DNA of 43,272 nucleotides, from positions 1 through 43,272 of the IMG/VR virus record IMGVR_UViG_3300032291_002993; one strand, 5' to 3'. Each line of letters begins with the position of its first letter. Positions within the stretch are counted from its first letter, which is position 1. Position numbers and translations under genes: made by a program. This DNA is from a virus. The notes under the pieces are model-generated. The model saw only the letters and a list, made by a program, of their open reading frames with translations. It was not told where the DNA came from and ran no database searches. This document shows, piece after piece, positions 1 through 43,272 of the stretch.

Positions 1-646
1 AAGCTATAACTTCAACTGTTACAGTACTAGTATTAATATTATATGGAACAATAATATAATCAGTTCCATTCAAATCATCATTATTTAATTTTATACCACC
101 ACCAAACGAACCTGTATATGAAGATGAACCTTGTAAAGTCGCATTATATCCATTACCTGAAGCATCAGTCCAAGTTGCTCCTGATGAAGGTGCTGATTGT
201 AAATTAAATATTAATCCACTTGTTACTATACCACCACCTGAACCTGATGATGGTGAAGGTGTAGGAGAAGGAGGAGTACTTGGTGATATAGTTACACTAG
301 GAGTTAATGATGGTGTTCTAGTTATACTAGGAGTTACACTTGGAGTTAATGATGGTGTTCTAGTTATACTAGGAGTTACACTGGGTGTTGTTGAAGATGT
401 TCTAGTAGGAGTTATAGTAATACTAGGTGTAATACTTGGTGTTCTAGATATACTTGGGGTTATTGAAGGTGTTAAAGATGGAATACTACTAATACTTACA
501 CTTGGAAATGGTGATAAAGATATGCTTGGAGTTGGACTTGGAAATATTCTATAACCATTCTCAATAAAAATAACTGCTCCCTTTTTAGGAGCATCTATAT
601 CAATTCTTGATTTTTGAGGAGTTATACTTTTAAATTTATATTTCAA
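1..646 (-). CDS. Thr-Pro-Ser repeat fibre protein with LamG-like domain (partial)
   Basis: The reading frame is open from a TTG codon at 646-644 to the left edge, so the C-terminus is missing. About 34 N-terminal residues are followed by roughly 100 residues of degenerate TPS-I/V-TPS repeats (about 545-238), a Gly-rich hinge, and then the start of a concanavalin/LamG-like lectin domain with the signature [13 protein letters not shown]. No ATG occurs between the upstream in-frame TAG and the repeats, so TTG is the best start. It lies about 16 nt after an ATATTTATA element. The likely role is a tail fibre or surface adhesin with a mucin-like stalk and a carbohydrate-binding head. It is encoded directly downstream of the glycosyltransferase cluster. 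The domain call is from pattern recognition; the fibre role is inference. Confidence 0.7.
238..545 (-). repeat. TPS-I/V degenerate coding repeat
   Basis: Short degenerate repeats encode Thr-Pro-Ser-Ile/Val-Thr-Pro-Ser units, with Arg-Thr-Pro variants. The same amino-acid pattern dominates the 667-residue protein at the other end of the window, so the two fibre-like genes share a stalk type. Confidence 0.75.
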
Positions 647-661
647 AGTGGAATGTTTATA

Positions 662-670
662 TATAAATAT
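662..670 (-). promoter_or_regulatory. ATATTTATA element, candidate promoter of the LamG fibre gene
   Basis: The coding strand reads ATATTTATA just after the terminator at 674-700 and about 16 nt before the TTG start. The terminator-element-gene order matches 35392-35400, 36442-36450 and 38823-38831. Confidence 0.45.
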
Positions 671-673
671 GGT

Positions 674-700
674 AATTAAAAAGGCACCAAGTGGTGCCTA
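674..700 (-). terminator. Rho-independent terminator after the glycosyltransferase operon
   Basis: A perfect 7-bp stem AGGCACC/GGTGCCT with a 4-nt loop is followed on the minus strand by TTTT then AATT. It lies 20 nt after the stop of the HtrL-GT2 gene and separates the sugar operon from the fibre gene. Confidence 0.8.
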
Positions 701-720
701 ATTTTATTTATTTATAAATA

Positions 721-2409
721 TTAATTTTCTCTACGTTCATGAGCTTCATACCAAATAATTCTATCATGCTTAACAGGTGAAGCTAATAATATAGCTGGTT
801 TAAGATTTCCTTTAATTGTTTCTTGGTACATAAATGACATCCAAGTTTGTTCATATGGGTGTGCCCATTCTGTATCTAAAAACATTTTTTGGTTACCTAC
901 TTTTCCAACAATCATAGGCCAATTACAATAATAAATTTCTCCATCAGCATATGATAAACCATGGAGATTATCAATTTTATTAAATTTAGTTCTTGGACAA
1001 TTTATATCTAAACCATTTACTGGTAATTTATTATAATTAGGCCATTGTTGAGTTCTAATATCTTGAGGAACATTATACCAAGAACATTGGAAATGATTAT
1101 CCATATAAACTTCTGTAAAAGATAATTTTAAGAAATCATATTCTTCTTTTAACATGATTTTATGGACTTTATTAAATAAATCTTCTTCAAATAATTTAAA
1201 TCCATTTCTGCAGAATCCAAGATCAGGTGGATATAAACACATATCATCTTCTAAAAAAATATAATAATCACTATCTGATTCTTGAAAATGTTTAGCAGCT
1301 AATAATCTACCTCTATTAATACCTAAATTTTCATTAGTAATAATATGTTCAAAACCATATTCTTCACAAATTGCTTTATTACCTTCTATTGCTTCTTCCT
1401 TATTAGAATTATCAATTAATATTTTTCTTGTTTTATTTAACCAATCTGGATGTAATTTATATGATTCTAAAGTATGTCTTAATTGTTCTGGAAAGTTAAA
1501 AGTAAGAATATATAATGATGTTTTTAAATTTGATGTATTTAAATTTTTAGGTTTTAAATATACTCTATTATCAGGAATAGGTTCTAATTCAACATTATCA
1601 TCTAATAATGCTTGAATAAATTTAATCACTAATCCATTTTCATCTAAAGCGTATCTTCTATATTTTTCAGGTTCAACATAAGACATTAAAGTAAAAATAC
1701 TTTCTTCAGTACCCATATATCCTTCACTTAATGATCTTTCTAACATTGAATAATACAAAGCATTAGCTTCATTTATTGCTTCTTTTTTACCACCAAATAA
1801 TCCTCCTCGACAAACATATTCTACATTAGTGCCAGAGTAACGATTCATAGCATCAAATCTAAAACCATGAATTTCATCTGTTGCATTATATGGATAACTT
1901 AAAAATAAAAATGAATCTAAATAAGGTGAAATCTTATCTAATACATTATTTTCAGTGAAATATTTTTCATATACAGTATTTGTTATTCCAGCATCTAACC
2001 AAAGAAATTTTTCAGTATTAAATGGATTCCATATAGTCACATCATTAAGTAAAAACATTTTAGATTGCACAATTGGATTATACCACTCAAGTGAAGCTTG
2101 AGGTGAAGTTGTTAACCATCCGCCTTCTCCAGTTTGATTATACCAATCAGGGTTGGTTCTTATTTCTTGTGTTTTATCCCAAAAAGGTCCATACATGTTT
2201 TTTACATCTGATAATTCATATATCTTAACAAATGTATTTTCTTTGTTTCTTTTTTCCCATACTAATGCTTCTAATTCCTTAGGAACATAAAGAAACAAAT
2301 TAGCATCTATTTCTAAAAAATGATTTAAATGTTGAATATAATGAGTAAATGGTCTTCCATCACGACCTATATTCCATAATCCTGTAACAATTGTTAAATT
2401 ACTATCCAT
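721..2409 (-). CDS. HtrL/YibB-like and GT2 glycosyltransferase fusion
   Basis: 562 residues in two parts. Residues 1-280 resemble the HtrL/YibB (WlaTC) family, opening with TIVTGLWNIGRDGRP and carrying WLDAG near 137-141 and a GGLFGG segment near 202-207. Residues about 297-562 are a GT-A glycosyltransferase with an acidic DxD-type motif LEDDM at 386-390, expected to bind a metal and a nucleotide-sugar. The product probably transfers sugars in two steps or onto two acceptors. It is last in a run of eight sugar genes and starts 1 nt after the stop of its upstream neighbour. Donor and acceptor cannot be read from the sequence; virion protein glycans or modified DNA are both possible. Confidence 0.75.
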   Translation of the reverse strand: MDSNLTIVTGLWNIGRDGRPFTHYIQHLNHFLEIDANLFLYVPKELEALVWEKRNKENTFVKIYELSDVKNMYGPFWDKTQEIRTNPDWYNQTGEGGWLTTSPQASLEWYNPIVQSKMFLLNDVTIWNPFNTEKFLWLDAGITNTVYEKYFTENNVLDKISPYLDSFLFLSYPYNATDEIHGFRFDAMNRYSGTNVEYVCRGGLFGGKKEAINEANALYYSMLERSLSEGYMGTEESIFTLMSYVEPEKYRRYALDENGLVIKFIQALLDDNVELEPIPDNRVYLKPKNLNTSNLKTSLYILTFNFPEQLRHTLESYKLHPDWLNKTRKILIDNSNKEEAIEGNKAICEEYGFEHIITNENLGINRGRLLAAKHFQESDSDYYIFLEDDMCLYPPDLGFCRNGFKLFEEDLFNKVHKIMLKEEYDFLKLSFTEVYMDNHFQCSWYNVPQDIRTQQWPNYNKLPVNGLDINCPRTKFNKIDNLHGLSYADGEIYYCNWPMIVGKVGNQKMFLDTEWAHPYEQTWMSFMYQETIKGNLKPAILLASPVKHDRIIWYEAHERREN

Positions 2410-2410
2410 A

Positions 2411-3214
2411 TTATTTTAAATAACCTGCGTGAACAAATTCCATATAATTTTCATCAATTTGAGCTTGTCTATATAAATTACATCCTTCAGCTCCTTCATG
2501 TGAGGTATGTCTTAATACTGGAAATGTAGTAACACCTCCTTTTTCTTGCCATTGTTCTAGAGTAATTAGTTGTTCTTCATTTTCATAAAAAGTTACTAAT
2601 TTTTTAATTCCTTTTTTACCCATATATGCACTTATAAGAATATCATCATTCCATGATTTACCTATAAATTCAACAAAATCTGGTTCGAACCATTTGCGTC
2701 TATAAGATACTGTTTTATAATGTTGCAATATATTTACATAAATGTCTTTATAAACTGATACTACAAAATGATTTCTTACATCATTAAATACACTTGAATC
2801 TTCAGCTCTAGTACCATCATATCCTACAGCTGTATTTTCATATTTATTTTGGTTTTTAACTTGTTCAGCAACCATTCCTGGGTGGTATACTAAGTCATCA
2901 TCACAAACAATAATGATTGTTTCTGGATCTAATACTCGCTGGATTGTATAATATGATTTAGTAATAGGTCCTAAATCTTCTAATCCACTAAATATTTTAA
3001 ATTTTGGATTTGTTTTTTCAATTTCTCTTAACCATTCTGGTATAATATATTCTTCGCCTGTGTATTTTAATACAGTAGGAATATTAAAATGAATTTCATA
3101 CTCTCCTTCATAATCTTGATTTAATAATGAGTCAATATTACTTTTAATACCTTCATTATATTCTTGAGTTATCCTACTTGGTAATGTTGTTAATGTTACT
3201 ACTACTTTTTCCAT
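2411..3214 (-). CDS. GT-A fold glycosyltransferase (copy 1)
   Basis: 267 residues. The N-terminus VVVTLTTLPSRI and the triple-Asp motif VCDDDLVYHP (Asp 105-107) are typical of a nucleotide-sugar-binding GT-A fold. It is a paralogue of the gene immediately upstream (3217-4059): both share the LTT-P-R start, the LLNQ segment, the GPI-K segment, the DDD motif and a YRR motif in the C-terminal half. It starts 2 nt after the stop of that gene, so the pair probably arose by tandem duplication and may add successive sugars. No signal peptide or membrane segment is visible. Substrate unknown. Confidence 0.7.
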   Translation of the reverse strand: MEKVVVTLTTLPSRITQEYNEGIKSNIDSLLNQDYEGEYEIHFNIPTVLKYTGEEYIIPEWLREIEKTNPKFKIFSGLEDLGPITKSYYTIQRVLDPETIIIVCDDDLVYHPGMVAEQVKNQNKYENTAVGYDGTRAEDSSVFNDVRNHFVVSVYKDIYVNILQHYKTVSYRRKWFEPDFVEFIGKSWNDDILISAYMGKKGIKKLVTFYENEEQLITLEQWQEKGGVTTFPVLRHTSHEGAEGCNLYRQAQIDENYMEFVHAGYLK

Positions 3215-3216
3215 TT

Positions 3217-4059
3217 TTATTCTGTATAAATTATATCATGATTATGTATTAAATCCCATACATGTTGTTCTGTTCTACCCATATGTTCACCATTTTGTTG
3301 TCTAAATTCATAAAAACCAGAGTTAGGAAAAGATAATGGATTTATAATTGGAAAACTATGTGATCCTCTACCGTTATCATTTACTGGCCTCCAATCTATT
3401 TCTTTATCCCAAGTAAGACATCTTACATGAATTTGTTTCTTTTTTAAATAATATCCTACTAAAACATCATCATTAGTTGAATATAATAAAAATTCTTTAC
3501 TTAAAAAATCTTCTTCAAAGAAACTTCTTCTATATCCTACTGAATGCCAATGTCCTGGGATTATTAATTGTAAATCATTTTTAACTGGAAAATAAAGATG
3601 GGTGGATTTTAAACAGTATTTTTTAACTCCATCCTCAATCCATTCTCTTTTTTCTACAGGTACATCTCCTCTAAAAGATGTAGCAGAATTAGAGTATTTA
3701 TTTAACCCCACTAAATGAGTTTCTAACATATCTTCATGATATATATGATCATCATCACAAACAATTAAAATATCATTAGGATCAGTTACTACATTTAATA
3801 CTCCAGTAATTTTAACTATAGGTCCAAAATCTTCATCTACTCTATTAATAATTAATTTAGAATAATCATTAGCTAATTGTTGTAATTCTTCAGATATAAC
3901 ATATTCTTCATCATTATTGTTTTTATAATGATATGGGATGTTTAATACAACTTTATATTCATGAGTTGTTTTTTGATTTAATAAAGATTCTAAATTTTGT
4001 TTAGAATACTCCCACAACTGCATTCTTATAGGAACCGTTGTCAATGATATATAAATCAT
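3217..4059 (-). CDS. GT-A fold glycosyltransferase (copy 2)
   Basis: 280 residues. ISLTTVPIRM at the N-terminus, IVCDDDHIYH (Asp 102-104) and VGYRRSFFEEDF define the same family as the neighbouring 267-residue protein. The DDD triad is the likely metal/nucleotide-sugar site. It starts 1 nt after the stop of the FkbM-type gene. Divergence from its paralogue is large enough that the two probably differ in donor or acceptor. Function beyond glycosyl transfer is not inferable. Confidence 0.7.
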   Translation of the reverse strand: MIYISLTTVPIRMQLWEYSKQNLESLLNQKTTHEYKVVLNIPYHYKNNNDEEYVISEELQQLANDYSKLIINRVDEDFGPIVKITGVLNVVTDPNDILIVCDDDHIYHEDMLETHLVGLNKYSNSATSFRGDVPVEKREWIEDGVKKYCLKSTHLYFPVKNDLQLIIPGHWHSVGYRRSFFEEDFLSKEFLLYSTNDDVLVGYYLKKKQIHVRCLTWDKEIDWRPVNDNGRGSHSFPIINPLSFPNSGFYEFRQQNGEHMGRTEQHVWDLIHNHDIIYTE

Positions 4060-4060
4060 A

Positions 4061-4930
4061 TTAAAATTGTTTTAAAAAACTTAAATCACAATCATCAATA
4101 GATGGATTATTTGGAAAATCTACACCAGCTACTGGATAATTTTGATTATCAGGTGTATATTCTGTTATGTATTTACGATTTATAAATGATAATTCAGGTA
4201 CTCTTGGTACTTTATGTCCTTCATAATCAAATTCTCCACCCCAGTTATTACCATGAATATGAACTAGTATAAAATGTTTATCTAATTTTTCTAAAATTTG
4301 AACTAATTTAGCTTGGTTATCTGGTTGGTCAATCCAATGGAATTCAATTACAAGACCGTTAGTAAATGAAGCTAAATCATCAATATCTACATTTAAAAAA
4401 TAATCATATTCAGCTCCTTCAGTGTCAATTTTTAAAAATATATCTCCTTCAATACCAAAACGATTATAATGTTCTCTAACATCTTTAACACTCATAGTAT
4501 TAATTAGATTATTAGAAGATTCTAAAACTGTATTTAAAACATTTCTATATTTTCTTACATTTTCTACACTTTGGTTTTCGTTTAATTCATCAAAGGCTGT
4601 GTTTAGATTATCTTTTCTATTATATAATTCATTAAAATATAATTGTTCTTTTTCTATAGTAGATATACTTGAACCTAATCCTTCAGCAAAGAAATGTTGA
4701 ATACCATTATCCCAATTATCCTGGTTTACAGTGTGGTCAAATAAATAATTTGGTTTATTATATTTAGTAATAAAATCATCTTCGTATGTTTTATCACCAC
4801 CATATCCATAAGTGAATAAGGCTGTACAAGTTTCTAATACTATTTCAGGCATTACATACCCACCATCACTTTCGTTTCCTAAACGAACTTTAGGTGAATT
4901 TATTAATTGGGGTTTTAAATATTTAAGCAT
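4061..4930 (-). CDS. FkbM-type SAM-dependent methyltransferase
   Basis: 289 residues. The motif FLKIDTEGAEYD (near 165-176) is the hallmark K-I-D-x-E-G-A-E of FkbM (Methyltransf_21) proteins, which usually O-methylate sugars or related hydroxyls. The N-terminal region RLGNESDGGYVMP resembles the SAM-binding start of some family members. It overlaps the Gmd gene by 8 nt and sits between Gmd and two glycosyltransferases, so methylation of a glycan is the most economical reading. Methylation of another acceptor cannot be excluded. Confidence 0.75.
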   Translation of the reverse strand: MLKYLKPQLINSPKVRLGNESDGGYVMPEIVLETCTALFTYGYGGDKTYEDDFITKYNKPNYLFDHTVNQDNWDNGIQHFFAEGLGSSISTIEKEQLYFNELYNRKDNLNTAFDELNENQSVENVRKYRNVLNTVLESSNNLINTMSVKDVREHYNRFGIEGDIFLKIDTEGAEYDYFLNVDIDDLASFTNGLVIEFHWIDQPDNQAKLVQILEKLDKHFILVHIHGNNWGGEFDYEGHKVPRVPELSFINRKYITEYTPDNQNYPVAGVDFPNNPSIDDCDLSFLKQF

Positions 4931-5903
4931 TATTTTTATTTTTTAGTTTTTTAATATCTTCATCAACCATTGTTTTAACCATTGTTTTAAAATTTGTTTT
5001 TGGTATCCAATTTAATTTAACTGCTGCTTTAATAGCATTTCCGCATAATACATCTACTTCAGCTGGTCTTAAAAATTGAGGATTAATTTTAATATAATCT
5101 TCCCAATTATCTATACTAATATGTTTAAAGGCTATTTTTATAAATTCTTTTACAGAATGAGAAATACCAGTAGCTATCACATAATCATCAGGTTCATCTT
5201 GTTGTAACATTAGCCACATAGCCTCTACATAATCAGGAGCATAACCCCAATCACGTTTAGCATCTAAATTACCTAAACTAATATGATCTGCTAATCCTAA
5301 ATAGATTTGGGCTACACCATTAGTAATTTTACGAGTTACAAATTCTAAACCTCGTCTTTCAGACTCATGATTAAATAATATTCCACTACAAGCAAACATA
5401 CCGTATGATTCTCTATAATTTTTAGTTATCCAATGGCCATATAATTTAGCAACACCATATGGTGATCTTGGATAAAATGGAGTATTTTCATTAGATGGAT
5501 TTTCTACCATACGACCAAACATTTCTGAACTAGATGCTTGATAGAATCTAATTTTTTCATGTCCGTATTCTCTTATTGCTTCAAGTATTCTTAATACTCC
5601 TAAACCAGTTACATCACTTGTTTGTTCAGGTGTATTCCAGCTTTCTCCTACAAAGGATTGAGCGGCTAAATTATATACTTCATCAGGATTACTTTCTTTT
5701 AAAGCACGCATTAATGAATTTTGATCAGTTAAATCACCTTTAATAAAATGTATTTTATCCTCTATATGTTTAATATTTGTTCTATTTTCTCCAGAACTGC
5801 GTCTTTCTAAACCATAGACTTTATACCCTTTATTTAATAAGAAATCAGCTAGATGGCTACCATCCATTCCATTTATACCTGTTATTAATGCTGTTTTATT
5901 CAT
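4923..5903 (-). CDS. gmd: GDP-mannose 4,6-dehydratase
   Basis: 326 residues, extended short-chain dehydrogenase. The NAD(P)-binding glycine motif GINGMDG (9-15), the SSSE segment (124-127) and YGVAK (Tyr149, Lys153) provide cofactor and catalytic residues. FNHESERRG and RDWGYAPDYVEAMW are characteristic Gmd signatures. It converts GDP-mannose to GDP-4-keto-6-deoxymannose, the precursor of GDP-fucose, GDP-rhamnose or GDP-perosamine. No second-step reductase or aminotransferase is visible in this window, so the end product is open and may rely on the host. It overlaps both neighbours by 8 nt, so it is part of the sugar operon. Confidence 0.92.
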   Translation of the reverse strand: MNKTALITGINGMDGSHLADFLLNKGYKVYGLERRSSGENRTNIKHIEDKIHFIKGDLTDQNSLMRALKESNPDEVYNLAAQSFVGESWNTPEQTSDVTGLGVLRILEAIREYGHEKIRFYQASSSEMFGRMVENPSNENTPFYPRSPYGVAKLYGHWITKNYRESYGMFACSGILFNHESERRGLEFVTRKITNGVAQIYLGLADHISLGNLDAKRDWGYAPDYVEAMWLMLQQDEPDDYVIATGISHSVKEFIKIAFKHISIDNWEDYIKINPQFLRPAEVDVLCGNAIKAAVKLNWIPKTNFKTMVKTMVDEDIKKLKNKNNA

Positions 5904-6888
5904 TTCTTAATTTAGTATAACAATGAGTATCAGTTATTTCAATCACATCTAAAAAATCATTATAGTATTTTTCTAACTGATTTTTATTGTTTTTTATAAA
6001 AGATGATATATTTGTAGTGTCTGAGTAATTAAAATTATGATGTAACCAACCACTTCTTTCTCCAAAATAAAAAGTATCTTCAGGTCTAGTAACATGTCTG
6101 TATGTATTTAATTTATTCTGGTATTGGAATTTATTATGGTCCACAAATGTATATTCTATACTTTCAAAGAATTGCATTAAATAAGGACTTAACCAATTTA
6201 AATCTAAAATAACATTTCCGCTAATCCAGTTTGAATCGGTTGTATAAATTTTTTCAAGAGATGTGTTCCATAAGTTAAAATACAACATTATATCTTCTTT
6301 GTTTTTAAAATGAAATCCTCTAACAAAACCATCAGCTACTCTAAGAGAATCACGATTAAAATTAATTTGAGGAAAATATGGTGCTGCATTTTGTTGGATA
6401 AATGGTTCTCTTAATGATCTAGCATCTAAACCATCTTCTCCAAACCATGGCATAAATGTTGTTCCAGGAGGGATTAATTCAAAAAATGATTTTATCATTT
6501 CTGGACTATTTCTGAACATCATATCTGAATCAATAATAGTAAAATTCAATATATTTTGTTCGGCCATATAAGGCATTATAAAACGATGTATATCATATGG
6601 GTATAATTTTTTATCATCACCGTTATAAAAATCTAATAAACCTGCCCATAATTCTTCTTCAGTAGGTACATTTAAAAATTGCTCATATTGTAAACTAATA
6701 GGATAATTTTCTCTAATTTTATCCATTGTTACAAATGTAAAAATATCATGATAGTCTTTATACAACGGAAGAGAATACTCATCTGTAAAAATTATTATAT
6801 AATCTTTAATGATATCTGGACTAGATTTTTTTAATAAATCTAATCTATAAATCATAGCTGGACCTGTTACTGTTATTATAAATTTCAT
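5896..6888 (-). CDS. Putative glycosyltransferase with DSD motif
   Basis: 330 residues. The segment FTIIDSDMMFRN (Asp120-Ser-Asp122) is a DxD-type motif flanked by hydrophobic strands, as in GT-A enzymes, and the N-terminus (FIITVTGPAMIYRL) could be the first Rossmann-like strand. Tyr/Phe/Asn-rich, no signal peptide. It overlaps gmd by 8 nt and follows the GNT1-type gene after 4 nt, so it is co-transcribed with sugar enzymes. The family assignment is weaker than for the other transferases: I recognise the fold type from motif and context only. Confidence 0.5.
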   Translation of the reverse strand: MKFIITVTGPAMIYRLDLLKKSSPDIIKDYIIIFTDEYSLPLYKDYHDIFTFVTMDKIRENYPISLQYEQFLNVPTEEELWAGLLDFYNGDDKKLYPYDIHRFIMPYMAEQNILNFTIIDSDMMFRNSPEMIKSFFELIPPGTTFMPWFGEDGLDARSLREPFIQQNAAPYFPQINFNRDSLRVADGFVRGFHFKNKEDIMLYFNLWNTSLEKIYTTDSNWISGNVILDLNWLSPYLMQFFESIEYTFVDHNKFQYQNKLNTYRHVTRPEDTFYFGERSGWLHHNFNYSDTTNISSFIKNNKNQLEKYYNDFLDVIEITDTHCYTKLRNE

Positions 6889-6892
6889 ACTA

Positions 6893-8140
6893 TTATATAT
6901 TATGTTCTATTCTTTCAGCCCATCCTCTTTTTTCACTATGAGCCCATGCTACCATTTTTACTGGTTTTTTATCAAAGTATGGGAAATATTCTTCATAATG
7001 AATTGGAGTACCATTTTCTATAAATTGTTGTAATTGATGACCATCAATAAATTTACTATAAACTCCTATACCATTTTCATCATCAAATGCTATTAATATA
7101 GAATTATAATCATTTTCGGGTAATTCATTTCTATGTACTGTTACTAGATGATAAAATGATTTAGACCATGGGCTATCTATTAATGTAGGTGGATAACCAT
7201 TTTCTAAAGTATGTTTTTGTACTGATTTATCTTTAAAATTAACACCAGCATATGCTTCATAATCAGCTAATGTTCTAACAGTACCTAAATCATATCCTGT
7301 TAGATCAAATCCATTATCTTCTACTCTAAATAATTGTCTAATTTTGGCTCTAGCACTTTCTTGTTTATTCCACCAATCAACTCCTCTCTTAGCATCATCA
7401 TCCCATTTTAAAATACCATCACGTTCTTCTCTCATTGTTGAATGCCATACTACTAACTCATGAGGATGGAACATATCGTATCCTGATGTAAATGATCTAA
7501 CTGTTAGGTTAATTTCTTCACCACTAAAGTAAATATCTGGGTCATGTTTAATTTCTTTAGCCCATTCATTTCTAGCAAAACAAAAATGTCCTGATAAAAA
7601 TCTAGACATTGGTGGTTCAGTCATATCTTGCCACCCAGTTAATAATCCTGGTCTGATAAAGATAGTACCATGAGGATAAAAACATACAAAATGTTGTTGC
7701 CACGGTTCCATTGTTCTACCAGCTGGATCATTAAATGGAGTATACAATGGTAAATAAGCTGCTAATATAGGTTTATATCCTTGTTTTTCTCGTTGATTAT
7801 GCATTCTTATTAGCGTTTCATCCCAGTCTTTAGCAAAACGATGGTGTGAGTCTAATTGAAGGATATAATCTTCATCTGTTAATAATTCCTCATTAATAAT
7901 AGCTCTTGCCCAAGGTAATCCTTGTGCTTCAGTATATAATACATCCTTAATTTTAAATCGTGGATCGTTTCTATATTCATCTACATTATCAAAAGTATCA
8001 TCAGGATGATATTGTCTACAAATACCAAAGTGAACTCTTTCAGGATATTTAGCATTCTCTAATGCTGATTTAATTGTTGGTACTAACTCAGGATCTCTAT
8101 ATCCTGGTAAGTGAAGCATTATGGTTTCTTTTTTATTCAT
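6893..8140 (-). CDS. GNT1-family (PF11397-like) GlcNAc-transferase, copy 1
   Basis: 415 residues. The N-terminal GYRDPELVPTI, the metal-site LQLDSHHRF (Asp97-Ser-His99-His100) and the C-terminal GEEINLTVRSFTSGYDMFHP are signatures of the GlcNAc glycosyltransferase family. Characterised members include Dictyostelium Gnt1, which puts alpha-GlcNAc on a hydroxyproline, and related polypeptide alpha-GlcNAc-transferases that act on Thr. It overlaps its upstream paralogue (8133-9380) by 8 nt, indicating duplication in place. Given two Thr/Pro/Ser-rich repeat proteins in this genome, O-glycosylation of virion fibres is a reasonable hypothesis; other acceptors are possible. Confidence 0.8.
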   Translation of the reverse strand: MNKKETIMLHLPGYRDPELVPTIKSALENAKYPERVHFGICRQYHPDDTFDNVDEYRNDPRFKIKDVLYTEAQGLPWARAIINEELLTDEDYILQLDSHHRFAKDWDETLIRMHNQREKQGYKPILAAYLPLYTPFNDPAGRTMEPWQQHFVCFYPHGTIFIRPGLLTGWQDMTEPPMSRFLSGHFCFARNEWAKEIKHDPDIYFSGEEINLTVRSFTSGYDMFHPHELVVWHSTMREERDGILKWDDDAKRGVDWWNKQESARAKIRQLFRVEDNGFDLTGYDLGTVRTLADYEAYAGVNFKDKSVQKHTLENGYPPTLIDSPWSKSFYHLVTVHRNELPENDYNSILIAFDDENGIGVYSKFIDGHQLQQFIENGTPIHYEEYFPYFDKKPVKMVAWAHSEKRGWAERIEHNI

Positions 8141-9380
8141 AACTTATATTTTGTTCTATTCGTTCACACCATCCTTTTGAAGTACTGTATGGCCAAACTC
8201 TCCATGATGTGGGTTGTTTATTATCATTATATTCTCTCCAAATATGAATAAATTGATCATTAGGATCAGAATTTAATAATGATTTGATTTCTGATATATC
8301 AGCGTCTTGTCTATATAAATCTTGACTATTTTCATCTAAAATAGCTATTACAAAAGATGTATAATCAAGTTCTGTAATTGATCCTTTATAAACATCAATA
8401 CATACTTTAATTTTATTAAGTAAGTTATCATCAAAATTTTCTAAAGGTACAGGTAATGATTTATATTCAGCAGTATGTTTATGTACTTGTCTAGTATTAA
8501 ATTTTACTCCAATATATTTTTCATATTCTTCTAAAGTACGTTCTTTACCAAAACTATATTTTTCTAGATCCATCAATGTATCAGGTAATTCACCTCCCAT
8601 ACCATGTAATGCTCTATATCTAGAATATGATGTTGAATTCTTTTTAGACCATTCTTTATCATCATCCCATTGTTTTGTTTTACCATTTCTAATATATTCA
8701 TGCCATATAACAGGAACATGAGGATGAAATAAATCATAACCATGAGTAAATGATCTAGCGGCTAATGATGGTTCTTCACCATGAAAATAATAATATGGAT
8801 CATATTTTACTTCCTGAGCCCATTTACCTACTGTAAAAATAAAATGACCAGATAAAAATCTAGATGGAATAGGACCTTCTAAATCTTTCCAACCATCAAT
8901 AACATGGGGTTTAATAAAGATAGGACCTTCTGGTAAGTATCTATCAAATTCTAAGTTCCAACATTCATTTACTCTACTGTTAGGATCATTTTTAGGATCA
9001 AAACCAGGCAGATAAGCTGTTAATAATGGTTTTTTATGTCCTTTTTTCTTTAGTTCTTTTAACATTTTAACTAAAGTGACGTCCCAGTTTTTAGAAAATC
9101 GATGATGTGAATCTAATTGAAGATAATAATTTTCTCCATCATATAAATTTTGAATTAAATTTCTAGCCCAACAAGTTCCTTTAGAATGTTCATATGGAAC
9201 ATCAATAATTTTAAATCTAGAATCATCTTTATAATCATTTAAAGATTCAGTATCATCATGTTGCCAACATATTCCAAATCTTAATCTATCTGGATTTTTA
9301 GAGTTTGTTATACAATCTTGGATTGTAGGGATTAACTCAGGGTCGCGATAACTCGCTATTGATATAAAAATGGTTTCCAT
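8133..9380 (-). CDS. GNT1-family (PF11397-like) GlcNAc-transferase, copy 2
   Basis: 415 residues, the same length as its paralogue. SIASYRDPELIPTI, LQLDSHHRF (Asp90, His92, His93) and GEEPSLAARSFTHGYDLFHP align with the neighbouring copy, and the acidic and His residues of the putative metal site are conserved, so both copies look catalytically intact. It is first in the sugar operon; the 34-nt gap upstream shows no terminator. The C-terminal third differs most between the copies, which may reflect acceptor choice. Confidence 0.8.
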   Translation of the reverse strand: METIFISIASYRDPELIPTIQDCITNSKNPDRLRFGICWQHDDTESLNDYKDDSRFKIIDVPYEHSKGTCWARNLIQNLYDGENYYLQLDSHHRFSKNWDVTLVKMLKELKKKGHKKPLLTAYLPGFDPKNDPNSRVNECWNLEFDRYLPEGPIFIKPHVIDGWKDLEGPIPSRFLSGHFIFTVGKWAQEVKYDPYYYFHGEEPSLAARSFTHGYDLFHPHVPVIWHEYIRNGKTKQWDDDKEWSKKNSTSYSRYRALHGMGGELPDTLMDLEKYSFGKERTLEEYEKYIGVKFNTRQVHKHTAEYKSLPVPLENFDDNLLNKIKVCIDVYKGSITELDYTSFVIAILDENSQDLYRQDADISEIKSLLNSDPNDQFIHIWREYNDNKQPTSWRVWPYSTSKGWCERIEQNISYE

Positions 9381-9414
9381 AACTATGGTAAATATAACTT
9401 AATTTTTGTGGTTT

Positions 9415-9738
9415 TTATAACTCTATAATCATTTCATCTTTAGCAAGAGTAATAACCCCTGGGTATAATGAATGTTTATTATTTACTTCTACTATTTGAC
9501 CTTCGAAATAAATTTCATTAGCAAAGTTGAATTGTTTTAGTACTTTAAATTTACGGATTTTATCTTCATAAGGAAATAAATCATTTAATAATTGTCTACG
9601 TTCGTTACAACCACATCCTTCAGCACCAGCTAATTTAGCTACAGCGTCAGCGACTTTATCAATACCAAAAAAGCTAGTTACTTTAGCTATTGTATCACCT
9701 AATCCTTGTGAGTTTTGTTTTGGATCAAATCCTTCCAT
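9415..9738 (-). CDS. Conserved-type phage hypothetical with Cys-Gly-Cys motif
   Basis: 107 residues, function not recognised. Residues 14-38 (GDTIAKVTSFFGIDKVADAV and following) form an amphipathic helix, followed by GCGCNERRQLLNDLFPY (Cys42, Cys44). The C-terminal half looks like a small beta domain (YFEGQIVEVNNK). The Cys-Gly-Cys plus helix arrangement resembles short proteins I associate with phages of Bacteroidota, but no role is established. An ATATTTATA element lies 26 nt upstream of the start. Confidence 0.6.
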   Translation of the reverse strand: MEGFDPKQNSQGLGDTIAKVTSFFGIDKVADAVAKLAGAEGCGCNERRQLLNDLFPYEDKIRKFKVLKQFNFANEIYFEGQIVEVNNKHSLYPGVITLAKDEMIIEL

Positions 9739-9763
9739 AATATTGTATACGTTATGTACGTTA

Positions 9764-9772
9764 TATAAATAT
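9764..9772 (-). promoter_or_regulatory. ATATTTATA element upstream of the 107-residue gene
   Basis: ATATTTATA on the coding strand, 26 nt before the ATG at 9738, in the 41-nt gap between two genes. Confidence 0.4.
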
Positions 9773-9779
9773 ATACAAA

Positions 9780-10298
9780 TTATCTTTGTTTGTCATTTTG
9801 CCATTGACCCTTGTAAAGATTTTCTTCAGCAACACCATCACATTTGTGGAAATACATTTGTCCAACACGAGCATCTTGTTCAATAAAGATTGTAGCTGTT
9901 ACAATCATAATAGTTCCCATATTATCAGTTTCAAATCCAGGATCAAAAATTGATGATGCAATAATTGCTCCATTACGTAATAGTGAAGAGCGTTGACGAA
10001 TCATACCTACTCGGTTTGATGCGATCTTACATCCTTCGTGGAAGGTAATATCATATGCTCCTGGGTGCAATAAATAACCTTCACATCCATCAATGGTTTT
10101 AGTTTCCATTGGATTATAATTATTTAGAATAGTTTTATCTTTTAATACCATTCCAATATTTGGTTTAGATGAATATGGATCTTTACCTATAACATTAATT
10201 GATTTAACAGATAAATCGTAACCTACCTGAGCACTTTTGCCTTTACTATTTTCTGTTTTAATTAAGCCTTGCTCAATAATTTGTTCTGCGTTTAACAT
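9780..10298 (-). CDS. dUTPase/dCTP deaminase family protein
   Basis: 172 residues. RQRSSLLRNGA followed by FDPGFETDNMGT and the C-terminal Q-YFHK and YKGQW segments are diagnostic of the trimeric Dcd/dUTPase superfamily, which hydrolyses dUTP or deaminates dCTP to limit uracil in DNA and supply dUMP. The RSSLLR element and the YKGQ-like tail resemble Dcd. I could not place the Dcd catalytic Glu in the expected strand, so dUTP hydrolysis alone is possible. The gene fits a nucleotide-supply role next to the phosphoribosyltransferase and near NrdA/NrdB. Confidence 0.8.
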   Translation of the reverse strand: MLNAEQIIEQGLIKTENSKGKSAQVGYDLSVKSINVIGKDPYSSKPNIGMVLKDKTILNNYNPMETKTIDGCEGYLLHPGAYDITFHEGCKIASNRVGMIRQRSSLLRNGAIIASSIFDPGFETDNMGTIMIVTATIFIEQDARVGQMYFHKCDGVAEENLYKGQWQNDKQR

Positions 10299-10308
10299 AT
10301 TTTTAATT

Positions 10309-10470
10309 TTATAATTCCTCTACTATACCTAATATTTCTGCTAGTATTAATAACACTCCTGTTAATATAACATCTCCATAACATAAAGCAAAACCAGCTC
10401 CTATTCTAAGTGATGATTTAGTTAAACTAATTCTAAAATGCCAATTTGTTTTTGATTCTTTTTCTTGCAT
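10309..10470 (-). CDS. Small membrane-type hypothetical protein
   Basis: 53 residues from ATG at 10470, stop at 10309-10311. The polar N-terminus (MQEKESKTNWHF) is followed by a hydrophobic region over residues 21-50 that could span a membrane once. It fits exactly between the Dcd-like gene (10 nt gap) and the phosphoribosyltransferase (1 nt gap) with an A-rich leader like its neighbours, which supports it as a real gene. Function unknown. Confidence 0.6.
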   Translation of the reverse strand: MQEKESKTNWHFRISLTKSSLRIGAGFALCYGDVILTGVLLILAEILGIVEEL

Positions 10471-10471
10471 A

Positions 10472-10864
10472 TTATTTTATTTTATAATCTTGAATTGTTT
10501 CTGATTCTTTTTGTTCCCATGGATATACAATCCATTCTTTATCTACTAATTCATAATAAAAATCTGGTTGAACTAGTGCTGATAATTTATTATGGATAAC
10601 TACTTTTGAATATTCTTTAAATATACTTAATGTTTCTCCAGTATCACAAATATCATCTACTATTAGTATTTTAAAACCAGATGGATCACCATGGTGAGTA
10701 TATAAAGGAATATTTAATTTATGAGAGAGTAATACAGCTGGAATTAAACCACCTCTAGGCAATCCTGCTATATAATCAATATCTAGATTAGATTCTTTAA
10801 TTTTTTTAGCTAACTCATCTGTAGCTACATCAATATAATTCCAGCTGATAAATCTCTTTTCCAT
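10472..10864 (-). CDS. Type I phosphoribosyltransferase
   Basis: 130 residues. ILIVDDICDTGETL (67-80) is the PRPP-binding motif of type I phosphoribosyltransferases, and GLPRGGLIPAVLLSHKL (34-50) is the upstream loop seen in xanthine/hypoxanthine-type enzymes. It presumably links a base to PRPP in nucleotide salvage. It lies 4 nt after folE in the 7-deazaguanine neighbourhood, so salvage of a purine or modified purine is conceivable but not shown. It is shorter than most family members, with a reduced hood region. Confidence 0.8.
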   Translation of the reverse strand: MEKRFISWNYIDVATDELAKKIKESNLDIDYIAGLPRGGLIPAVLLSHKLNIPLYTHHGDPSGFKILIVDDICDTGETLSIFKEYSKVVIHNKLSALVQPDFYYELVDKEWIVYPWEQKESETIQDYKIK

Positions 10865-10868
10865 ATTT

Positions 10869-11507
10869 TTATTTTAAAACAGCACCATTTACTTCGATTG
10901 CGTGTAAAAACTCTTCACGAATCATATTATTTTTCTCCATAAACACTCCACTAAATTTATTAGTAGTCATTACTGATGGGTGTTTAATACCTCTATGTGA
11001 ACAACAAGTATGTTTACAAGCAATACTAACTGCTACAGATCCACAATTCATTTTACCAGCAACATAATCATGAATTTGTTGTGTTAACGATTCTTGCATT
11101 TGTGGTCTACGAGCAAACCATTCAACAATACGATTTAATTTAGATAAACCTATAACATTTTTCGCGGGTACATAAGCTACAGTAGCATAACCTGTAAATG
11201 CTAAGTTGTGATGTGCACACATACTAACAATTGGAATACCTGATTGAATAACTAATCCATCATAGCCTTCATCATTCGGAAATACAGTAATGTTTGGTTC
11301 AGGTGTAATTGAACCTACAATTAAATCTTTTAACCATGCTTTAGCTACACGACGAGGTGTGTCTTGTGTTTGTTTATCTGCGTTAAAATCAAAACCAACT
11401 GCTGTTAAGAAATTAGCATATGCTGATGCTGCTTCTGTAATCATTGATTCGATTTCTTCTTCAGTACGTGGTAAGTTACCGTTTGATTTTTTTAATAATT
11501 CTTTCAT
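10869..11507 (-). CDS. folE: GTP cyclohydrolase I
   Basis: 212 residues. Zinc/catalytic elements MCAHHNLAFTGYATVAYVP (Cys97, His100) and CKHTCCSHRGI (164-174) are present, with QDTPRRVAKAW at 48-58. It converts GTP to 7,8-dihydroneopterin triphosphate, the first step of both folate and 7-deazaguanine synthesis. With QueD, QueE and QueC nearby, the deazaguanine route is the obvious use. The residue after the zinc Cys is Ala instead of the usual Glu (CAHH versus CEHH). It starts 1 nt after the upstream gene's stop. Confidence 0.93.
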   Translation of the reverse strand: MKELLKKSNGNLPRTEEEIESMITEAASAYANFLTAVGFDFNADKQTQDTPRRVAKAWLKDLIVGSITPEPNITVFPNDEGYDGLVIQSGIPIVSMCAHHNLAFTGYATVAYVPAKNVIGLSKLNRIVEWFARRPQMQESLTQQIHDYVAGKMNCGSVAVSIACKHTCCSHRGIKHPSVMTTNKFSGVFMEKNNMIREEFLHAIEVNGAVLK

Positions 11508-11508
11508 A

Positions 11509-11721
11509 TTATTTATCTTTATTTTCTTTTAATTTACTAATACTATCTTGGAGCTCCAAAAGTTTCATAGCAACCATAGTATTCCATGTTGCTAATTGAT
11601 CCCATATTTTATCAATTTCTCTTTTAGATTTATTTAATTGAATTAACTGGTATATTTGTAATCCAGTTAATACTAAAATAATAATAAAATAAAATTGTTC
11701 CTTTGATACAGTTATAACCAT
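11509..11721 (-). CDS. Small membrane protein with coiled coil
   Basis: 70 residues, not recognised. A single membrane helix near residues 10-26 (FYFIIILVLTGLQIYQL) is followed by a Lys/Glu-rich helix likely to be coiled coil. It lies 1-2 nt from folE and queE, so it is co-expressed with the deazaguanine genes, but nothing in the sequence ties it to that pathway. Confidence 0.6.
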   Translation of the reverse strand: MVITVSKEQFYFIIILVLTGLQIYQLIQLNKSKREIDKIWDQLATWNTMVAMKLLELQDSISKLKENKDK

Positions 11722-11723
11722 GA

Positions 11724-12569
11724 TTAAACATTTAATGTTTTATCCCAAGCTGAAATATGTAAACGAGTCATTCCTATAAATTTATATTTTTTAGCCATTT
11801 CTAAACAGAATTGAGTACGTTCATGGAAATCAGATTGATCATCTAAACCAGGCATACAAACTACATTTTTCAATGGTATATTAAACGGTTCTACAAAGTC
11901 GCGGAACAATTCGAGTACATCATCTTCAGTTGAAATAACGAATTTAAATTGGTAGTTATCATGTTCCATTATGCGTTTAATGGCATCAGGTTTGATACGT
12001 TGTTTCTCAGTCATTCCTGAATTGGCTAATTTAGGAGAGCAGTTGATTTGAGTTAAATTATTAAATAATTCATCTTCAATTACTACTGTACCATTAGTTT
12101 CAATTTCATGATATACATTATTAATTACAGATAAAAAATATGGTTCTTTATCAGCCCAATATTTAATAAAATTATTAATCGCTACTTGATGTCCTTTAAT
12201 TGTTGGCTCTCCACCTGTCCAAATTAAGTGGATTACTCCATTTAAAATATCTTGATAAATACCTTGTTCTTTCCATTGATCGATTAGGTATTGGAAGTCT
12301 TTATCTTCACCTCGCCATAGCCATTGAGATGTACTATCGCAAGTCCAAGTTGCTTTACCTTCAGCTTGTAAATCACCTACAAAAATCTCTCCATCCTCTA
12401 GTGATTTATCTTTTAATAATTGATTTCCAAATGCTCTTGAAAAACCGCAAGTTAGGTTACATAAACCTAAACGAATAAAGTATGATGGTACTCCTGTAGT
12501 TTTGCCTTCACCCTGTACAGAGTAGAAATCACTACTAATCATTAATTTATCTGGACTAATTTTGCTCAT
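11724..12569 (-). CDS. queE: 7-carboxy-7-deazaguanine synthase (radical SAM)
   Basis: 281 residues. FYSVQGEGKTTGVPSYFIRL (15-34) and IWTGGEPT (116-123) are QueE signatures, the latter binding SAM. It converts 6-carboxy-tetrahydropterin to 7-carboxy-7-deazaguanine with a 4Fe-4S cluster. The cluster Cys are C37, C41 and C77, that is C-X3-C-X35-C; in the standard C-X3-C-X2-C form the last two are adjacent, so about 33 residues are inserted inside the cluster loop. Function is probably kept because all three Cys and GGEP remain. Between folE/70-residue gene and small genes leading to queC. Confidence 0.88.
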   Translation of the reverse strand: MSKISPDKLMISSDFYSVQGEGKTTGVPSYFIRLGLCNLTCGFSRAFGNQLLKDKSLEDGEIFVGDLQAEGKATWTCDSTSQWLWRGEDKDFQYLIDQWKEQGIYQDILNGVIHLIWTGGEPTIKGHQVAINNFIKYWADKEPYFLSVINNVYHEIETNGTVVIEDELFNNLTQINCSPKLANSGMTEKQRIKPDAIKRIMEHDNYQFKFVISTEDDVLELFRDFVEPFNIPLKNVVCMPGLDDQSDFHERTQFCLEMAKKYKFIGMTRLHISAWDKTLNV

Positions 12570-12570
12570 A

Positions 12571-12729
12571 TTATTTATTGTTTTTAAATGTTTTCCATTC
12601 AGATTTTGGAATATATTTAAAATATCCAGAATCTACTTTCTTGTCAGCTTCTTTATCTACTAATCTTTGGATAGTACCTACAGGTACATTTGATGTGCCT
12701 TTAACAGCTTTGATACATTTCATTGGCAT
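12571..12729 (-). CDS. Small hypothetical protein with a strong Shine-Dalgarno
   Basis: 52 residues from ATG at 12729 to TAA at 12571-12573. Basic; includes VPVGTIQRLVDKEADKK and KYIPKSEWK. The start is preceded by GGAGG nine nt upstream (12739-12743 on the minus strand), one of the few clear Shine-Dalgarno sequences in this window. It ends 1 nt before queE. Function not recognised. Confidence 0.65.
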   Translation of the reverse strand: MPMKCIKAVKGTSNVPVGTIQRLVDKEADKKVDSGYFKYIPKSEWKTFKNNK

Positions 12730-12732
12730 AAT

Positions 12733-12864
12733 TTATTTCCTCCATGTTTTTATATATATTAATATATGATTAATATTTTGGGACTCCAAAATGAGTCCCA
12801 AAAATGTTGTGTGTGAATTTGAATCACTACATAAACCTAATGTATGTTCAATAATATGAATCAT
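12733..12864 (-). CDS. Very small ORF filling the queC gap
   Basis: 43 residues from ATG at 12864 to TAA at 12733-12735. It begins 1 nt after the queC stop and ends 3 nt before the next ATG, a fit typical of real genes in this compact genome. The N-terminus IEHTLGLCSDSNSH resembles short His/Cys-containing proteins I recall from Bacteroidota phages, but this memory is weak. Its end contains the Shine-Dalgarno of the next gene, suggesting translational coupling. It also spans an 11-bp inverted repeat (12776-12803), so it could instead be a leader with RNA structure. Confidence 0.4.
   Translation of the reverse strand: MIHIIEHTLGLCSDSNSHTTFLGLILESQNINHILIYIKTWRK
12776..12803 (-). other. Perfect 11-bp inverted repeat
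   Basis: TTTTGGGACTC and GAGTCCCAAAA flank a 6-nt loop. The coding-strand transcript would form a stable hairpin 60 nt before the Shine-Dalgarno of the 52-residue gene. It lacks a U-tract after the stem on either strand, so it is not a standard terminator; RNA processing or protein binding are alternatives. Confidence 0.6.
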
Positions 12865-12865
12865 A

Positions 12866-13690
12866 TTAATTATTATGTTCGTTTAAAACTTTTTCTACTG
12901 ATGATTTTGCTACTTCCCAAGTTACTGGACCTGTTTCATCTTCATATTGAACTGGATCTTTACGTCCTAATTTAATAAATGCTTCAACACGTTCAACAGA
13001 TGATGCTGATTTGTAATCTGAATTTCCATTTGGGTATGGTTTATAAGATGTATTAGTACGTTTATATACTTCATCAAAATTTAAACCTAATTCGTTACAT
13101 AATACTTCTCCATCTTGTAAGATAGTAAATTTATCTCCTTCAAGATATGGAGTAAAATATCCTACTCTTTCTGCTTCCCAATTTCCTAATCTAAAAGCTG
13201 CATCATCAGCATCTCTAAATTCTTGACGACAATCAGGATATATTGCATGATCTCCAGCGTGAATACCTAAAGCGATATCACAAGTTTCACCTGTTCTTTG
13301 TGCAACTGATAATGCTACTGCTTGAGTAATAGAAGCAAATATTTTATTTCTGTTAGGTACTACAGTTGCTTTCATATTATCTTCAGCATAGTGTCCTTCT
13401 GGTATATCATCACCTCCAGTTACTAAAGCTGAATCTAATAAATCAACTAATCCGTCTAATTTAATTTGGCGATAATTAATCATTGGATAAGCATCTTTAG
13501 ACTTACCTTCTACTAATCTTGTAAAATTTAAAATTTGAACTAATGATTGAGCTCTCTCTAACTCTACTCTGTGTTTTTGACCGTAGTCAAATGAAATTGC
13601 TGTTACTGTATCATACTCTTTCAAGCAACGTAACAATAATGTACTGGAATCCATACCACCTGAAAGTGATACTACAACGTGTTTTAACAT
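12866..13690 (-). CDS. queC: 7-cyano-7-deazaguanine (preQ0) synthase, zinc-site variant
   Basis: 274 residues. The PP-loop SLSGGMDSSTLLL (8-20) binds ATP, and FDYGQKHRVELERA (34-47) plus VVPNRNKIF (110-118) are QueC signatures. It converts 7-carboxy-7-deazaguanine to preQ0. The C-terminal zinc motif is altered: where canonical QueC has TxxCY and CGxCxxC, this protein has TNTSY (Ser215) and DYKSASSVERVEAF (Asp225, Ser228, Ser231). The flanking residues still align, so all four zinc Cys appear replaced while the framework is kept. Activity without zinc is plausible but unproven. Confidence 0.88.
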   Translation of the reverse strand: MLKHVVVSLSGGMDSSTLLLRCLKEYDTVTAISFDYGQKHRVELERAQSLVQILNFTRLVEGKSKDAYPMINYRQIKLDGLVDLLDSALVTGGDDIPEGHYAEDNMKATVVPNRNKIFASITQAVALSVAQRTGETCDIALGIHAGDHAIYPDCRQEFRDADDAAFRLGNWEAERVGYFTPYLEGDKFTILQDGEVLCNELGLNFDEVYKRTNTSYKPYPNGNSDYKSASSVERVEAFIKLGRKDPVQYEDETGPVTWEVAKSSVEKVLNEHNN

Positions 13691-13745
13691 AAATTTTATT
13701 TTATTTAAAGTATGCCAGGTATTTTAAGCGTATAGGCAAACGCTA

Positions 13746-13940
13746 TTAGTTCTTAAAATATAATTCTAAAAATGATTTTGGATACAACATAACTGGTCCT
13801 GAATATCTAGGATTTGATACTTCTCTAGTTAGTATTTTAATTTTTAATTCAGAGGCTTTATCAGCTACTTGTTTTCCTAATTCACCACCTGCTGCTTTTC
13901 CTAGAAAATCATACAGTGACATATAATCATTTTGTTCCAT
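13746..13940 (-). CDS. Hypothetical 64-residue protein
   Basis: 64 residues, not recognised. DYMSLYDFLGKAAGGELGKQ forms an acidic-to-helical N-terminus; the C-terminus PRYSGPVMLYPKSFLELYF is hydrophobic and aromatic. It sits 3 nt after the TGT-like gene and 55 nt before queC. Position inside the modification cluster is its only functional hint. Confidence 0.55.
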   Translation of the reverse strand: MEQNDYMSLYDFLGKAAGGELGKQVADKASELKIKILTREVSNPRYSGPVMLYPKSFLELYFKN

Positions 13941-13943
13941 AAC

Positions 13944-14726
13944 TTATTTTTTATTAATCATTTTTCTAAAATAATGCACATTATCTTGAATATAATCTAT
14001 ATTTGACATAACTTCTTTATCAAAAAATACTTCCATTTTTTCTTTAGGTTTAGAAGTCATACCAAATTTATTATAATATTCTTTTTTAACCCCATGTAAA
14101 ATTGGATTTGATGTATCTACAGATTTAATAAAATTATAACCTTCATAGTACATAAATTCTTGTGGTAATGAAGCACCTAATAGATGTACATAAACATCAT
14201 TATGAAATACTTCAGCCATCTGATGAACAGTTTGAATACGACCCATCATTTTAGATACTAAGTAATTTTTATGAGGAAATAATTTATTATAAGCTGATGA
14301 TGAATGATTAAGAGCAAAATAACGATATCCTAAATTATAACTAAATTTATATAATCTTCTAATTTCTTCAAATGATTCACCTTGTAATACAACCATTAAA
14401 TTAGTATCAGTTGGTAATTGATCTTTTAATTTAATCCATTCTTGAGCATGCTCATATGTTTTAGACCAATCATTCCATTCATCAGGAACAACAAATATAT
14501 CTGGATTTAATGATTTGATTAATTTAAGTAAATCATCTGTAGTATATGTTTCACCTTCAAATAAACCATTATCTAAAATTGAAAATCTACCTTCAGTTTT
14601 ACATTGAAGATAAAATTCTTTATATTCTGGATAACGTTTATAAAAATATGGTAAAATATATTCATAATCGTTTGTGGTTTTGCTCCACTCTAATAATTCT
14701 AAAGGTACTTCGTGACTAATTTTCAT
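13944..14726 (-). CDS. TGT/DpdA-like transglycosylase candidate
   Basis: 260 residues. Ordered motifs match the tRNA-guanine transglycosylase superfamily: LDNGLFEGE (Asp52, like TGT DSGG), VVPDEWND (Asp82, like the DE-C motif), VVLQGES (Gln115-Gly116, like VQGG), VHLLGASLPQEF (181-191, like LMGVGTPED) and SVDTSNP (Asp204, position of the catalytic Asp of TGT). The four-ligand zinc site of bacterial TGT is absent (only Cys42), and the protein is shorter than TGT (about 370). Lying between queC and queD, it is the best candidate for inserting preQ0 into phage DNA, as DpdA does. A TIM-barrel of other function is the alternative. Confidence 0.65.
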   Translation of the reverse strand: MKISHEVPLELLEWSKTTNDYEYILPYFYKRYPEYKEFYLQCKTEGRFSILDNGLFEGETYTTDDLLKLIKSLNPDIFVVPDEWNDWSKTYEHAQEWIKLKDQLPTDTNLMVVLQGESFEEIRRLYKFSYNLGYRYFALNHSSSAYNKLFPHKNYLVSKMMGRIQTVHQMAEVFHNDVYVHLLGASLPQEFMYYEGYNFIKSVDTSNPILHGVKKEYYNKFGMTSKPKEKMEVFFDKEVMSNIDYIQDNVHYFRKMINKK

Positions 14727-14955
14727 AGTGATATAACTTTTTCTTTAATTCATCAATTCGGATTTGCATATACCATTTTCCTAACCAGTTAGTTTTCTTT
14801 TGTTTTTCTTTCCACTCTTCAATTTCTTTATAGATAGGAGCATTGGCTTTATTTAACCAATCAATATCATCGTAACTATTATTTTCTAAATTTGCTACTG
14901 CTGGGTCTTCAGGTTTATTTTTTTCCGCTAATCTTTTATAAAAATTATCCTTCAT
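14716..14955 (-). CDS. Hypothetical charged 79-residue protein
   Basis: 79 residues, highly charged, rich in Lys/Glu/Trp, predicted helical (EIEEWKEKQKKTNWLGKW). It overlaps the TGT-like gene by 11 nt and queD by 11 nt, so it is translated with them. No recognisable domain; an accessory factor of the modification enzymes is possible only by position. Confidence 0.55.
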   Translation of the reverse strand: MKDNFYKRLAEKNKPEDPAVANLENNSYDDIDWLNKANAPIYKEIEEWKEKQKKTNWLGKWYMQIRIDELKKKLYHYEN

Positions 14956-15409
14956 ATATAGCAGTATTTTTAGCGTGTTCCATAAATTCTACTCTTGCAA
15001 TTTTAACTCTACCTTCTGTTTCTTCTTGAATAAATGTATTCAATTTTTCATAAACATATTTTGCAAATTGTTCTGCTCCAACAGCAGGAATAATTCTTAA
15101 CTGAATAATACCTAAATCATTCATAGTTTTAAATCCTCCTAAACCTGGATCATCTTCAGCAATAATTGTAGTATGATCAAACATATAATCCATCCACTCT
15201 TTAGGATTCATACCATCGATAGTTCCTTTAGCACGTTTCATGCCTCCAAAATCCCATACCCAGTTACGCTCATCTAATTCACCTTCAAACCATACTCTAA
15301 ATGATACACCATATCCATGTAAGAAACGACAATGTGTTCCTTCAGCTCTCCATTGACGAAATACACAACTGAATCCGTCAAATAATTTTGTTGATTGAAA
15401 TTTACTCAT
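14945..15409 (-). CDS. queD: 6-carboxy-tetrahydropterin synthase-like protein
   Basis: 154 residues, PTPS/QueD family. THCRFLHGYGVSFRVWFEG (25-43) carries the catalytic Cys27 and His31; FDHTTIIAEDDP (77-88) holds the Asp-His pair; IIPAVGAEQFAKYVY (107-121) and FMEHAKNTA complete the fold. It makes 6-carboxy-5,6,7,8-tetrahydropterin from dihydroneopterin triphosphate. The usual zinc triad is altered: the AAH His corresponds to Phe17 and HGH is HGY (Tyr33), while His26 next to Cys27 may substitute. This looks like a phage-type variant, not a decayed gene, since the rest is well kept. Confidence 0.82.
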   Translation of the reverse strand: MSKFQSTKLFDGFSCVFRQWRAEGTHCRFLHGYGVSFRVWFEGELDERNWVWDFGGMKRAKGTIDGMNPKEWMDYMFDHTTIIAEDDPGLGGFKTMNDLGIIQLRIIPAVGAEQFAKYVYEKLNTFIQEETEGRVKIARVEFMEHAKNTAIYEG

Positions 15410-15912
15410 GTACTTAATTTTTTAGGTCTTCCCCGTTTTGATTGATTTTTTTTATAACTGTAATTTGCTCTAATAAATGTATATAACTCTTCTAAGGTTC
15501 CGTCAAAAGTTTCCATTTCTTTTTCTAGATCTTCTTTTGTTATACTAAATAAACCTGTTATAGCTCTTTTATAATTTGATATACGTTCTTTTTCATCACG
15601 CTCAAAATCATTTAGTAAACGTCTATAACGTTCCATGAATATTGTTTGTTCTTCTCTACGAATATCTGGTTCTTTAATATGTCCTGTCTTAGCTTCCATC
15701 TCAATTAATGTGTGTTGAGCTTGAAACCAGTAGTGGGAGAAATCAAAATCTCCATTATCAATCCTGTCTGATATAGACGATTTGGATGACAATGGAGACT
15801 TATCTTTAAATTTTCTCCACCAGTAAAACTGGTTATATTTGATAGGAGTAAGTTTAGATATTTGTTTTTTAATAAACTTATTGTATTTTTCTACTGTCAT
15901 AACCTTTATCAT
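15406..15912 (-). CDS. Hypothetical basic protein with AT-hook-like tail
   Basis: 168 residues, not recognised. Lys/Arg-rich with long helices and a C-terminal KRGRPKKL, an AT-hook-like motif that could contact AT-rich DNA. ATG at 15912 is used; a second in-frame Met (residue 5) is possible. It overlaps queD by 4 nt and starts 43 nt after the nrdA stop. DNA binding is an inference from the tail alone. Confidence 0.55.
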   Translation of the reverse strand: MIKVMTVEKYNKFIKKQISKLTPIKYNQFYWWRKFKDKSPLSSKSSISDRIDNGDFDFSHYWFQAQHTLIEMEAKTGHIKEPDIRREEQTIFMERYRRLLNDFERDEKERISNYKRAITGLFSITKEDLEKEMETFDGTLEELYTFIRANYSYKKNQSKRGRPKKLST

Positions 15913-15955
15913 ACTTAAATATAAGTATAATTTTACCGGTTACCAAACAATCTTA

Positions 15956-17680
15956 CTATCCTTCACAACTAACACATTCACTTAATCTTTGTAAATTATC
16001 ACCTCTTAATACAGATTCAGTACGTAAATAATATAAAGTTTTAATACCTGCTTTGTGTGCTTCTTTATGTACTTGTGATATCCATTTTGGTGAATCATTA
16101 GGATCAAAACATAAGTTTAAAGATATTGCTTGGTCAACAAACTTTTGTCTAATAGCATTTTGTTTAACAATTTCTAACTGGTTAATTTCTTTAAATGTTA
16201 AAAATACTGATTTTTCTTCGTCTGTTAAAATATAACTAGGAACATTAATTACTGATCCTTGATCTTTTAATATCTGATCCCATACACTATCTATATTATA
16301 TCCTTTAGATTCAAGTAATTCTTCTAATATTCTATTACGTTTAATAAATACACCTTTTGCTGTTTTTAAATTGTAAACATTAGCTGGTATAGGTTCAATT
16401 GAAGGTGAAACACCACCTGATATATGAGCATTTGATACTGTAGGAGCAATTGCTAAATGATGTGAATGTCTAAATCCTGTACCTTTACACCATTCTGGTT
16501 CTCCATAAATTTCTGCTTGATCACGAGATGCTTTAAGTGCTTCTTTCTCAATAAATGCTGATATAATTCTTGTTAAAGCAGATGCTTGAATACCCACAAA
16601 TGGTAATGATTTAGATTGTAATAAGGTATGCCATCCTAATACTCCAATTCCAATTGCTCTACCTTTAACAGCTGAACGAACTGTATTTTCCATGAATTTG
16701 ATATTTTTAGCTCTATCAATAAATTCTTGTAATACACCTTCTAAAAACCAACATGTTAATTCAGGTAATGTCATTCCGTTTTCGAATTTATAATCCTTCC
16801 ATTCATCCCAACGAGCTAAATTTAAAGAAGATAAGCAGCAAATAAATGAATGTAATTCATCAGTGTATAATGAAATTTCACTACAAATATTAGTCATTGA
16901 TACTTGTAAATTATTTTGTTTATAAGCTAATGGATTAGCATTATTAACATTGTCTTCAAACATAACATAAGGTTCACCTGTTTCTAAACGTGTTTTTAGA
17001 ATTTCACCCCATAATCGTAATGCTCTTTCTTCTTTATTATCTAAGTCTTGCATAAATTTATCATTTATAACAACACATTGATGTAAATTTAAACATTGGC
17101 GATTAACATCACCTTTTGGTCTTCTGATACTTAAAAATTCTTCAATATCAGGGTGATTAATAGATAAGTTAACTGATGCTGCACCTCGTCTAACAGAACC
17201 TTGATTGGTTGCTAAAATGGTTGAATCATATATTTTACACCATGGCACTACACCTTCTGATGTACCATTATCTTTAATCGCTTTACCTCTACCTCTAATT
17301 CTACTTACACTAATTCCTACTCCACCACCTTGAGATGATAAACGCATTAATTCTGAGTTGGCATCTGCTATACCTTCAATAGAATCACCTACATCAATTC
17401 CAAAACATGAAATTGGCATTCCTCGTTCTGTACCTAAATTTGATAATACTGGTGATGCTAAACATAGCCAGTTTTTAACTATCGCTTCATTAAAGAATGG
17501 TTGTAAATCTTTACGACGTAATCTACGTGCTGCTGCTTTACTAACTCTCTTGTAAGCATCAAAAACATCTTCATCAGGTAATAAATAACCTTTCGAAATC
17601 ATGCTTACTGCTATTTCATCCATCCAAAGTGGATAATTTTTACCTTTTACCCAGGTATCTGTGTCTACTTGTATACTCAT
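15956..17680 (-). CDS. nrdA: Class I ribonucleotide reductase, large subunit
   Basis: 574 residues. MPISCFGI (first active-site Cys), NICSEIS (Asn, Cys, Glu of the radical site), CCLSSLNL (second redox Cys), APTVSNAHISGG, and TLYYLRTES (Tyr pair for radical transfer) are all present, and the protein ends in CVSCEG, the C-terminal redox Cys pair. It reduces ribonucleoside diphosphates to deoxyribonucleotides. It is much shorter than E. coli NrdA (about 760), lacking an N-terminal ATP-cone, so dATP feedback at that site is absent, as is common in phage enzymes. Paired with nrdB 19 nt upstream. Confidence 0.95.
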   Translation of the reverse strand: MSIQVDTDTWVKGKNYPLWMDEIAVSMISKGYLLPDEDVFDAYKRVSKAAARRLRRKDLQPFFNEAIVKNWLCLASPVLSNLGTERGMPISCFGIDVGDSIEGIADANSELMRLSSQGGGVGISVSRIRGRGKAIKDNGTSEGVVPWCKIYDSTILATNQGSVRRGAASVNLSINHPDIEEFLSIRRPKGDVNRQCLNLHQCVVINDKFMQDLDNKEERALRLWGEILKTRLETGEPYVMFEDNVNNANPLAYKQNNLQVSMTNICSEISLYTDELHSFICCLSSLNLARWDEWKDYKFENGMTLPELTCWFLEGVLQEFIDRAKNIKFMENTVRSAVKGRAIGIGVLGWHTLLQSKSLPFVGIQASALTRIISAFIEKEALKASRDQAEIYGEPEWCKGTGFRHSHHLAIAPTVSNAHISGGVSPSIEPIPANVYNLKTAKGVFIKRNRILEELLESKGYNIDSVWDQILKDQGSVINVPSYILTDEEKSVFLTFKEINQLEIVKQNAIRQKFVDQAISLNLCFDPNDSPKWISQVHKEAHKAGIKTLYYLRTESVLRGDNLQRLSECVSCEG

Positions 17681-17699
17681 TTTTATTTAACTTTTAATT

Positions 17700-18653
17700 T
17701 TATAAATCAGACCAATCAGCTGTTGATTTTGAATAATTTGTTACACGACCTGCAAAAAAATCTTGATGTGTTTTTCCACTTGTTAAATGACCAAACCATT
17801 CCATTTGTTTTAATAAATTAGGATCAATATCATTATAAACAGCATTATATCCTAATTCTATCATTTTTTCATTAGCTCTAGCTTTAATAAATGCTCTTAA
17901 TTGGTCTTTATTTAATCCTTCAATATCTCCCATTTCAAATGCTTTTTCAATGAAATCAAATTCTAATTGAACTGATAAATAACAAGCTTCGACAACTTTA
18001 TCTCTCATATCAGTACTATTTAATTCAGGCATTTCTTTTAATAACTGATTGAATAACCAACATCCTGCTTTTGAATGTAATGATTCATCTCTAACACTCC
18101 ATTCTACAATCTGTCCTGTTCCTTTCATTAAGTTTCTTAACTGGAATGACATTAATATAGCAAATGATGAAAATAAATTAACACCTTCAGTGAACGCGGA
18201 AAAAATAGCTAATGATAATGCTTTTTCTTCCATATTATCACCTGGTACTTCTAATAAACGATCAATCTTTGCTTTTGATGTTTCATCTTCTAAAAATGCT
18301 TGAAAATCATCTAATCCTAATTCTTCATTTAAACGAGCATAAGCTTCAGCATGAATACTCTCAAAATCAGCAAACACACGAGCCATTGCTTGTACTTCTG
18401 GTTTTGGAAACCATAATGATACTTTAGTTGACCAATAATCGTTTACGTGTACTTCTGTTTGTGCAAATGATTTTAAAATATTACCAATTAGATTTTTTTC
18501 TGATTCGTTTAATTTTTGTTTCCAATCATTTAAATCTGATGCTAATGGTACTTCATCTGCTAACCAATGTGCTCTATGTTGGTCTTTATAAAAATTAAAA
18601 GCCTCTTGGTATTCAAACGGCTTATAAAATATTCGTGGCTCAATTAATGACAT
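17700..18653 (-). CDS. nrdB: Class I ribonucleotide reductase, small subunit
   Basis: 317 residues. Diiron ligands are visible: FAQTEVHVNDYW, FESIHAEAY (Glu, His and the radical Tyr four residues later), FTEGVNLF, and RDESLHS (Glu, His), with the normal spacing of 31 and 34 residues. The first ligand is Glu where E. coli has Asp84, as in class Ic and several other small subunits, but the radical Tyr is kept. It generates the radical used by NrdA. Upstream 107 nt hold no gene. Confidence 0.94.
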   Translation of the reverse strand: MSLIEPRIFYKPFEYQEAFNFYKDQHRAHWLADEVPLASDLNDWKQKLNESEKNLIGNILKSFAQTEVHVNDYWSTKVSLWFPKPEVQAMARVFADFESIHAEAYARLNEELGLDDFQAFLEDETSKAKIDRLLEVPGDNMEEKALSLAIFSAFTEGVNLFSSFAILMSFQLRNLMKGTGQIVEWSVRDESLHSKAGCWLFNQLLKEMPELNSTDMRDKVVEACYLSVQLEFDFIEKAFEMGDIEGLNKDQLRAFIKARANEKMIELGYNAVYNDIDPNLLKQMEWFGHLTSGKTHQDFFAGRVTNYSKSTADWSDL

Positions 18654-18760
18654 AATTTTTTTTATTTAATATAATATAACATAACTTTTTCGGTCAACAA
18701 TAATTTTTAGTATAAAATAGCCTACTGCGTTTCCGCAGTTAACTTTTTAAATAATATGTT
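18654..18760 (-). other. Intergenic gap upstream of nrdB with GNRA-type hairpin
   Basis: Contains ACTGCG-GAAA-CGCAGT on the coding strand (18724-18739), a perfect 6-bp stem with a GAAA tetraloop but no good U-tract. A TTGACC/TATATT pair (18692-18697, 18668-18673) is present but gives an almost leaderless transcript. No ORF of note. Confidence 0.45.
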
Positions 18761-19024
18761 TTAAAGGAGACGGTTTTCTAATTCCGTCATATTAAGATAT
18801 AGGATAAAATCTTCAAACACATCTTTAGAAATACCTTTTAATCCATTAGTATGTTCTTGAAGTAATTTAGATGAAACTTTACCACTAGTATTTTCTAAAA
18901 GTAGTGATTTAAAATTAACAAAAACTTCATTTATTAATTTAGACTCATTAATATCACCATATGCATCATTATCATCTTGATAATTAGACATTACTTCTTC
19001 AATTTGTTGTTTAGAGAACTCCAT
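18761..19024 (-). CDS. Hypothetical acidic 87-residue protein
   Basis: 87 residues, not recognised. Acidic N-terminus (MSNYQDDNDAYGDINES) and helical C-terminus (DVFEDFILYLNMTELENRL). Overlaps the DUF6884-like gene by 14 nt, so translation is coupled. Confidence 0.55.
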   Translation of the reverse strand: MEFSKQQIEEVMSNYQDDNDAYGDINESKLINEVFVNFKSLLLENTSGKVSSKLLQEHTNGLKGISKDVFEDFILYLNMTELENRLL

Positions 19025-19499
19025 TTTTATATAATTTTTTAACTTCCTTGATAATATAATTTGTTAATTTGATAATAGTTTCTTTTAATTTTTGTAATAA
19101 AGCCTTTTTCTGCTGACCAATACGTAAACCCTCTAATGGAACTTCAACATTTTTCATATGGGGTGTTAAATATTGACGATAAGCATTTCCTGCTAAAAAG
19201 ACAAATTTATCTTTATCAAGATCATAACCTTTCTCTTTTAATTGTTTTAATACTACTTCAGACCATTCTTTTCTAGCGTCAGATGGCATTTCCTTTAATG
19301 TTAAATTATAAGGAGCTATTGTTTTATTTAATGGAACTAGATGATATTTAGCGGAAATGATATAAATATTATTAGGACTTGCTAATTTTTTAGCATATGC
19401 TAATTGTTTTTGAAATAAATCCGAATTATATAATTGCTCTGCTGGAAGTGGTTTGTCTTCTTTACCTGCTGAACATGAAACTAATGCTATTGTACTCAT
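19011..19499 (-). CDS. DUF6884-like protein
   Basis: 162 residues. ALVSCSAGKEDKPLPAEQLY (5-24), IYIISAKYHLVPL (45-57), APYNLTL (62-68) and FLAGNAYRQYLTPHM fit the DUF6884 pattern (a CSxxK start, a SAK-x-x-L loop, a PY-x-x-TL segment, an LAG-x-x-Y strand). The family has no established activity that I can name. The C-terminus is a Lys-rich helical extension. It sits between the helicase and the RNR genes. A link to DNA base modification is speculative. Confidence 0.6.
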   Translation of the reverse strand: MSTIALVSCSAGKEDKPLPAEQLYNSDLFQKQLAYAKKLASPNNIYIISAKYHLVPLNKTIAPYNLTLKEMPSDARKEWSEVVLKQLKEKGYDLDKDKFVFLAGNAYRQYLTPHMKNVEVPLEGLRIGQQKKALLQKLKETIIKLTNYIIKEVKKLYKNGVL

Positions 19500-19518
19500 T
19501 TAATATATGTTATGTGGG

Positions 19519-19527
19519 TATAAATAT
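19519..19527 (-). promoter_or_regulatory. ATATTTATA element upstream of the DUF6884-like gene
   Basis: ATATTTATA on the coding strand 20 nt before ATG at 19499, in the 30-nt gap after the helicase stop. Confidence 0.35.
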
Positions 19528-19529
19528 AA

Positions 19530-20903
19530 TTAAGACTTGTTATTATTAAGTTCAAAGAACTTTTTCTTTAAAATATCCCTATCAAATGTATCAAAGTTTT
19601 CATTTAATTTTTTAGGTTTTTCATTTTCCATATCTTCATCACTTAATTCATTAGTATCAATATCTATACGTCCTGTAGATGTATCTATAACAGCAGCATA
19701 TGTGATACCATCCATTCCATATCTGTTTTTCATAATATGGAACCTTCCTGTACCACCTGCTTTATCTTGACGTCTTCTTGATAATGACATTGCAAAGTCA
19801 GTAATCATCATTTTATTATATGAACCTGCTGCTTTATCACCTTCGATAATATTATCATTTGCTCCAGCTCTATTCACCTGACTAACACTCCATATTGGTA
19901 AATTTAACTCACGTGCTAATCCTTTAGCAGCTACATACACATCATCAATTTCATCTTTACGATCTTTACTTGATCTATCAGCTCTTAATAAATCCACATA
20001 ATCAATAAGAATTAAATCTGGTGCTTGGTCTAAATCTCTACATTTTTGGATATGTGATTCAATAGTACTTATAGTCGCTTTACCCATTGGATATTCTTTA
20101 ATAATAAGTCTACCCGATAATTTAGAAACAGCCGTTTCAACGTCTTTTCTGTGTTCTTGAATTTGAGCTACTGATATGTTAGTGAAACAAGCATCATATC
20201 TTTTACCAACATATGCTTCACTTAATTCAAGTGTATAATGACAAACATTATAACCAGCTTGTACTGCTGCTGCTCCTAAAGCAATTAGTGACCAACTTTT
20301 ACCACCACCTGGACCTCCAAATATTAGACCAAAATCACCACTTCCTAAACCACCTTGTAATAATTCATTAATTACTGGCCATGGTGTGACAATAGGACTT
20401 CTATATTCTTCACGATATCTATCTTCAACATCCTTCTCATATTCGTGACCTATATTCTTATCCATACCAGCCTTTAAAGCACCATTAATTAAATGTCTAA
20501 TATCATCATACATCCCATTACCTAGTAAATCTACTGATGTTAATAATGCATTTTTTAATTGTTGGTTTTTACAGAAATTACTAAATTCGTTTTCAACATA
20601 TTCAGCATCCTCATTTGAAGCTTTATATGCTTCTTTTAATTGTTCAATTACTGCTGTTTTTAAAACATCATTATCAATTTTCTTTACTTCGATGTGAAGT
20701 GTATCTAAAGTAGGTGTAGCATGATATTTATCAAAATATTTAACAACCTGGTTAATAATCCATTGATGGGCTTGGTTATCAAAATAATCTGAAGTAATAA
20801 CATCTCTAATATTGAGTAGAAATTTTTTATTCTTTAAGAGTGAACTAATAACCTTGGTCTGAAAATTTAGACCATATTGATTTAATTTGCTGAATGCGAC
20901 CAT
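19530..20903 (-). CDS. Replicative DNA helicase (DnaB/gp41-like)
   Basis: 457 residues. An N-terminal helical domain (1-150) precedes a RecA-like core with Walker A FGGPGGGKSWS (195-205), Walker B LILIDYVDLL (297-306, Asp301), SVSQVNRAG (339-347) and an Arg-rich segment near SRRRQDKAGG. It unwinds DNA 5'-3' at the fork and would recruit a primase, not seen in this window. Followed by the nuclease gene upstream with a 5-nt gap. T4 gp41 is the functional counterpart. Confidence 0.9.
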   Translation of the reverse strand: MVAFSKLNQYGLNFQTKVISSLLKNKKFLLNIRDVITSDYFDNQAHQWIINQVVKYFDKYHATPTLDTLHIEVKKIDNDVLKTAVIEQLKEAYKASNEDAEYVENEFSNFCKNQQLKNALLTSVDLLGNGMYDDIRHLINGALKAGMDKNIGHEYEKDVEDRYREEYRSPIVTPWPVINELLQGGLGSGDFGLIFGGPGGGKSWSLIALGAAAVQAGYNVCHYTLELSEAYVGKRYDACFTNISVAQIQEHRKDVETAVSKLSGRLIIKEYPMGKATISTIESHIQKCRDLDQAPDLILIDYVDLLRADRSSKDRKDEIDDVYVAAKGLARELNLPIWSVSQVNRAGANDNIIEGDKAAGSYNKMMITDFAMSLSRRRQDKAGGTGRFHIMKNRYGMDGITYAAVIDTSTGRIDIDTNELSDEDMENEKPKKLNENFDTFDRDILKKKFFELNNNKS

Positions 20904-20908
20904 AGACT

Positions 20909-21940
20909 TTATTTTGTTTTATATGTTTGAAGATAATTAAAAATTTCGGATAGCCAAAATTCTACATTCGGTATTGCATTTCCTAGATTATCTTCATTAT
21001 ACATTGCTAGAAATGCTTGTTTATCTAATTTAGATGGTTCATTATTTACTATTTCATCAATTTCCAAAATACTATCTTCTGGTATTTTTGGATCTGTTAA
21101 ATCCATTAATTGTTGATTGATTAATAGTTGTTTTTCAAAATTACAAATATCCTCATACAAACCATGTTCAGATCTTTTTGCTTTACATTTATCCATTATT
21201 TCAGAAAATGTAATTATTTCTGGTTGTTCAAGTTCAGGAAATAACTTAAATAATTTTTTAGGTCCTAATCCTTTAACACCAGCAACATTATCTGAATTAT
21301 CACCCATTAAAATCTTTTGGTTGATATAATTTTGAGGATATAAACCATAATCGGTTTTAACTAACGATGGTGTATAGAATTTTTTCTTAACAGGTGAATA
21401 ACATGTTACTTTATCTGTTACAAGTTGTAAAAAATCTTGATCAGCAGACATTATATAAACCTCATCATCTAATTTTTTAACTAAATGGCCAATAACATCA
21501 TCTGCTTCTACTTTATCAATTACTAATAAATCAACTGGCAGACACTTTAAATAATGTACTAAACGTAATATTTGGTTTTCTATTGAAGCTACTTCTTCTT
21601 CCTTATTATCAAATCCATCCCAGTTAGTAATTCTGTTTAATTTTCTATTTGCTTTATAGTCAGCGTACAAATTTTTCTTATTTGTAGTACTACCCATACC
21701 ATCAAATACTAATATTACTCTAGTAGGTTTAATATGTCGAATAGCAAAACCAATTGATTTTAAAAACCCAGTGAGCCCACCAATGTGGGCTCCTGCTGGG
21801 TTCATATGGTTAATCATGGCAAAGCTTCTTAAAAACGTATTCATAGAATCTACGAGGAGTACTCGGCTATTCAAATATAGTTCTTCTTCCTTAGATGGCT
21901 TAATACTATTAAGCATCTCTTTATACGTGTTTTTGCTCAT
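20909..21940 (-). CDS. 5'-3' exonuclease / flap nuclease (T4 RNase H-like)
   Basis: 343 residues. Acidic metal ligands are in order: LLVDSMN (Asp31), LVFDGMGS (Asp80), KVEADDV (Glu145, Asp147, Asp148), SADQDF (Asp167, Asp169) and MGDNSDN (Asp214, Asp217), followed by a helix-hairpin-like GVKGLGPKKL (221-230). It removes RNA primers and flaps during lagging-strand synthesis. Located between UvsX-like and helicase genes, as a replication operon. Confidence 0.9.
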   Translation of the reverse strand: MSKNTYKEMLNSIKPSKEEELYLNSRVLLVDSMNTFLRSFAMINHMNPAGAHIGGLTGFLKSIGFAIRHIKPTRVILVFDGMGSTTNKKNLYADYKANRKLNRITNWDGFDNKEEEVASIENQILRLVHYLKCLPVDLLVIDKVEADDVIGHLVKKLDDEVYIMSADQDFLQLVTDKVTCYSPVKKKFYTPSLVKTDYGLYPQNYINQKILMGDNSDNVAGVKGLGPKKLFKLFPELEQPEIITFSEIMDKCKAKRSEHGLYEDICNFEKQLLINQQLMDLTDPKIPEDSILEIDEIVNNEPSKLDKQAFLAMYNEDNLGNAIPNVEFWLSEIFNYLQTYKTK

Positions 21941-21946
21941 ATGGTT

Positions 21947-23056
21947 TTATTTATTATCTGTATCGTCATTATCTATCTCTATCATTGGAGAGATATTTTG
22001 ACTTTCTTCCCACTCACTGTTATCTTCAAAAATCTTAAGATCATCAACATTAGTAATAACTTCTGAGAACCATTCATGAGCATGCTGTTTTTTATACTCT
22101 TTAATAGCAACTGGGTCGTCATCAATAAAACCATGTGGTGTTACAATTACTGTTGAAGTAGTTGCTACTCCACAGTCAGCATGAATTTTATCAATTGCTA
22201 TTTTAGTACGTTTAGCAAATTCAACTTTCTTACCTTTATTCTGTGCGTTAATTTTAGATGTACCGCTGTTAGTAACATTACCAAACGTAATAACTAATGA
22301 AGCATCCCAATACATTGTATTACCACCCTTATTAGTCATTCTTGGTTGACTCATTGGTGTTAATGCTGGTTGTACACCTGTTTTATTAATTACAATAAAC
22401 GTATTAGTAAATTGATAACTTTCCTTACGTGACATTGGAAACTTTTGATTAATAAAATTACCAAATTGAGTTGACATAGCACCTGCATTCCACATTGGAT
22501 TGTTTTTACCTTGATCTATACTCATCTGACATGGTATAGAACCAACTGAATCCCATAAGAATAGTAAGTCATAAGGTAAATTGCCTTTCTTTTGTTCATC
22601 TAATAAATCAGATATAAAAGCAGATACATCTTCAATTGAATTTAAAGTTGTTCTATCAGTATATAAGAAAAAACCTTTATAATTAATGCCATCTCCATCA
22701 CTATCAGTAATAGCTTCTAATTCTAATCCCATTTTTTGGGCATGTTCAAAATCCCACTTCATCTCAGTGATGATGAAAACGGGCAAAGTGCCCATTTTCT
22801 GAGCAGCAACTGCTGCTTCAATCATCAATGTAGTTTTACCTGTATCTGAGCCACCTCTAGCAATAGTAATGTGACCCATAGGTATGCCAGGAATAGAAAG
22901 AGCATTTTGTACCGATGGTGAAAATGGAATCCACCGTTGTGGTTTAAATTTAACAGATTGATCTAAGTGTTTTGTTTTCTTAAACTTATCAAGATCAAAT
23001 GTACCCTTGATAGCTTGAGAAACACTTGTGTTTATACTCTTTTTTTCCTTTGCCAT
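21947..23056 (-). CDS. UvsX/RecA-like recombinase
   Basis: 369 residues. Walker A RGGSDTGKTT (67-76), Walker B YDLLFLWDSVGS (162-173, Asp169) and a RecA-like core follow an N-terminal linker. The substrate loop segment GNTMYWDASLVITF resembles the GGxALKFxxS region of RecA. The C-terminus is acidic. It forms filaments on ssDNA for recombination-dependent replication, working with the SSB encoded 3 nt upstream. Confidence 0.9.
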   Translation of the reverse strand: MAKEKKSINTSVSQAIKGTFDLDKFKKTKHLDQSVKFKPQRWIPFSPSVQNALSIPGIPMGHITIARGGSDTGKTTLMIEAAVAAQKMGTLPVFIITEMKWDFEHAQKMGLELEAITDSDGDGINYKGFFLYTDRTTLNSIEDVSAFISDLLDEQKKGNLPYDLLFLWDSVGSIPCQMSIDQGKNNPMWNAGAMSTQFGNFINQKFPMSRKESYQFTNTFIVINKTGVQPALTPMSQPRMTNKGGNTMYWDASLVITFGNVTNSGTSKINAQNKGKKVEFAKRTKIAIDKIHADCGVATTSTVIVTPHGFIDDDPVAIKEYKKQHAHEWFSEVITNVDDLKIFEDNSEWEESQNISPMIEIDNDDTDNK

Positions 23057-23059
23057 TTT

Positions 23060-23863
23060 TTATTTAGTAAAAAGATCATCAAATTCACTCTCATCAAAAC
23101 CTTGTTTAGGTTTAGATGGTAATGCGTAATTAGACTTTGGTTCATCAACAAATGGTGATTCAGTTGTACCATCAACTGTTTCTTCAGTTGTTTCTTCAGA
23201 TGGTTCTAACCATTCCATTAACAATGTTTTCATTTCATCAAATTCATACTTTTTATAAAGTGCAATTGCATCTGGTTGTTCAGATAACCATAATTTGATT
23301 TGATCATTATCTTCAGATAATGCAGATGTTTTTGGTTTAATGCGAACTGATGATTTATTAAATTTAGTACCTGTAACTTCAGGACCAACAGTATCAATTG
23401 TTAAATCTCTACCATCCATAATATCTGTATAATCACCGATATCTTCATCCTCAGCTATACCTAATAATTCTAGATACATTTCTCTACCAAATTGCCATAA
23501 ACGAACACCTTTATCTTCCTCACCTCTAACGATTACAGGAACAAAAATTCTCATTTTTGGTTCAATTTTTTTAGCTAATGACCAATTTTCTTTGTCACTA
23601 GTTTTACGCAATTGAGATGCGAACTCAACAATTGGATCTTTTTCACCAAAGTTGCTTAATGATAACATTGTTTTGTTACCGATACCATAATGAAACATTA
23701 CTTCTCTAAATGGATTAGCTTTGTTTAATTTAGATGGAACGATACGAATTACTGATTTTCCTACTGTAGGAACCCAAGATGTTTTTGTGCGGTCTTCTTT
23801 TGTGCCGCCTCCTTTTTTGTTTTGCAGAGACGATAACCTGCTTTTGATTGCATTTAAATCCAT
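23060..23863 (-). CDS. Single-stranded DNA-binding protein (gp32-like)
   Basis: 267 residues. A basic N-terminus (IKSRLSSLQNKKGGG) for cooperativity, a central OB-type core with FREVMFHYGIGNKTMLSL and RLWQFGREMYLEL, and an acidic C-terminus ending in DESEFDDLFTK match the gp32 plan. There is no cysteine in the whole protein, so the zinc site of T4 gp32 is absent. It protects ssDNA and recruits partners through the acidic tail. First gene of the replication run, preceded by a terminator and a flavobacterial-type promoter. Confidence 0.85.
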   Translation of the reverse strand: MDLNAIKSRLSSLQNKKGGGTKEDRTKTSWVPTVGKSVIRIVPSKLNKANPFREVMFHYGIGNKTMLSLSNFGEKDPIVEFASQLRKTSDKENWSLAKKIEPKMRIFVPVIVRGEEDKGVRLWQFGREMYLELLGIAEDEDIGDYTDIMDGRDLTIDTVGPEVTGTKFNKSSVRIKPKTSALSEDNDQIKLWLSEQPDAIALYKKYEFDEMKTLLMEWLEPSEETTEETVDGTTESPFVDEPKSNYALPSKPKQGFDESEFDDLFTK

Positions 23864-23913
23864 GTTTTATAACTATTTTATTTATTAATTTATTTACTAT
23901 GTTAATATAACAT

Positions 23914-23943
23914 CAAATATGCTCATGGCCAAACCTAAGTCAA
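23914..23943 (-). promoter_or_regulatory. Bacteroidota-type promoter of the ssb-uvsX operon
   Basis: The coding strand has TTG (23943-23941), a 19-nt spacer, and CATATTTG (23921-23914). This fits the flavobacterial consensus TTG-N17-23-TAnnTTTG with one mismatch. It gives a leader of about 45 nt before ATG at 23863 and lies directly after a terminator. Confidence 0.55.
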
Positions 23944-23944
23944 C

Positions 23945-23967
23945 AAAAGCTTTCATTTTTGAAAGCT
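23945..23967 (-). terminator. Terminator between the 78-residue gene and ssb
   Basis: The 7-bp stem AGCTTTC/GAAAGCT with a 6-nt loop is followed on the coding strand by TTTG-TT. Modest GC content, so partial termination is likely. Confidence 0.5.
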
Positions 23968-23993
23968 CGTGATTTGTTTAATTATATTTTTGA

Positions 23994-24230
23994 TTAATAT
24001 ATATCTTCTTCATCCTCATTATCAGTAACATCAAATGTTTTTAGGAAATCTATTAATGTTAAAGATGGGTTGCTGTCAGCTGTTTCCATCAATTTATTTA
24101 CAAGTTCTGAATGATCTGTACTTGATAAATTATCATATATATTTTCTTCACTAACATTACCCCATGCACTTTCAGTAATTAGTCCAGCTAATTTCTGCAT
24201 TCTTTTTATTTCGTTTAATTGATTTTTCAT
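23994..24230 (-). CDS. Small phage protein with MQKLAG motif
   Basis: 78 residues. The N-terminus NEIKRMQKLAGLITES is a short helical motif I associate with many small proteins of large aquatic phages; its role is unknown. The C-terminus is acidic (DVTDNEDEEDIY). The ATG lies only 3 nt after an ATATTTATA element, so a transcript from it would be leaderless. Confidence 0.6.
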   Translation of the reverse strand: MKNQLNEIKRMQKLAGLITESAWGNVSEENIYDNLSSTDHSELVNKLMETADSNPSLTLIDFLKTFDVTDNEDEEDIY

Positions 24231-24233
24231 ATA

Positions 24234-24242
24234 TATAAATAT
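24234..24242 (-). promoter_or_regulatory. ATATTTATA element at the start of the 78-residue gene
   Basis: ATATTTATA on the coding strand, 3 nt before ATG at 24230, in the 19-nt gap between two genes. The short distance argues for caution in calling it a promoter. Confidence 0.25.
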
Positions 24243-24249
24243 AACAAAC

Positions 24250-24672
24250 TTAGCTGAGGTTAACTATCTTATATATAGATGTTTCTAATTTTCTCAAATC
24301 AGGACCATTTGTTAATAAAATAGTATTTTTATAATCACTCCAATTAACTATAAATCTAGGATCAACAACTCCATTATTTAATGTTTTTATTAAAGTATTT
24401 AAAGCATTTATAGTGTATAAAGAATTTGATTCTTTTTTTCTATGAAGTAGGATTGTATTAGGTAATACAGTTGTAGAACTTAAATTACCTGGATCGATAT
24501 TGTAAGTACATATAAGTTCATCACTATCCTTAGATTCCAAAATGAAAATCTTATTGAATAAGATAGTATAGCGACCTTTAATAGTCTCTAATGTAGTCTC
24601 TATGTCTTCCTTCTTTGAGAAGGTTGCGAACAACTTATTTGCCAATTCTTGTATAGTTATATTATATTCCAT
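24250..24672 (-). CDS. Hypothetical 140-residue phage protein
   Basis: 140 residues. Alternating beta-strand pattern with ELICTYNI, LPNTILLHRKKES and LYTINALNTLIKTLNNG, ending in NWSDYKNTILLTNG. This resembles conserved uncharacterised proteins of T4-like aquatic phages in my memory; no motif gives a function. It lies 7 nt after the polymerase-like gene and is probably co-transcribed with it. Confidence 0.6.
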   Translation of the reverse strand: MEYNITIQELANKLFATFSKKEDIETTLETIKGRYTILFNKIFILESKDSDELICTYNIDPGNLSSTTVLPNTILLHRKKESNSLYTINALNTLIKTLNNGVVDPRFIVNWSDYKNTILLTNGPDLRKLETSIYKIVNLS

Positions 24673-24679
24673 AAATATA

Positions 24680-25924
24680 TTATTTTTTAATCAAAGCGCC
24701 ATAATTTTCACCAACATTCATGTGTGTTGGAAATCCTCCTGCTTCTAATTCTTGTTTAATTTTAGGTAATAATTCTTTTATTTCTGATTTATCAATATCT
24801 AGTAATATTGAATCGTAAGTGTATAATACTATTTTAGTTTTTTTATTATTTAATAATTTTAATACGCGTTCTAATGTAATTACATTATAGTATGTCTCAT
24901 ATGACTGGATTATATAACTTAATAATTTATTTTTAGTTGGTTGTTCAATTTGTGATTTATCTAAAGTTATTGTTGCTAATTTTAGTTTACCATCACTATT
25001 AAAATTAAACCACATTTCATCTAAGTATTCATTTAGTTTTTTAAAGAATGGTATATCTTTATACTCTTCTCTAATACCTCCATATATGTTTTGGAACATT
25101 ACTTCTTTAGGTACTTCATCATATGGTTCACCAGAAAATTTATAATCTATTATACTAGATATGATTCGAGGATGATAAGCACTATAATCAAATTCAACTA
25201 AAACATAGTTATTAGGTTCAAAAGATTTACGTGCGTTGCCTTTGGGTAAAGCGGCGAAATTAACCCCATTAAAGGCGTTTGACGGGCGGGTAGTTAAATT
25301 ATATAAATTGTATTGACCAAAAACTGTATTTCCGTATATCGAATTATCTTTCCAGTTTACTTCAAAATGTTTATGAAATTGTTTTGGTTCAATACCTATA
25401 CCATTTTTTTCAATTTGGTAAAATACATCTGTACTTCTGGTATTTAAAAATTCATTAATTTCATCATCTGTAAATTGTTTTATCTCATTATATATATTTT
25501 CCCACTTTTCATAATGTTTTGGGATAGGTATTAAATCATTTACTTCTGGAAGGTAATATTTTTGATGATTGAAATCTATATGAACTTTAGTGTCATAAAC
25601 AGTTTCATCATAATATTTGATAAAGTTTACATCATATAAATTATCTGGTTTTAAATAATATTGATGGTATTTTTTATCTAATAAAAATACTTTGTCTTGT
25701 TGTTCAATATATGATTTAACATCTTCCCAATTTAAACTAAATGCTTCACTATGGTTGATAGGTAATATATATCCTTTATCTCCATCATTATAATAGACTA
25801 AACATGGTTTTGTTAAGGAAGGATGACGATTATCATTTAATGTGATAATACTAACAAAACACGATTCTGTCTTGTTATTGAATAGTGCATCTAACTGTTC
25901 TTTCGTCTCAACTATATAGTACAT
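24680..25924 (-). CDS. Divergent family A DNA polymerase
   Basis: 414 residues. Polymerase motifs: TTRPSNAFNGVNFAALPKG (211-229, like T-x-R-x-S ... QNIP), motif A VEFDYSAYHPRII (243-255, catalytic Asp246), a reduced O-helix KEVMFQNIYGG (Lys273, Phe277, Tyr281) and motif C LYTYDSILLDID (368-378, Asp371 with Ser where HDE is usual). The N-terminal 150 residues have the size of a 3'-5' exonuclease domain but show no Asp-x-Glu triad. T4-like phages normally carry a family B enzyme, so this may be the replicase of an unusual lineage or an accessory enzyme. Template-directed synthesis is likely; proofreading is doubtful. Confidence 0.75.
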   Translation of the reverse strand: MYYIVETKEQLDALFNNKTESCFVSIITLNDNRHPSLTKPCLVYYNDGDKGYILPINHSEAFSLNWEDVKSYIEQQDKVFLLDKKYHQYYLKPDNLYDVNFIKYYDETVYDTKVHIDFNHQKYYLPEVNDLIPIPKHYEKWENIYNEIKQFTDDEINEFLNTRSTDVFYQIEKNGIGIEPKQFHKHFEVNWKDNSIYGNTVFGQYNLYNLTTRPSNAFNGVNFAALPKGNARKSFEPNNYVLVEFDYSAYHPRIISSIIDYKFSGEPYDEVPKEVMFQNIYGGIREEYKDIPFFKKLNEYLDEMWFNFNSDGKLKLATITLDKSQIEQPTKNKLLSYIIQSYETYYNVITLERVLKLLNNKKTKIVLYTYDSILLDIDKSEIKELLPKIKQELEAGGFPTHMNVGENYGALIKK

Positions 25925-25973
25925 AACCTCAATTGTAAACCGAATATATAATAAATTATCCGGATTGCCAAAT

Positions 25974-26582
25974 TTACTTGGTTGAGAATTGAAGTGGATT
26001 TGTTAGATATGTAGATATATTTTTTATTGTTTTAGATGCTTCTTGTATTGAACGAGAGTTTGTATCTTTAATACCTGATTTAGTTCTAATATTATTATTA
26101 TATTCATCTAATATAGGACCTGTTAATTGCCACAATAATGTAGTAGTATTATATTGATTAATTAAATTCTTATCAGTAGAAAAATTTTTATAGTTATTAT
26201 AATTTGATTCAATTATATAAGGTTGTTTTGAATTTTTTAATTCAGAAATATATCTTACAAAATATCCATTATTATAATCTAATTCAGTTGGTTGTATAAA
26301 ATCACTTTTTAGTAAAGGAGTTGTTAAATCTATATTAAAACGTTTTGAAAAAGGATAAGCTATTATGCCATCTTTAGCTATACTATTAGCAGTGATATCT
26401 ATATTAGGAGAAATTAAACTAATTAATAATATTGATAAAGAAGTATGATCTTTTCCTGACCAATATCTACCTTGGTTATCTTTATGATAATATCCTTTAT
26501 ACAACTGTTGGGTATGACTTAATACAAAATCATATCCTTGTGTATATCCAGTTTCTATTATTTGTGATTTAGATATATACAT
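25974..26582 (-). CDS. Hypothetical structural-region protein
   Basis: 202 residues, not recognised by family. Starts 1 nt after the hub-like gene, so probably a virion or assembly protein. Tyr/Asn-rich; LYKGYYHKDNQGRYWSGKDH (near 28-47) looks like a short beta-hairpin repeat. Last gene of the structural run. Confidence 0.55.
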   Translation of the reverse strand: MYISKSQIIETGYTQGYDFVLSHTQQLYKGYYHKDNQGRYWSGKDHTSLSILLISLISPNIDITANSIAKDGIIAYPFSKRFNIDLTTPLLKSDFIQPTELDYNNGYFVRYISELKNSKQPYIIESNYNNYKNFSTDKNLINQYNTTTLLWQLTGPILDEYNNNIRTKSGIKDTNSRSIQEASKTIKNISTYLTNPLQFSTK

Positions 26583-26583
26583 T

Positions 26584-29500
26584 TTATTTAACTAATTTAA
26601 ATCTTTTCTGTGGGGTATACCAGGGTAATGTGTATATTTGATTTGATTCTAAAGATTTACTATGTCCTGATCCATTTACGTCAACCTGACCACTCTCAGC
26701 ACTCCAATTTTTTGCTATATAATCCTTTATTTGTATTAAATAAAATAAACGTAAATCATTCAATTTTAAAAATCTATTATCCTCTGATTTTCGATAAGTT
26801 TCTGTTTCAGGATATGATATATTTTTAACAAATTTACTATGAAGTGATGAAATTGGAGTATTGTTAAAATATCTGTATATAAATACATCATTAGCTGACA
26901 CACTAAATGCTAAAGTATCTCCTGATCCTAAACTTCTTCTGTTTAATACTTCATATTTTTGGAATTCATTTAATCTAGTATCTAATTTTCTTGTTACACC
27001 ATCTGCTAAAGTGTATGATGTTAGATCTGAAAAGCTATTGTATGGAAAATCAGGCTGGTTTGGTGTTTTTTTAGCTTCTGACCACCATTTGTATAAATAA
27101 CCACCTGTAGGATTATTAATATCAAAAAACGGAATAGACTTTCCAATAATGATTTCTACAGCTTGTTTTATACCACTATTTTTCCCTCCTGTATCTTTTT
27201 GTCCATCTATATCTTGTAAATAATCATCCCAACTAATTGCATTATCTGATGAATCATTACCACTAAAAAATCCTCCTGGCCTATTACTAAATGTTTTTGG
27301 TAAGGATTCTGTACCTTTTATAAATTCACGATTATATTTATTACCATTTGATAAAATATTAATAGTTAAATAAATCATATAATCCGCCATAGCGTTACCT
27401 ATATAACTATTTTTTCTTATTTCTTTACGAAGAGATGCGATTGCTGATTTTAATTTTAATTTATTATCTAATGATAGTTTTTTAGAGATTTTATCATTAT
27501 CAAGTAAACAGATTTGAGTTTTTAATACTGTTACCCAATCATTTCTTTGTAAAGAATGAGATACACCTGTTACAATAAAACCAATATTACTTTTAGCATA
27601 TTGGGATGGTAAAATTGATTTATCAATAGTAAAAATTTGACCTATAATAAAACCTCCAATTCCATCTAATGTTATTTCTAATTCAAACGGTATTATAGCT
27701 TTAAAATCAATATCTTTACCATTAAACTGCATTAAAAATGTTTTTAATAAAGTACTAGCATTAGTTATTTCATTATCTGCTGGTACTCTAATAACATCCC
27801 ATGTAGTATTCCCCCCAGCACTTGCTCCTCCTGATATAATCATAGGAGTTCCTAAAACTTTACGTTTAATATATCCTGATATGGTCGCTATATTACTATA
27901 TAAATCATAATAATATTTTAATTCACTAGGTATAGTACTACCATCAGAAAAAGTAGCTGAGTTTGTTTGTAGATTAGTAAAATTAATATTTTTTATAACT
28001 CTGTCTTTTATACCTTTATTAAATTCTTGTTGTGTGGATGAATATATATCACCTATGTTTTGTCCTTCTCCTGATGCTGCCGCTCCGATAGCTATCATAG
28101 AAGCTTGTTCAGAGAATATTCGTGAATTAATTTTTACATCTCTACATATACTTTTTAAACCAACTAAATCAAATTTAAATTTAGAAGAAGATGAACCATC
28201 TGGATCTGTTGAAACTTCTAAATACTTAGCATCAATAATTTGTATAGTATTTCGTTGAGTATATAATTTAAAATCATTAATTCCTCCTAAAGAGTGTGAT
28301 ATATTCTCTAATAAATCTTCTAAAAATTCTAAAACAGAAACACCAGAACTACTTCCTGCTTTACTTCTATATATATCTATTAATTTTTGTATAGAAATAT
28401 ATATATTACCTATTCTACCTAAAACTACATCTGATTTTTTATATGTAAAAGAATATTCAGGACTTATTGTAGTTTTGCTTGTCCATTGAGCATTACCTAC
28501 TGATGTGTCTATTGTATAAAAATATGGATTAAAACCTTCGCTATTATCTGATATAAATGTAGCAAAATCATTTCTAATTAAACAAGTTGTAGGATCTACA
28601 GATACTGAATCTTCACTAGCTAAACATGGTGTCTCAAAAGGCATTACAATACTAACAATAGGTTTATTATTAGTATCTTTAAGTAAAAAATGAGAATTTA
28701 AAATAGCTATTACTTGGTCTAAAACTATATATTCAATAGCAGTACCATCATTTAAAGCATCCGCTGGTTTTAACCATGATGCACTATGAAAATCTTCTAG
28801 AATTACATCTTTTATATCACCGTTTGAATTAATAACTTGTTTAAGAGTAGTATTTCGTACTTGTTCTTTAATATTATTAAATGTATTTTCTACTTGTTCT
28901 TTAATTAAATCAGTATTATTTTTTCTAAGTGCTTCATCTTCAGGAACATTAGTATCGAATTTAACATAAAATTCTCCCTTTTTATCATATATTTCTGTTT
29001 GATTATCATGAGCTTTTATATTAAGAAATAATTTTTCAAATAAACTTAATGTAGGTTTTTCTACAGCATTTCCTTCTGAATTAATGGTATTTTCTAAAGC
29101 AATATCATTTTTATTATTATTATCAACTATTGTATAAGGATTATTACTAACTTTAATTGAAGATATTGCTTCACCACGTGATATTAAAACTGTTGTACAT
29201 TCAAATCCTCCATTTGATAACATCTGCCATGAAAAGTTTTGAATATATCCTAACATAGCATCATAATTACCATTATAAGCAGATATACCACTATCTATTT
29301 TATTATATATTTCATCTTCAGTTAAAGATGAGAATGGATCTATTTTAGATTTAGTAAAATTAGCAATTTTTATTTTATTAGGATAAGTATTTATTCCATT
29401 TTGACCATGTTTATCATGATCTAGATATTGAGACCACCCCCATTCTAAAAGAACAGTATATCCTACTCTCATGAATAATATTTCTAACTCATCTAATTGA

Positions 29501-30033
29501 TGTTTATCCCAACAGAAAAATTTAACAGTAGCTTGTCTTAAAGAACCATATGCTCCTTTATTAATAACATCAATTGATGTAATACCAGGCATAGGTCTAT
29601 AGCCAAATTGTCTATAATCTGATCTTAATGCTCCGTTGTCTATATTACTAGCGTAAATTGATGAATCTTTACCAACACCTTCTCTTAAATTAAAACTATT
29701 AGAATTTGAATTATAATATTGAGTACCTCCTTCTAAAACATATTTTTTAGATAAATCATCTCCTTCATAAAGACATTTTTCTTTAGGTTTACCATTTTTA
29801 TCAAGAATTGGTTTACCTGTAGTTTTATCTATTTCTTTTGAACAACCAACACTAGCATTAACAAAAGATACCATTCTTACCCAGCTATTTTTACTAGTAG
29901 TATATTGTAAAAAATTCTCGTCTCTAGGTTTTAAACCTACTTGGTTATCATCATTAATTTGACTAACAACTTTTTCACGAGCTTTTAATTGAGCTGCTAT
30001 TTCTGGGTTTATTGTACCTTTAAAAATGGACAT
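26584..30033 (-). CDS. Large baseplate hub-like structural protein
   Basis: 1149 residues, the largest gene here. GYRPMPGITSIDV (144-156), GSLRQATVKFFCWDKHQL (163-180) and LEILFMRVGYTVLLEWGW (183-200) are strong markers of a virion protein conserved in large aquatic phages. A later segment IGFIVTGVSHSLQRNDWVT resembles the end of gp27/gpD-type hub domains. It is expected to form part of the central baseplate hub below the tube, in a block with gp53-like and tape-measure genes. No lysozyme motif was recognised. Two Cys pairs in the first 100 residues could bind metal. Confidence 0.65.
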   Translation of the reverse strand: MSIFKGTINPEIAAQLKAREKVVSQINDDNQVGLKPRDENFLQYTTSKNSWVRMVSFVNASVGCSKEIDKTTGKPILDKNGKPKEKCLYEGDDLSKKYVLEGGTQYYNSNSNSFNLREGVGKDSSIYASNIDNGALRSDYRQFGYRPMPGITSIDVINKGAYGSLRQATVKFFCWDKHQLDELEILFMRVGYTVLLEWGWSQYLDHDKHGQNGINTYPNKIKIANFTKSKIDPFSSLTEDEIYNKIDSGISAYNGNYDAMLGYIQNFSWQMLSNGGFECTTVLISRGEAISSIKVSNNPYTIVDNNNKNDIALENTINSEGNAVEKPTLSLFEKLFLNIKAHDNQTEIYDKKGEFYVKFDTNVPEDEALRKNNTDLIKEQVENTFNNIKEQVRNTTLKQVINSNGDIKDVILEDFHSASWLKPADALNDGTAIEYIVLDQVIAILNSHFLLKDTNNKPIVSIVMPFETPCLASEDSVSVDPTTCLIRNDFATFISDNSEGFNPYFYTIDTSVGNAQWTSKTTISPEYSFTYKKSDVVLGRIGNIYISIQKLIDIYRSKAGSSSGVSVLEFLEDLLENISHSLGGINDFKLYTQRNTIQIIDAKYLEVSTDPDGSSSSKFKFDLVGLKSICRDVKINSRIFSEQASMIAIGAAASGEGQNIGDIYSSTQQEFNKGIKDRVIKNINFTNLQTNSATFSDGSTIPSELKYYYDLYSNIATISGYIKRKVLGTPMIISGGASAGGNTTWDVIRVPADNEITNASTLLKTFLMQFNGKDIDFKAIIPFELEITLDGIGGFIIGQIFTIDKSILPSQYAKSNIGFIVTGVSHSLQRNDWVTVLKTQICLLDNDKISKKLSLDNKLKLKSAIASLRKEIRKNSYIGNAMADYMIYLTINILSNGNKYNREFIKGTESLPKTFSNRPGGFFSGNDSSDNAISWDDYLQDIDGQKDTGGKNSGIKQAVEIIIGKSIPFFDINNPTGGYLYKWWSEAKKTPNQPDFPYNSFSDLTSYTLADGVTRKLDTRLNEFQKYEVLNRRSLGSGDTLAFSVSANDVFIYRYFNNTPISSLHSKFVKNISYPETETYRKSEDNRFLKLNDLRLFYLIQIKDYIAKNWSAESGQVDVNGSGHSKSLESNQIYTLPWYTPQKRFKLVK

Positions 30034-30040
30034 AACTTTA

Positions 30041-30358
30041 TTATGAATTTAATTGATTAAAATCATTTAATATTTGATTAATATCACTAGGAATTCTTAA
30101 TTGATAACCAAGTGTTGGATATAAGGAATCATTTGGTAAATCAGGATTAGCAATAGATAATATCCACCATAAGGTAGAATCATTATAAAATTGATAAGCT
30201 AAATTATCTAATCTATCTCCTCTCATAGTATATAAATATACATCACTTTCTGATAAAGGAATATCAGGATATCTAACTGATTCTCTATATTTAATTACTT
30301 TGGGGTATTGTACTGTTGGTACAGTTTGAATTATCGGTACATTATCATAGCGTTCCAT
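30041..30358 (-). CDS. Baseplate wedge gp53-like protein with LysM-like domain
   Basis: 105 residues. GDRLDNLAYQFYNDSTLWWI followed by SIANPDLPNDSLYPTLGYQL and RIP is the LysM-like fold used by gp53-type wedge proteins. The conserved G-D-x-L-x-x-L-A core and final LRIP agree well. It sits 7 nt from the hub-like gene and 28 nt from the 652-residue gene. It would link wedges around the hub. Confidence 0.75.
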   Translation of the reverse strand: MERYDNVPIIQTVPTVQYPKVIKYRESVRYPDIPLSESDVYLYTMRGDRLDNLAYQFYNDSTLWWILSIANPDLPNDSLYPTLGYQLRIPSDINQILNDFNQLNS

Positions 30359-30361
30359 GAT

Positions 30362-30370
30362 AATAAATAT
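30362..30370 (-). promoter_or_regulatory. ATATTTATT element upstream of gp53-like gene
   Basis: One-mismatch copy of the ATATTTATA element, 3 nt before ATG at 30358; too close for a normal leader. Confidence 0.2.
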
Positions 30371-30386
30371 GAATTTTATTAAGAAT

Positions 30387-32345
30387 TTAATCTAAATAAA
30401 TATTTTTAGCTTCTGATTCTTTAGTATCCCAATTTTCTCCAGCTTGACCAGGATATGCCTTTTTATCAAGAGTAATAAATGGAGCGTTAATAGTATTGGT
30501 GCCATTATCATATTTAGTTTTTCTTGGTAAAAAAGTATGGATTGGTTTAAATGATAAAGCTACTTTAATATGTTTTGGAACTTCATATTGTCCATTTCTT
30601 TCACCAACTTCATTTATACCTATTTCCCAACCTGTTTCTAACATTCCTGATAGTTTAATGTCTGTAAATACACCTGGTTGTCTGTATAAATAGTCTCCTA
30701 CTGTTAAATAACCTATATTACCTCGCATTTTATTTCCAGATGAATAATCAGGAGTGAATGATGACATTAAATAATTTAATTTTTGGTATATAGGTTTCAT
30801 TTCAGCGTCAGAGTGGGCATGTAGCGTAAATGCTACACTTATATCTCTTGTAAATCCTTCATAAACATAAAATTCTTCACCTCTACCCATATAACGATAT
30901 GGATTCCATTTAGCATTCATCCCGTCATTAAAATCATCTAAATATGCTCTAAATGCTAATACATCTGTATTTAATTCTTTAATATTATTAACAGAAACAG
31001 TAGGAGAATCATTATTTAAAAATTCAATTCTAAATTTAATAATATCACGACCAAAATAACCACTTACTTCTTTATTTTTTCTACTTAAATATTGTCTATG
31101 ATCACCTTCTTCATTATTTGATTTTAAAGAATTTTGATAAAAAACTTGACTATTAACTACATTAATAGCATTAATAGCATCTACTGTAGATTTAAGTTTT
31201 ATATTATTAGGACCAACTTCACTAGTACCTACACCTATTCTAGATTGGATATTACTTAATCTATAATTAGAATGAAGATGTATTGAAAAATCAGCATTTT
31301 TATTAGCTCCAAAATACTCTTCAGATTGTTGAGATCTTCTTTTAGCTTCTTCTTCTAATTGAGATGCTTCTTTATTTAATTGATTAGCTTTATTATTAAG
31401 ATAAGCTGATTCATTATTATAATTATCTACAACAGAATAAGCTGATAGTTTAGTGTCTTGATCTTCACTTGGATCTATATTTTCCTCGTAAAAATCTGCT
31501 GATGTTTTAAGATTATCTGCTTGAAATCGTAAATTATTTGCTTTATTAAATTTAGTAGAAGCTTGATTAAATTGTGATCTAGTATCTTGTCTAAATTTTA
31601 ATGTTCCTGTATTAGCATTATTTCTGTATATTTCAAAATATTTTTTAAGACCATTATATGATAAAAAATTAAAAAATTCTTTATCTGTTTTTAATGTAGT
31701 TGTTTTTATAGAAGTATTACCAATACCGTAAACTGAAGATGCACCACCATTATATGATGATAAAATAGTAGGAGTAGTTCCTGAAGTGTTTGAAGATATT
31801 TTATCTAAATAACCTACTAATCTATTATTACTATTTTTAGAATTTTCTATAGTTATTTTTTCATAATTATAACCATTAATATTTCCTAAACTATCTCCTT
31901 CTAAAAATCCAACTCCTCCTATAGGAGTTAAACCATGTCTAATAATATGCCCACCAATGGCATTAACAGGGATTTGAGCTAAAGTATTTAGACCTAAATT
32001 ATATGTTCTTGTTGGATTACTATTCGCAAAATTAGTAATTTTATTAATAACTCCATTTACTTGAGTAGGAGATGAAGCTGGAATTAATACTTCTAATTTA
32101 GGATTAGATAATTGTAATCCAACTTGTTTAGCTACAAATAATACACCTTTACCAGATGCAAAAAATTTACCTATACGGGCTGTATCTCTAGCAGATGATA
32201 TACCTACATTTAAAAGTCCACCGCGTATTAAACCATCATCAAAATTATTATATCTAATTGATGGAATTGTTGGTTTATTATTAAAGTTCTGATTATAAGC
32301 GGATGCTAAATCAGACCATGCGTTGTCTAGTTTTAAAAAAGGCAT
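30387..32345 (-). CDS. Tail/baseplate structural protein
   Basis: 652 residues. The C-terminal 230 residues hold the strongly patterned FRAYLDDFNDGMNAKWNPYR, GRGEEFYVYEGFTRDISVAF, YQKLNYLMSSFTPDYSSG and GNIGYLTVGDYLYRQPGVFT, typical of a structural protein shared by large aquatic myoviruses. Residues about 255-345 are Gln/Asn/Lys-rich helices, likely coiled coil. By position it may correspond to a tube-initiator or wedge component (gp48/gp54 region), but the exact counterpart is not certain. Confidence 0.65.
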   Translation of the reverse strand: MPFLKLDNAWSDLASAYNQNFNNKPTIPSIRYNNFDDGLIRGGLLNVGISSARDTARIGKFFASGKGVLFVAKQVGLQLSNPKLEVLIPASSPTQVNGVINKITNFANSNPTRTYNLGLNTLAQIPVNAIGGHIIRHGLTPIGGVGFLEGDSLGNINGYNYEKITIENSKNSNNRLVGYLDKISSNTSGTTPTILSSYNGGASSVYGIGNTSIKTTTLKTDKEFFNFLSYNGLKKYFEIYRNNANTGTLKFRQDTRSQFNQASTKFNKANNLRFQADNLKTSADFYEENIDPSEDQDTKLSAYSVVDNYNNESAYLNNKANQLNKEASQLEEEAKRRSQQSEEYFGANKNADFSIHLHSNYRLSNIQSRIGVGTSEVGPNNIKLKSTVDAINAINVVNSQVFYQNSLKSNNEEGDHRQYLSRKNKEVSGYFGRDIIKFRIEFLNNDSPTVSVNNIKELNTDVLAFRAYLDDFNDGMNAKWNPYRYMGRGEEFYVYEGFTRDISVAFTLHAHSDAEMKPIYQKLNYLMSSFTPDYSSGNKMRGNIGYLTVGDYLYRQPGVFTDIKLSGMLETGWEIGINEVGERNGQYEVPKHIKVALSFKPIHTFLPRKTKYDNGTNTINAPFITLDKKAYPGQAGENWDTKESEAKNIYLD

Positions 32346-32355
32346 AAATTATATA

Positions 32356-32925
32356 TTAGTATCTTCCTTCTTGAGGACCGTTGTCTTTATAAACTTTACC
32401 TACTGGTATACCGTTACTATCTAATTTAGATGGAGACACAAATGTTGTAAATCTACCTTTACCGTAAAATCTACCAGTTAATAAATCTTGAGAAGATTTT
32501 AATCCGTTATTTTTAGCTAAAGCTTGAATATCAGAAGTAGATAATTGACCTATATTTTCAAAATTAGGACCTTGTTTCCCACCTAAACCTAATTGACTAA
32601 ATTCTAATCTTTTATCTAAAGTAAAGCCCGTACCTGACGTTGAATTAAATTGTGATGGAACACCGGCATTTGTTGAACCTAGTTGATTAACATACTGTAA
32701 TGGTGTTTTACCGTCAATATCTAATGATGATGGTACTACTTTTACACGGTTAGGAGCTTGTCCATATGTTCTTCCGTCAGTTAAATCTTGTGATGATATT
32801 AGTATATTGTTTTTAGCTAAAGCTTGAATATTTGAAGAAGAACGTTGCCCTTCATTTTCAAACGCAGGACCTTGTTGTCCTTTTAAACTTATTGTACTGT
32901 CTTTTAATTTATCAAATAATGCCAT
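32356..32925 (-). CDS. Structural-region protein with an internal duplication
   Basis: 189 residues. Two copies of a roughly 40-residue unit: GQQGPAFENEGQRSSS then IQALAKNNILISSQDLTDGR, and GKQGPNFENIGQLSTS then IQALAKNNGLKSSQDLLTGR. Each copy ends in a R-x-YG turn. Gly/Ser/Asn-rich, no membrane segment. Between tape measure and the 652-residue gene, so probably a virion or assembly component. Confidence 0.6.
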   Translation of the reverse strand: MALFDKLKDSTISLKGQQGPAFENEGQRSSSNIQALAKNNILISSQDLTDGRTYGQAPNRVKVVPSSLDIDGKTPLQYVNQLGSTNAGVPSQFNSTSGTGFTLDKRLEFSQLGLGGKQGPNFENIGQLSTSDIQALAKNNGLKSSQDLLTGRFYGKGRFTTFVSPSKLDSNGIPVGKVYKDNGPQEGRY

Positions 32926-32941
32926 AATTGTTATTGTTTAG

Positions 32942-32950
32942 TATAAATAT
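32942..32950 (-). promoter_or_regulatory. ATATTTATA element upstream of the duplicated-unit gene
   Basis: ATATTTATA on the coding strand 17 nt before ATG at 32925; it touches the tape-measure stop codon. Followed by CTAAAC, as at 36442 and 662 where AAAC also follows. Confidence 0.4.
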
Positions 32951-35364
32951 TAATCAAATGCTCCTGAGTTACCATATTGGTTAGTAGCTGTATTCCATTG
33001 TGCTACTGTATTAGTGCCTACATCTAATTTAATAGGACGATAAGCTAATTGTTCTAATAATTCATTAGTTCGTCTTTGAGCATCTTGGTTAGCAACTTTT
33101 TTAGCTTCATCACGTTCTTTTGATTTTTCATTAGCATCATATGCACTTTTAAGCATACCAATAGAACCTCCTATTATAGCTCCTGCTATATTACCTAATC
33201 CTGGTATTACAGATCCTAATACTGCTCCATAACCCGCATATTGGGCTGTTGTACTTATACCGTCTACAGCATCTTTAGCTCCACCTTCTTCCATCTGGGA
33301 TGATATCGCACTTGCTCCTAATGATACTGCTGAACCTATCCCAAAACCTTTCATTCCCTTTGCTAATGATGTACCAAAAGACATCCCCCCAGTTACTTTA
33401 CCAAATTTTCCAAAACGTCCTTTTGAACCTCCTATGTTTGATATAGAATCCATAATACCACCATTACCACCTACACTTCCTACTTCTCTAGTAATCATAG
33501 GATTGAGATCAGATGATCCTCTAGCACCAAAAGCTAAACTTTTAATTAAACTTCCTCCTAATCTAACAGCACCTAACAATAAAGGAGCAGCGAGTATTGC
33601 TGATCCTAAAGCATTACCTAAAGGACCTCCAGTCAACTTACCCAACCCACTTATCATACTAGATACAAATCCCATTATTTTTTCCATTTGGCGAAATAGA
33701 ACACTCATAGGACCTGTAGTGAGTTTTGTTAAAATTTCATTTAATTTTGTAAATAAGTTATTTTGTTCATCAGCTAATGATTTTTGCTCATATTCTGCTC
33801 TTAAAGCATCATCTATTGCTATATTATGTTGAGTAGCATATTCTAATTTTTCTTTAGCTGATTTTGCTGTTGATCCTGCTAATTGTGCTTCAAATTCTTG
33901 TTTACGAAGCATCTTAGACATATCTTGAACTGACATACCAAATGCTTCAGCGTATGCTTTTCTTTGAATAACATTCATTTTTTCAAATTCATGAATGCCT
34001 CCTACTTGTTTAGCTACTTCTTTTGTTAAATTAGCTGTATCTCCTGTTAAAGAATATTCTCTAGCTTTTTCTAGATTAATAGCTTTACCTGTTAATAATT
34101 CAGCTTTAAGTTCATTTTCTATTGATGATTCAAAATTAAGTAAGGATTCACCTATTTGATTAACTTGTTCTAATGATAAACCTAATTTATCTGACTGCAT
34201 TACAGCCTGAGCTATTGCTTGAGTATTACCTTTAAAATTAATATATATATCATCACTAACATTAGCTACTTTATCTAATACTTTATTAAGAGATATAGTA
34301 CCGCCTGTTTGTGCTTTTTGAATACCAAATGTTTTAGCTGTTGTTTTTAAAAGATCTAAAGAGGTTTGACCTTGTGTAACAGAAGCTATGTTTAACTTAG
34401 CAGCTGATTCTTCACTTATCCCATAATAATGAGTTAAACGAGAAAAACCTTCAGCATTTTTTTCTCCTAAATTTACTGATGTACCTAAAGTTTCATTTAA
34501 TTTTTGTTGGGATTCAACTAAACGAGTTGCTGTTACAAAACTATCATTAGAAGTAGTTGAATATTTAAAAGCATTATTATATAACTCTTGAGATTCTTCT
34601 TTACTAATCCCTAATGTTCGTCCTGTTTTAGTATTTAATTCATCAAAAGCATATGCTGATTTTATTATTTTTGTGTAAAATGCTGTTAGTAAAGCAAATT
34701 GTACTAATGGATCTTTTAATCCTTCTTTTAATTGTTTACCTGCTGTTTTTAAACCTGCTCCAAACACATTAGTATTTCCAACAGCACTTCTCATGTTGGT
34801 ATTTATTTCTTCAAAATCAATAGCATCACCTAAAATAGGAATTTTTCCAAGTCCATTTAATAGTTTACCTGTTAAACCTACTCTTTTATCAACATATTCA
34901 TTTTGTTTCTTTAATTCTTCGCCTTCTTTTCTCTCAATATCTAATATTCTAAGTTCTTTTTCAAATTTGGCAGCTAATGTCTTATTATCTTGAGCGTAAG
35001 CTACATTTATTTGTCTTCTAATAGCTGTCTCAGTTCTATCTAATTGAGAAAGTTGTTTAGAAATATCTTTTGTTTTTAAAGTACCTTCATAAAATTTATC
35101 ATTTAGATATTGAAGTTCTTTATTAGTTTTATTTAAAGAATTATATATAGATTTAATCTCAGAAACTTGACGAACAGATGCACCTTGATCTTTAAGTTGA
35201 TTATTAATTAACTTAGAAATACTATCTAAACTATTTTCAATTTGATCATACGCATCTATTAAATCACCACTTATTTCTTTTTGTTTTTGTTGTTCAGAAG
35301 AAATTTTAGCTTGGGCTTGAGCCATCGCCTGTAATTGTTCTGGTGTAAATTGTGTATCCGCCAT
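32950..35364 (-). CDS. Tail tape measure protein
   Basis: 804 residues. Long helical N-terminal half rich in Gln/Lys/Glu, a middle region with repeated helix-turn units, then Gly/Ala-rich hydrophobic stretches (LGNALGSAILAAPLLLGAV and VIPGLGNIAGAIIGGSIGML), and a Lys-rich tail. This composition, its length and its place downstream of sheath, tube and the gp26/partner pair define a tape measure. It sets tail length and occupies the tube lumen. An ATATTTATA element lies 27 nt upstream. Confidence 0.85.
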   Translation of the reverse strand: MADTQFTPEQLQAMAQAQAKISSEQQKQKEISGDLIDAYDQIENSLDSISKLINNQLKDQGASVRQVSEIKSIYNSLNKTNKELQYLNDKFYEGTLKTKDISKQLSQLDRTETAIRRQINVAYAQDNKTLAAKFEKELRILDIERKEGEELKKQNEYVDKRVGLTGKLLNGLGKIPILGDAIDFEEINTNMRSAVGNTNVFGAGLKTAGKQLKEGLKDPLVQFALLTAFYTKIIKSAYAFDELNTKTGRTLGISKEESQELYNNAFKYSTTSNDSFVTATRLVESQQKLNETLGTSVNLGEKNAEGFSRLTHYYGISEESAAKLNIASVTQGQTSLDLLKTTAKTFGIQKAQTGGTISLNKVLDKVANVSDDIYINFKGNTQAIAQAVMQSDKLGLSLEQVNQIGESLLNFESSIENELKAELLTGKAINLEKAREYSLTGDTANLTKEVAKQVGGIHEFEKMNVIQRKAYAEAFGMSVQDMSKMLRKQEFEAQLAGSTAKSAKEKLEYATQHNIAIDDALRAEYEQKSLADEQNNLFTKLNEILTKLTTGPMSVLFRQMEKIMGFVSSMISGLGKLTGGPLGNALGSAILAAPLLLGAVRLGGSLIKSLAFGARGSSDLNPMITREVGSVGGNGGIMDSISNIGGSKGRFGKFGKVTGGMSFGTSLAKGMKGFGIGSAVSLGASAISSQMEEGGAKDAVDGISTTAQYAGYGAVLGSVIPGLGNIAGAIIGGSIGMLKSAYDANEKSKERDEAKKVANQDAQRRTNELLEQLAYRPIKLDVGTNTVAQWNTATNQYGNSGAFD

Positions 35365-35391
35365 ATTCTAATTTAAAAAGCATTTATCGTG

Positions 35392-35400
35392 TATAAATAT
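35392..35400 (-). promoter_or_regulatory. ATATTTATA element upstream of the tape measure gene
   Basis: ATATTTATA on the coding strand 27 nt before ATG at 35364 and 3 nt after the terminator stem and T-run ending near 35403. Confidence 0.5.
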
Positions 35401-35427
35401 GAAAAGCACCTATTTTTTAGGTGCTTT
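35400..35427 (-). terminator. Terminator overlapping the end of the gp26 partner ORF
   Basis: A 10-bp stem AAAGCACCTA/TAGGTGCTTT with a 5-nt A-loop is followed by TC-AT on the coding strand; the T-run closes the stem. The hairpin encodes the last codons and TAG stop of the 92-residue ORF. Confidence 0.7.
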
Positions 35428-35688
35428 CATTTTAGTTGCAAAATCTGGTACTTGTATTTTTCCTTTTTGTGAACTAGAATTTTCTAATGTTTGGTTTTTT
35501 GCATTAGTTATTTCATTTTGTTTATCTATATATTCTGCTATTTTTTTTAGATGATAATGTCTATATCTAATAGGCATATTGTATACATCATCATGTGTAA
35601 AACCACCTTGTCCAAAATAACACAATGAATGTATTTCTTCTAATAATACTATTTTATATTCCGGCGTCAGGCCAAAAAAAGCTAGCAC
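35410..35688 (-). CDS. gp26 partner ORF, probably expressed by frameshifting
   Basis: 92 residues if started at GTG 35688. It overlaps the gp26-like gene by 35 nt in another frame. FFGLTPEYKIVLLEEIHSL and HDDVYNMPIRYRHYHLKKI resemble small proteins that follow gp26-like genes in aquatic myoviruses. A TAG lies directly before the GTG and no Shine-Dalgarno precedes it, whereas a run of seven T in the overlap would allow a +1 or -2 shift, giving a fusion of about 335 residues. It may serve as a tail/baseplate assembly factor, by analogy with frameshifted chaperones before tape measures. Confidence 0.6.
   Translation of the reverse strand: MLAFFGLTPEYKIVLLEEIHSLCYFGQGGFTHDDVYNMPIRYRHYHLKKIAEYIDKQNEITNAKNQTLENSSSQKGKIQVPDFATKMKAPKK
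35654..35688 (-). other. Candidate programmed frameshift site
   Basis: In the overlap the coding strand reads AGC-TTT-TTT-TGG in the gp26 frame (T-run at 35680-35674). Skipping one T or slipping back two joins ...GASFF to GLTPEY of the downstream frame. Confidence 0.5.
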
Positions 35689-36418
35689 CTATTGGTAAGT
35701 CAACGCCCTCCATAACGTCACCATTAGCTTTAGTAAAACTAACTTTTAAATTAACATCTGGAGATATTTTATTAACATATTCTCTAAATGATCTAACATC
35801 TCTTGCTAATATATTATCAGAAAATTCTCTAACTGTAGCTACATCTCTATCTCCATTAATAGCTATAATAGTATGTTTTAAACGAGTAGTGACATCATAT
35901 GATCCTTGAGCATTTAATTTTTTTAATCCAGCTATTTCTTTATCTAATTTAACTTCATCACCATGTGTTAATAATTTAAAAGTAATTACTACTTTAGATA
36001 TAGGTAATTCAAAATTAAATTCATTTTTACCGGGTGTAAATATTTTTTCATCTATTTCTTTTGCATCTAATAATGATAAATCTGATGTTACTTTTTCAGA
36101 AATTCCTGTATTAGGATCAGTGTAAATGAATTCATAATCTTTACCATATCCTAAAATACGAGCAGCTAATAAAATAGCATTTTTATCACCATTTAATAAT
36201 TCATTATAATCAATAGGTGTTACAATCATTGATTGAAGTAATTTATCAATTACAGTACCCTGACGAATAAAGTTAGCATTAGAAAGAATATCTTCTTCTT
36301 TTGCAGTCATATACTTCATTTCAATAGTACCTTTTGATAATGGAGATTCTTTTGGATAGATTAAACCTTTAGAAGGTAAATCAATTTGTTCTGTTGGATA
36401 TTTAAATTTTTGTTCCAT
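35654..36418 (-). CDS. Baseplate protein, T4 gp26-like
   Basis: 254 residues. IDLPSKGLIYPKESPLSKG (17-35) followed by IEMKYMTAKEEDIL and VIDKLLQSMI is the marker of the T4 baseplate protein family that includes gp26. LLNGDKNAILLAARILGYG is also typical. It ends with GASFFWPDAGI. Expected in hub assembly. Preceded by a strong terminator and an ATATTTATA element, so it probably begins a transcription unit with its frameshift partner. Confidence 0.8.
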   Translation of the reverse strand: MEQKFKYPTEQIDLPSKGLIYPKESPLSKGTIEMKYMTAKEEDILSNANFIRQGTVIDKLLQSMIVTPIDYNELLNGDKNAILLAARILGYGKDYEFIYTDPNTGISEKVTSDLSLLDAKEIDEKIFTPGKNEFNFELPISKVVITFKLLTHGDEVKLDKEIAGLKKLNAQGSYDVTTRLKHTIIAINGDRDVATVREFSDNILARDVRSFREYVNKISPDVNLKVSFTKANGDVMEGVDLPIGASFFWPDAGI

Positions 36419-36441
36419 AACGGGTTTTTATTGTTTATATA

Positions 36442-36450
36442 TATAAATAT
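36442..36450 (-). promoter_or_regulatory. ATATTTATA element upstream of the gp26-like gene
   Basis: ATATTTATA on the coding strand 23 nt before ATG at 36418 and 8 nt after the T-run of the terminator at 36459; followed by TATATAAAC. Confidence 0.5.
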
Positions 36451-36458
36451 ATAAGGAT

Positions 36459-36492
36459 AAAAAAAGCCGTCCAAAATGGACGACTCTTTTTT
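36459..36492 (-). terminator. Strong terminator after the tail tube gene
   Basis: Stem GTCGTCC/GGACGGC (one G-U pair) extended by an A-run/T-run, loop ATTTT, followed by seven T on the coding strand. It lies 24 nt after the tube gene stop. Confidence 0.9.
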
Positions 36493-36515
36493 AAGATATT
36501 GATGACTAAAGAATA

Positions 36516-37001
36516 TTAGTAATTTAAGATGCAATAATCCATAGCGATTGTAGTACTGATACTTACATATGATTCATTTGACCAATCATATTCACCAAAG
36601 TTAGCTTCTTTAACATAAGCACCTTTGATAATCCATTCACCTACTACATCACCAACTGGTCCTAAGATGTCTAAACGTAGATCTTTTTTATAAAAATCTG
36701 AGTAACCATCACGGCCTGTTACTGATTCGTGAGCTAAACGTGCCCATTCCATTACTGCTTGTGCACCAGATGGAGTAACTGGATCGTATAATTCTAAAGT
36801 CATGTCATTCCATCTTACTTTACCTTTAACTTTACGATAAACGTTGATATGATCTAAGATAATTTCACCTGCGTTGAATGATGGAGATGATGCTTTTTTA
36901 ATTAAATATGAAGGAATACCATCAATATACATTAAGAAGCGATTTTGAACTTTTGGTTCAAACGCGGTGAACATTACTTCGGTTGGGTCTAATACTGCCA
37001 T
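36516..37001 (-). CDS. Tail tube protein (gp19-like)
   Basis: 161 residues. NRFLMYIDGIPSYLIKKAS (21-39), WNDMTLELYDPVTPSGAQAV and the final SYVSISTTIAMDYCILNY match the T4 tail tube family (PF06841-type), of usual length near 160. It forms the inner tube around the tape measure. Immediately downstream of the sheath gene, followed by a strong terminator, consistent with high expression. Confidence 0.92.
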   Translation of the reverse strand: MAVLDPTEVMFTAFEPKVQNRFLMYIDGIPSYLIKKASSPSFNAGEIILDHINVYRKVKGKVRWNDMTLELYDPVTPSGAQAVMEWARLAHESVTGRDGYSDFYKKDLRLDILGPVGDVVGEWIIKGAYVKEANFGEYDWSNESYVSISTTIAMDYCILNY

Positions 37002-37018
37002 TTTATTATTTTGTTTAA

Positions 37019-37027
37019 TATAAATAT
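37019..37027 (-). promoter_or_regulatory. ATATTTATA element upstream of the tube gene
   Basis: ATATTTATA on the coding strand 18 nt before ATG at 37001, inside the 40-nt gap after the sheath stop; no terminator precedes it. Confidence 0.45.
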
Positions 37028-37041
37028 TATCGTTCTAAAAA

Positions 37042-38796
37042 TTATGCACCAAATTCTACACCAGTAGGCAACACGTTGAAGTCTAATAAGATAAATTCAG
37101 CTGTACGGGTTGGTTGTAAGTAAATTTGTCCTACTAATTGATTTCTATCAATTACATCTGGAGTATTATTAGTGTCATCCATTACTACTTTGAAAGCATA
37201 TAAACCTTGACGTTGTTGTACTGATTCTAAGTATGGAGTAACTTGAGATAAGAATCTATTTCTTGTTACAGTTGTATTTTGTTCGAATACTAATGTTTTA
37301 CCTACGTTACCAATATAACGTTTTAAGCTAATTAATAAACGACGAACGTTGATTCTATCTAAAGCACTTGATTTTTGTTGTAATGTTTTCTGACCAAACG
37401 CTGTTACACCTACGTTAGGGAAGGTAGCGATTGGATTTACTTTTCCAGCATATAAGTTATCACGGTTAGTTGGAGATAATTTTCTTTCTGCTTGAATTAC
37501 ACCACCTAAACCACCACGATTTAGACCAGCAGGAGCAAACCATTCAGCACTAACATTATCGTTAAATGCGTAAACACCAGCCATAATTGTTGAGGCAGGT
37601 ACCCAAACTAATTTACCAGTTTCTTGAGATACTACTTGAACCCATGGCCAATAAGCACCAGCGTAATTAGTATTTAACTCAGCTGCTTCAGTTACTGGAG
37701 TTGAAATTGTTGAATTATAAGCTACTAAGTCAGCGATATAGAAATAATCACCTCTATCTTCAGCATTTGAAATAAATGTAGAAACAGCAGTATGATTAGA
37801 GCTAACCAATCCTGGAGTTACTAATAATTCAAAGTCATATTCATCTTTATTTGATAATATATTACTTGCAGTAACATAATTATTACTTACTAAACCTTGA
37901 GTTGTAGTACTGATGTTTTCAAACAATGTAGATCCAATGAATGGAATGTCATTACCTGCTGCTCCATCAAATGATCCACCATATGAACCACTACCAGCTA
38001 ATGGTAATGAAGCTGAGTAAGATAATCCTGTTACCAAATCTACTGCTACGCCACCTGCATTATTAAAGTAATTAGGGGTTGGTTTATTAACTGATTTTAC
38101 TCTTACATAACGGCTATTATTTACATAGTCACCGCTAGTTTTAATATAATATCCTCCCATATCAGCATCATACTGAACAGTTTTGGTTTGATTACCAACT
38201 ACAGCAGAAATATAATTTGGAGCATTTGGATCTAATGATACATTAGTGTAGGTTTCTAAAATAACTGGTGTGTTAGTATTATCATCCCCTCTATGTACTA
38301 ATAAAGTAAAAGTACCATTACTAGCATTTATATTTCTTACTTCCCATTTAATATTTTCTAATGATCCACTAGCTAAAGCACCATTACTCAAAATTGAGCT
38401 AGTATTATTAACCATTGTACCAACATTTAATGTTTCTAGAACAAATGAAGCTGTAGGAGTAGCTAATGAAGAACCAGATACTAACACTGATGCTGAAGCA
38501 GGAGTAAAAGAACCACTAGTTACTCTAGTAACTAATATACTAGTTCCACCTTGTTGGAAATAATTATAAGCTGTTACTGATGTTAAAAATTCATAATTTG
38601 CTCCACCGCTAACAAATGATCCACCAAATCTATTAATATAATCACTATAAGAAGTAACTACAGTTGGAATATTTGGTGTACCTTTAACAGTAGGGCCAAC
38701 TAACGCCAAACCAACAGAAACTGGTAATTGGGTTATTTGTGATAAGTCGTTCTCTCTTGTAAGAACTCCTGGGGAAATTAATGTTTCTTGCGCCAT
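37042..38796 (-). CDS. Contractile tail sheath protein (gp18-like)
   Basis: 584 residues. ETLISPGVLTRENDLSQITQ (4-23) and SVGLALVGPTVKGTPNIPT are the N-terminal signature of tail sheaths. The C-terminal half has NPIATFPNVGVTAFGQKTL, INVRRLLISLKRYI and EFILLDFNVLPTG, the conserved sheath core. The middle (about 100-330) is a variable Ser/Thr/Asn-rich insertion domain likely exposed on the surface. It contracts to drive the tube through the envelope. It starts a unit preceded by a terminator and an ATATTTATA-like element. Confidence 0.94.
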   Translation of the reverse strand: MAQETLISPGVLTRENDLSQITQLPVSVGLALVGPTVKGTPNIPTVVTSYSDYINRFGGSFVSGGANYEFLTSVTAYNYFQQGGTSILVTRVTSGSFTPASASVLVSGSSLATPTASFVLETLNVGTMVNNTSSILSNGALASGSLENIKWEVRNINASNGTFTLLVHRGDDNTNTPVILETYTNVSLDPNAPNYISAVVGNQTKTVQYDADMGGYYIKTSGDYVNNSRYVRVKSVNKPTPNYFNNAGGVAVDLVTGLSYSASLPLAGSGSYGGSFDGAAGNDIPFIGSTLFENISTTTQGLVSNNYVTASNILSNKDEYDFELLVTPGLVSSNHTAVSTFISNAEDRGDYFYIADLVAYNSTISTPVTEAAELNTNYAGAYWPWVQVVSQETGKLVWVPASTIMAGVYAFNDNVSAEWFAPAGLNRGGLGGVIQAERKLSPTNRDNLYAGKVNPIATFPNVGVTAFGQKTLQQKSSALDRINVRRLLISLKRYIGNVGKTLVFEQNTTVTRNRFLSQVTPYLESVQQRQGLYAFKVVMDDTNNTPDVIDRNQLVGQIYLQPTRTAEFILLDFNVLPTGVEFGA

Positions 38797-38822
38797 GTTT
38801 TTAATTAGATTTTTTGTCTAGT

Positions 38823-38831
38823 GATAAATAT
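38823..38831 (-). promoter_or_regulatory. ATATTTATC element upstream of the sheath gene
   Basis: One-mismatch copy of the element 26 nt before ATG at 38796, after the terminator at 38849-38882. Same order as 35392 and 36442. Confidence 0.45.
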
Positions 38832-38848
38832 ATAAAATATTCTATAAA

Positions 38849-38882
38849 ACGAAAAACCTCATCGTTATTGATGAGGTCTTTT
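38849..38882 (-). terminator. Terminator between the 81-residue gene and the sheath
   Basis: Perfect 8-bp stem ACCTCATC/GATGAGGT with a 6-nt loop, followed on the coding strand by TTTTCGTTTT. Confidence 0.88.
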
Positions 38883-38902
38883 ATTAATATATACGCTAAG
38901 TA

Positions 38903-39148
38903 TTAATCAATTACTCCAGTTTCAATATTAATTGTACCTGTACCGTATTTTTCATTTAGCGTTTTAGCTAGTTCAGCTTCTCTTTCAATTAGTTGTTTAT
39001 GAGAATCTAAATAATATTGTTTATCTTTATTAAGATTAGATATTGATAATTCAATTTCTCCTAATGATAAAGCTAAATTAGAGTACTCTTGTTTAATTGA
39101 TTTAACTGCTGTTAATTCTTCAGTTGTTAATTGTTTTACTTCGCTCAT
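38903..39148 (-). CDS. Small coiled-coil protein
   Basis: 81 residues. Helical heptad pattern from residue 5 to about 65 (ELTAVKSIKQEYSNLALSLG), ending in KYGTGTINIETG. I have seen this plan (helix plus an INIETG tail) in many large phages; function unknown. It overlaps nothing but lies 3 nt after its membrane-protein neighbour, and a terminator follows. Confidence 0.6.
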   Translation of the reverse strand: MSEVKQLTTEELTAVKSIKQEYSNLALSLGEIELSISNLNKDKQYYLDSHKQLIEREAELAKTLNEKYGTGTINIETGVID

Positions 39149-39151
39149 AAA

Positions 39152-39472
39152 TTATTTTTTATTTGTTTTTTTGCCTCTTCTTTTGTTTCCTTTAGTGGCT
39201 TGAACTACATCTTCTGATTGTTTAACAACTTCTTTAACGGCTTCAACAACATCTGCTGCTTCTACTTTAACTTGTTCTACACGAGATTTTACTTCTTCAA
39301 CAATTTCTTTAACATCTTCGATTTTTTCATCGATGACTTCTTTAATGTCTTCAATTTTTTCATCGATAACGTCAGGAATGTTGTTGTTGTTTTTGTCTTT
39401 GATTTTACCCAATTTCATTAAGGCAAAAATTACTGCTACAGCTATTATAGCTGCGATAATAAAAATAGTCAT
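39152..39472 (-). CDS. Membrane-anchored coiled-coil protein
   Basis: 106 residues. One N-terminal membrane helix (IFIIAAIIAVAVIFALM, 3-19), then DKNNNNIPDVIDEKIE, a Ca-loop-like Asp/Asn segment, a duplicated heptad DEKIEDIKEV/DEKIEDVKEI, and a Lys/Arg-rich tail GNKRRGKKTNKK. The anchored extended helix with a basic end would suit an inner-membrane spanin-like or phage membrane scaffold role, but no match to a lysis family is claimed. Confidence 0.55.
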   Translation of the reverse strand: MTIFIIAAIIAVAVIFALMKLGKIKDKNNNNIPDVIDEKIEDIKEVIDEKIEDVKEIVEEVKSRVEQVKVEAADVVEAVKEVVKQSEDVVQATKGNKRRGKKTNKK

Positions 39473-39476
39473 AATT

Positions 39477-39659
39477 TTATTTTTTAGTTTTTAATTTAGT
39501 TACTTTTTTTGTTTTTGTTTTTGGATTTTTTACAAGATCATAATTTTCTACAGGTACTCTATCATCTTCTTTTTCTGAGTAAGAAAAATAAGTTATTAAA
39601 TAAGATATTCCTACTATTATAAGAATACAAGAGATAATAATTAATAATAAGATTGTCAT
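39477..39659 (-). CDS. Small membrane protein with Lys-rich tail
   Basis: 60 residues. Hydrophobic residues 2-25 form one membrane helix (ILLLIIISCILIIVGISYL), followed by an acidic patch and a Lys/Thr-rich tail. It starts 79 nt after the 87-residue gene and lies 4 nt before the other membrane protein, so they may act together. Function unknown. Confidence 0.55.
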   Translation of the reverse strand: MTILLLIIISCILIIVGISYLITYFSYSEKEDDRVPVENYDLVKNPKTKTKKVTKLKTKK

Positions 39660-39697
39660 AAATAAATTTAGCAGATTAATGGTTAATAATTTTCATA

Positions 39698-39706
39698 TAT
39701 AAATAT
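39698..39706 (-). promoter_or_regulatory. ATATTTATA element upstream of the small membrane proteins
   Basis: ATATTTATA on the coding strand 39 nt before ATG at 39659, within a 78-nt gap that holds no ORF and no hairpin terminator. Confidence 0.4.
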
Positions 39707-39737
39707 ATATATCTTTTATTAAAACGCCAAATTTATT

Positions 39738-40001
39738 TTATATTGTTTCAAATAATTTAGAATTTTTCTTTACCCATAATTCAGCATTATTAATATACCT
39801 ATTAGGTGTTATTTTTTCTTCACTATCTAATGATATTTTAACTGACATCATAGGTTGGTTTTCAGTTACTAATGATACATAAATTTGATCTTCAATAATA
39901 AATAATTCTTTAACATGTATGGTAATTCCATTACCTATATCCCAGGAATCATTTACTGTTAATGTTTGTCCAGCTATGTCAACTGTTGTTAATATTTCCA
40001 T
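39738..40001 (-). CDS. Hypothetical 87-residue protein after the repeat fibre
   Basis: 87 residues, mainly predicted beta strands (TVDIAGQTLTVNDSWDIGNG). No cysteine, no membrane segment. It is preceded by the repeat fibre gene with a 38-nt AT-rich gap and could be an accessory such as a fibre chaperone, by position only. Confidence 0.5.
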   Translation of the reverse strand: MEILTTVDIAGQTLTVNDSWDIGNGITIHVKELFIIEDQIYVSLVTENQPMMSVKISLDSEEKITPNRYINNAELWVKKNSKLFETI

Positions 40002-40039
40002 TTTTATTAATAATTTAATTTTTATTTATTTAAATATAA

Positions 40040-42043
40040 TTATACTCCACCAAAAGATATTTCAAAATAATAATCATTTCCTGCAGCTGTGTATAAATCT
40101 AAATATGTTGAATAATTATCAAATGCAGATGTTATATATGCATTATTTATAAATAATGTAACCTGAGTACCAAATCCATAATAATCAACACCAGTTGCAT
40201 TAAGATATTGACCTGCAGCTGGAACTAAATCTATAATAGCAGAAGTGAATGTACTATAATGAGTATGACTGGATGCGTTATAATACACATCTGCGTAACC
40301 ATCACCATAAGCATACACTGTGTAACCTAAGGTTGATCCTAGAGCTAATGATGTTGAAGGTGTTACACTAGGAGTTCTAGTTGGAGTTATAGATGGTGTT
40401 CTAGATACACTTATTGAAGGTGTAGATGTTATACTTGGAGTAACACTTGGTGTTCTACTAATAGAAATACTAGGAGTAACACTAGGTGTAGCTGTTATAC
40501 TTGGTGTAACACTTGGTGTTCTACTAATAGAAATACTAGGAGTAACACTAGGTGTAGCTGTTATACTTGGTGTAACACTTGGTGTTCTAGATATACTAAT
40601 ACTTGGTGTCACCGAAGGTGTAGTAGTAACACTTGGAGTTACAGATGGTGTTATAGATATACTAATACTAGGAGTAACACTAGGTGTTGTTGTTATTGAA
40701 GGAGTAACAGAAGGCGTTCTAGATATACTAATACTTGGTGTTACTGAAGGTGTAGTAGTAACACTTGGTGTTCTAGTAATACTTGGTGTAACAGAAACTG
40801 TTATACTAGGAGTTACACTAGGTGTAATTGAAGGTGTAACACTTGTTGAAACAGTAATACTTGGTGTTATAGAAGGTGTTACACTAGGTGTCACACTATT
40901 TGAAACTGTTATACTTGGAGTAATACTAGGAGTAACACTTGGTGTTCTAGTAATACTTACTGTTATACTTGGTGTTATAGATGGAGTAATACTAGGTGTT
41001 ACAGAAGGTGATACTGTAATTGATGGTGTAACTGATGGAGTAATAGAAGGTGTTACACTTGGTGTTCTAGTAATACTTGGTGTTATAGAAGGTGTCACAC
41101 TAGGTGTTACACTTGTTGAAACAGTAATACTTGGAGTAACAGAAGGTGTTAATGATGGAGTAGATGTTATACTAGGTGTTGGTGATGGTGAAGGAGGTAT
41201 AATAATAGCACTTCCACCTAATACAGTACAATCAATATATGATAATGAAGGTGTTATTGAAGGTGTTATAGAAGGTGTTATACTTGGTGTTACTGTAATA
41301 CTAGGTGTAATACTAGGTGTAATTGAAGGTGTTACACTTGGAGTAATTGAAGGTGTTCTAGTGATACTTGGTGTAATACTTGGTGTTATAGAAGGTGTTA
41401 TACTTGGTGTTACACTTGTTGAAACAGTAATACTTGGTGTTATAGAAGGTGTTATACTTGGAGTTACACTTGGTGATACAGTGATACTTGGTGTAATACT
41501 TGGAGTGACACTTGGTGATACAGTTATACTAGGTGTAATTGAAGGTGTTATACTAGGTGTTACTGATGGTGAAACAGTAATACTTGGTGTTATAGAAGGT
41601 GTTACAGAAGGTGTTCTAGTAACACTCACTGTTATACTAGGAGTAATTGAAGGTGTCACAGATGGAGTAACACTTGTTGAAACTGTTATACTTGGAGTAA
41701 TACTTGGAGTTATACTAGGTGTAATACTTGGAGTAATTGAAGGTGTTCTAGTAATACTTGGTGTTACTGAAGGAGTAATAGAAACTGTTATACTTGGTGT
41801 AACTGAAGGTGTTCTAGTAATACTTGGTGTTACTGAAGGTGATGGGCTAGTATTGTGATTATATCCATACCAACTACTTATAGTAAAAGGAGCACTACTA
41901 TTTGGTTTTAATAAAGAATTTTGATTAATAGGAACATATAGTCCTAATGATGATGATGCTAATGTTAAAGGAGCTTGAGCTGGGATTCCTAGCTCAATCC
42001 TAATATCATTTAAACTTAAACTTCCTGATAATGGTAAAGTCAT
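40040..42043 (-). CDS. Mucin-like Thr-Pro-Ser repeat fibre protein
   Basis: 667 residues. The N-terminal 65 residues ([18 protein letters not shown] and FTISSWYGY) resemble a short module common in phage structural proteins. Residues about 68-564 are degenerate TPS-I/V repeats with R-TPS and V-S-x-S variants, almost free of Lys, Asp, Glu and aromatics, broken once by a unique segment with a single Cys ([14 protein letters not shown]). The last 103 residues are a Tyr-rich beta domain. It overlaps the S74 fibre gene by 1 nt. An extended, heavily glycosylatable stalk is likely; the virion location is inference. Confidence 0.7.
40352..41839 (-). repeat. Long degenerate coding repeat (TPS-I/V units)
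   Basis: About 1.5 kb of short degenerate repeats with a 9-nt/3-codon period (ACT/ACA-CCT/CCA-AGT with ATT/GTA spacers). Synonymous codons vary between units, so the repeat is kept at protein level and recombination is damped. Antisense frames are also open as a by-product. Confidence 0.85.
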
Positions 42044-43272
42044 TATTGGTTTATTTTAGATTCTAAAACTTCAATTCTTTTAAGTAATTCTTTATTACTT
42101 TCTATTAATAATGCTACTAATTTTTCATATTTTACAGCTTTATATCCATTATCTCTTGTTGTTACTACTTCAGGTAATACTTTTTCTATTTCTTGAGCAA
42201 TAACTCCAACATCATGTCCTTCATATCCATGTATTTCTATTTCATTATTCCAATCAAATTCATATCCTCCTATTTGAGATACTTTTTCTAAAGCATTTTT
42301 AATTGGTTTAATATTATTTTTTAAACGACTATCTGATGTAGAAAATGCTACAATATCATTTGAAGCATCTATTCTACCAACTGTTGCACTAGGAGTGATA
42401 TTACCTACTGCTAATGAACCACTATATACTCTAGCTCCAGTTAATGTATTAGCATTAATATCTAAAGCATATAATGGTGTAATAGTTCCTAACCCAAGTC
42501 TACTACCTGATCCATATAATACCGGTCCATTACTTCCTAATTTTACAGCTCCTACTGTAACATCCTGCACACCGTATATACCCATAGTATTCACTATGTT
42601 GACATCATAAAGTGCGGCATCATCTCCTCCTTGGAAATACATAGCTCCATTTGGCTGAGCATAAATTGCACCTGTTGTAGTTAAAGAACCAGTTATAACT
42701 GCATTTCCTACGTATGGGAAAACTGATCCTCCTGTTGTAGCTACTGTTATGACTTTTCCGCTAGAATCTACTGCTAAATTAGCAGCAGCAGTTCCTGCAT
42801 AAGATGATACACTTGTATAACCAGGTAGCTCCATTTGTAAGGTATGGAGATTCCACTGTGCTACTAATCCGGTACTTGAAGCATTTGTTCCACGTAATAT
42901 ACGAGCGAAATTTGACCAGTTATCAATAAAAGATGCAGATGCGAAAGTACCTCCTGGAGCATTAAATCCAATTTGACCTCCTTCATTCGCTGTATCTCTA
43001 GCTCCTAATGTTATAGTATTTTCACTAGCTCCTAATGATGAAGTTCCTACTGTTAATGAACCTGTTATAAGTTGATTTCCTGTAATAGTAACTGAACCAG
43101 ATACACTTACTGAACCTGTAAAAGTGTGAATATCCGTAACTAAGTTACCATGTTTAGTTCCTGTATTTGTAACTTGAAATTCTATCGCGCTACCTGTAAA
43201 TACTGTAAATGAAGAACTAACAATTTGAGCTCCAGTAAATGTATTTGAACCTGTTTGAGCGAACACTGTACT
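42043..43272 (-). CDS. Tail fibre with C-terminal S74-type intramolecular chaperone (partial)
   Basis: At least 409 residues; the frame is open to the right edge, so the N-terminus is missing and GTG at 43266 is not a convincing start. The N-terminal part has Ser/Thr/Gly-rich beta repeats ([15 protein letters not shown] and [11 protein letters not shown]) typical of trimeric fibres. The C-terminus has [40 protein letters not shown] and a leucine-rich final helix, the peptidase S74 chaperone that cuts itself off after folding. It would bind host surface receptors. Confidence 0.88.

Follow-up and report, generated by a model that had tools for sequence, protein, structure and literature searches.

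A candidate phage-encoded O-glycosylation system pairing GT60 transferases with Thr-Pro-Ser repeat proteins

Introduction

Why would a phage carry a run of sugar genes next to a fibre gene with Thr-Pro-Ser (TPS) repeats? The question is raised by IMG/VR virus record IMGVR_UViG_3300032291_002993, positions 1 to 43,272, a stretch of 43,272 nucleotides that we refer to in its entirety as the window. The original prediction was of mucin-type virion glycosylation, and this interpretation is supported by the analysis presented here, since both a match to PF11397 and an association with Thr-Pro repeats were found. We put at roughly 70% the probability that the phage uses this locus to O-glycosylate proteins, its Thr-Pro-Ser-rich virion fibres.

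Results

Organization of the locus

Eight contiguous minus-strand open reading frames (ORFs) of sugar type occupy positions 721-9380 beside a TPS-repeat fibre gene, confirming the arrangement originally described (Table 1). For one of these, 5896-6888, searches of Pfam, PHROGs and NCBIfam gave no family; inspection by eye shows a DxD-like motif, DSDMMF, and relatives lie within the equivalent locus of contigs L013 and L014.

Table 1. Features of the window discussed in the text.
Feature	Position	Strand	Remarks
Thr-Pro-Ser repeat fibre, candidate acceptor	2..646	-	truncated by window end
HtrL/YibB domain + GT2-like domain glycosyltransferase; conserved GT60 partner	721..2409	-	PF09612, 54.7 bits (cut-off 24.1)
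GT2-like glycosyltransferase, variable interior	2411..3214	-	24.1 (cut-off 23.3)
GT2-like glycosyltransferase, variable interior	3217..4059	-	19.3, under Pfam cut-off
FkbM-type methyltransferase, weak match, variable interior	4061..4930	-	PF05050, 23.5 (Pfam cut-off 22.7); under NCBIfam cut-off
GDP-mannose 4,6-dehydratase Gmd, variable interior	4923..5903	-	TIGR01472, above cut-off
Protein of no family, variable interior	5896..6888	-	transferase probable from position only
GT60 (PF11397) transferase, second copy of tandem pair	6893..8140	-	162.2 bits (curated cut-off 21)
GT60 (PF11397) transferase	8133..9380	-	244.8 bits (curated cut-off 21); D90 S91 H92 invariant
FolE	10869-11507
QueC	12866-13690
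PTPS/QueD-like protein	14945-15409
Second Thr-Pro-Ser repeat protein, candidate acceptor	40040..42043	-	repeat region 498 aa
Peptidase_S74 chaperone domain protein	42043..43266	-	adjoins second repeat protein

A second, 1.5-kb repeat fibre had been proposed at 40352-41839; the repeat protein is present, but its ORF is longer. The repeat region is 25% Thr, 26% Ser and 19% Pro, with 86 TPS triplets, and the use of mixed codons for Ser (AGT, 70; TCA, 32; TCT, 25) and Pro (CCT, 49; CCA, 48) shows that the repeats are maintained at the protein level and not by simple DNA slippage. The TPS[IV]TPS codon pattern, when reversed, has no matches in 50 contigs, and a Pfam search assigned no family to the repeat stretches. 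The Peptidase_S74 protein adjoins the second repeat protein, which gives this part of the window the appearance of a fibre module; in a relative (L008), the repeat protein at the place equivalent to 2-646 has a Laminin_G_3 domain above the cut-off. Describing the repeats as a stalk, as was originally done, is a guess, as several kinds of protein carry them and in phage RAS14 they are spread across the genome and not beside GT60. We regard the TPS repeats as candidate sugar acceptors of the GT60 system.

The GT60 transferases

Membership of both 415-residue proteins in the GNT1 family (PF11397) was predicted from short signatures and is strong by profile search (E 2e-72 and 3e-47). This Pfam family is common to the window enzymes and the CAZy GT60 polypeptide alpha-GlcNAc-transferases, such as Dictyostelium Gnt2 and T. 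cruzi TcOGNT-2. The YRDP of the proposed YRDPEL signature is invariant in all 25 aligned members, and thus marks the whole family and not a subgroup. The DSH motif (Asp-x-His), which we take to be the metal motif of GT60, is likewise invariant (25/25).

A structural model of the 8133-9380 product (pLDDT 86.8, pTM 0.85) has a predicted GT-A fold that resembles the mucin-initiating polypeptide GalNAc-transferases best. These enzymes fill ranks 1 to 48 of a Foldseek comparison with the PDB (best E 8.0e-11) and the first 29 rows in VIA (Z 18.0-21.0; the next row is at 16.3), at only 11-15% sequence identity in the VIA rows; a phmmer search against PDB sequences gave no match. The GT60 enzymes of T. 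cruzi and Dictyostelium initiate mucin-type O-glycans on Thr, according to passages in PMC3769586 and PMC8724618, the T. cruzi acceptors being Thr residues in Thr-rich mucins, and hydroxyproline is described in part of PMC6939170 as the acceptor of other members, the Skp1 enzymes. The window GT60 is a candidate for using a UDP-HexNAc-type donor and forming an alpha linkage, most likely of an alpha-HexNAc such as GlcNAc.

Glycosylation of the phage's own modified DNA, the first alternative, appears highly improbable. The window does encode 7-deazaguanine genes (FolE, QueC and a QueD-like protein), and there are phage transferases that hypermodify DNA. Neither of the two gene families tested tracks GT60, however: among the 50 longest of 80 GT60 contigs, QueC occurs in 6 and thymidylate-synthase-family proteins in 7, and the gene family recognized by eye as QueC is present at 7/80 GT60 loci versus 17/80 UvsX loci that have no GT60 there. 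The predicted fold is, moreover, that of peptide transferases.

Association of GT60 with Thr-Pro repeats

In an unselected comparison, the pattern TPxxTPxxTP occurs at 65 of 80 phage GT60 loci versus 17 of 240 control loci (13/80 UvsX, 4/80 sheath and 0/80 Gmd loci), in stretches totalling 1476 kb for GT60, 823 kb for UvsX, 1379 kb for Gmd and 862 kb for sheath. A strict detector of TPS ORFs, adopted in place of a looser first version that scored 60/80 GT60 loci, identifies them at 53/80 GT60, 12/80 UvsX, 2/80 sheath and 0/80 Gmd loci. With neither measure positive at any of the 80 Gmd loci, we rule out TPS repeats as a general mark of sugar cassettes. A TPS gene lies directly upstream of GT60 on the same strand at 27/80 loci, against a null mean of 5.9, and none of 5000 draws was as high. 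When GT60 loci are counted by sequence cluster, only 15/23 have a TPS ORF and 6/23 the direct adjacency; all of these association counts derive from contig fragments and are uncorrected for relatedness, host and habitat. A Cys-type N-domain was looked for in the ORFs upstream of GT60; it occurs at 11/80 loci, in two clusters, and in no control ORFs.

The association is incomplete in both directions. Thr-Pro repeats are absent from 15 of the 80 GT60 stretches examined, from five contigs, each below 65 kb, among the 50 longest that carry GT60, and from a 69.8-kb control contig, G087, that carries GT60. Conversely, GT60 is missing from 33 of 50 TPS contigs, these being the first 50 to reach a length of 20 kb in the best 80 of 120; the strict detector finds no TPS ORF in 8 of the 120. 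In the UvsX set, which brings in T4-like phages close to the window, 13/80 stretches have repeats, and no GT60 lies in those stretches. A further control set of 50 contigs was hand-picked from the longer ones (7 sheath, 8 UvsX, 35 Gmd). Absent from it are the UvsX contigs L092, L122, L145 and L149, all four of which carry GT60. It also omits L158 (38.7 kb) and two smaller contigs, G069 and G076, in which TPS repeats are present and GT60 was not found, so that its rate of 8/50 is too low.

These exceptions bear on a second alternative, that the sugars go onto virion proteins at sites in globular regions of fibres or capsid, or onto hydroxyproline, and that the Thr-Pro repeats are mere flexible linkers frequent in the same phages. 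We consider this rather unlikely, even though repeats often occur without GT60, certain GT60 loci lack a nearby repeat ORF and encode a different protein upstream, and hydroxyproline is used by the Skp1 enzymes; the marked excess of TPxxTPxxTP in GT60 stretches over the controls argues against it. A dense Thr/Ser/Pro repeat candidate acceptor is encoded with an initiating-type enzyme, though not in every GT60 locus.

Cultured phages

Of 50,697 phage records, XacN1, CM1 and RAS14 are the only ones with a relative that spans at least 80% of GT60 or of HtrL-GT2, and no GT60 match occurs outside these three. XacN1 is a Xanthomonas phage, and CM1 and RAS14 are Stenotrophomonas phages. XacN1 carries GT60 (ORF334), HtrL-GT2 (ORF330) and TPS ORFs; ORF232, ORF234-237 and ORF384 are among its repeat-containing ORFs, and its virion proteomics data are deposited as ProteomeXchange PXD008065 according to PMC5852040. 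At least two XacN1 glycoproteins were detected by proteomic analysis, with ORF334 named among their possible makers, in the passages of PMC5852040 that describe them, which do not name the glycosylated proteins or tie them to TPS repeats, the GT60 family or HtrL. The strict repeat-ORF detector finds nothing in the 25 kb around GT60 in XacN1 and RAS14, and these jumbo phages were considered as a counterexample. We set this aside, as each has one long ORF about 9 kb from GT60 with a single TPxxTPxxTP stretch, and many repeat ORFs are present in RAS14, most of them far from GT60, and in two further XacN1 stretches. One of the repeat proteins of XacN1 and RAS14 weakly matches, at its N-terminus, a homologue in phage Atu_ph07 (92 residues, 35% identity); this homologue has no repeats and Atu_ph07 has no GT60 match, which also counts against the repeats being mere linkers. 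In the open-licence PMC literature we found no paper connecting GT60 or PF11397 with phages or Thr-Pro repeat fibres.

A conserved core and an exchangeable interior

The original prediction grouped Gmd and the FkbM-type methyltransferase with the transferases and overlooked the HtrL/YibB-GT2 enzyme. The conserved core is GT60 plus HtrL/YibB-GT2, with gmd and fkbM forming part of the exchangeable interior: HtrL-GT2 lies near GT60 at 77/80 GT60 loci and at 0/240 controls. The 721-2409 product falls short of the NCBIfam YibB equivalog cut-off (51.2 versus 264.9), and its GT2 stretch scores just under cut-off. Its model has a pTM of only 0.59; Foldseek places LH3, LARGE1, K4CP and COLGALT1 first at a poor overall TM (0.2-0.3), VIA matches the C-domain to B4GALNT1 (Z 16.1) and the N-domain to 4ayj (Z 13.2), and phmmer against PDB sequences returned a single chance-level row (E 0.13). 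An HtrL_YibB gene is also described near glycosyltransferase genes in the F1 phage WIVsmall, in a table of PMC10453261.

Between the GT60 and HtrL-GT2 bookends, sugar genes are swapped as cassettes among related phages. The interior genes are similar to those for surface polysaccharides (GT2, GT25, carbamoyltransferase, rhamnosyl O-methyltransferase), and HtrL is mentioned in papers on Acinetobacter outer-core loci. Both observations would fit a third alternative, in which the cassette acts during infection to change glycans or lipids of the host surface, for instance to block superinfection. We nevertheless view this as very unlikely, given that the ORF immediately upstream of GT60 is often adhesin-like or a repeat ORF, that GT60 is predicted to fold like polypeptide transferases, and that fused or neighbouring forms of these genes in bacteria accompany twin-Arg TPS proteins.

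Among the bacterial contigs, GT60, HtrL and GT2 form a single polypeptide in L462, L484 and L526 (and in L461, where it is cut), and a reversed HtrL-GT60 fusion is present in L482. Bacterial GT60 genes adjoin TPS-repeat proteins with twin-Arg starts in five contigs (L447, L448, L452, L461 and L486), and GT60 lies inside type VI secretion clusters at 25/80 bacterial loci, two of which have a Thr-Pro repeat ORF.

Discussion

We propose that GT60, present in two copies in the window, would attach the first sugar to Thr, or possibly to Ser, of the Thr-Pro-Ser-rich virion fibre stretches, in the host cytoplasm and ahead of virion assembly. This sugar would most likely be an alpha-HexNAc, for instance GlcNAc. 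The two-domain HtrL/YibB-GT2 enzyme would then lengthen this core, and the interior (gmd, the FkbM-type methyltransferase, both GT2-like transferases and the protein of no family) would build a variable outer part, perhaps an O-methylated deoxyhexose in the window. The glycan may serve in shielding, stability or adsorption. Related phages retain GT60 and HtrL-GT2 and swap the interior, and each lineage would therefore show its own glycan type.

Eukaryotic systems offer several likenesses. Animal mucin-type O-glycosylation shares the model fold and the Thr/Ser/Pro-dense acceptors, although its GT27 polypeptide GalNAc-transferases belong to another CAZy family and other organisms. Unlike the eukaryotic GT60 enzymes, the window type is found in phages and bacteria, is apparently cytoplasmic, is linked to HtrL/YibB-GT2, and is in tandem in the window clade. 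The Skp1 pathway, as outlined in part of PMC6939170, is similar in architecture only, with the GT60 enzyme Gnt1 taking the first step and the bifunctional two-domain PgtA following; its acceptor is hydroxyproline on Skp1, and the PgtA domains are GT74 and GT2.

Among phages, Freeman et al. reportedly described glycosylation of mycobacteriophage virions in 2023, at capsid and tail tube C-termini. The likeness lies in phage-encoded transferases and glycosylated virion proteins; a passage in PMC12619734 cites that study on mycobacteriophage virion glycosylation.

Bacterial O-antigen and capsule loci have constant flanks around exchangeable sugar genes. The window locus shares the constant flanks and differs in that its product would be a protein-linked phage glycan. 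We put at about even odds the broader proposition that a constant GT60 and HtrL/YibB-GT2 core with a hypervariable, recombining interior forms a mucin-type glycosylation system of phages and some bacteria and lets the glycan type of particles shift as O-antigen does, giving a serotype system of phage fibres, and that in bacteria the same GT60 branch also decorates contractile injection systems and mucin-like proteins exported by Tat.

If the proposed system is real, mucin-type O-glycosylation would not be exclusively eukaryotic: phages and bacteria would carry out a homologous first step on proteins rich in Thr-Pro. Many of the glycosyltransferase cassettes in environmental T4-like and jumbo phages would then be explained, and the enzymes, being soluble and cytoplasmic, could be used to make mucin-like glycoproteins. 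XacN1, CM1 and RAS14 are cultured phages that have the system, and the locus would constitute a phage glycan-typing locus with consequences for receptor binding, recognition by antibodies and competition between phages.

The window and its gene order

The 43,272-base virus record derives from a contractile-tail phage, encoding a sheath, tail tube, tape measure and baseplate hub together with a UvsX-like recombinase and a DnaB-like helicase. A run of sugar genes extends from two GT60 (PF11397) transferase genes to a two-domain HtrL/YibB-GT2 glycosyltransferase gene, with a Thr-Pro-Ser (TPS) repeat fibre beyond it; mixed synonymous codons encode the repeats, and selection thus acts on the protein. 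A 7-deazaguanine gene set is also present.

Features of the window and of the contigs and loci (L and G numbers) compared with it
Feature	Position or locus	Strand	Remark
GT60a	8133-9380	minus	first in transcription order (9380 to 721)
GT60b	6893-8140	minus	second
Unnamed protein, gmd, FkbM methyltransferase, two GT2-like proteins		minus	follow GT60b in this order
HtrL/YibB-GT2	721-2409	minus	last of the sugar genes
TPS-repeat fibre		minus	after HtrL/YibB-GT2 in transcription order; cut by window end
Second repeat protein	40040-42043		adjoins protein with Peptidase_S74 chaperone domain
7-deazaguanine gene set	10869-15409		FolE, QueC, QueD-like protein, two further ORFs
Unnamed ORF of that set	11724-12569		QueE-like by eye
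ORF	13944-14726		weak DUF6610 match; phrog_19058, function unknown
Repeat ORFs of phage RAS14 (examples)	L534 25369-32429; L535 10305-14852 and 25876-28587; L532 17332-19005
Thr-Pro repeat ORFs of >3,300 residues	L051:1-9939; L070:1-9939		directly upstream of GT60
NodU-type carbamoyltransferases	L085:13412-15709; L016:7259-8905; L005:14744-16390
Paired GT60 domains within a single open frame	L504:259-2745; G039:38136-40457		bacterial MAG contig; phage contig
VgrG-type spike proteins	L479:15081-17576; L494:15079-17439		~4 kb from GT60; Thr-Pro repeat tail, L479 from sequence, L494 from detector alone
GT60 loci in type VI clusters	L460, L463, L466, L479, L480, L485, L487-L489, L492-L498, L501, L502, L511, L513, L515, L519, L521, L523, L525

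Family and predicted fold of the GT60 proteins

The original prediction placed both 415-residue proteins in the GNT1 family, and a profile search bears this out, with PF11397 matched at E values of 2.4e-72 and 3.2e-47; both proteins hit phrog_24687 as well, a family of phage 'glycosyltransferase' proteins. As modelled by AlphaFold from 23 aligned sequences (pLDDT 86.8, pTM 0.85), the predicted GT60a structure resembles mucin-initiating enzymes: every PDB entry at Foldseek ranks 1-48 is a polypeptide GalNAc-transferase, and VIA returns 29 such entries at Z 18.0-21.0 (260-284 residues, rmsd 3.2-4.1) before a drop to 16.3. Asp-Ser-His is invariant in 25/25 aligned GT60 proteins, including those of the cultured phages XacN1 and RAS14. 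Characterised GT60 enzymes attach alpha-GlcNAc to mucin Thr in T. cruzi (PMC3769586), initiate mucin-type glycans in Dictyostelium (PMC8724618), or act on Skp1 hydroxyproline (PMC6939170). The fused double-GT60 frames of L504 and G039 parallel the tandem pair in the window.

Association of GT60 with Thr-Pro repeats

Scanning viral contigs yielded 265 GT60 relatives, and the best 80 of these were compared, over stretches of up to 10 kb each side of the gene, with 80 loci each for Gmd, sheath and UvsX. A strict TPS ORF is present at 53/80 of these best GT60 loci, versus 0/80, 2/80 and 12/80 controls respectively. The co-occurrence that had been predicted is also evident with the looser TPxxTPxxTP test (65/80 of the best 80 of 265, versus 0/80, 4/80 and 13/80), and in stretches of at least 15 kb the corresponding numbers are 57/65, 0/55, 3/17 and 5/15. 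The UvsX loci are the window's nearest relatives, so in that lineage it is not rare for repeats to occur with no GT60 nearby. A same-strand TPS ORF lies directly upstream of GT60 at 27/80 loci, where random placement gives a mean of 5.9 and 0/5000 draws as high; when the best 80 of 265 are reduced to 23 clusters at 80% identity, 15/23 have a TPS ORF and 6/23 have it directly upstream.

Across whole contigs, the TPxxTPxxTP codon pattern occurs in 45/50 of the longest GT60 contigs versus 8/50 hand-picked controls, whose selection understates the control rate (Fisher p 3e-14, relatedness not removed), and four of those eight controls contain GT60. Read backwards, the pattern is found in 3/50 GT60 contigs and 0/50 controls. 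For contigs of 65 kb or longer a hand count from two tables gives 28/28 for GT60 versus 1/22 for controls not known to carry it, the GT60 check having covered 24/50 control contigs. In the reverse direction, 17/50 TPS contigs carry GT60, and among 50 contigs from the three control sets the TPS[IV]TPS pattern and GT60 occur together in 8, GT60 alone in 4, TPS alone in 7 and neither in 31 (p 0.003). Counter to the association, however, G072, G087, G090 and G091 have GT60 without TPS[IV]TPS, and repeats without GT60 are common.

In XacN1 and RAS14 the strict detector reports no repeat ORF in the 25 kb surrounding GT60; each has a single TPxxTPxxTP stretch in one long ORF ~9 kb away. Read in pieces, RAS14 has 14 ORFs with TPxxTPxxTP, eight also detected strictly and most far from GT60, and two XacN1 stretches have repeats in ORF232, 234-237 and 384. 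Proteomic analysis of XacN1 is reported to show at least two glycoproteins, with ORF334 named as one of their possible makers (PMC5852040). Atu_ph07, a phage without a GT60 hit, has a weak N-terminal homologue (92 residues, 35% identity) lacking repeats.

The HtrL/YibB-GT2 partner

HtrL/YibB-GT2 lies within the stretch at 77/80 of the best 80 of 265 GT60 loci, in 23/23 clusters and at 0/240 control loci; at 73 of the 80 it is downstream on the same strand. The contigs of two exceptions (L015, L051) stop 2-3 kb past GT60, and the third, L043, has no HtrL-GT2 in 10 kb downstream. In a set of 50,697 phage records, the only phages matched over at least 80% of either protein are XacN1 (ORF334, GT60; ORF330, HtrL-GT2), CM1 and RAS14, which are related to one another. 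HtrL is present at 16/80 bacterial GT60 loci, with GT60-HtrL-GT2 forming a single polypeptide in L462, L484 and L526, and further GT60/HtrL fusions in L461 (truncated where the contig stops) and L482 (order reversed). At E ≤1e-60 HtrL-GT2 is rare (1/390, 1/396 and 2/289 genomes in three groups), and three of these four are the genomes from which the comparison began; the fourth encodes a protein identical to the L526 fusion, so it adds no independent case. Together, fusion and rarity are strong signs that the two enzymes act in one pathway.

An exchangeable interior

The interior of 68 loci, from GT60 to HtrL, comprises 194 genes in 49 families and 37 different orders, with 30/49 families, from automatic clustering that may split them, confined to one cluster. 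In 107/115 locus pairs whose GT60s are 90-95% identical the two members have no interior family in common, and the same holds for 32/88 pairs at ≥95%, the pairs not being independent. Interior DNA was compared in four pairs. L065 and L077 match through GT60 (90%), diverge into unrelated segments of 3.8 kb and 1.6 kb, and regain homology ~0.6 kb into the HtrL gene, which suggests that the N-terminal HtrL domain moves together with the interior and leaves the GT2 domain in place. L017/L018 and L046/L037 have the same exchange, with borders at the GT60 end and at the HtrL start or end; L062/L055 stays collinear over the whole interior. In the window, gmd and fkbM are part of one such interior. 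Ten interior proteins were scanned against Pfam, which identified carbamoyltransferase, GT34, GT25, GT2, rhamnosyl O-methyltransferase and PLOD-type transferase and gave no family for four. NodU-type carbamoyltransferases, assigned by Pfam in L005, by annotation in XacN1 and by clustering in L016, are found repeatedly next to GT60 in jumbo phages and in T4-like ones, which suggests a carbamoylated sugar.

Bacterial GT60 loci

TPS ORFs are found at 10/80 bacterial GT60 loci. In L452 (Jiulongibacter), L447 (Saprospiraceae) and L448 (Bacteroidia), the neighbour of GT60 and HtrL is a divergent TPS-repeat protein with a twin-Arg start; such a protein is directly upstream of the GT60-HtrL fusion in L461 (Vicinamibacterales), and in L486 beside GT60 without HtrL. 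The others are short, weak matches (L474, L478, L484) or VgrG tails (L479, L494). If these proteins use Tat, as a reading by eye suggests, they could be glycosylated first in the cytoplasm, as virion proteins would be. Type VI secretion clusters, ordered TssF-TssG-TssA then GT60, house 25/80 bacterial loci, six of which (L511, L515, L519, L521, L523, L525) have a fimbrial-like secreted protein just upstream of GT60; Pfam confirms Fimbrial, TssF and ImpA_N in L525.

Discussion

O-glycosylation of virion proteins is already known; our literature search of open-licence PMC papers found no published GT60 system of mucin type whose interior can be exchanged. The HtrL-GT2 partner, the bacterial fusions with the twin-Arg proteins, and cassette exchange are new beyond the original prediction, whose inference we judge to be good. 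The locus likely glycosylates proteins of the particle, and the TPS repeats as candidate main acceptors are the best single reading. Virions of F1 phages are reported to be glycosylated. The F1 mycobacteriophage WIVsmall has an HtrL_YibB protein near a glycosyltransferase (ORF8, ORF4; table in PMC10453261), and HtrL may therefore be a wider marker of virion glycosylation.

Follow-up and report, generated by a model that had tools for sequence, protein, structure and literature searches.

The window analysed here, the full 43,272 nucleotides of IMG/VR virus record IMGVR_UViG_3300032291_002993 (71% AT), carries tape measure, tail tube, tail sheath and baseplate genes on its minus strand, and the borders of these genes hold a short AT-only box, ATATTTATA or a close variant, in several cases with an intrinsic terminator just upstream (Table 1). 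Counted by strand and by coding versus noncoding DNA, the box shows both gap enrichment and one-strand use, above the level of shuffled sequence: exact copies number 12 on the coding (minus) strand and none on the opposite strand (binomial p 0.0005), 10 of the 12 are in noncoding DNA, with gaps making up 4.6% of the window (p 3e-12), and the strict gaps hold seven exact copies against a mean of 0.41 after dinucleotide shuffling (maximum 5 in 2000 shuffles). All copies listed in the initial annotation are present on the minus strand, nine exact and two with one mismatch, and exact copies at 713, 19361 and 30231 (the last two intragenic) are added to them. Its definition of the motif, exact or with one mismatch, held for the gap-enriched exact form and failed for the looser one, which gives 118 matches in the window against 121.7 expected; box counts were therefore limited to exact or clade-attested variants. 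The order that it described, terminator, element and then leader, is found as proposed at 662, 35392, 36442 and 38823. The 713 copy is doubtful as a promoter.

Table 1. Late boxes, host-type promoters and terminators in the window, with the genes that they adjoin.
Feature	Position	Strand	Context
Late box, ATATTTATA	662..670	-	Before S/T/P-rich repeat gene running off the window edge
Intrinsic terminator hairpin	682..699	-	Upstream of 662 box
Exact ATATTTATA copy	713..721	-	Between stop codon of ORF 721-2409 and terminator 682-699
Late box, ATATTTATA	9764..9772	-	Before ORF 9415-9738
Host-type promoter, TTG-N20-TATATTTA	15916..15946	-	Before ORF 15406-15912; 5 orthologous sites in relatives
Late box, ATATTTATA	19519..19527	-	Before ORF 19011-19499
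Host-type promoter variant, TTG-N20-TATATTAA	~23888..23930	-	Before single-strand DNA binding protein gene 23060-23863
Late box, ATATTTATA	24234..24242	-	ATG of ORF 23994-24230 follows 3 nt on; transcript predicted leaderless
Late box variant, ATATTTATT	30362..30370	-	ATG of baseplate gene 30041-30358 follows 3 nt on; transcript predicted leaderless
Late box, ATATTTATA	32942..32950	-	Before ORF 32356-32925; box in 8/8 orthologues
Late box, ATATTTATA	35392..35400	-	Before tape measure gene 32950-35364
Intrinsic terminator	35402..35428	-	Directly upstream of 35392 box
Late box, ATATTTATA	36442..36450	-	Before baseplate-hub-like gene 35654-36418
Terminator, hairpin then T run	36468..36482	-	Upstream of 36442 box
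Late box, ATATTTATA	37019..37027	-	Precedes tail tube gene 36516-37001; start of transcription predicted at 37015
Late box variant, ATATTTATC	38823..38831	-	Before tail sheath gene 37042-38796
Intrinsic terminator	38852..38881	-	Directly upstream of 38823 box
Late box, ATATTTATA	39698..39706	-	38 nt before ORF 39477-39659; TTG at -33 spacing also there

The box recurs across a T4-like myovirus clade to which Flavobacterium phage immuto belongs and whose hosts are mostly Flavobacterium-type bacteria. Across tail-gene loci of these relatives (786 kb, 4.5% noncoding), 318 of 323 coding-strand copies of ATATTTATA lie in gaps and five in genes, with two antisense copies in gaps, and an unbiased directional k-mer search ranks the same motif first (286 versus 2). 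Over the whole genome of an isolate the box occurs 16 times in sense and once in antisense. Orthologues of the tail genes carry it within 60 nt upstream in 79 of 80 cases for tail tube, 69 of 76 for sheath, 50 of 60 for hub and 21 of 21 for tape measure, 3% being expected from composition, and the ATATTTATC variant is found 13 times in sense and never in antisense in gaps of close relatives. The clade consensus is MTATTTAT[A/T/C], where M is A or C, giving A-type and C-type boxes. A few boxes do sit before non-structural genes. At helicase loci, 18 of 25 mapped boxes precede orthologues of ORF 19011-19499.

The late box is a single -10-type element without a conserved -33/-35 partner: no upstream column exceeds 0.33 bits across 322 late sites, and TTG at host spacing occurs at 12% of late sites versus 19 of 19 early-type sites. 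The fourth base after the box, a purine in 96% of 292 sites (the 9764 box is the sole gap site of the window with a pyrimidine there), is the predicted start of transcription. Start sites in Flavobacterium lie 4-5 nt past the -7 element (PMC6847099), and aligning the shared ATATTTA puts the start predicted for the late box in that same place. The distance from box to ATG ranges from 3 to about 31 nt, with a separate peak at 3 nt; the copies at 24234 and 30362, which had been flagged as too close to their ATG, do lie exactly 3 nt from it, a spacing that fits leaderless transcripts.

The same phages carry a second promoter class, TTG-N20-TATATTTAG, which precedes early and replication genes and is nearly absent from tail loci: tail loci hold 290 late-type and 2 early-type sites, and helicase loci 41 and 68, respectively. 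The host-type promoter of the single-strand DNA binding protein gene has 28 orthologous sites of its class in relatives. The housekeeping promoter of Bacteroidota, read by sigma-ABfr, consists of TTTG at -33 and TANNTTTG at -7 (PMC6847099); the early-type class fits this pattern with A for G at -5, and the late box fails it. Like the Bacteroidota promoter, and in common with the early-type class, the late box has an ATATTTA core, at the same distance from its predicted start. It differs in that it usually lacks the -33 element, does not preserve the consensus T-12 and G-5, carries another, fixed extension (TTTATA) and precedes other genes. The resemblance to the TAnnTTT core of Bacteroidota promoters noted earlier holds for the shared core, and the late box as a host promoter was rejected, the true host class being found apart from it and before other genes.

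Clamp-activated, gp55-dependent late transcription in T4 is the standard textbook example of gene control coupled to replication. The T4 late promoter reads TATAAATA and is used with gp55, gp33 and gp45 (PMC2988020), with a cyanophage form NATAAATA (PMC2984593). Like it, the box described here is a single 8-9 bp AT-only element at the -10 position with no -35 element, has AT-rich DNA around the start, precedes structural genes in T4-like myoviruses, and occurs in phages that encode a sigma-region-2 protein, here a candidate one. Unlike it, the box reads MTATTTATA and not TATAAATA. The initial annotation had taken the element for the reverse complement, in sense, of the T4 late promoter, a reading that we reject: TATAAATA in sense is rare in the clade, nearly all matches being antisense readings of the new box, and the same directional test recovers TATAAATA at 8 to 1 in the positive control, the canonical gp55 phage HTVC008M, and not here. 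A further difference from T4 is that neither gp33 nor a T4-type gp45 is detectable by homology search, the gp45 sliding clamp profile phrog_223 matching 0 of 6 clade genomes and the gp33 profile phrog_254 matching 0 of 5, with T4 and HTVC008M positive for both; the gp33-type factor for which a search had been suggested thus did not emerge. Immuto is annotated with a family A DNA polymerase.

A search for a gp55-type sigma factor did yield a candidate, gp118 of immuto and its kin, so far annotated as hypothetical only. The gp55 profile phrog_234 matches one homologous gene in immuto and three further genomes (G001, G002 and G004; E 1e-4 to 8e-3), Pfam Sigma70_r2 matches 15 of 24 members weakly (best E 0.011, below cut-off), and hhalign aligns the candidate family with the gp55 family, co-linear from Met1, at E 0.0016 with a probability of only 16%. 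A viral Foldseek search ranks a protein named as a sigma subunit first (prob 0.99, E 0.017), and fold and sequence searches of the PDB gave no significant sigma match. At 232-270 aa the candidate is longer than T4 gp55 and, again unlike it, carries an additional C-terminal domain that is conserved, with no consistent clamp-binding motif at the C-terminus: a crude pattern for this motif, present in T4, two of its kin and HTVC008M but in only 4 of 10 of the gp55 set, matches 3 of 24 members at positions that are not conserved. All four near-complete genomes in which the neighbour gene is retained also encode the family. Its absence from the 155-kb contig G005 was rejected as counter-evidence, since the neighbour gene is missing too and the sigma region is probably off the contig. 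The gene was not found in 21 shorter contigs, fragments being uninformative on absence; the window is itself a 43-kb fragment without it, and no contig linking it to the window's closest relatives was found. The immuto gene lies just after a cluster of host-type promoters, a box follows the sigma-like gene in several subclades, and both box and sigma family are kept in Mel-JY01, recorded from a cyanobacterium, where leaders are of Shine-Dalgarno type. We regard the gp118 family as a candidate sigma-region-2-like protein, distantly related to T4 gp55, and its co-occurrence with the box and weak remote homology suggest that it may be the reader.

Very probably, then, the box is a start signal for late genes. 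Its role as a late promoter is well supported, and the phage-specific late promoter suggested from the first gains from the gap enrichment, the one-strand use, the isolate genome and the sigma candidate; how it is read and activated we infer. We consider it likely that MTATTTAT[A/T/C] is the late promoter of the immuto-containing clade, and that host RNA polymerase core, loaded with gp118 or its kin, would melt the box and initiate 4 nt downstream, yielding leaders of ~10-28 nt, or leaderless mRNAs where the ATG lies 3 nt past the box. Early and replication genes would use the host-type TTG-N20-TATATTTAG promoters, and the position of the immuto sigma-like gene behind such promoters suggests that it is made first and then turns the late boxes on. 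Terminators upstream of several boxes would insulate the late units, and the T4 clamp and co-activator are apparently not involved.

It is also conceivable, if unlikely, that unmodified host sigma-A, unaided by a phage sigma, reads the box as a weak form of the host -7 element, with lateness imposed by another activator or by DNA replication. The shared ATATTTA core and the exact host spacing of TTG at 12% of late sites, where host sigma may indeed act, lend this some credence, as does the weakness of the F. johnsoniae -33 element itself (PMC6847099); it is opposed by the absence of T-12 and G-5 and the fixed TTTATA, by the sharp division of the two classes by gene type, by conservation of the sigma-like gene in the clade and by retention of the box in Mel-JY01, a phage recorded from outside the Bacteroidota. 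We think it very improbable that the box acts in RNA, as an AU-rich signal for mRNA processing, stability or translation: sense-strand use near start codons would suit such a signal, but the distance to the ATG varies more than a translation signal would bear, the constant spacing of the purine past the box agrees with a start site, and separate terminators stand upstream. Chance copies favoured by AT-richness in the gaps, to which the unenriched one-mismatch count alone lends weight, have a negligible probability, being opposed by the excess of exact copies over shuffles of the same gaps and refuted already by the near-zero antisense counts in those gaps over hundreds of kb and by the orthologue counts.

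Sigma factors of the phiEco32/7-11 type (PMC8948821) offer a further parallel, in that a phage codes for a protein resembling the promoter specificity sigma subunit of RNA polymerase; these phages are unrelated, and the parallel is drawn at that level. A literature search, thin on subscription journals, gave no text recognised as naming the box among the matches listed, nor a paper dealing with Flavobacterium phage late promoters or with Mel-JY01. We tentatively raise the further possibility, for which the odds seem to us somewhat short of even, that the clade represents an independent T4-like late solution, in which a sigma that combines a region 2 like that of gp55 with a novel C-terminal domain would read MTATTTATA and activate without sliding clamp and gp33, at least a tenth of late mRNAs would be leaderless, and the sigma-box pair would be kept across Bacteroidota and cyanobacterial hosts. 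More generally, the logic of T4 appears to be at work in a large clade of environmental T4-like phages with a different box and sigma and with no clamp or co-activator within reach of homology searches. If true, a T4-like way of life would not depend on the clamp link, and the clade, with its A-type and C-type boxes, would offer a natural set of sigma-box pairs in which to study recognition. In use, the box would serve as a marker of late genes in phage genomes from metagenomes, assign a function to proteins so far called hypothetical and supply phage-specific signals for expression in Bacteroidota.

The element ATATTTATA is, we are confident, a real and conserved late promoter box. In the window, a 43-kb virus contig, all 12 exact copies are on the coding strand and none on the opposite one, and 10 of them lie in the noncoding DNA that makes up 4.6% of the sequence (p 3e-12). 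Strict gaps hold seven copies, against a mean of 0.41 and a maximum of 5 in shuffles that preserved their dinucleotides. All eleven coding-strand copies listed by the initial annotation, which allowed one mismatch, are present (11/11), as are terminators before four of them, and three exact copies had been overlooked (table). With one mismatch allowed, no enrichment was found across the entire window; this looseness was thus the weak point of the earlier claim.

The accompanying guess of a phage late promoter is borne out by relatives, where a conserved box precedes orthologous tail genes in gaps and on the sense strand. The 80 tail-sheath loci contain 323 sense copies of ATATTTATA, of which 318 fall in gaps; antisense copies number 2 in gaps and 8 in genes. 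A k-mer search without a prior motif, scoring gaps as sense minus antisense, returned ATATTTATA as its top word (286 versus 2). The box lies within 60 nt upstream of 79/80 tail tube, 69/76 sheath, 50/60 hub and 21/21 tape measure genes, where composition predicts 3%. The clade consensus is MTATTTAT, with the next base mostly A; the whole immuto genome (Flavobacterium phage) carries 16 sense boxes and 1 antisense, using both A and C forms. In subclade L200-L262, delimited by its sigma gene, CTATTTATA is biased 72 to 1 and ATATTTATA weakly, 33 to 20.

PHROG matches in the window include tail sheath, tail tube, baseplate hub and tape measure, as well as UvsX, a gp32-like SSB, a DnaB-type helicase, ribonucleotide reductase and queuosine-type genes. 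Among named phages, the Flavobacterium immuto phages come nearest, followed by Mel-JY01, recorded from Microcystis elabens. From the window's FolE, Que and phosphoribosyltransferase genes and the DpdA also present in immuto, 7-deazaguanine DNA modification is probable.

Features of the window and of Mel-JY01 (positions in nt)
Location	Feature	Remark
1-660	Repeat protein rich in serine/threonine/proline	Behind late box; cut by window edge
662, 35392, 36442, 38823	Late box	Terminator directly upstream
713, 19361, 30231	Exact copy of the element	Overlooked earlier
6893-9380	Two neighbouring genes matching glycosyltransferase family phrog_24687	Tandem duplication
10472-15409	FolE, QueD, QueE, QueC, phosphoribosyltransferase genes	
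24234, 30362	Late box	Exactly 3 nt ahead of ATG, as at ~26 sites in relatives
L331:14184-14411 (Mel-JY01)	Phage gene with a ribosomal protein S21 annotation	Head genes either side

Upstream of the box, no conserved partner column exceeds 0.33 bits (322 sites). Downstream, the most conserved column is base 4 (A 0.76, G 0.20, T 0.03, C 0.01; 292 sites with the ATG at least 10 nt away). Transcription in F. johnsoniae starts 4-5 nt past the -7 element TAHHTTTG (PMC6847099), and alignment of the shared ATATTTA with that element places the expected start at base 3 or 4 after the late box; from sequence, we predict base 4. Box-to-ATG distances are bimodal: one group peaks sharply at 3 nt (26 sites, against 16 at 4 nt and 11 at 5 nt), and the other spreads broadly over 13-31 nt. 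Boxes 3 nt before the ATG would yield leaderless late mRNAs, and these include the two window copies that the initial annotation had queried as too close to their ATG.

A second, early-type promoter, TTG-N20-TATATTTAG, was found at 19/19 immuto gap sites, grouped at 20-25 kb and 60-76 kb, and matches the Bacteroidota host promoter except that A replaces G at -5. At these 19 sites (L169 and L171, the immuto loci) a long conserved tail, GGTATCAATAATTAAAAC, follows the -7 box and extends towards the ATG, exceeding what a promoter requires. Helicase surroundings hold 68 early-type sites (28 ahead of the SSB gene) and 41 late boxes, and tail loci 2 and 290, respectively; gene function therefore separates the two classes across the genome. 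A TTG at host spacing is present in just 12% of late sites.

The late box is likely read by the gp118 family, annotated as hypothetical in immuto. The T4 gp55 PHROG model matched one homologous gene in immuto (gp118) and in three relatives (G001, G002, G004), with weak E-values, and near-complete genomes retaining the neighbour gene carry it in 4/4 cases. The family is very highly conserved, and its sigma-2-like segment, FDxTxGAKAxSYFxTIVKRWLI, has the gp55 counterpart FDxxxxxNPxAYxTQ. Pfam Sigma70_r2 matches 15/24 members weakly (best E 0.011), and the family profile aligns co-linearly with that of ten gp55 proteins from residue 1 onwards (E 0.0016, probability only 16%). A PDB search with the AlphaFold model (pLDDT 76) gave no significant match, the two best being sigma factors; the best viral structure match is a phage sigma subunit (probability 0.99, E 0.017). 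We regard gp118 as a sigma-like candidate, probably related to gp55. Its gene lies directly downstream of an early-type cluster in immuto, with a late box 12 nt past its stop, and a box also follows the sigma gene in several other subclades.

The clade box appears to function as T4 late promoters do, yet it differs from them in sequence and known partner set: T4-type gp45 (sliding clamp) and gp33 (co-activator) were undetected in clade genomes, with T4 and HTVC008M as positive controls, and a crude pattern found no consistent clamp-binding tail across the gp118 family. In Mel-JY01, which has GGAG-type leaders and a 36% identical sigma relative, ATATTTAT is the most directionally enriched gap 8-mer (15 to 1; 97 kb scanned); if the recorded host is right, the box tracks the sigma of the phage rather than that of the host. 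As a control, an equivalent test in HTVC008M, with its strong gp55, gave TATAAATA among the top words (8 to 1) and did not return ATATTTAT. Subclade L200-L262, whose sigma relative is 57-65% identical to gp118, uses CTATTTATA instead of ATATTTATA; its sigma and box would form a natural pair for studying recognition.
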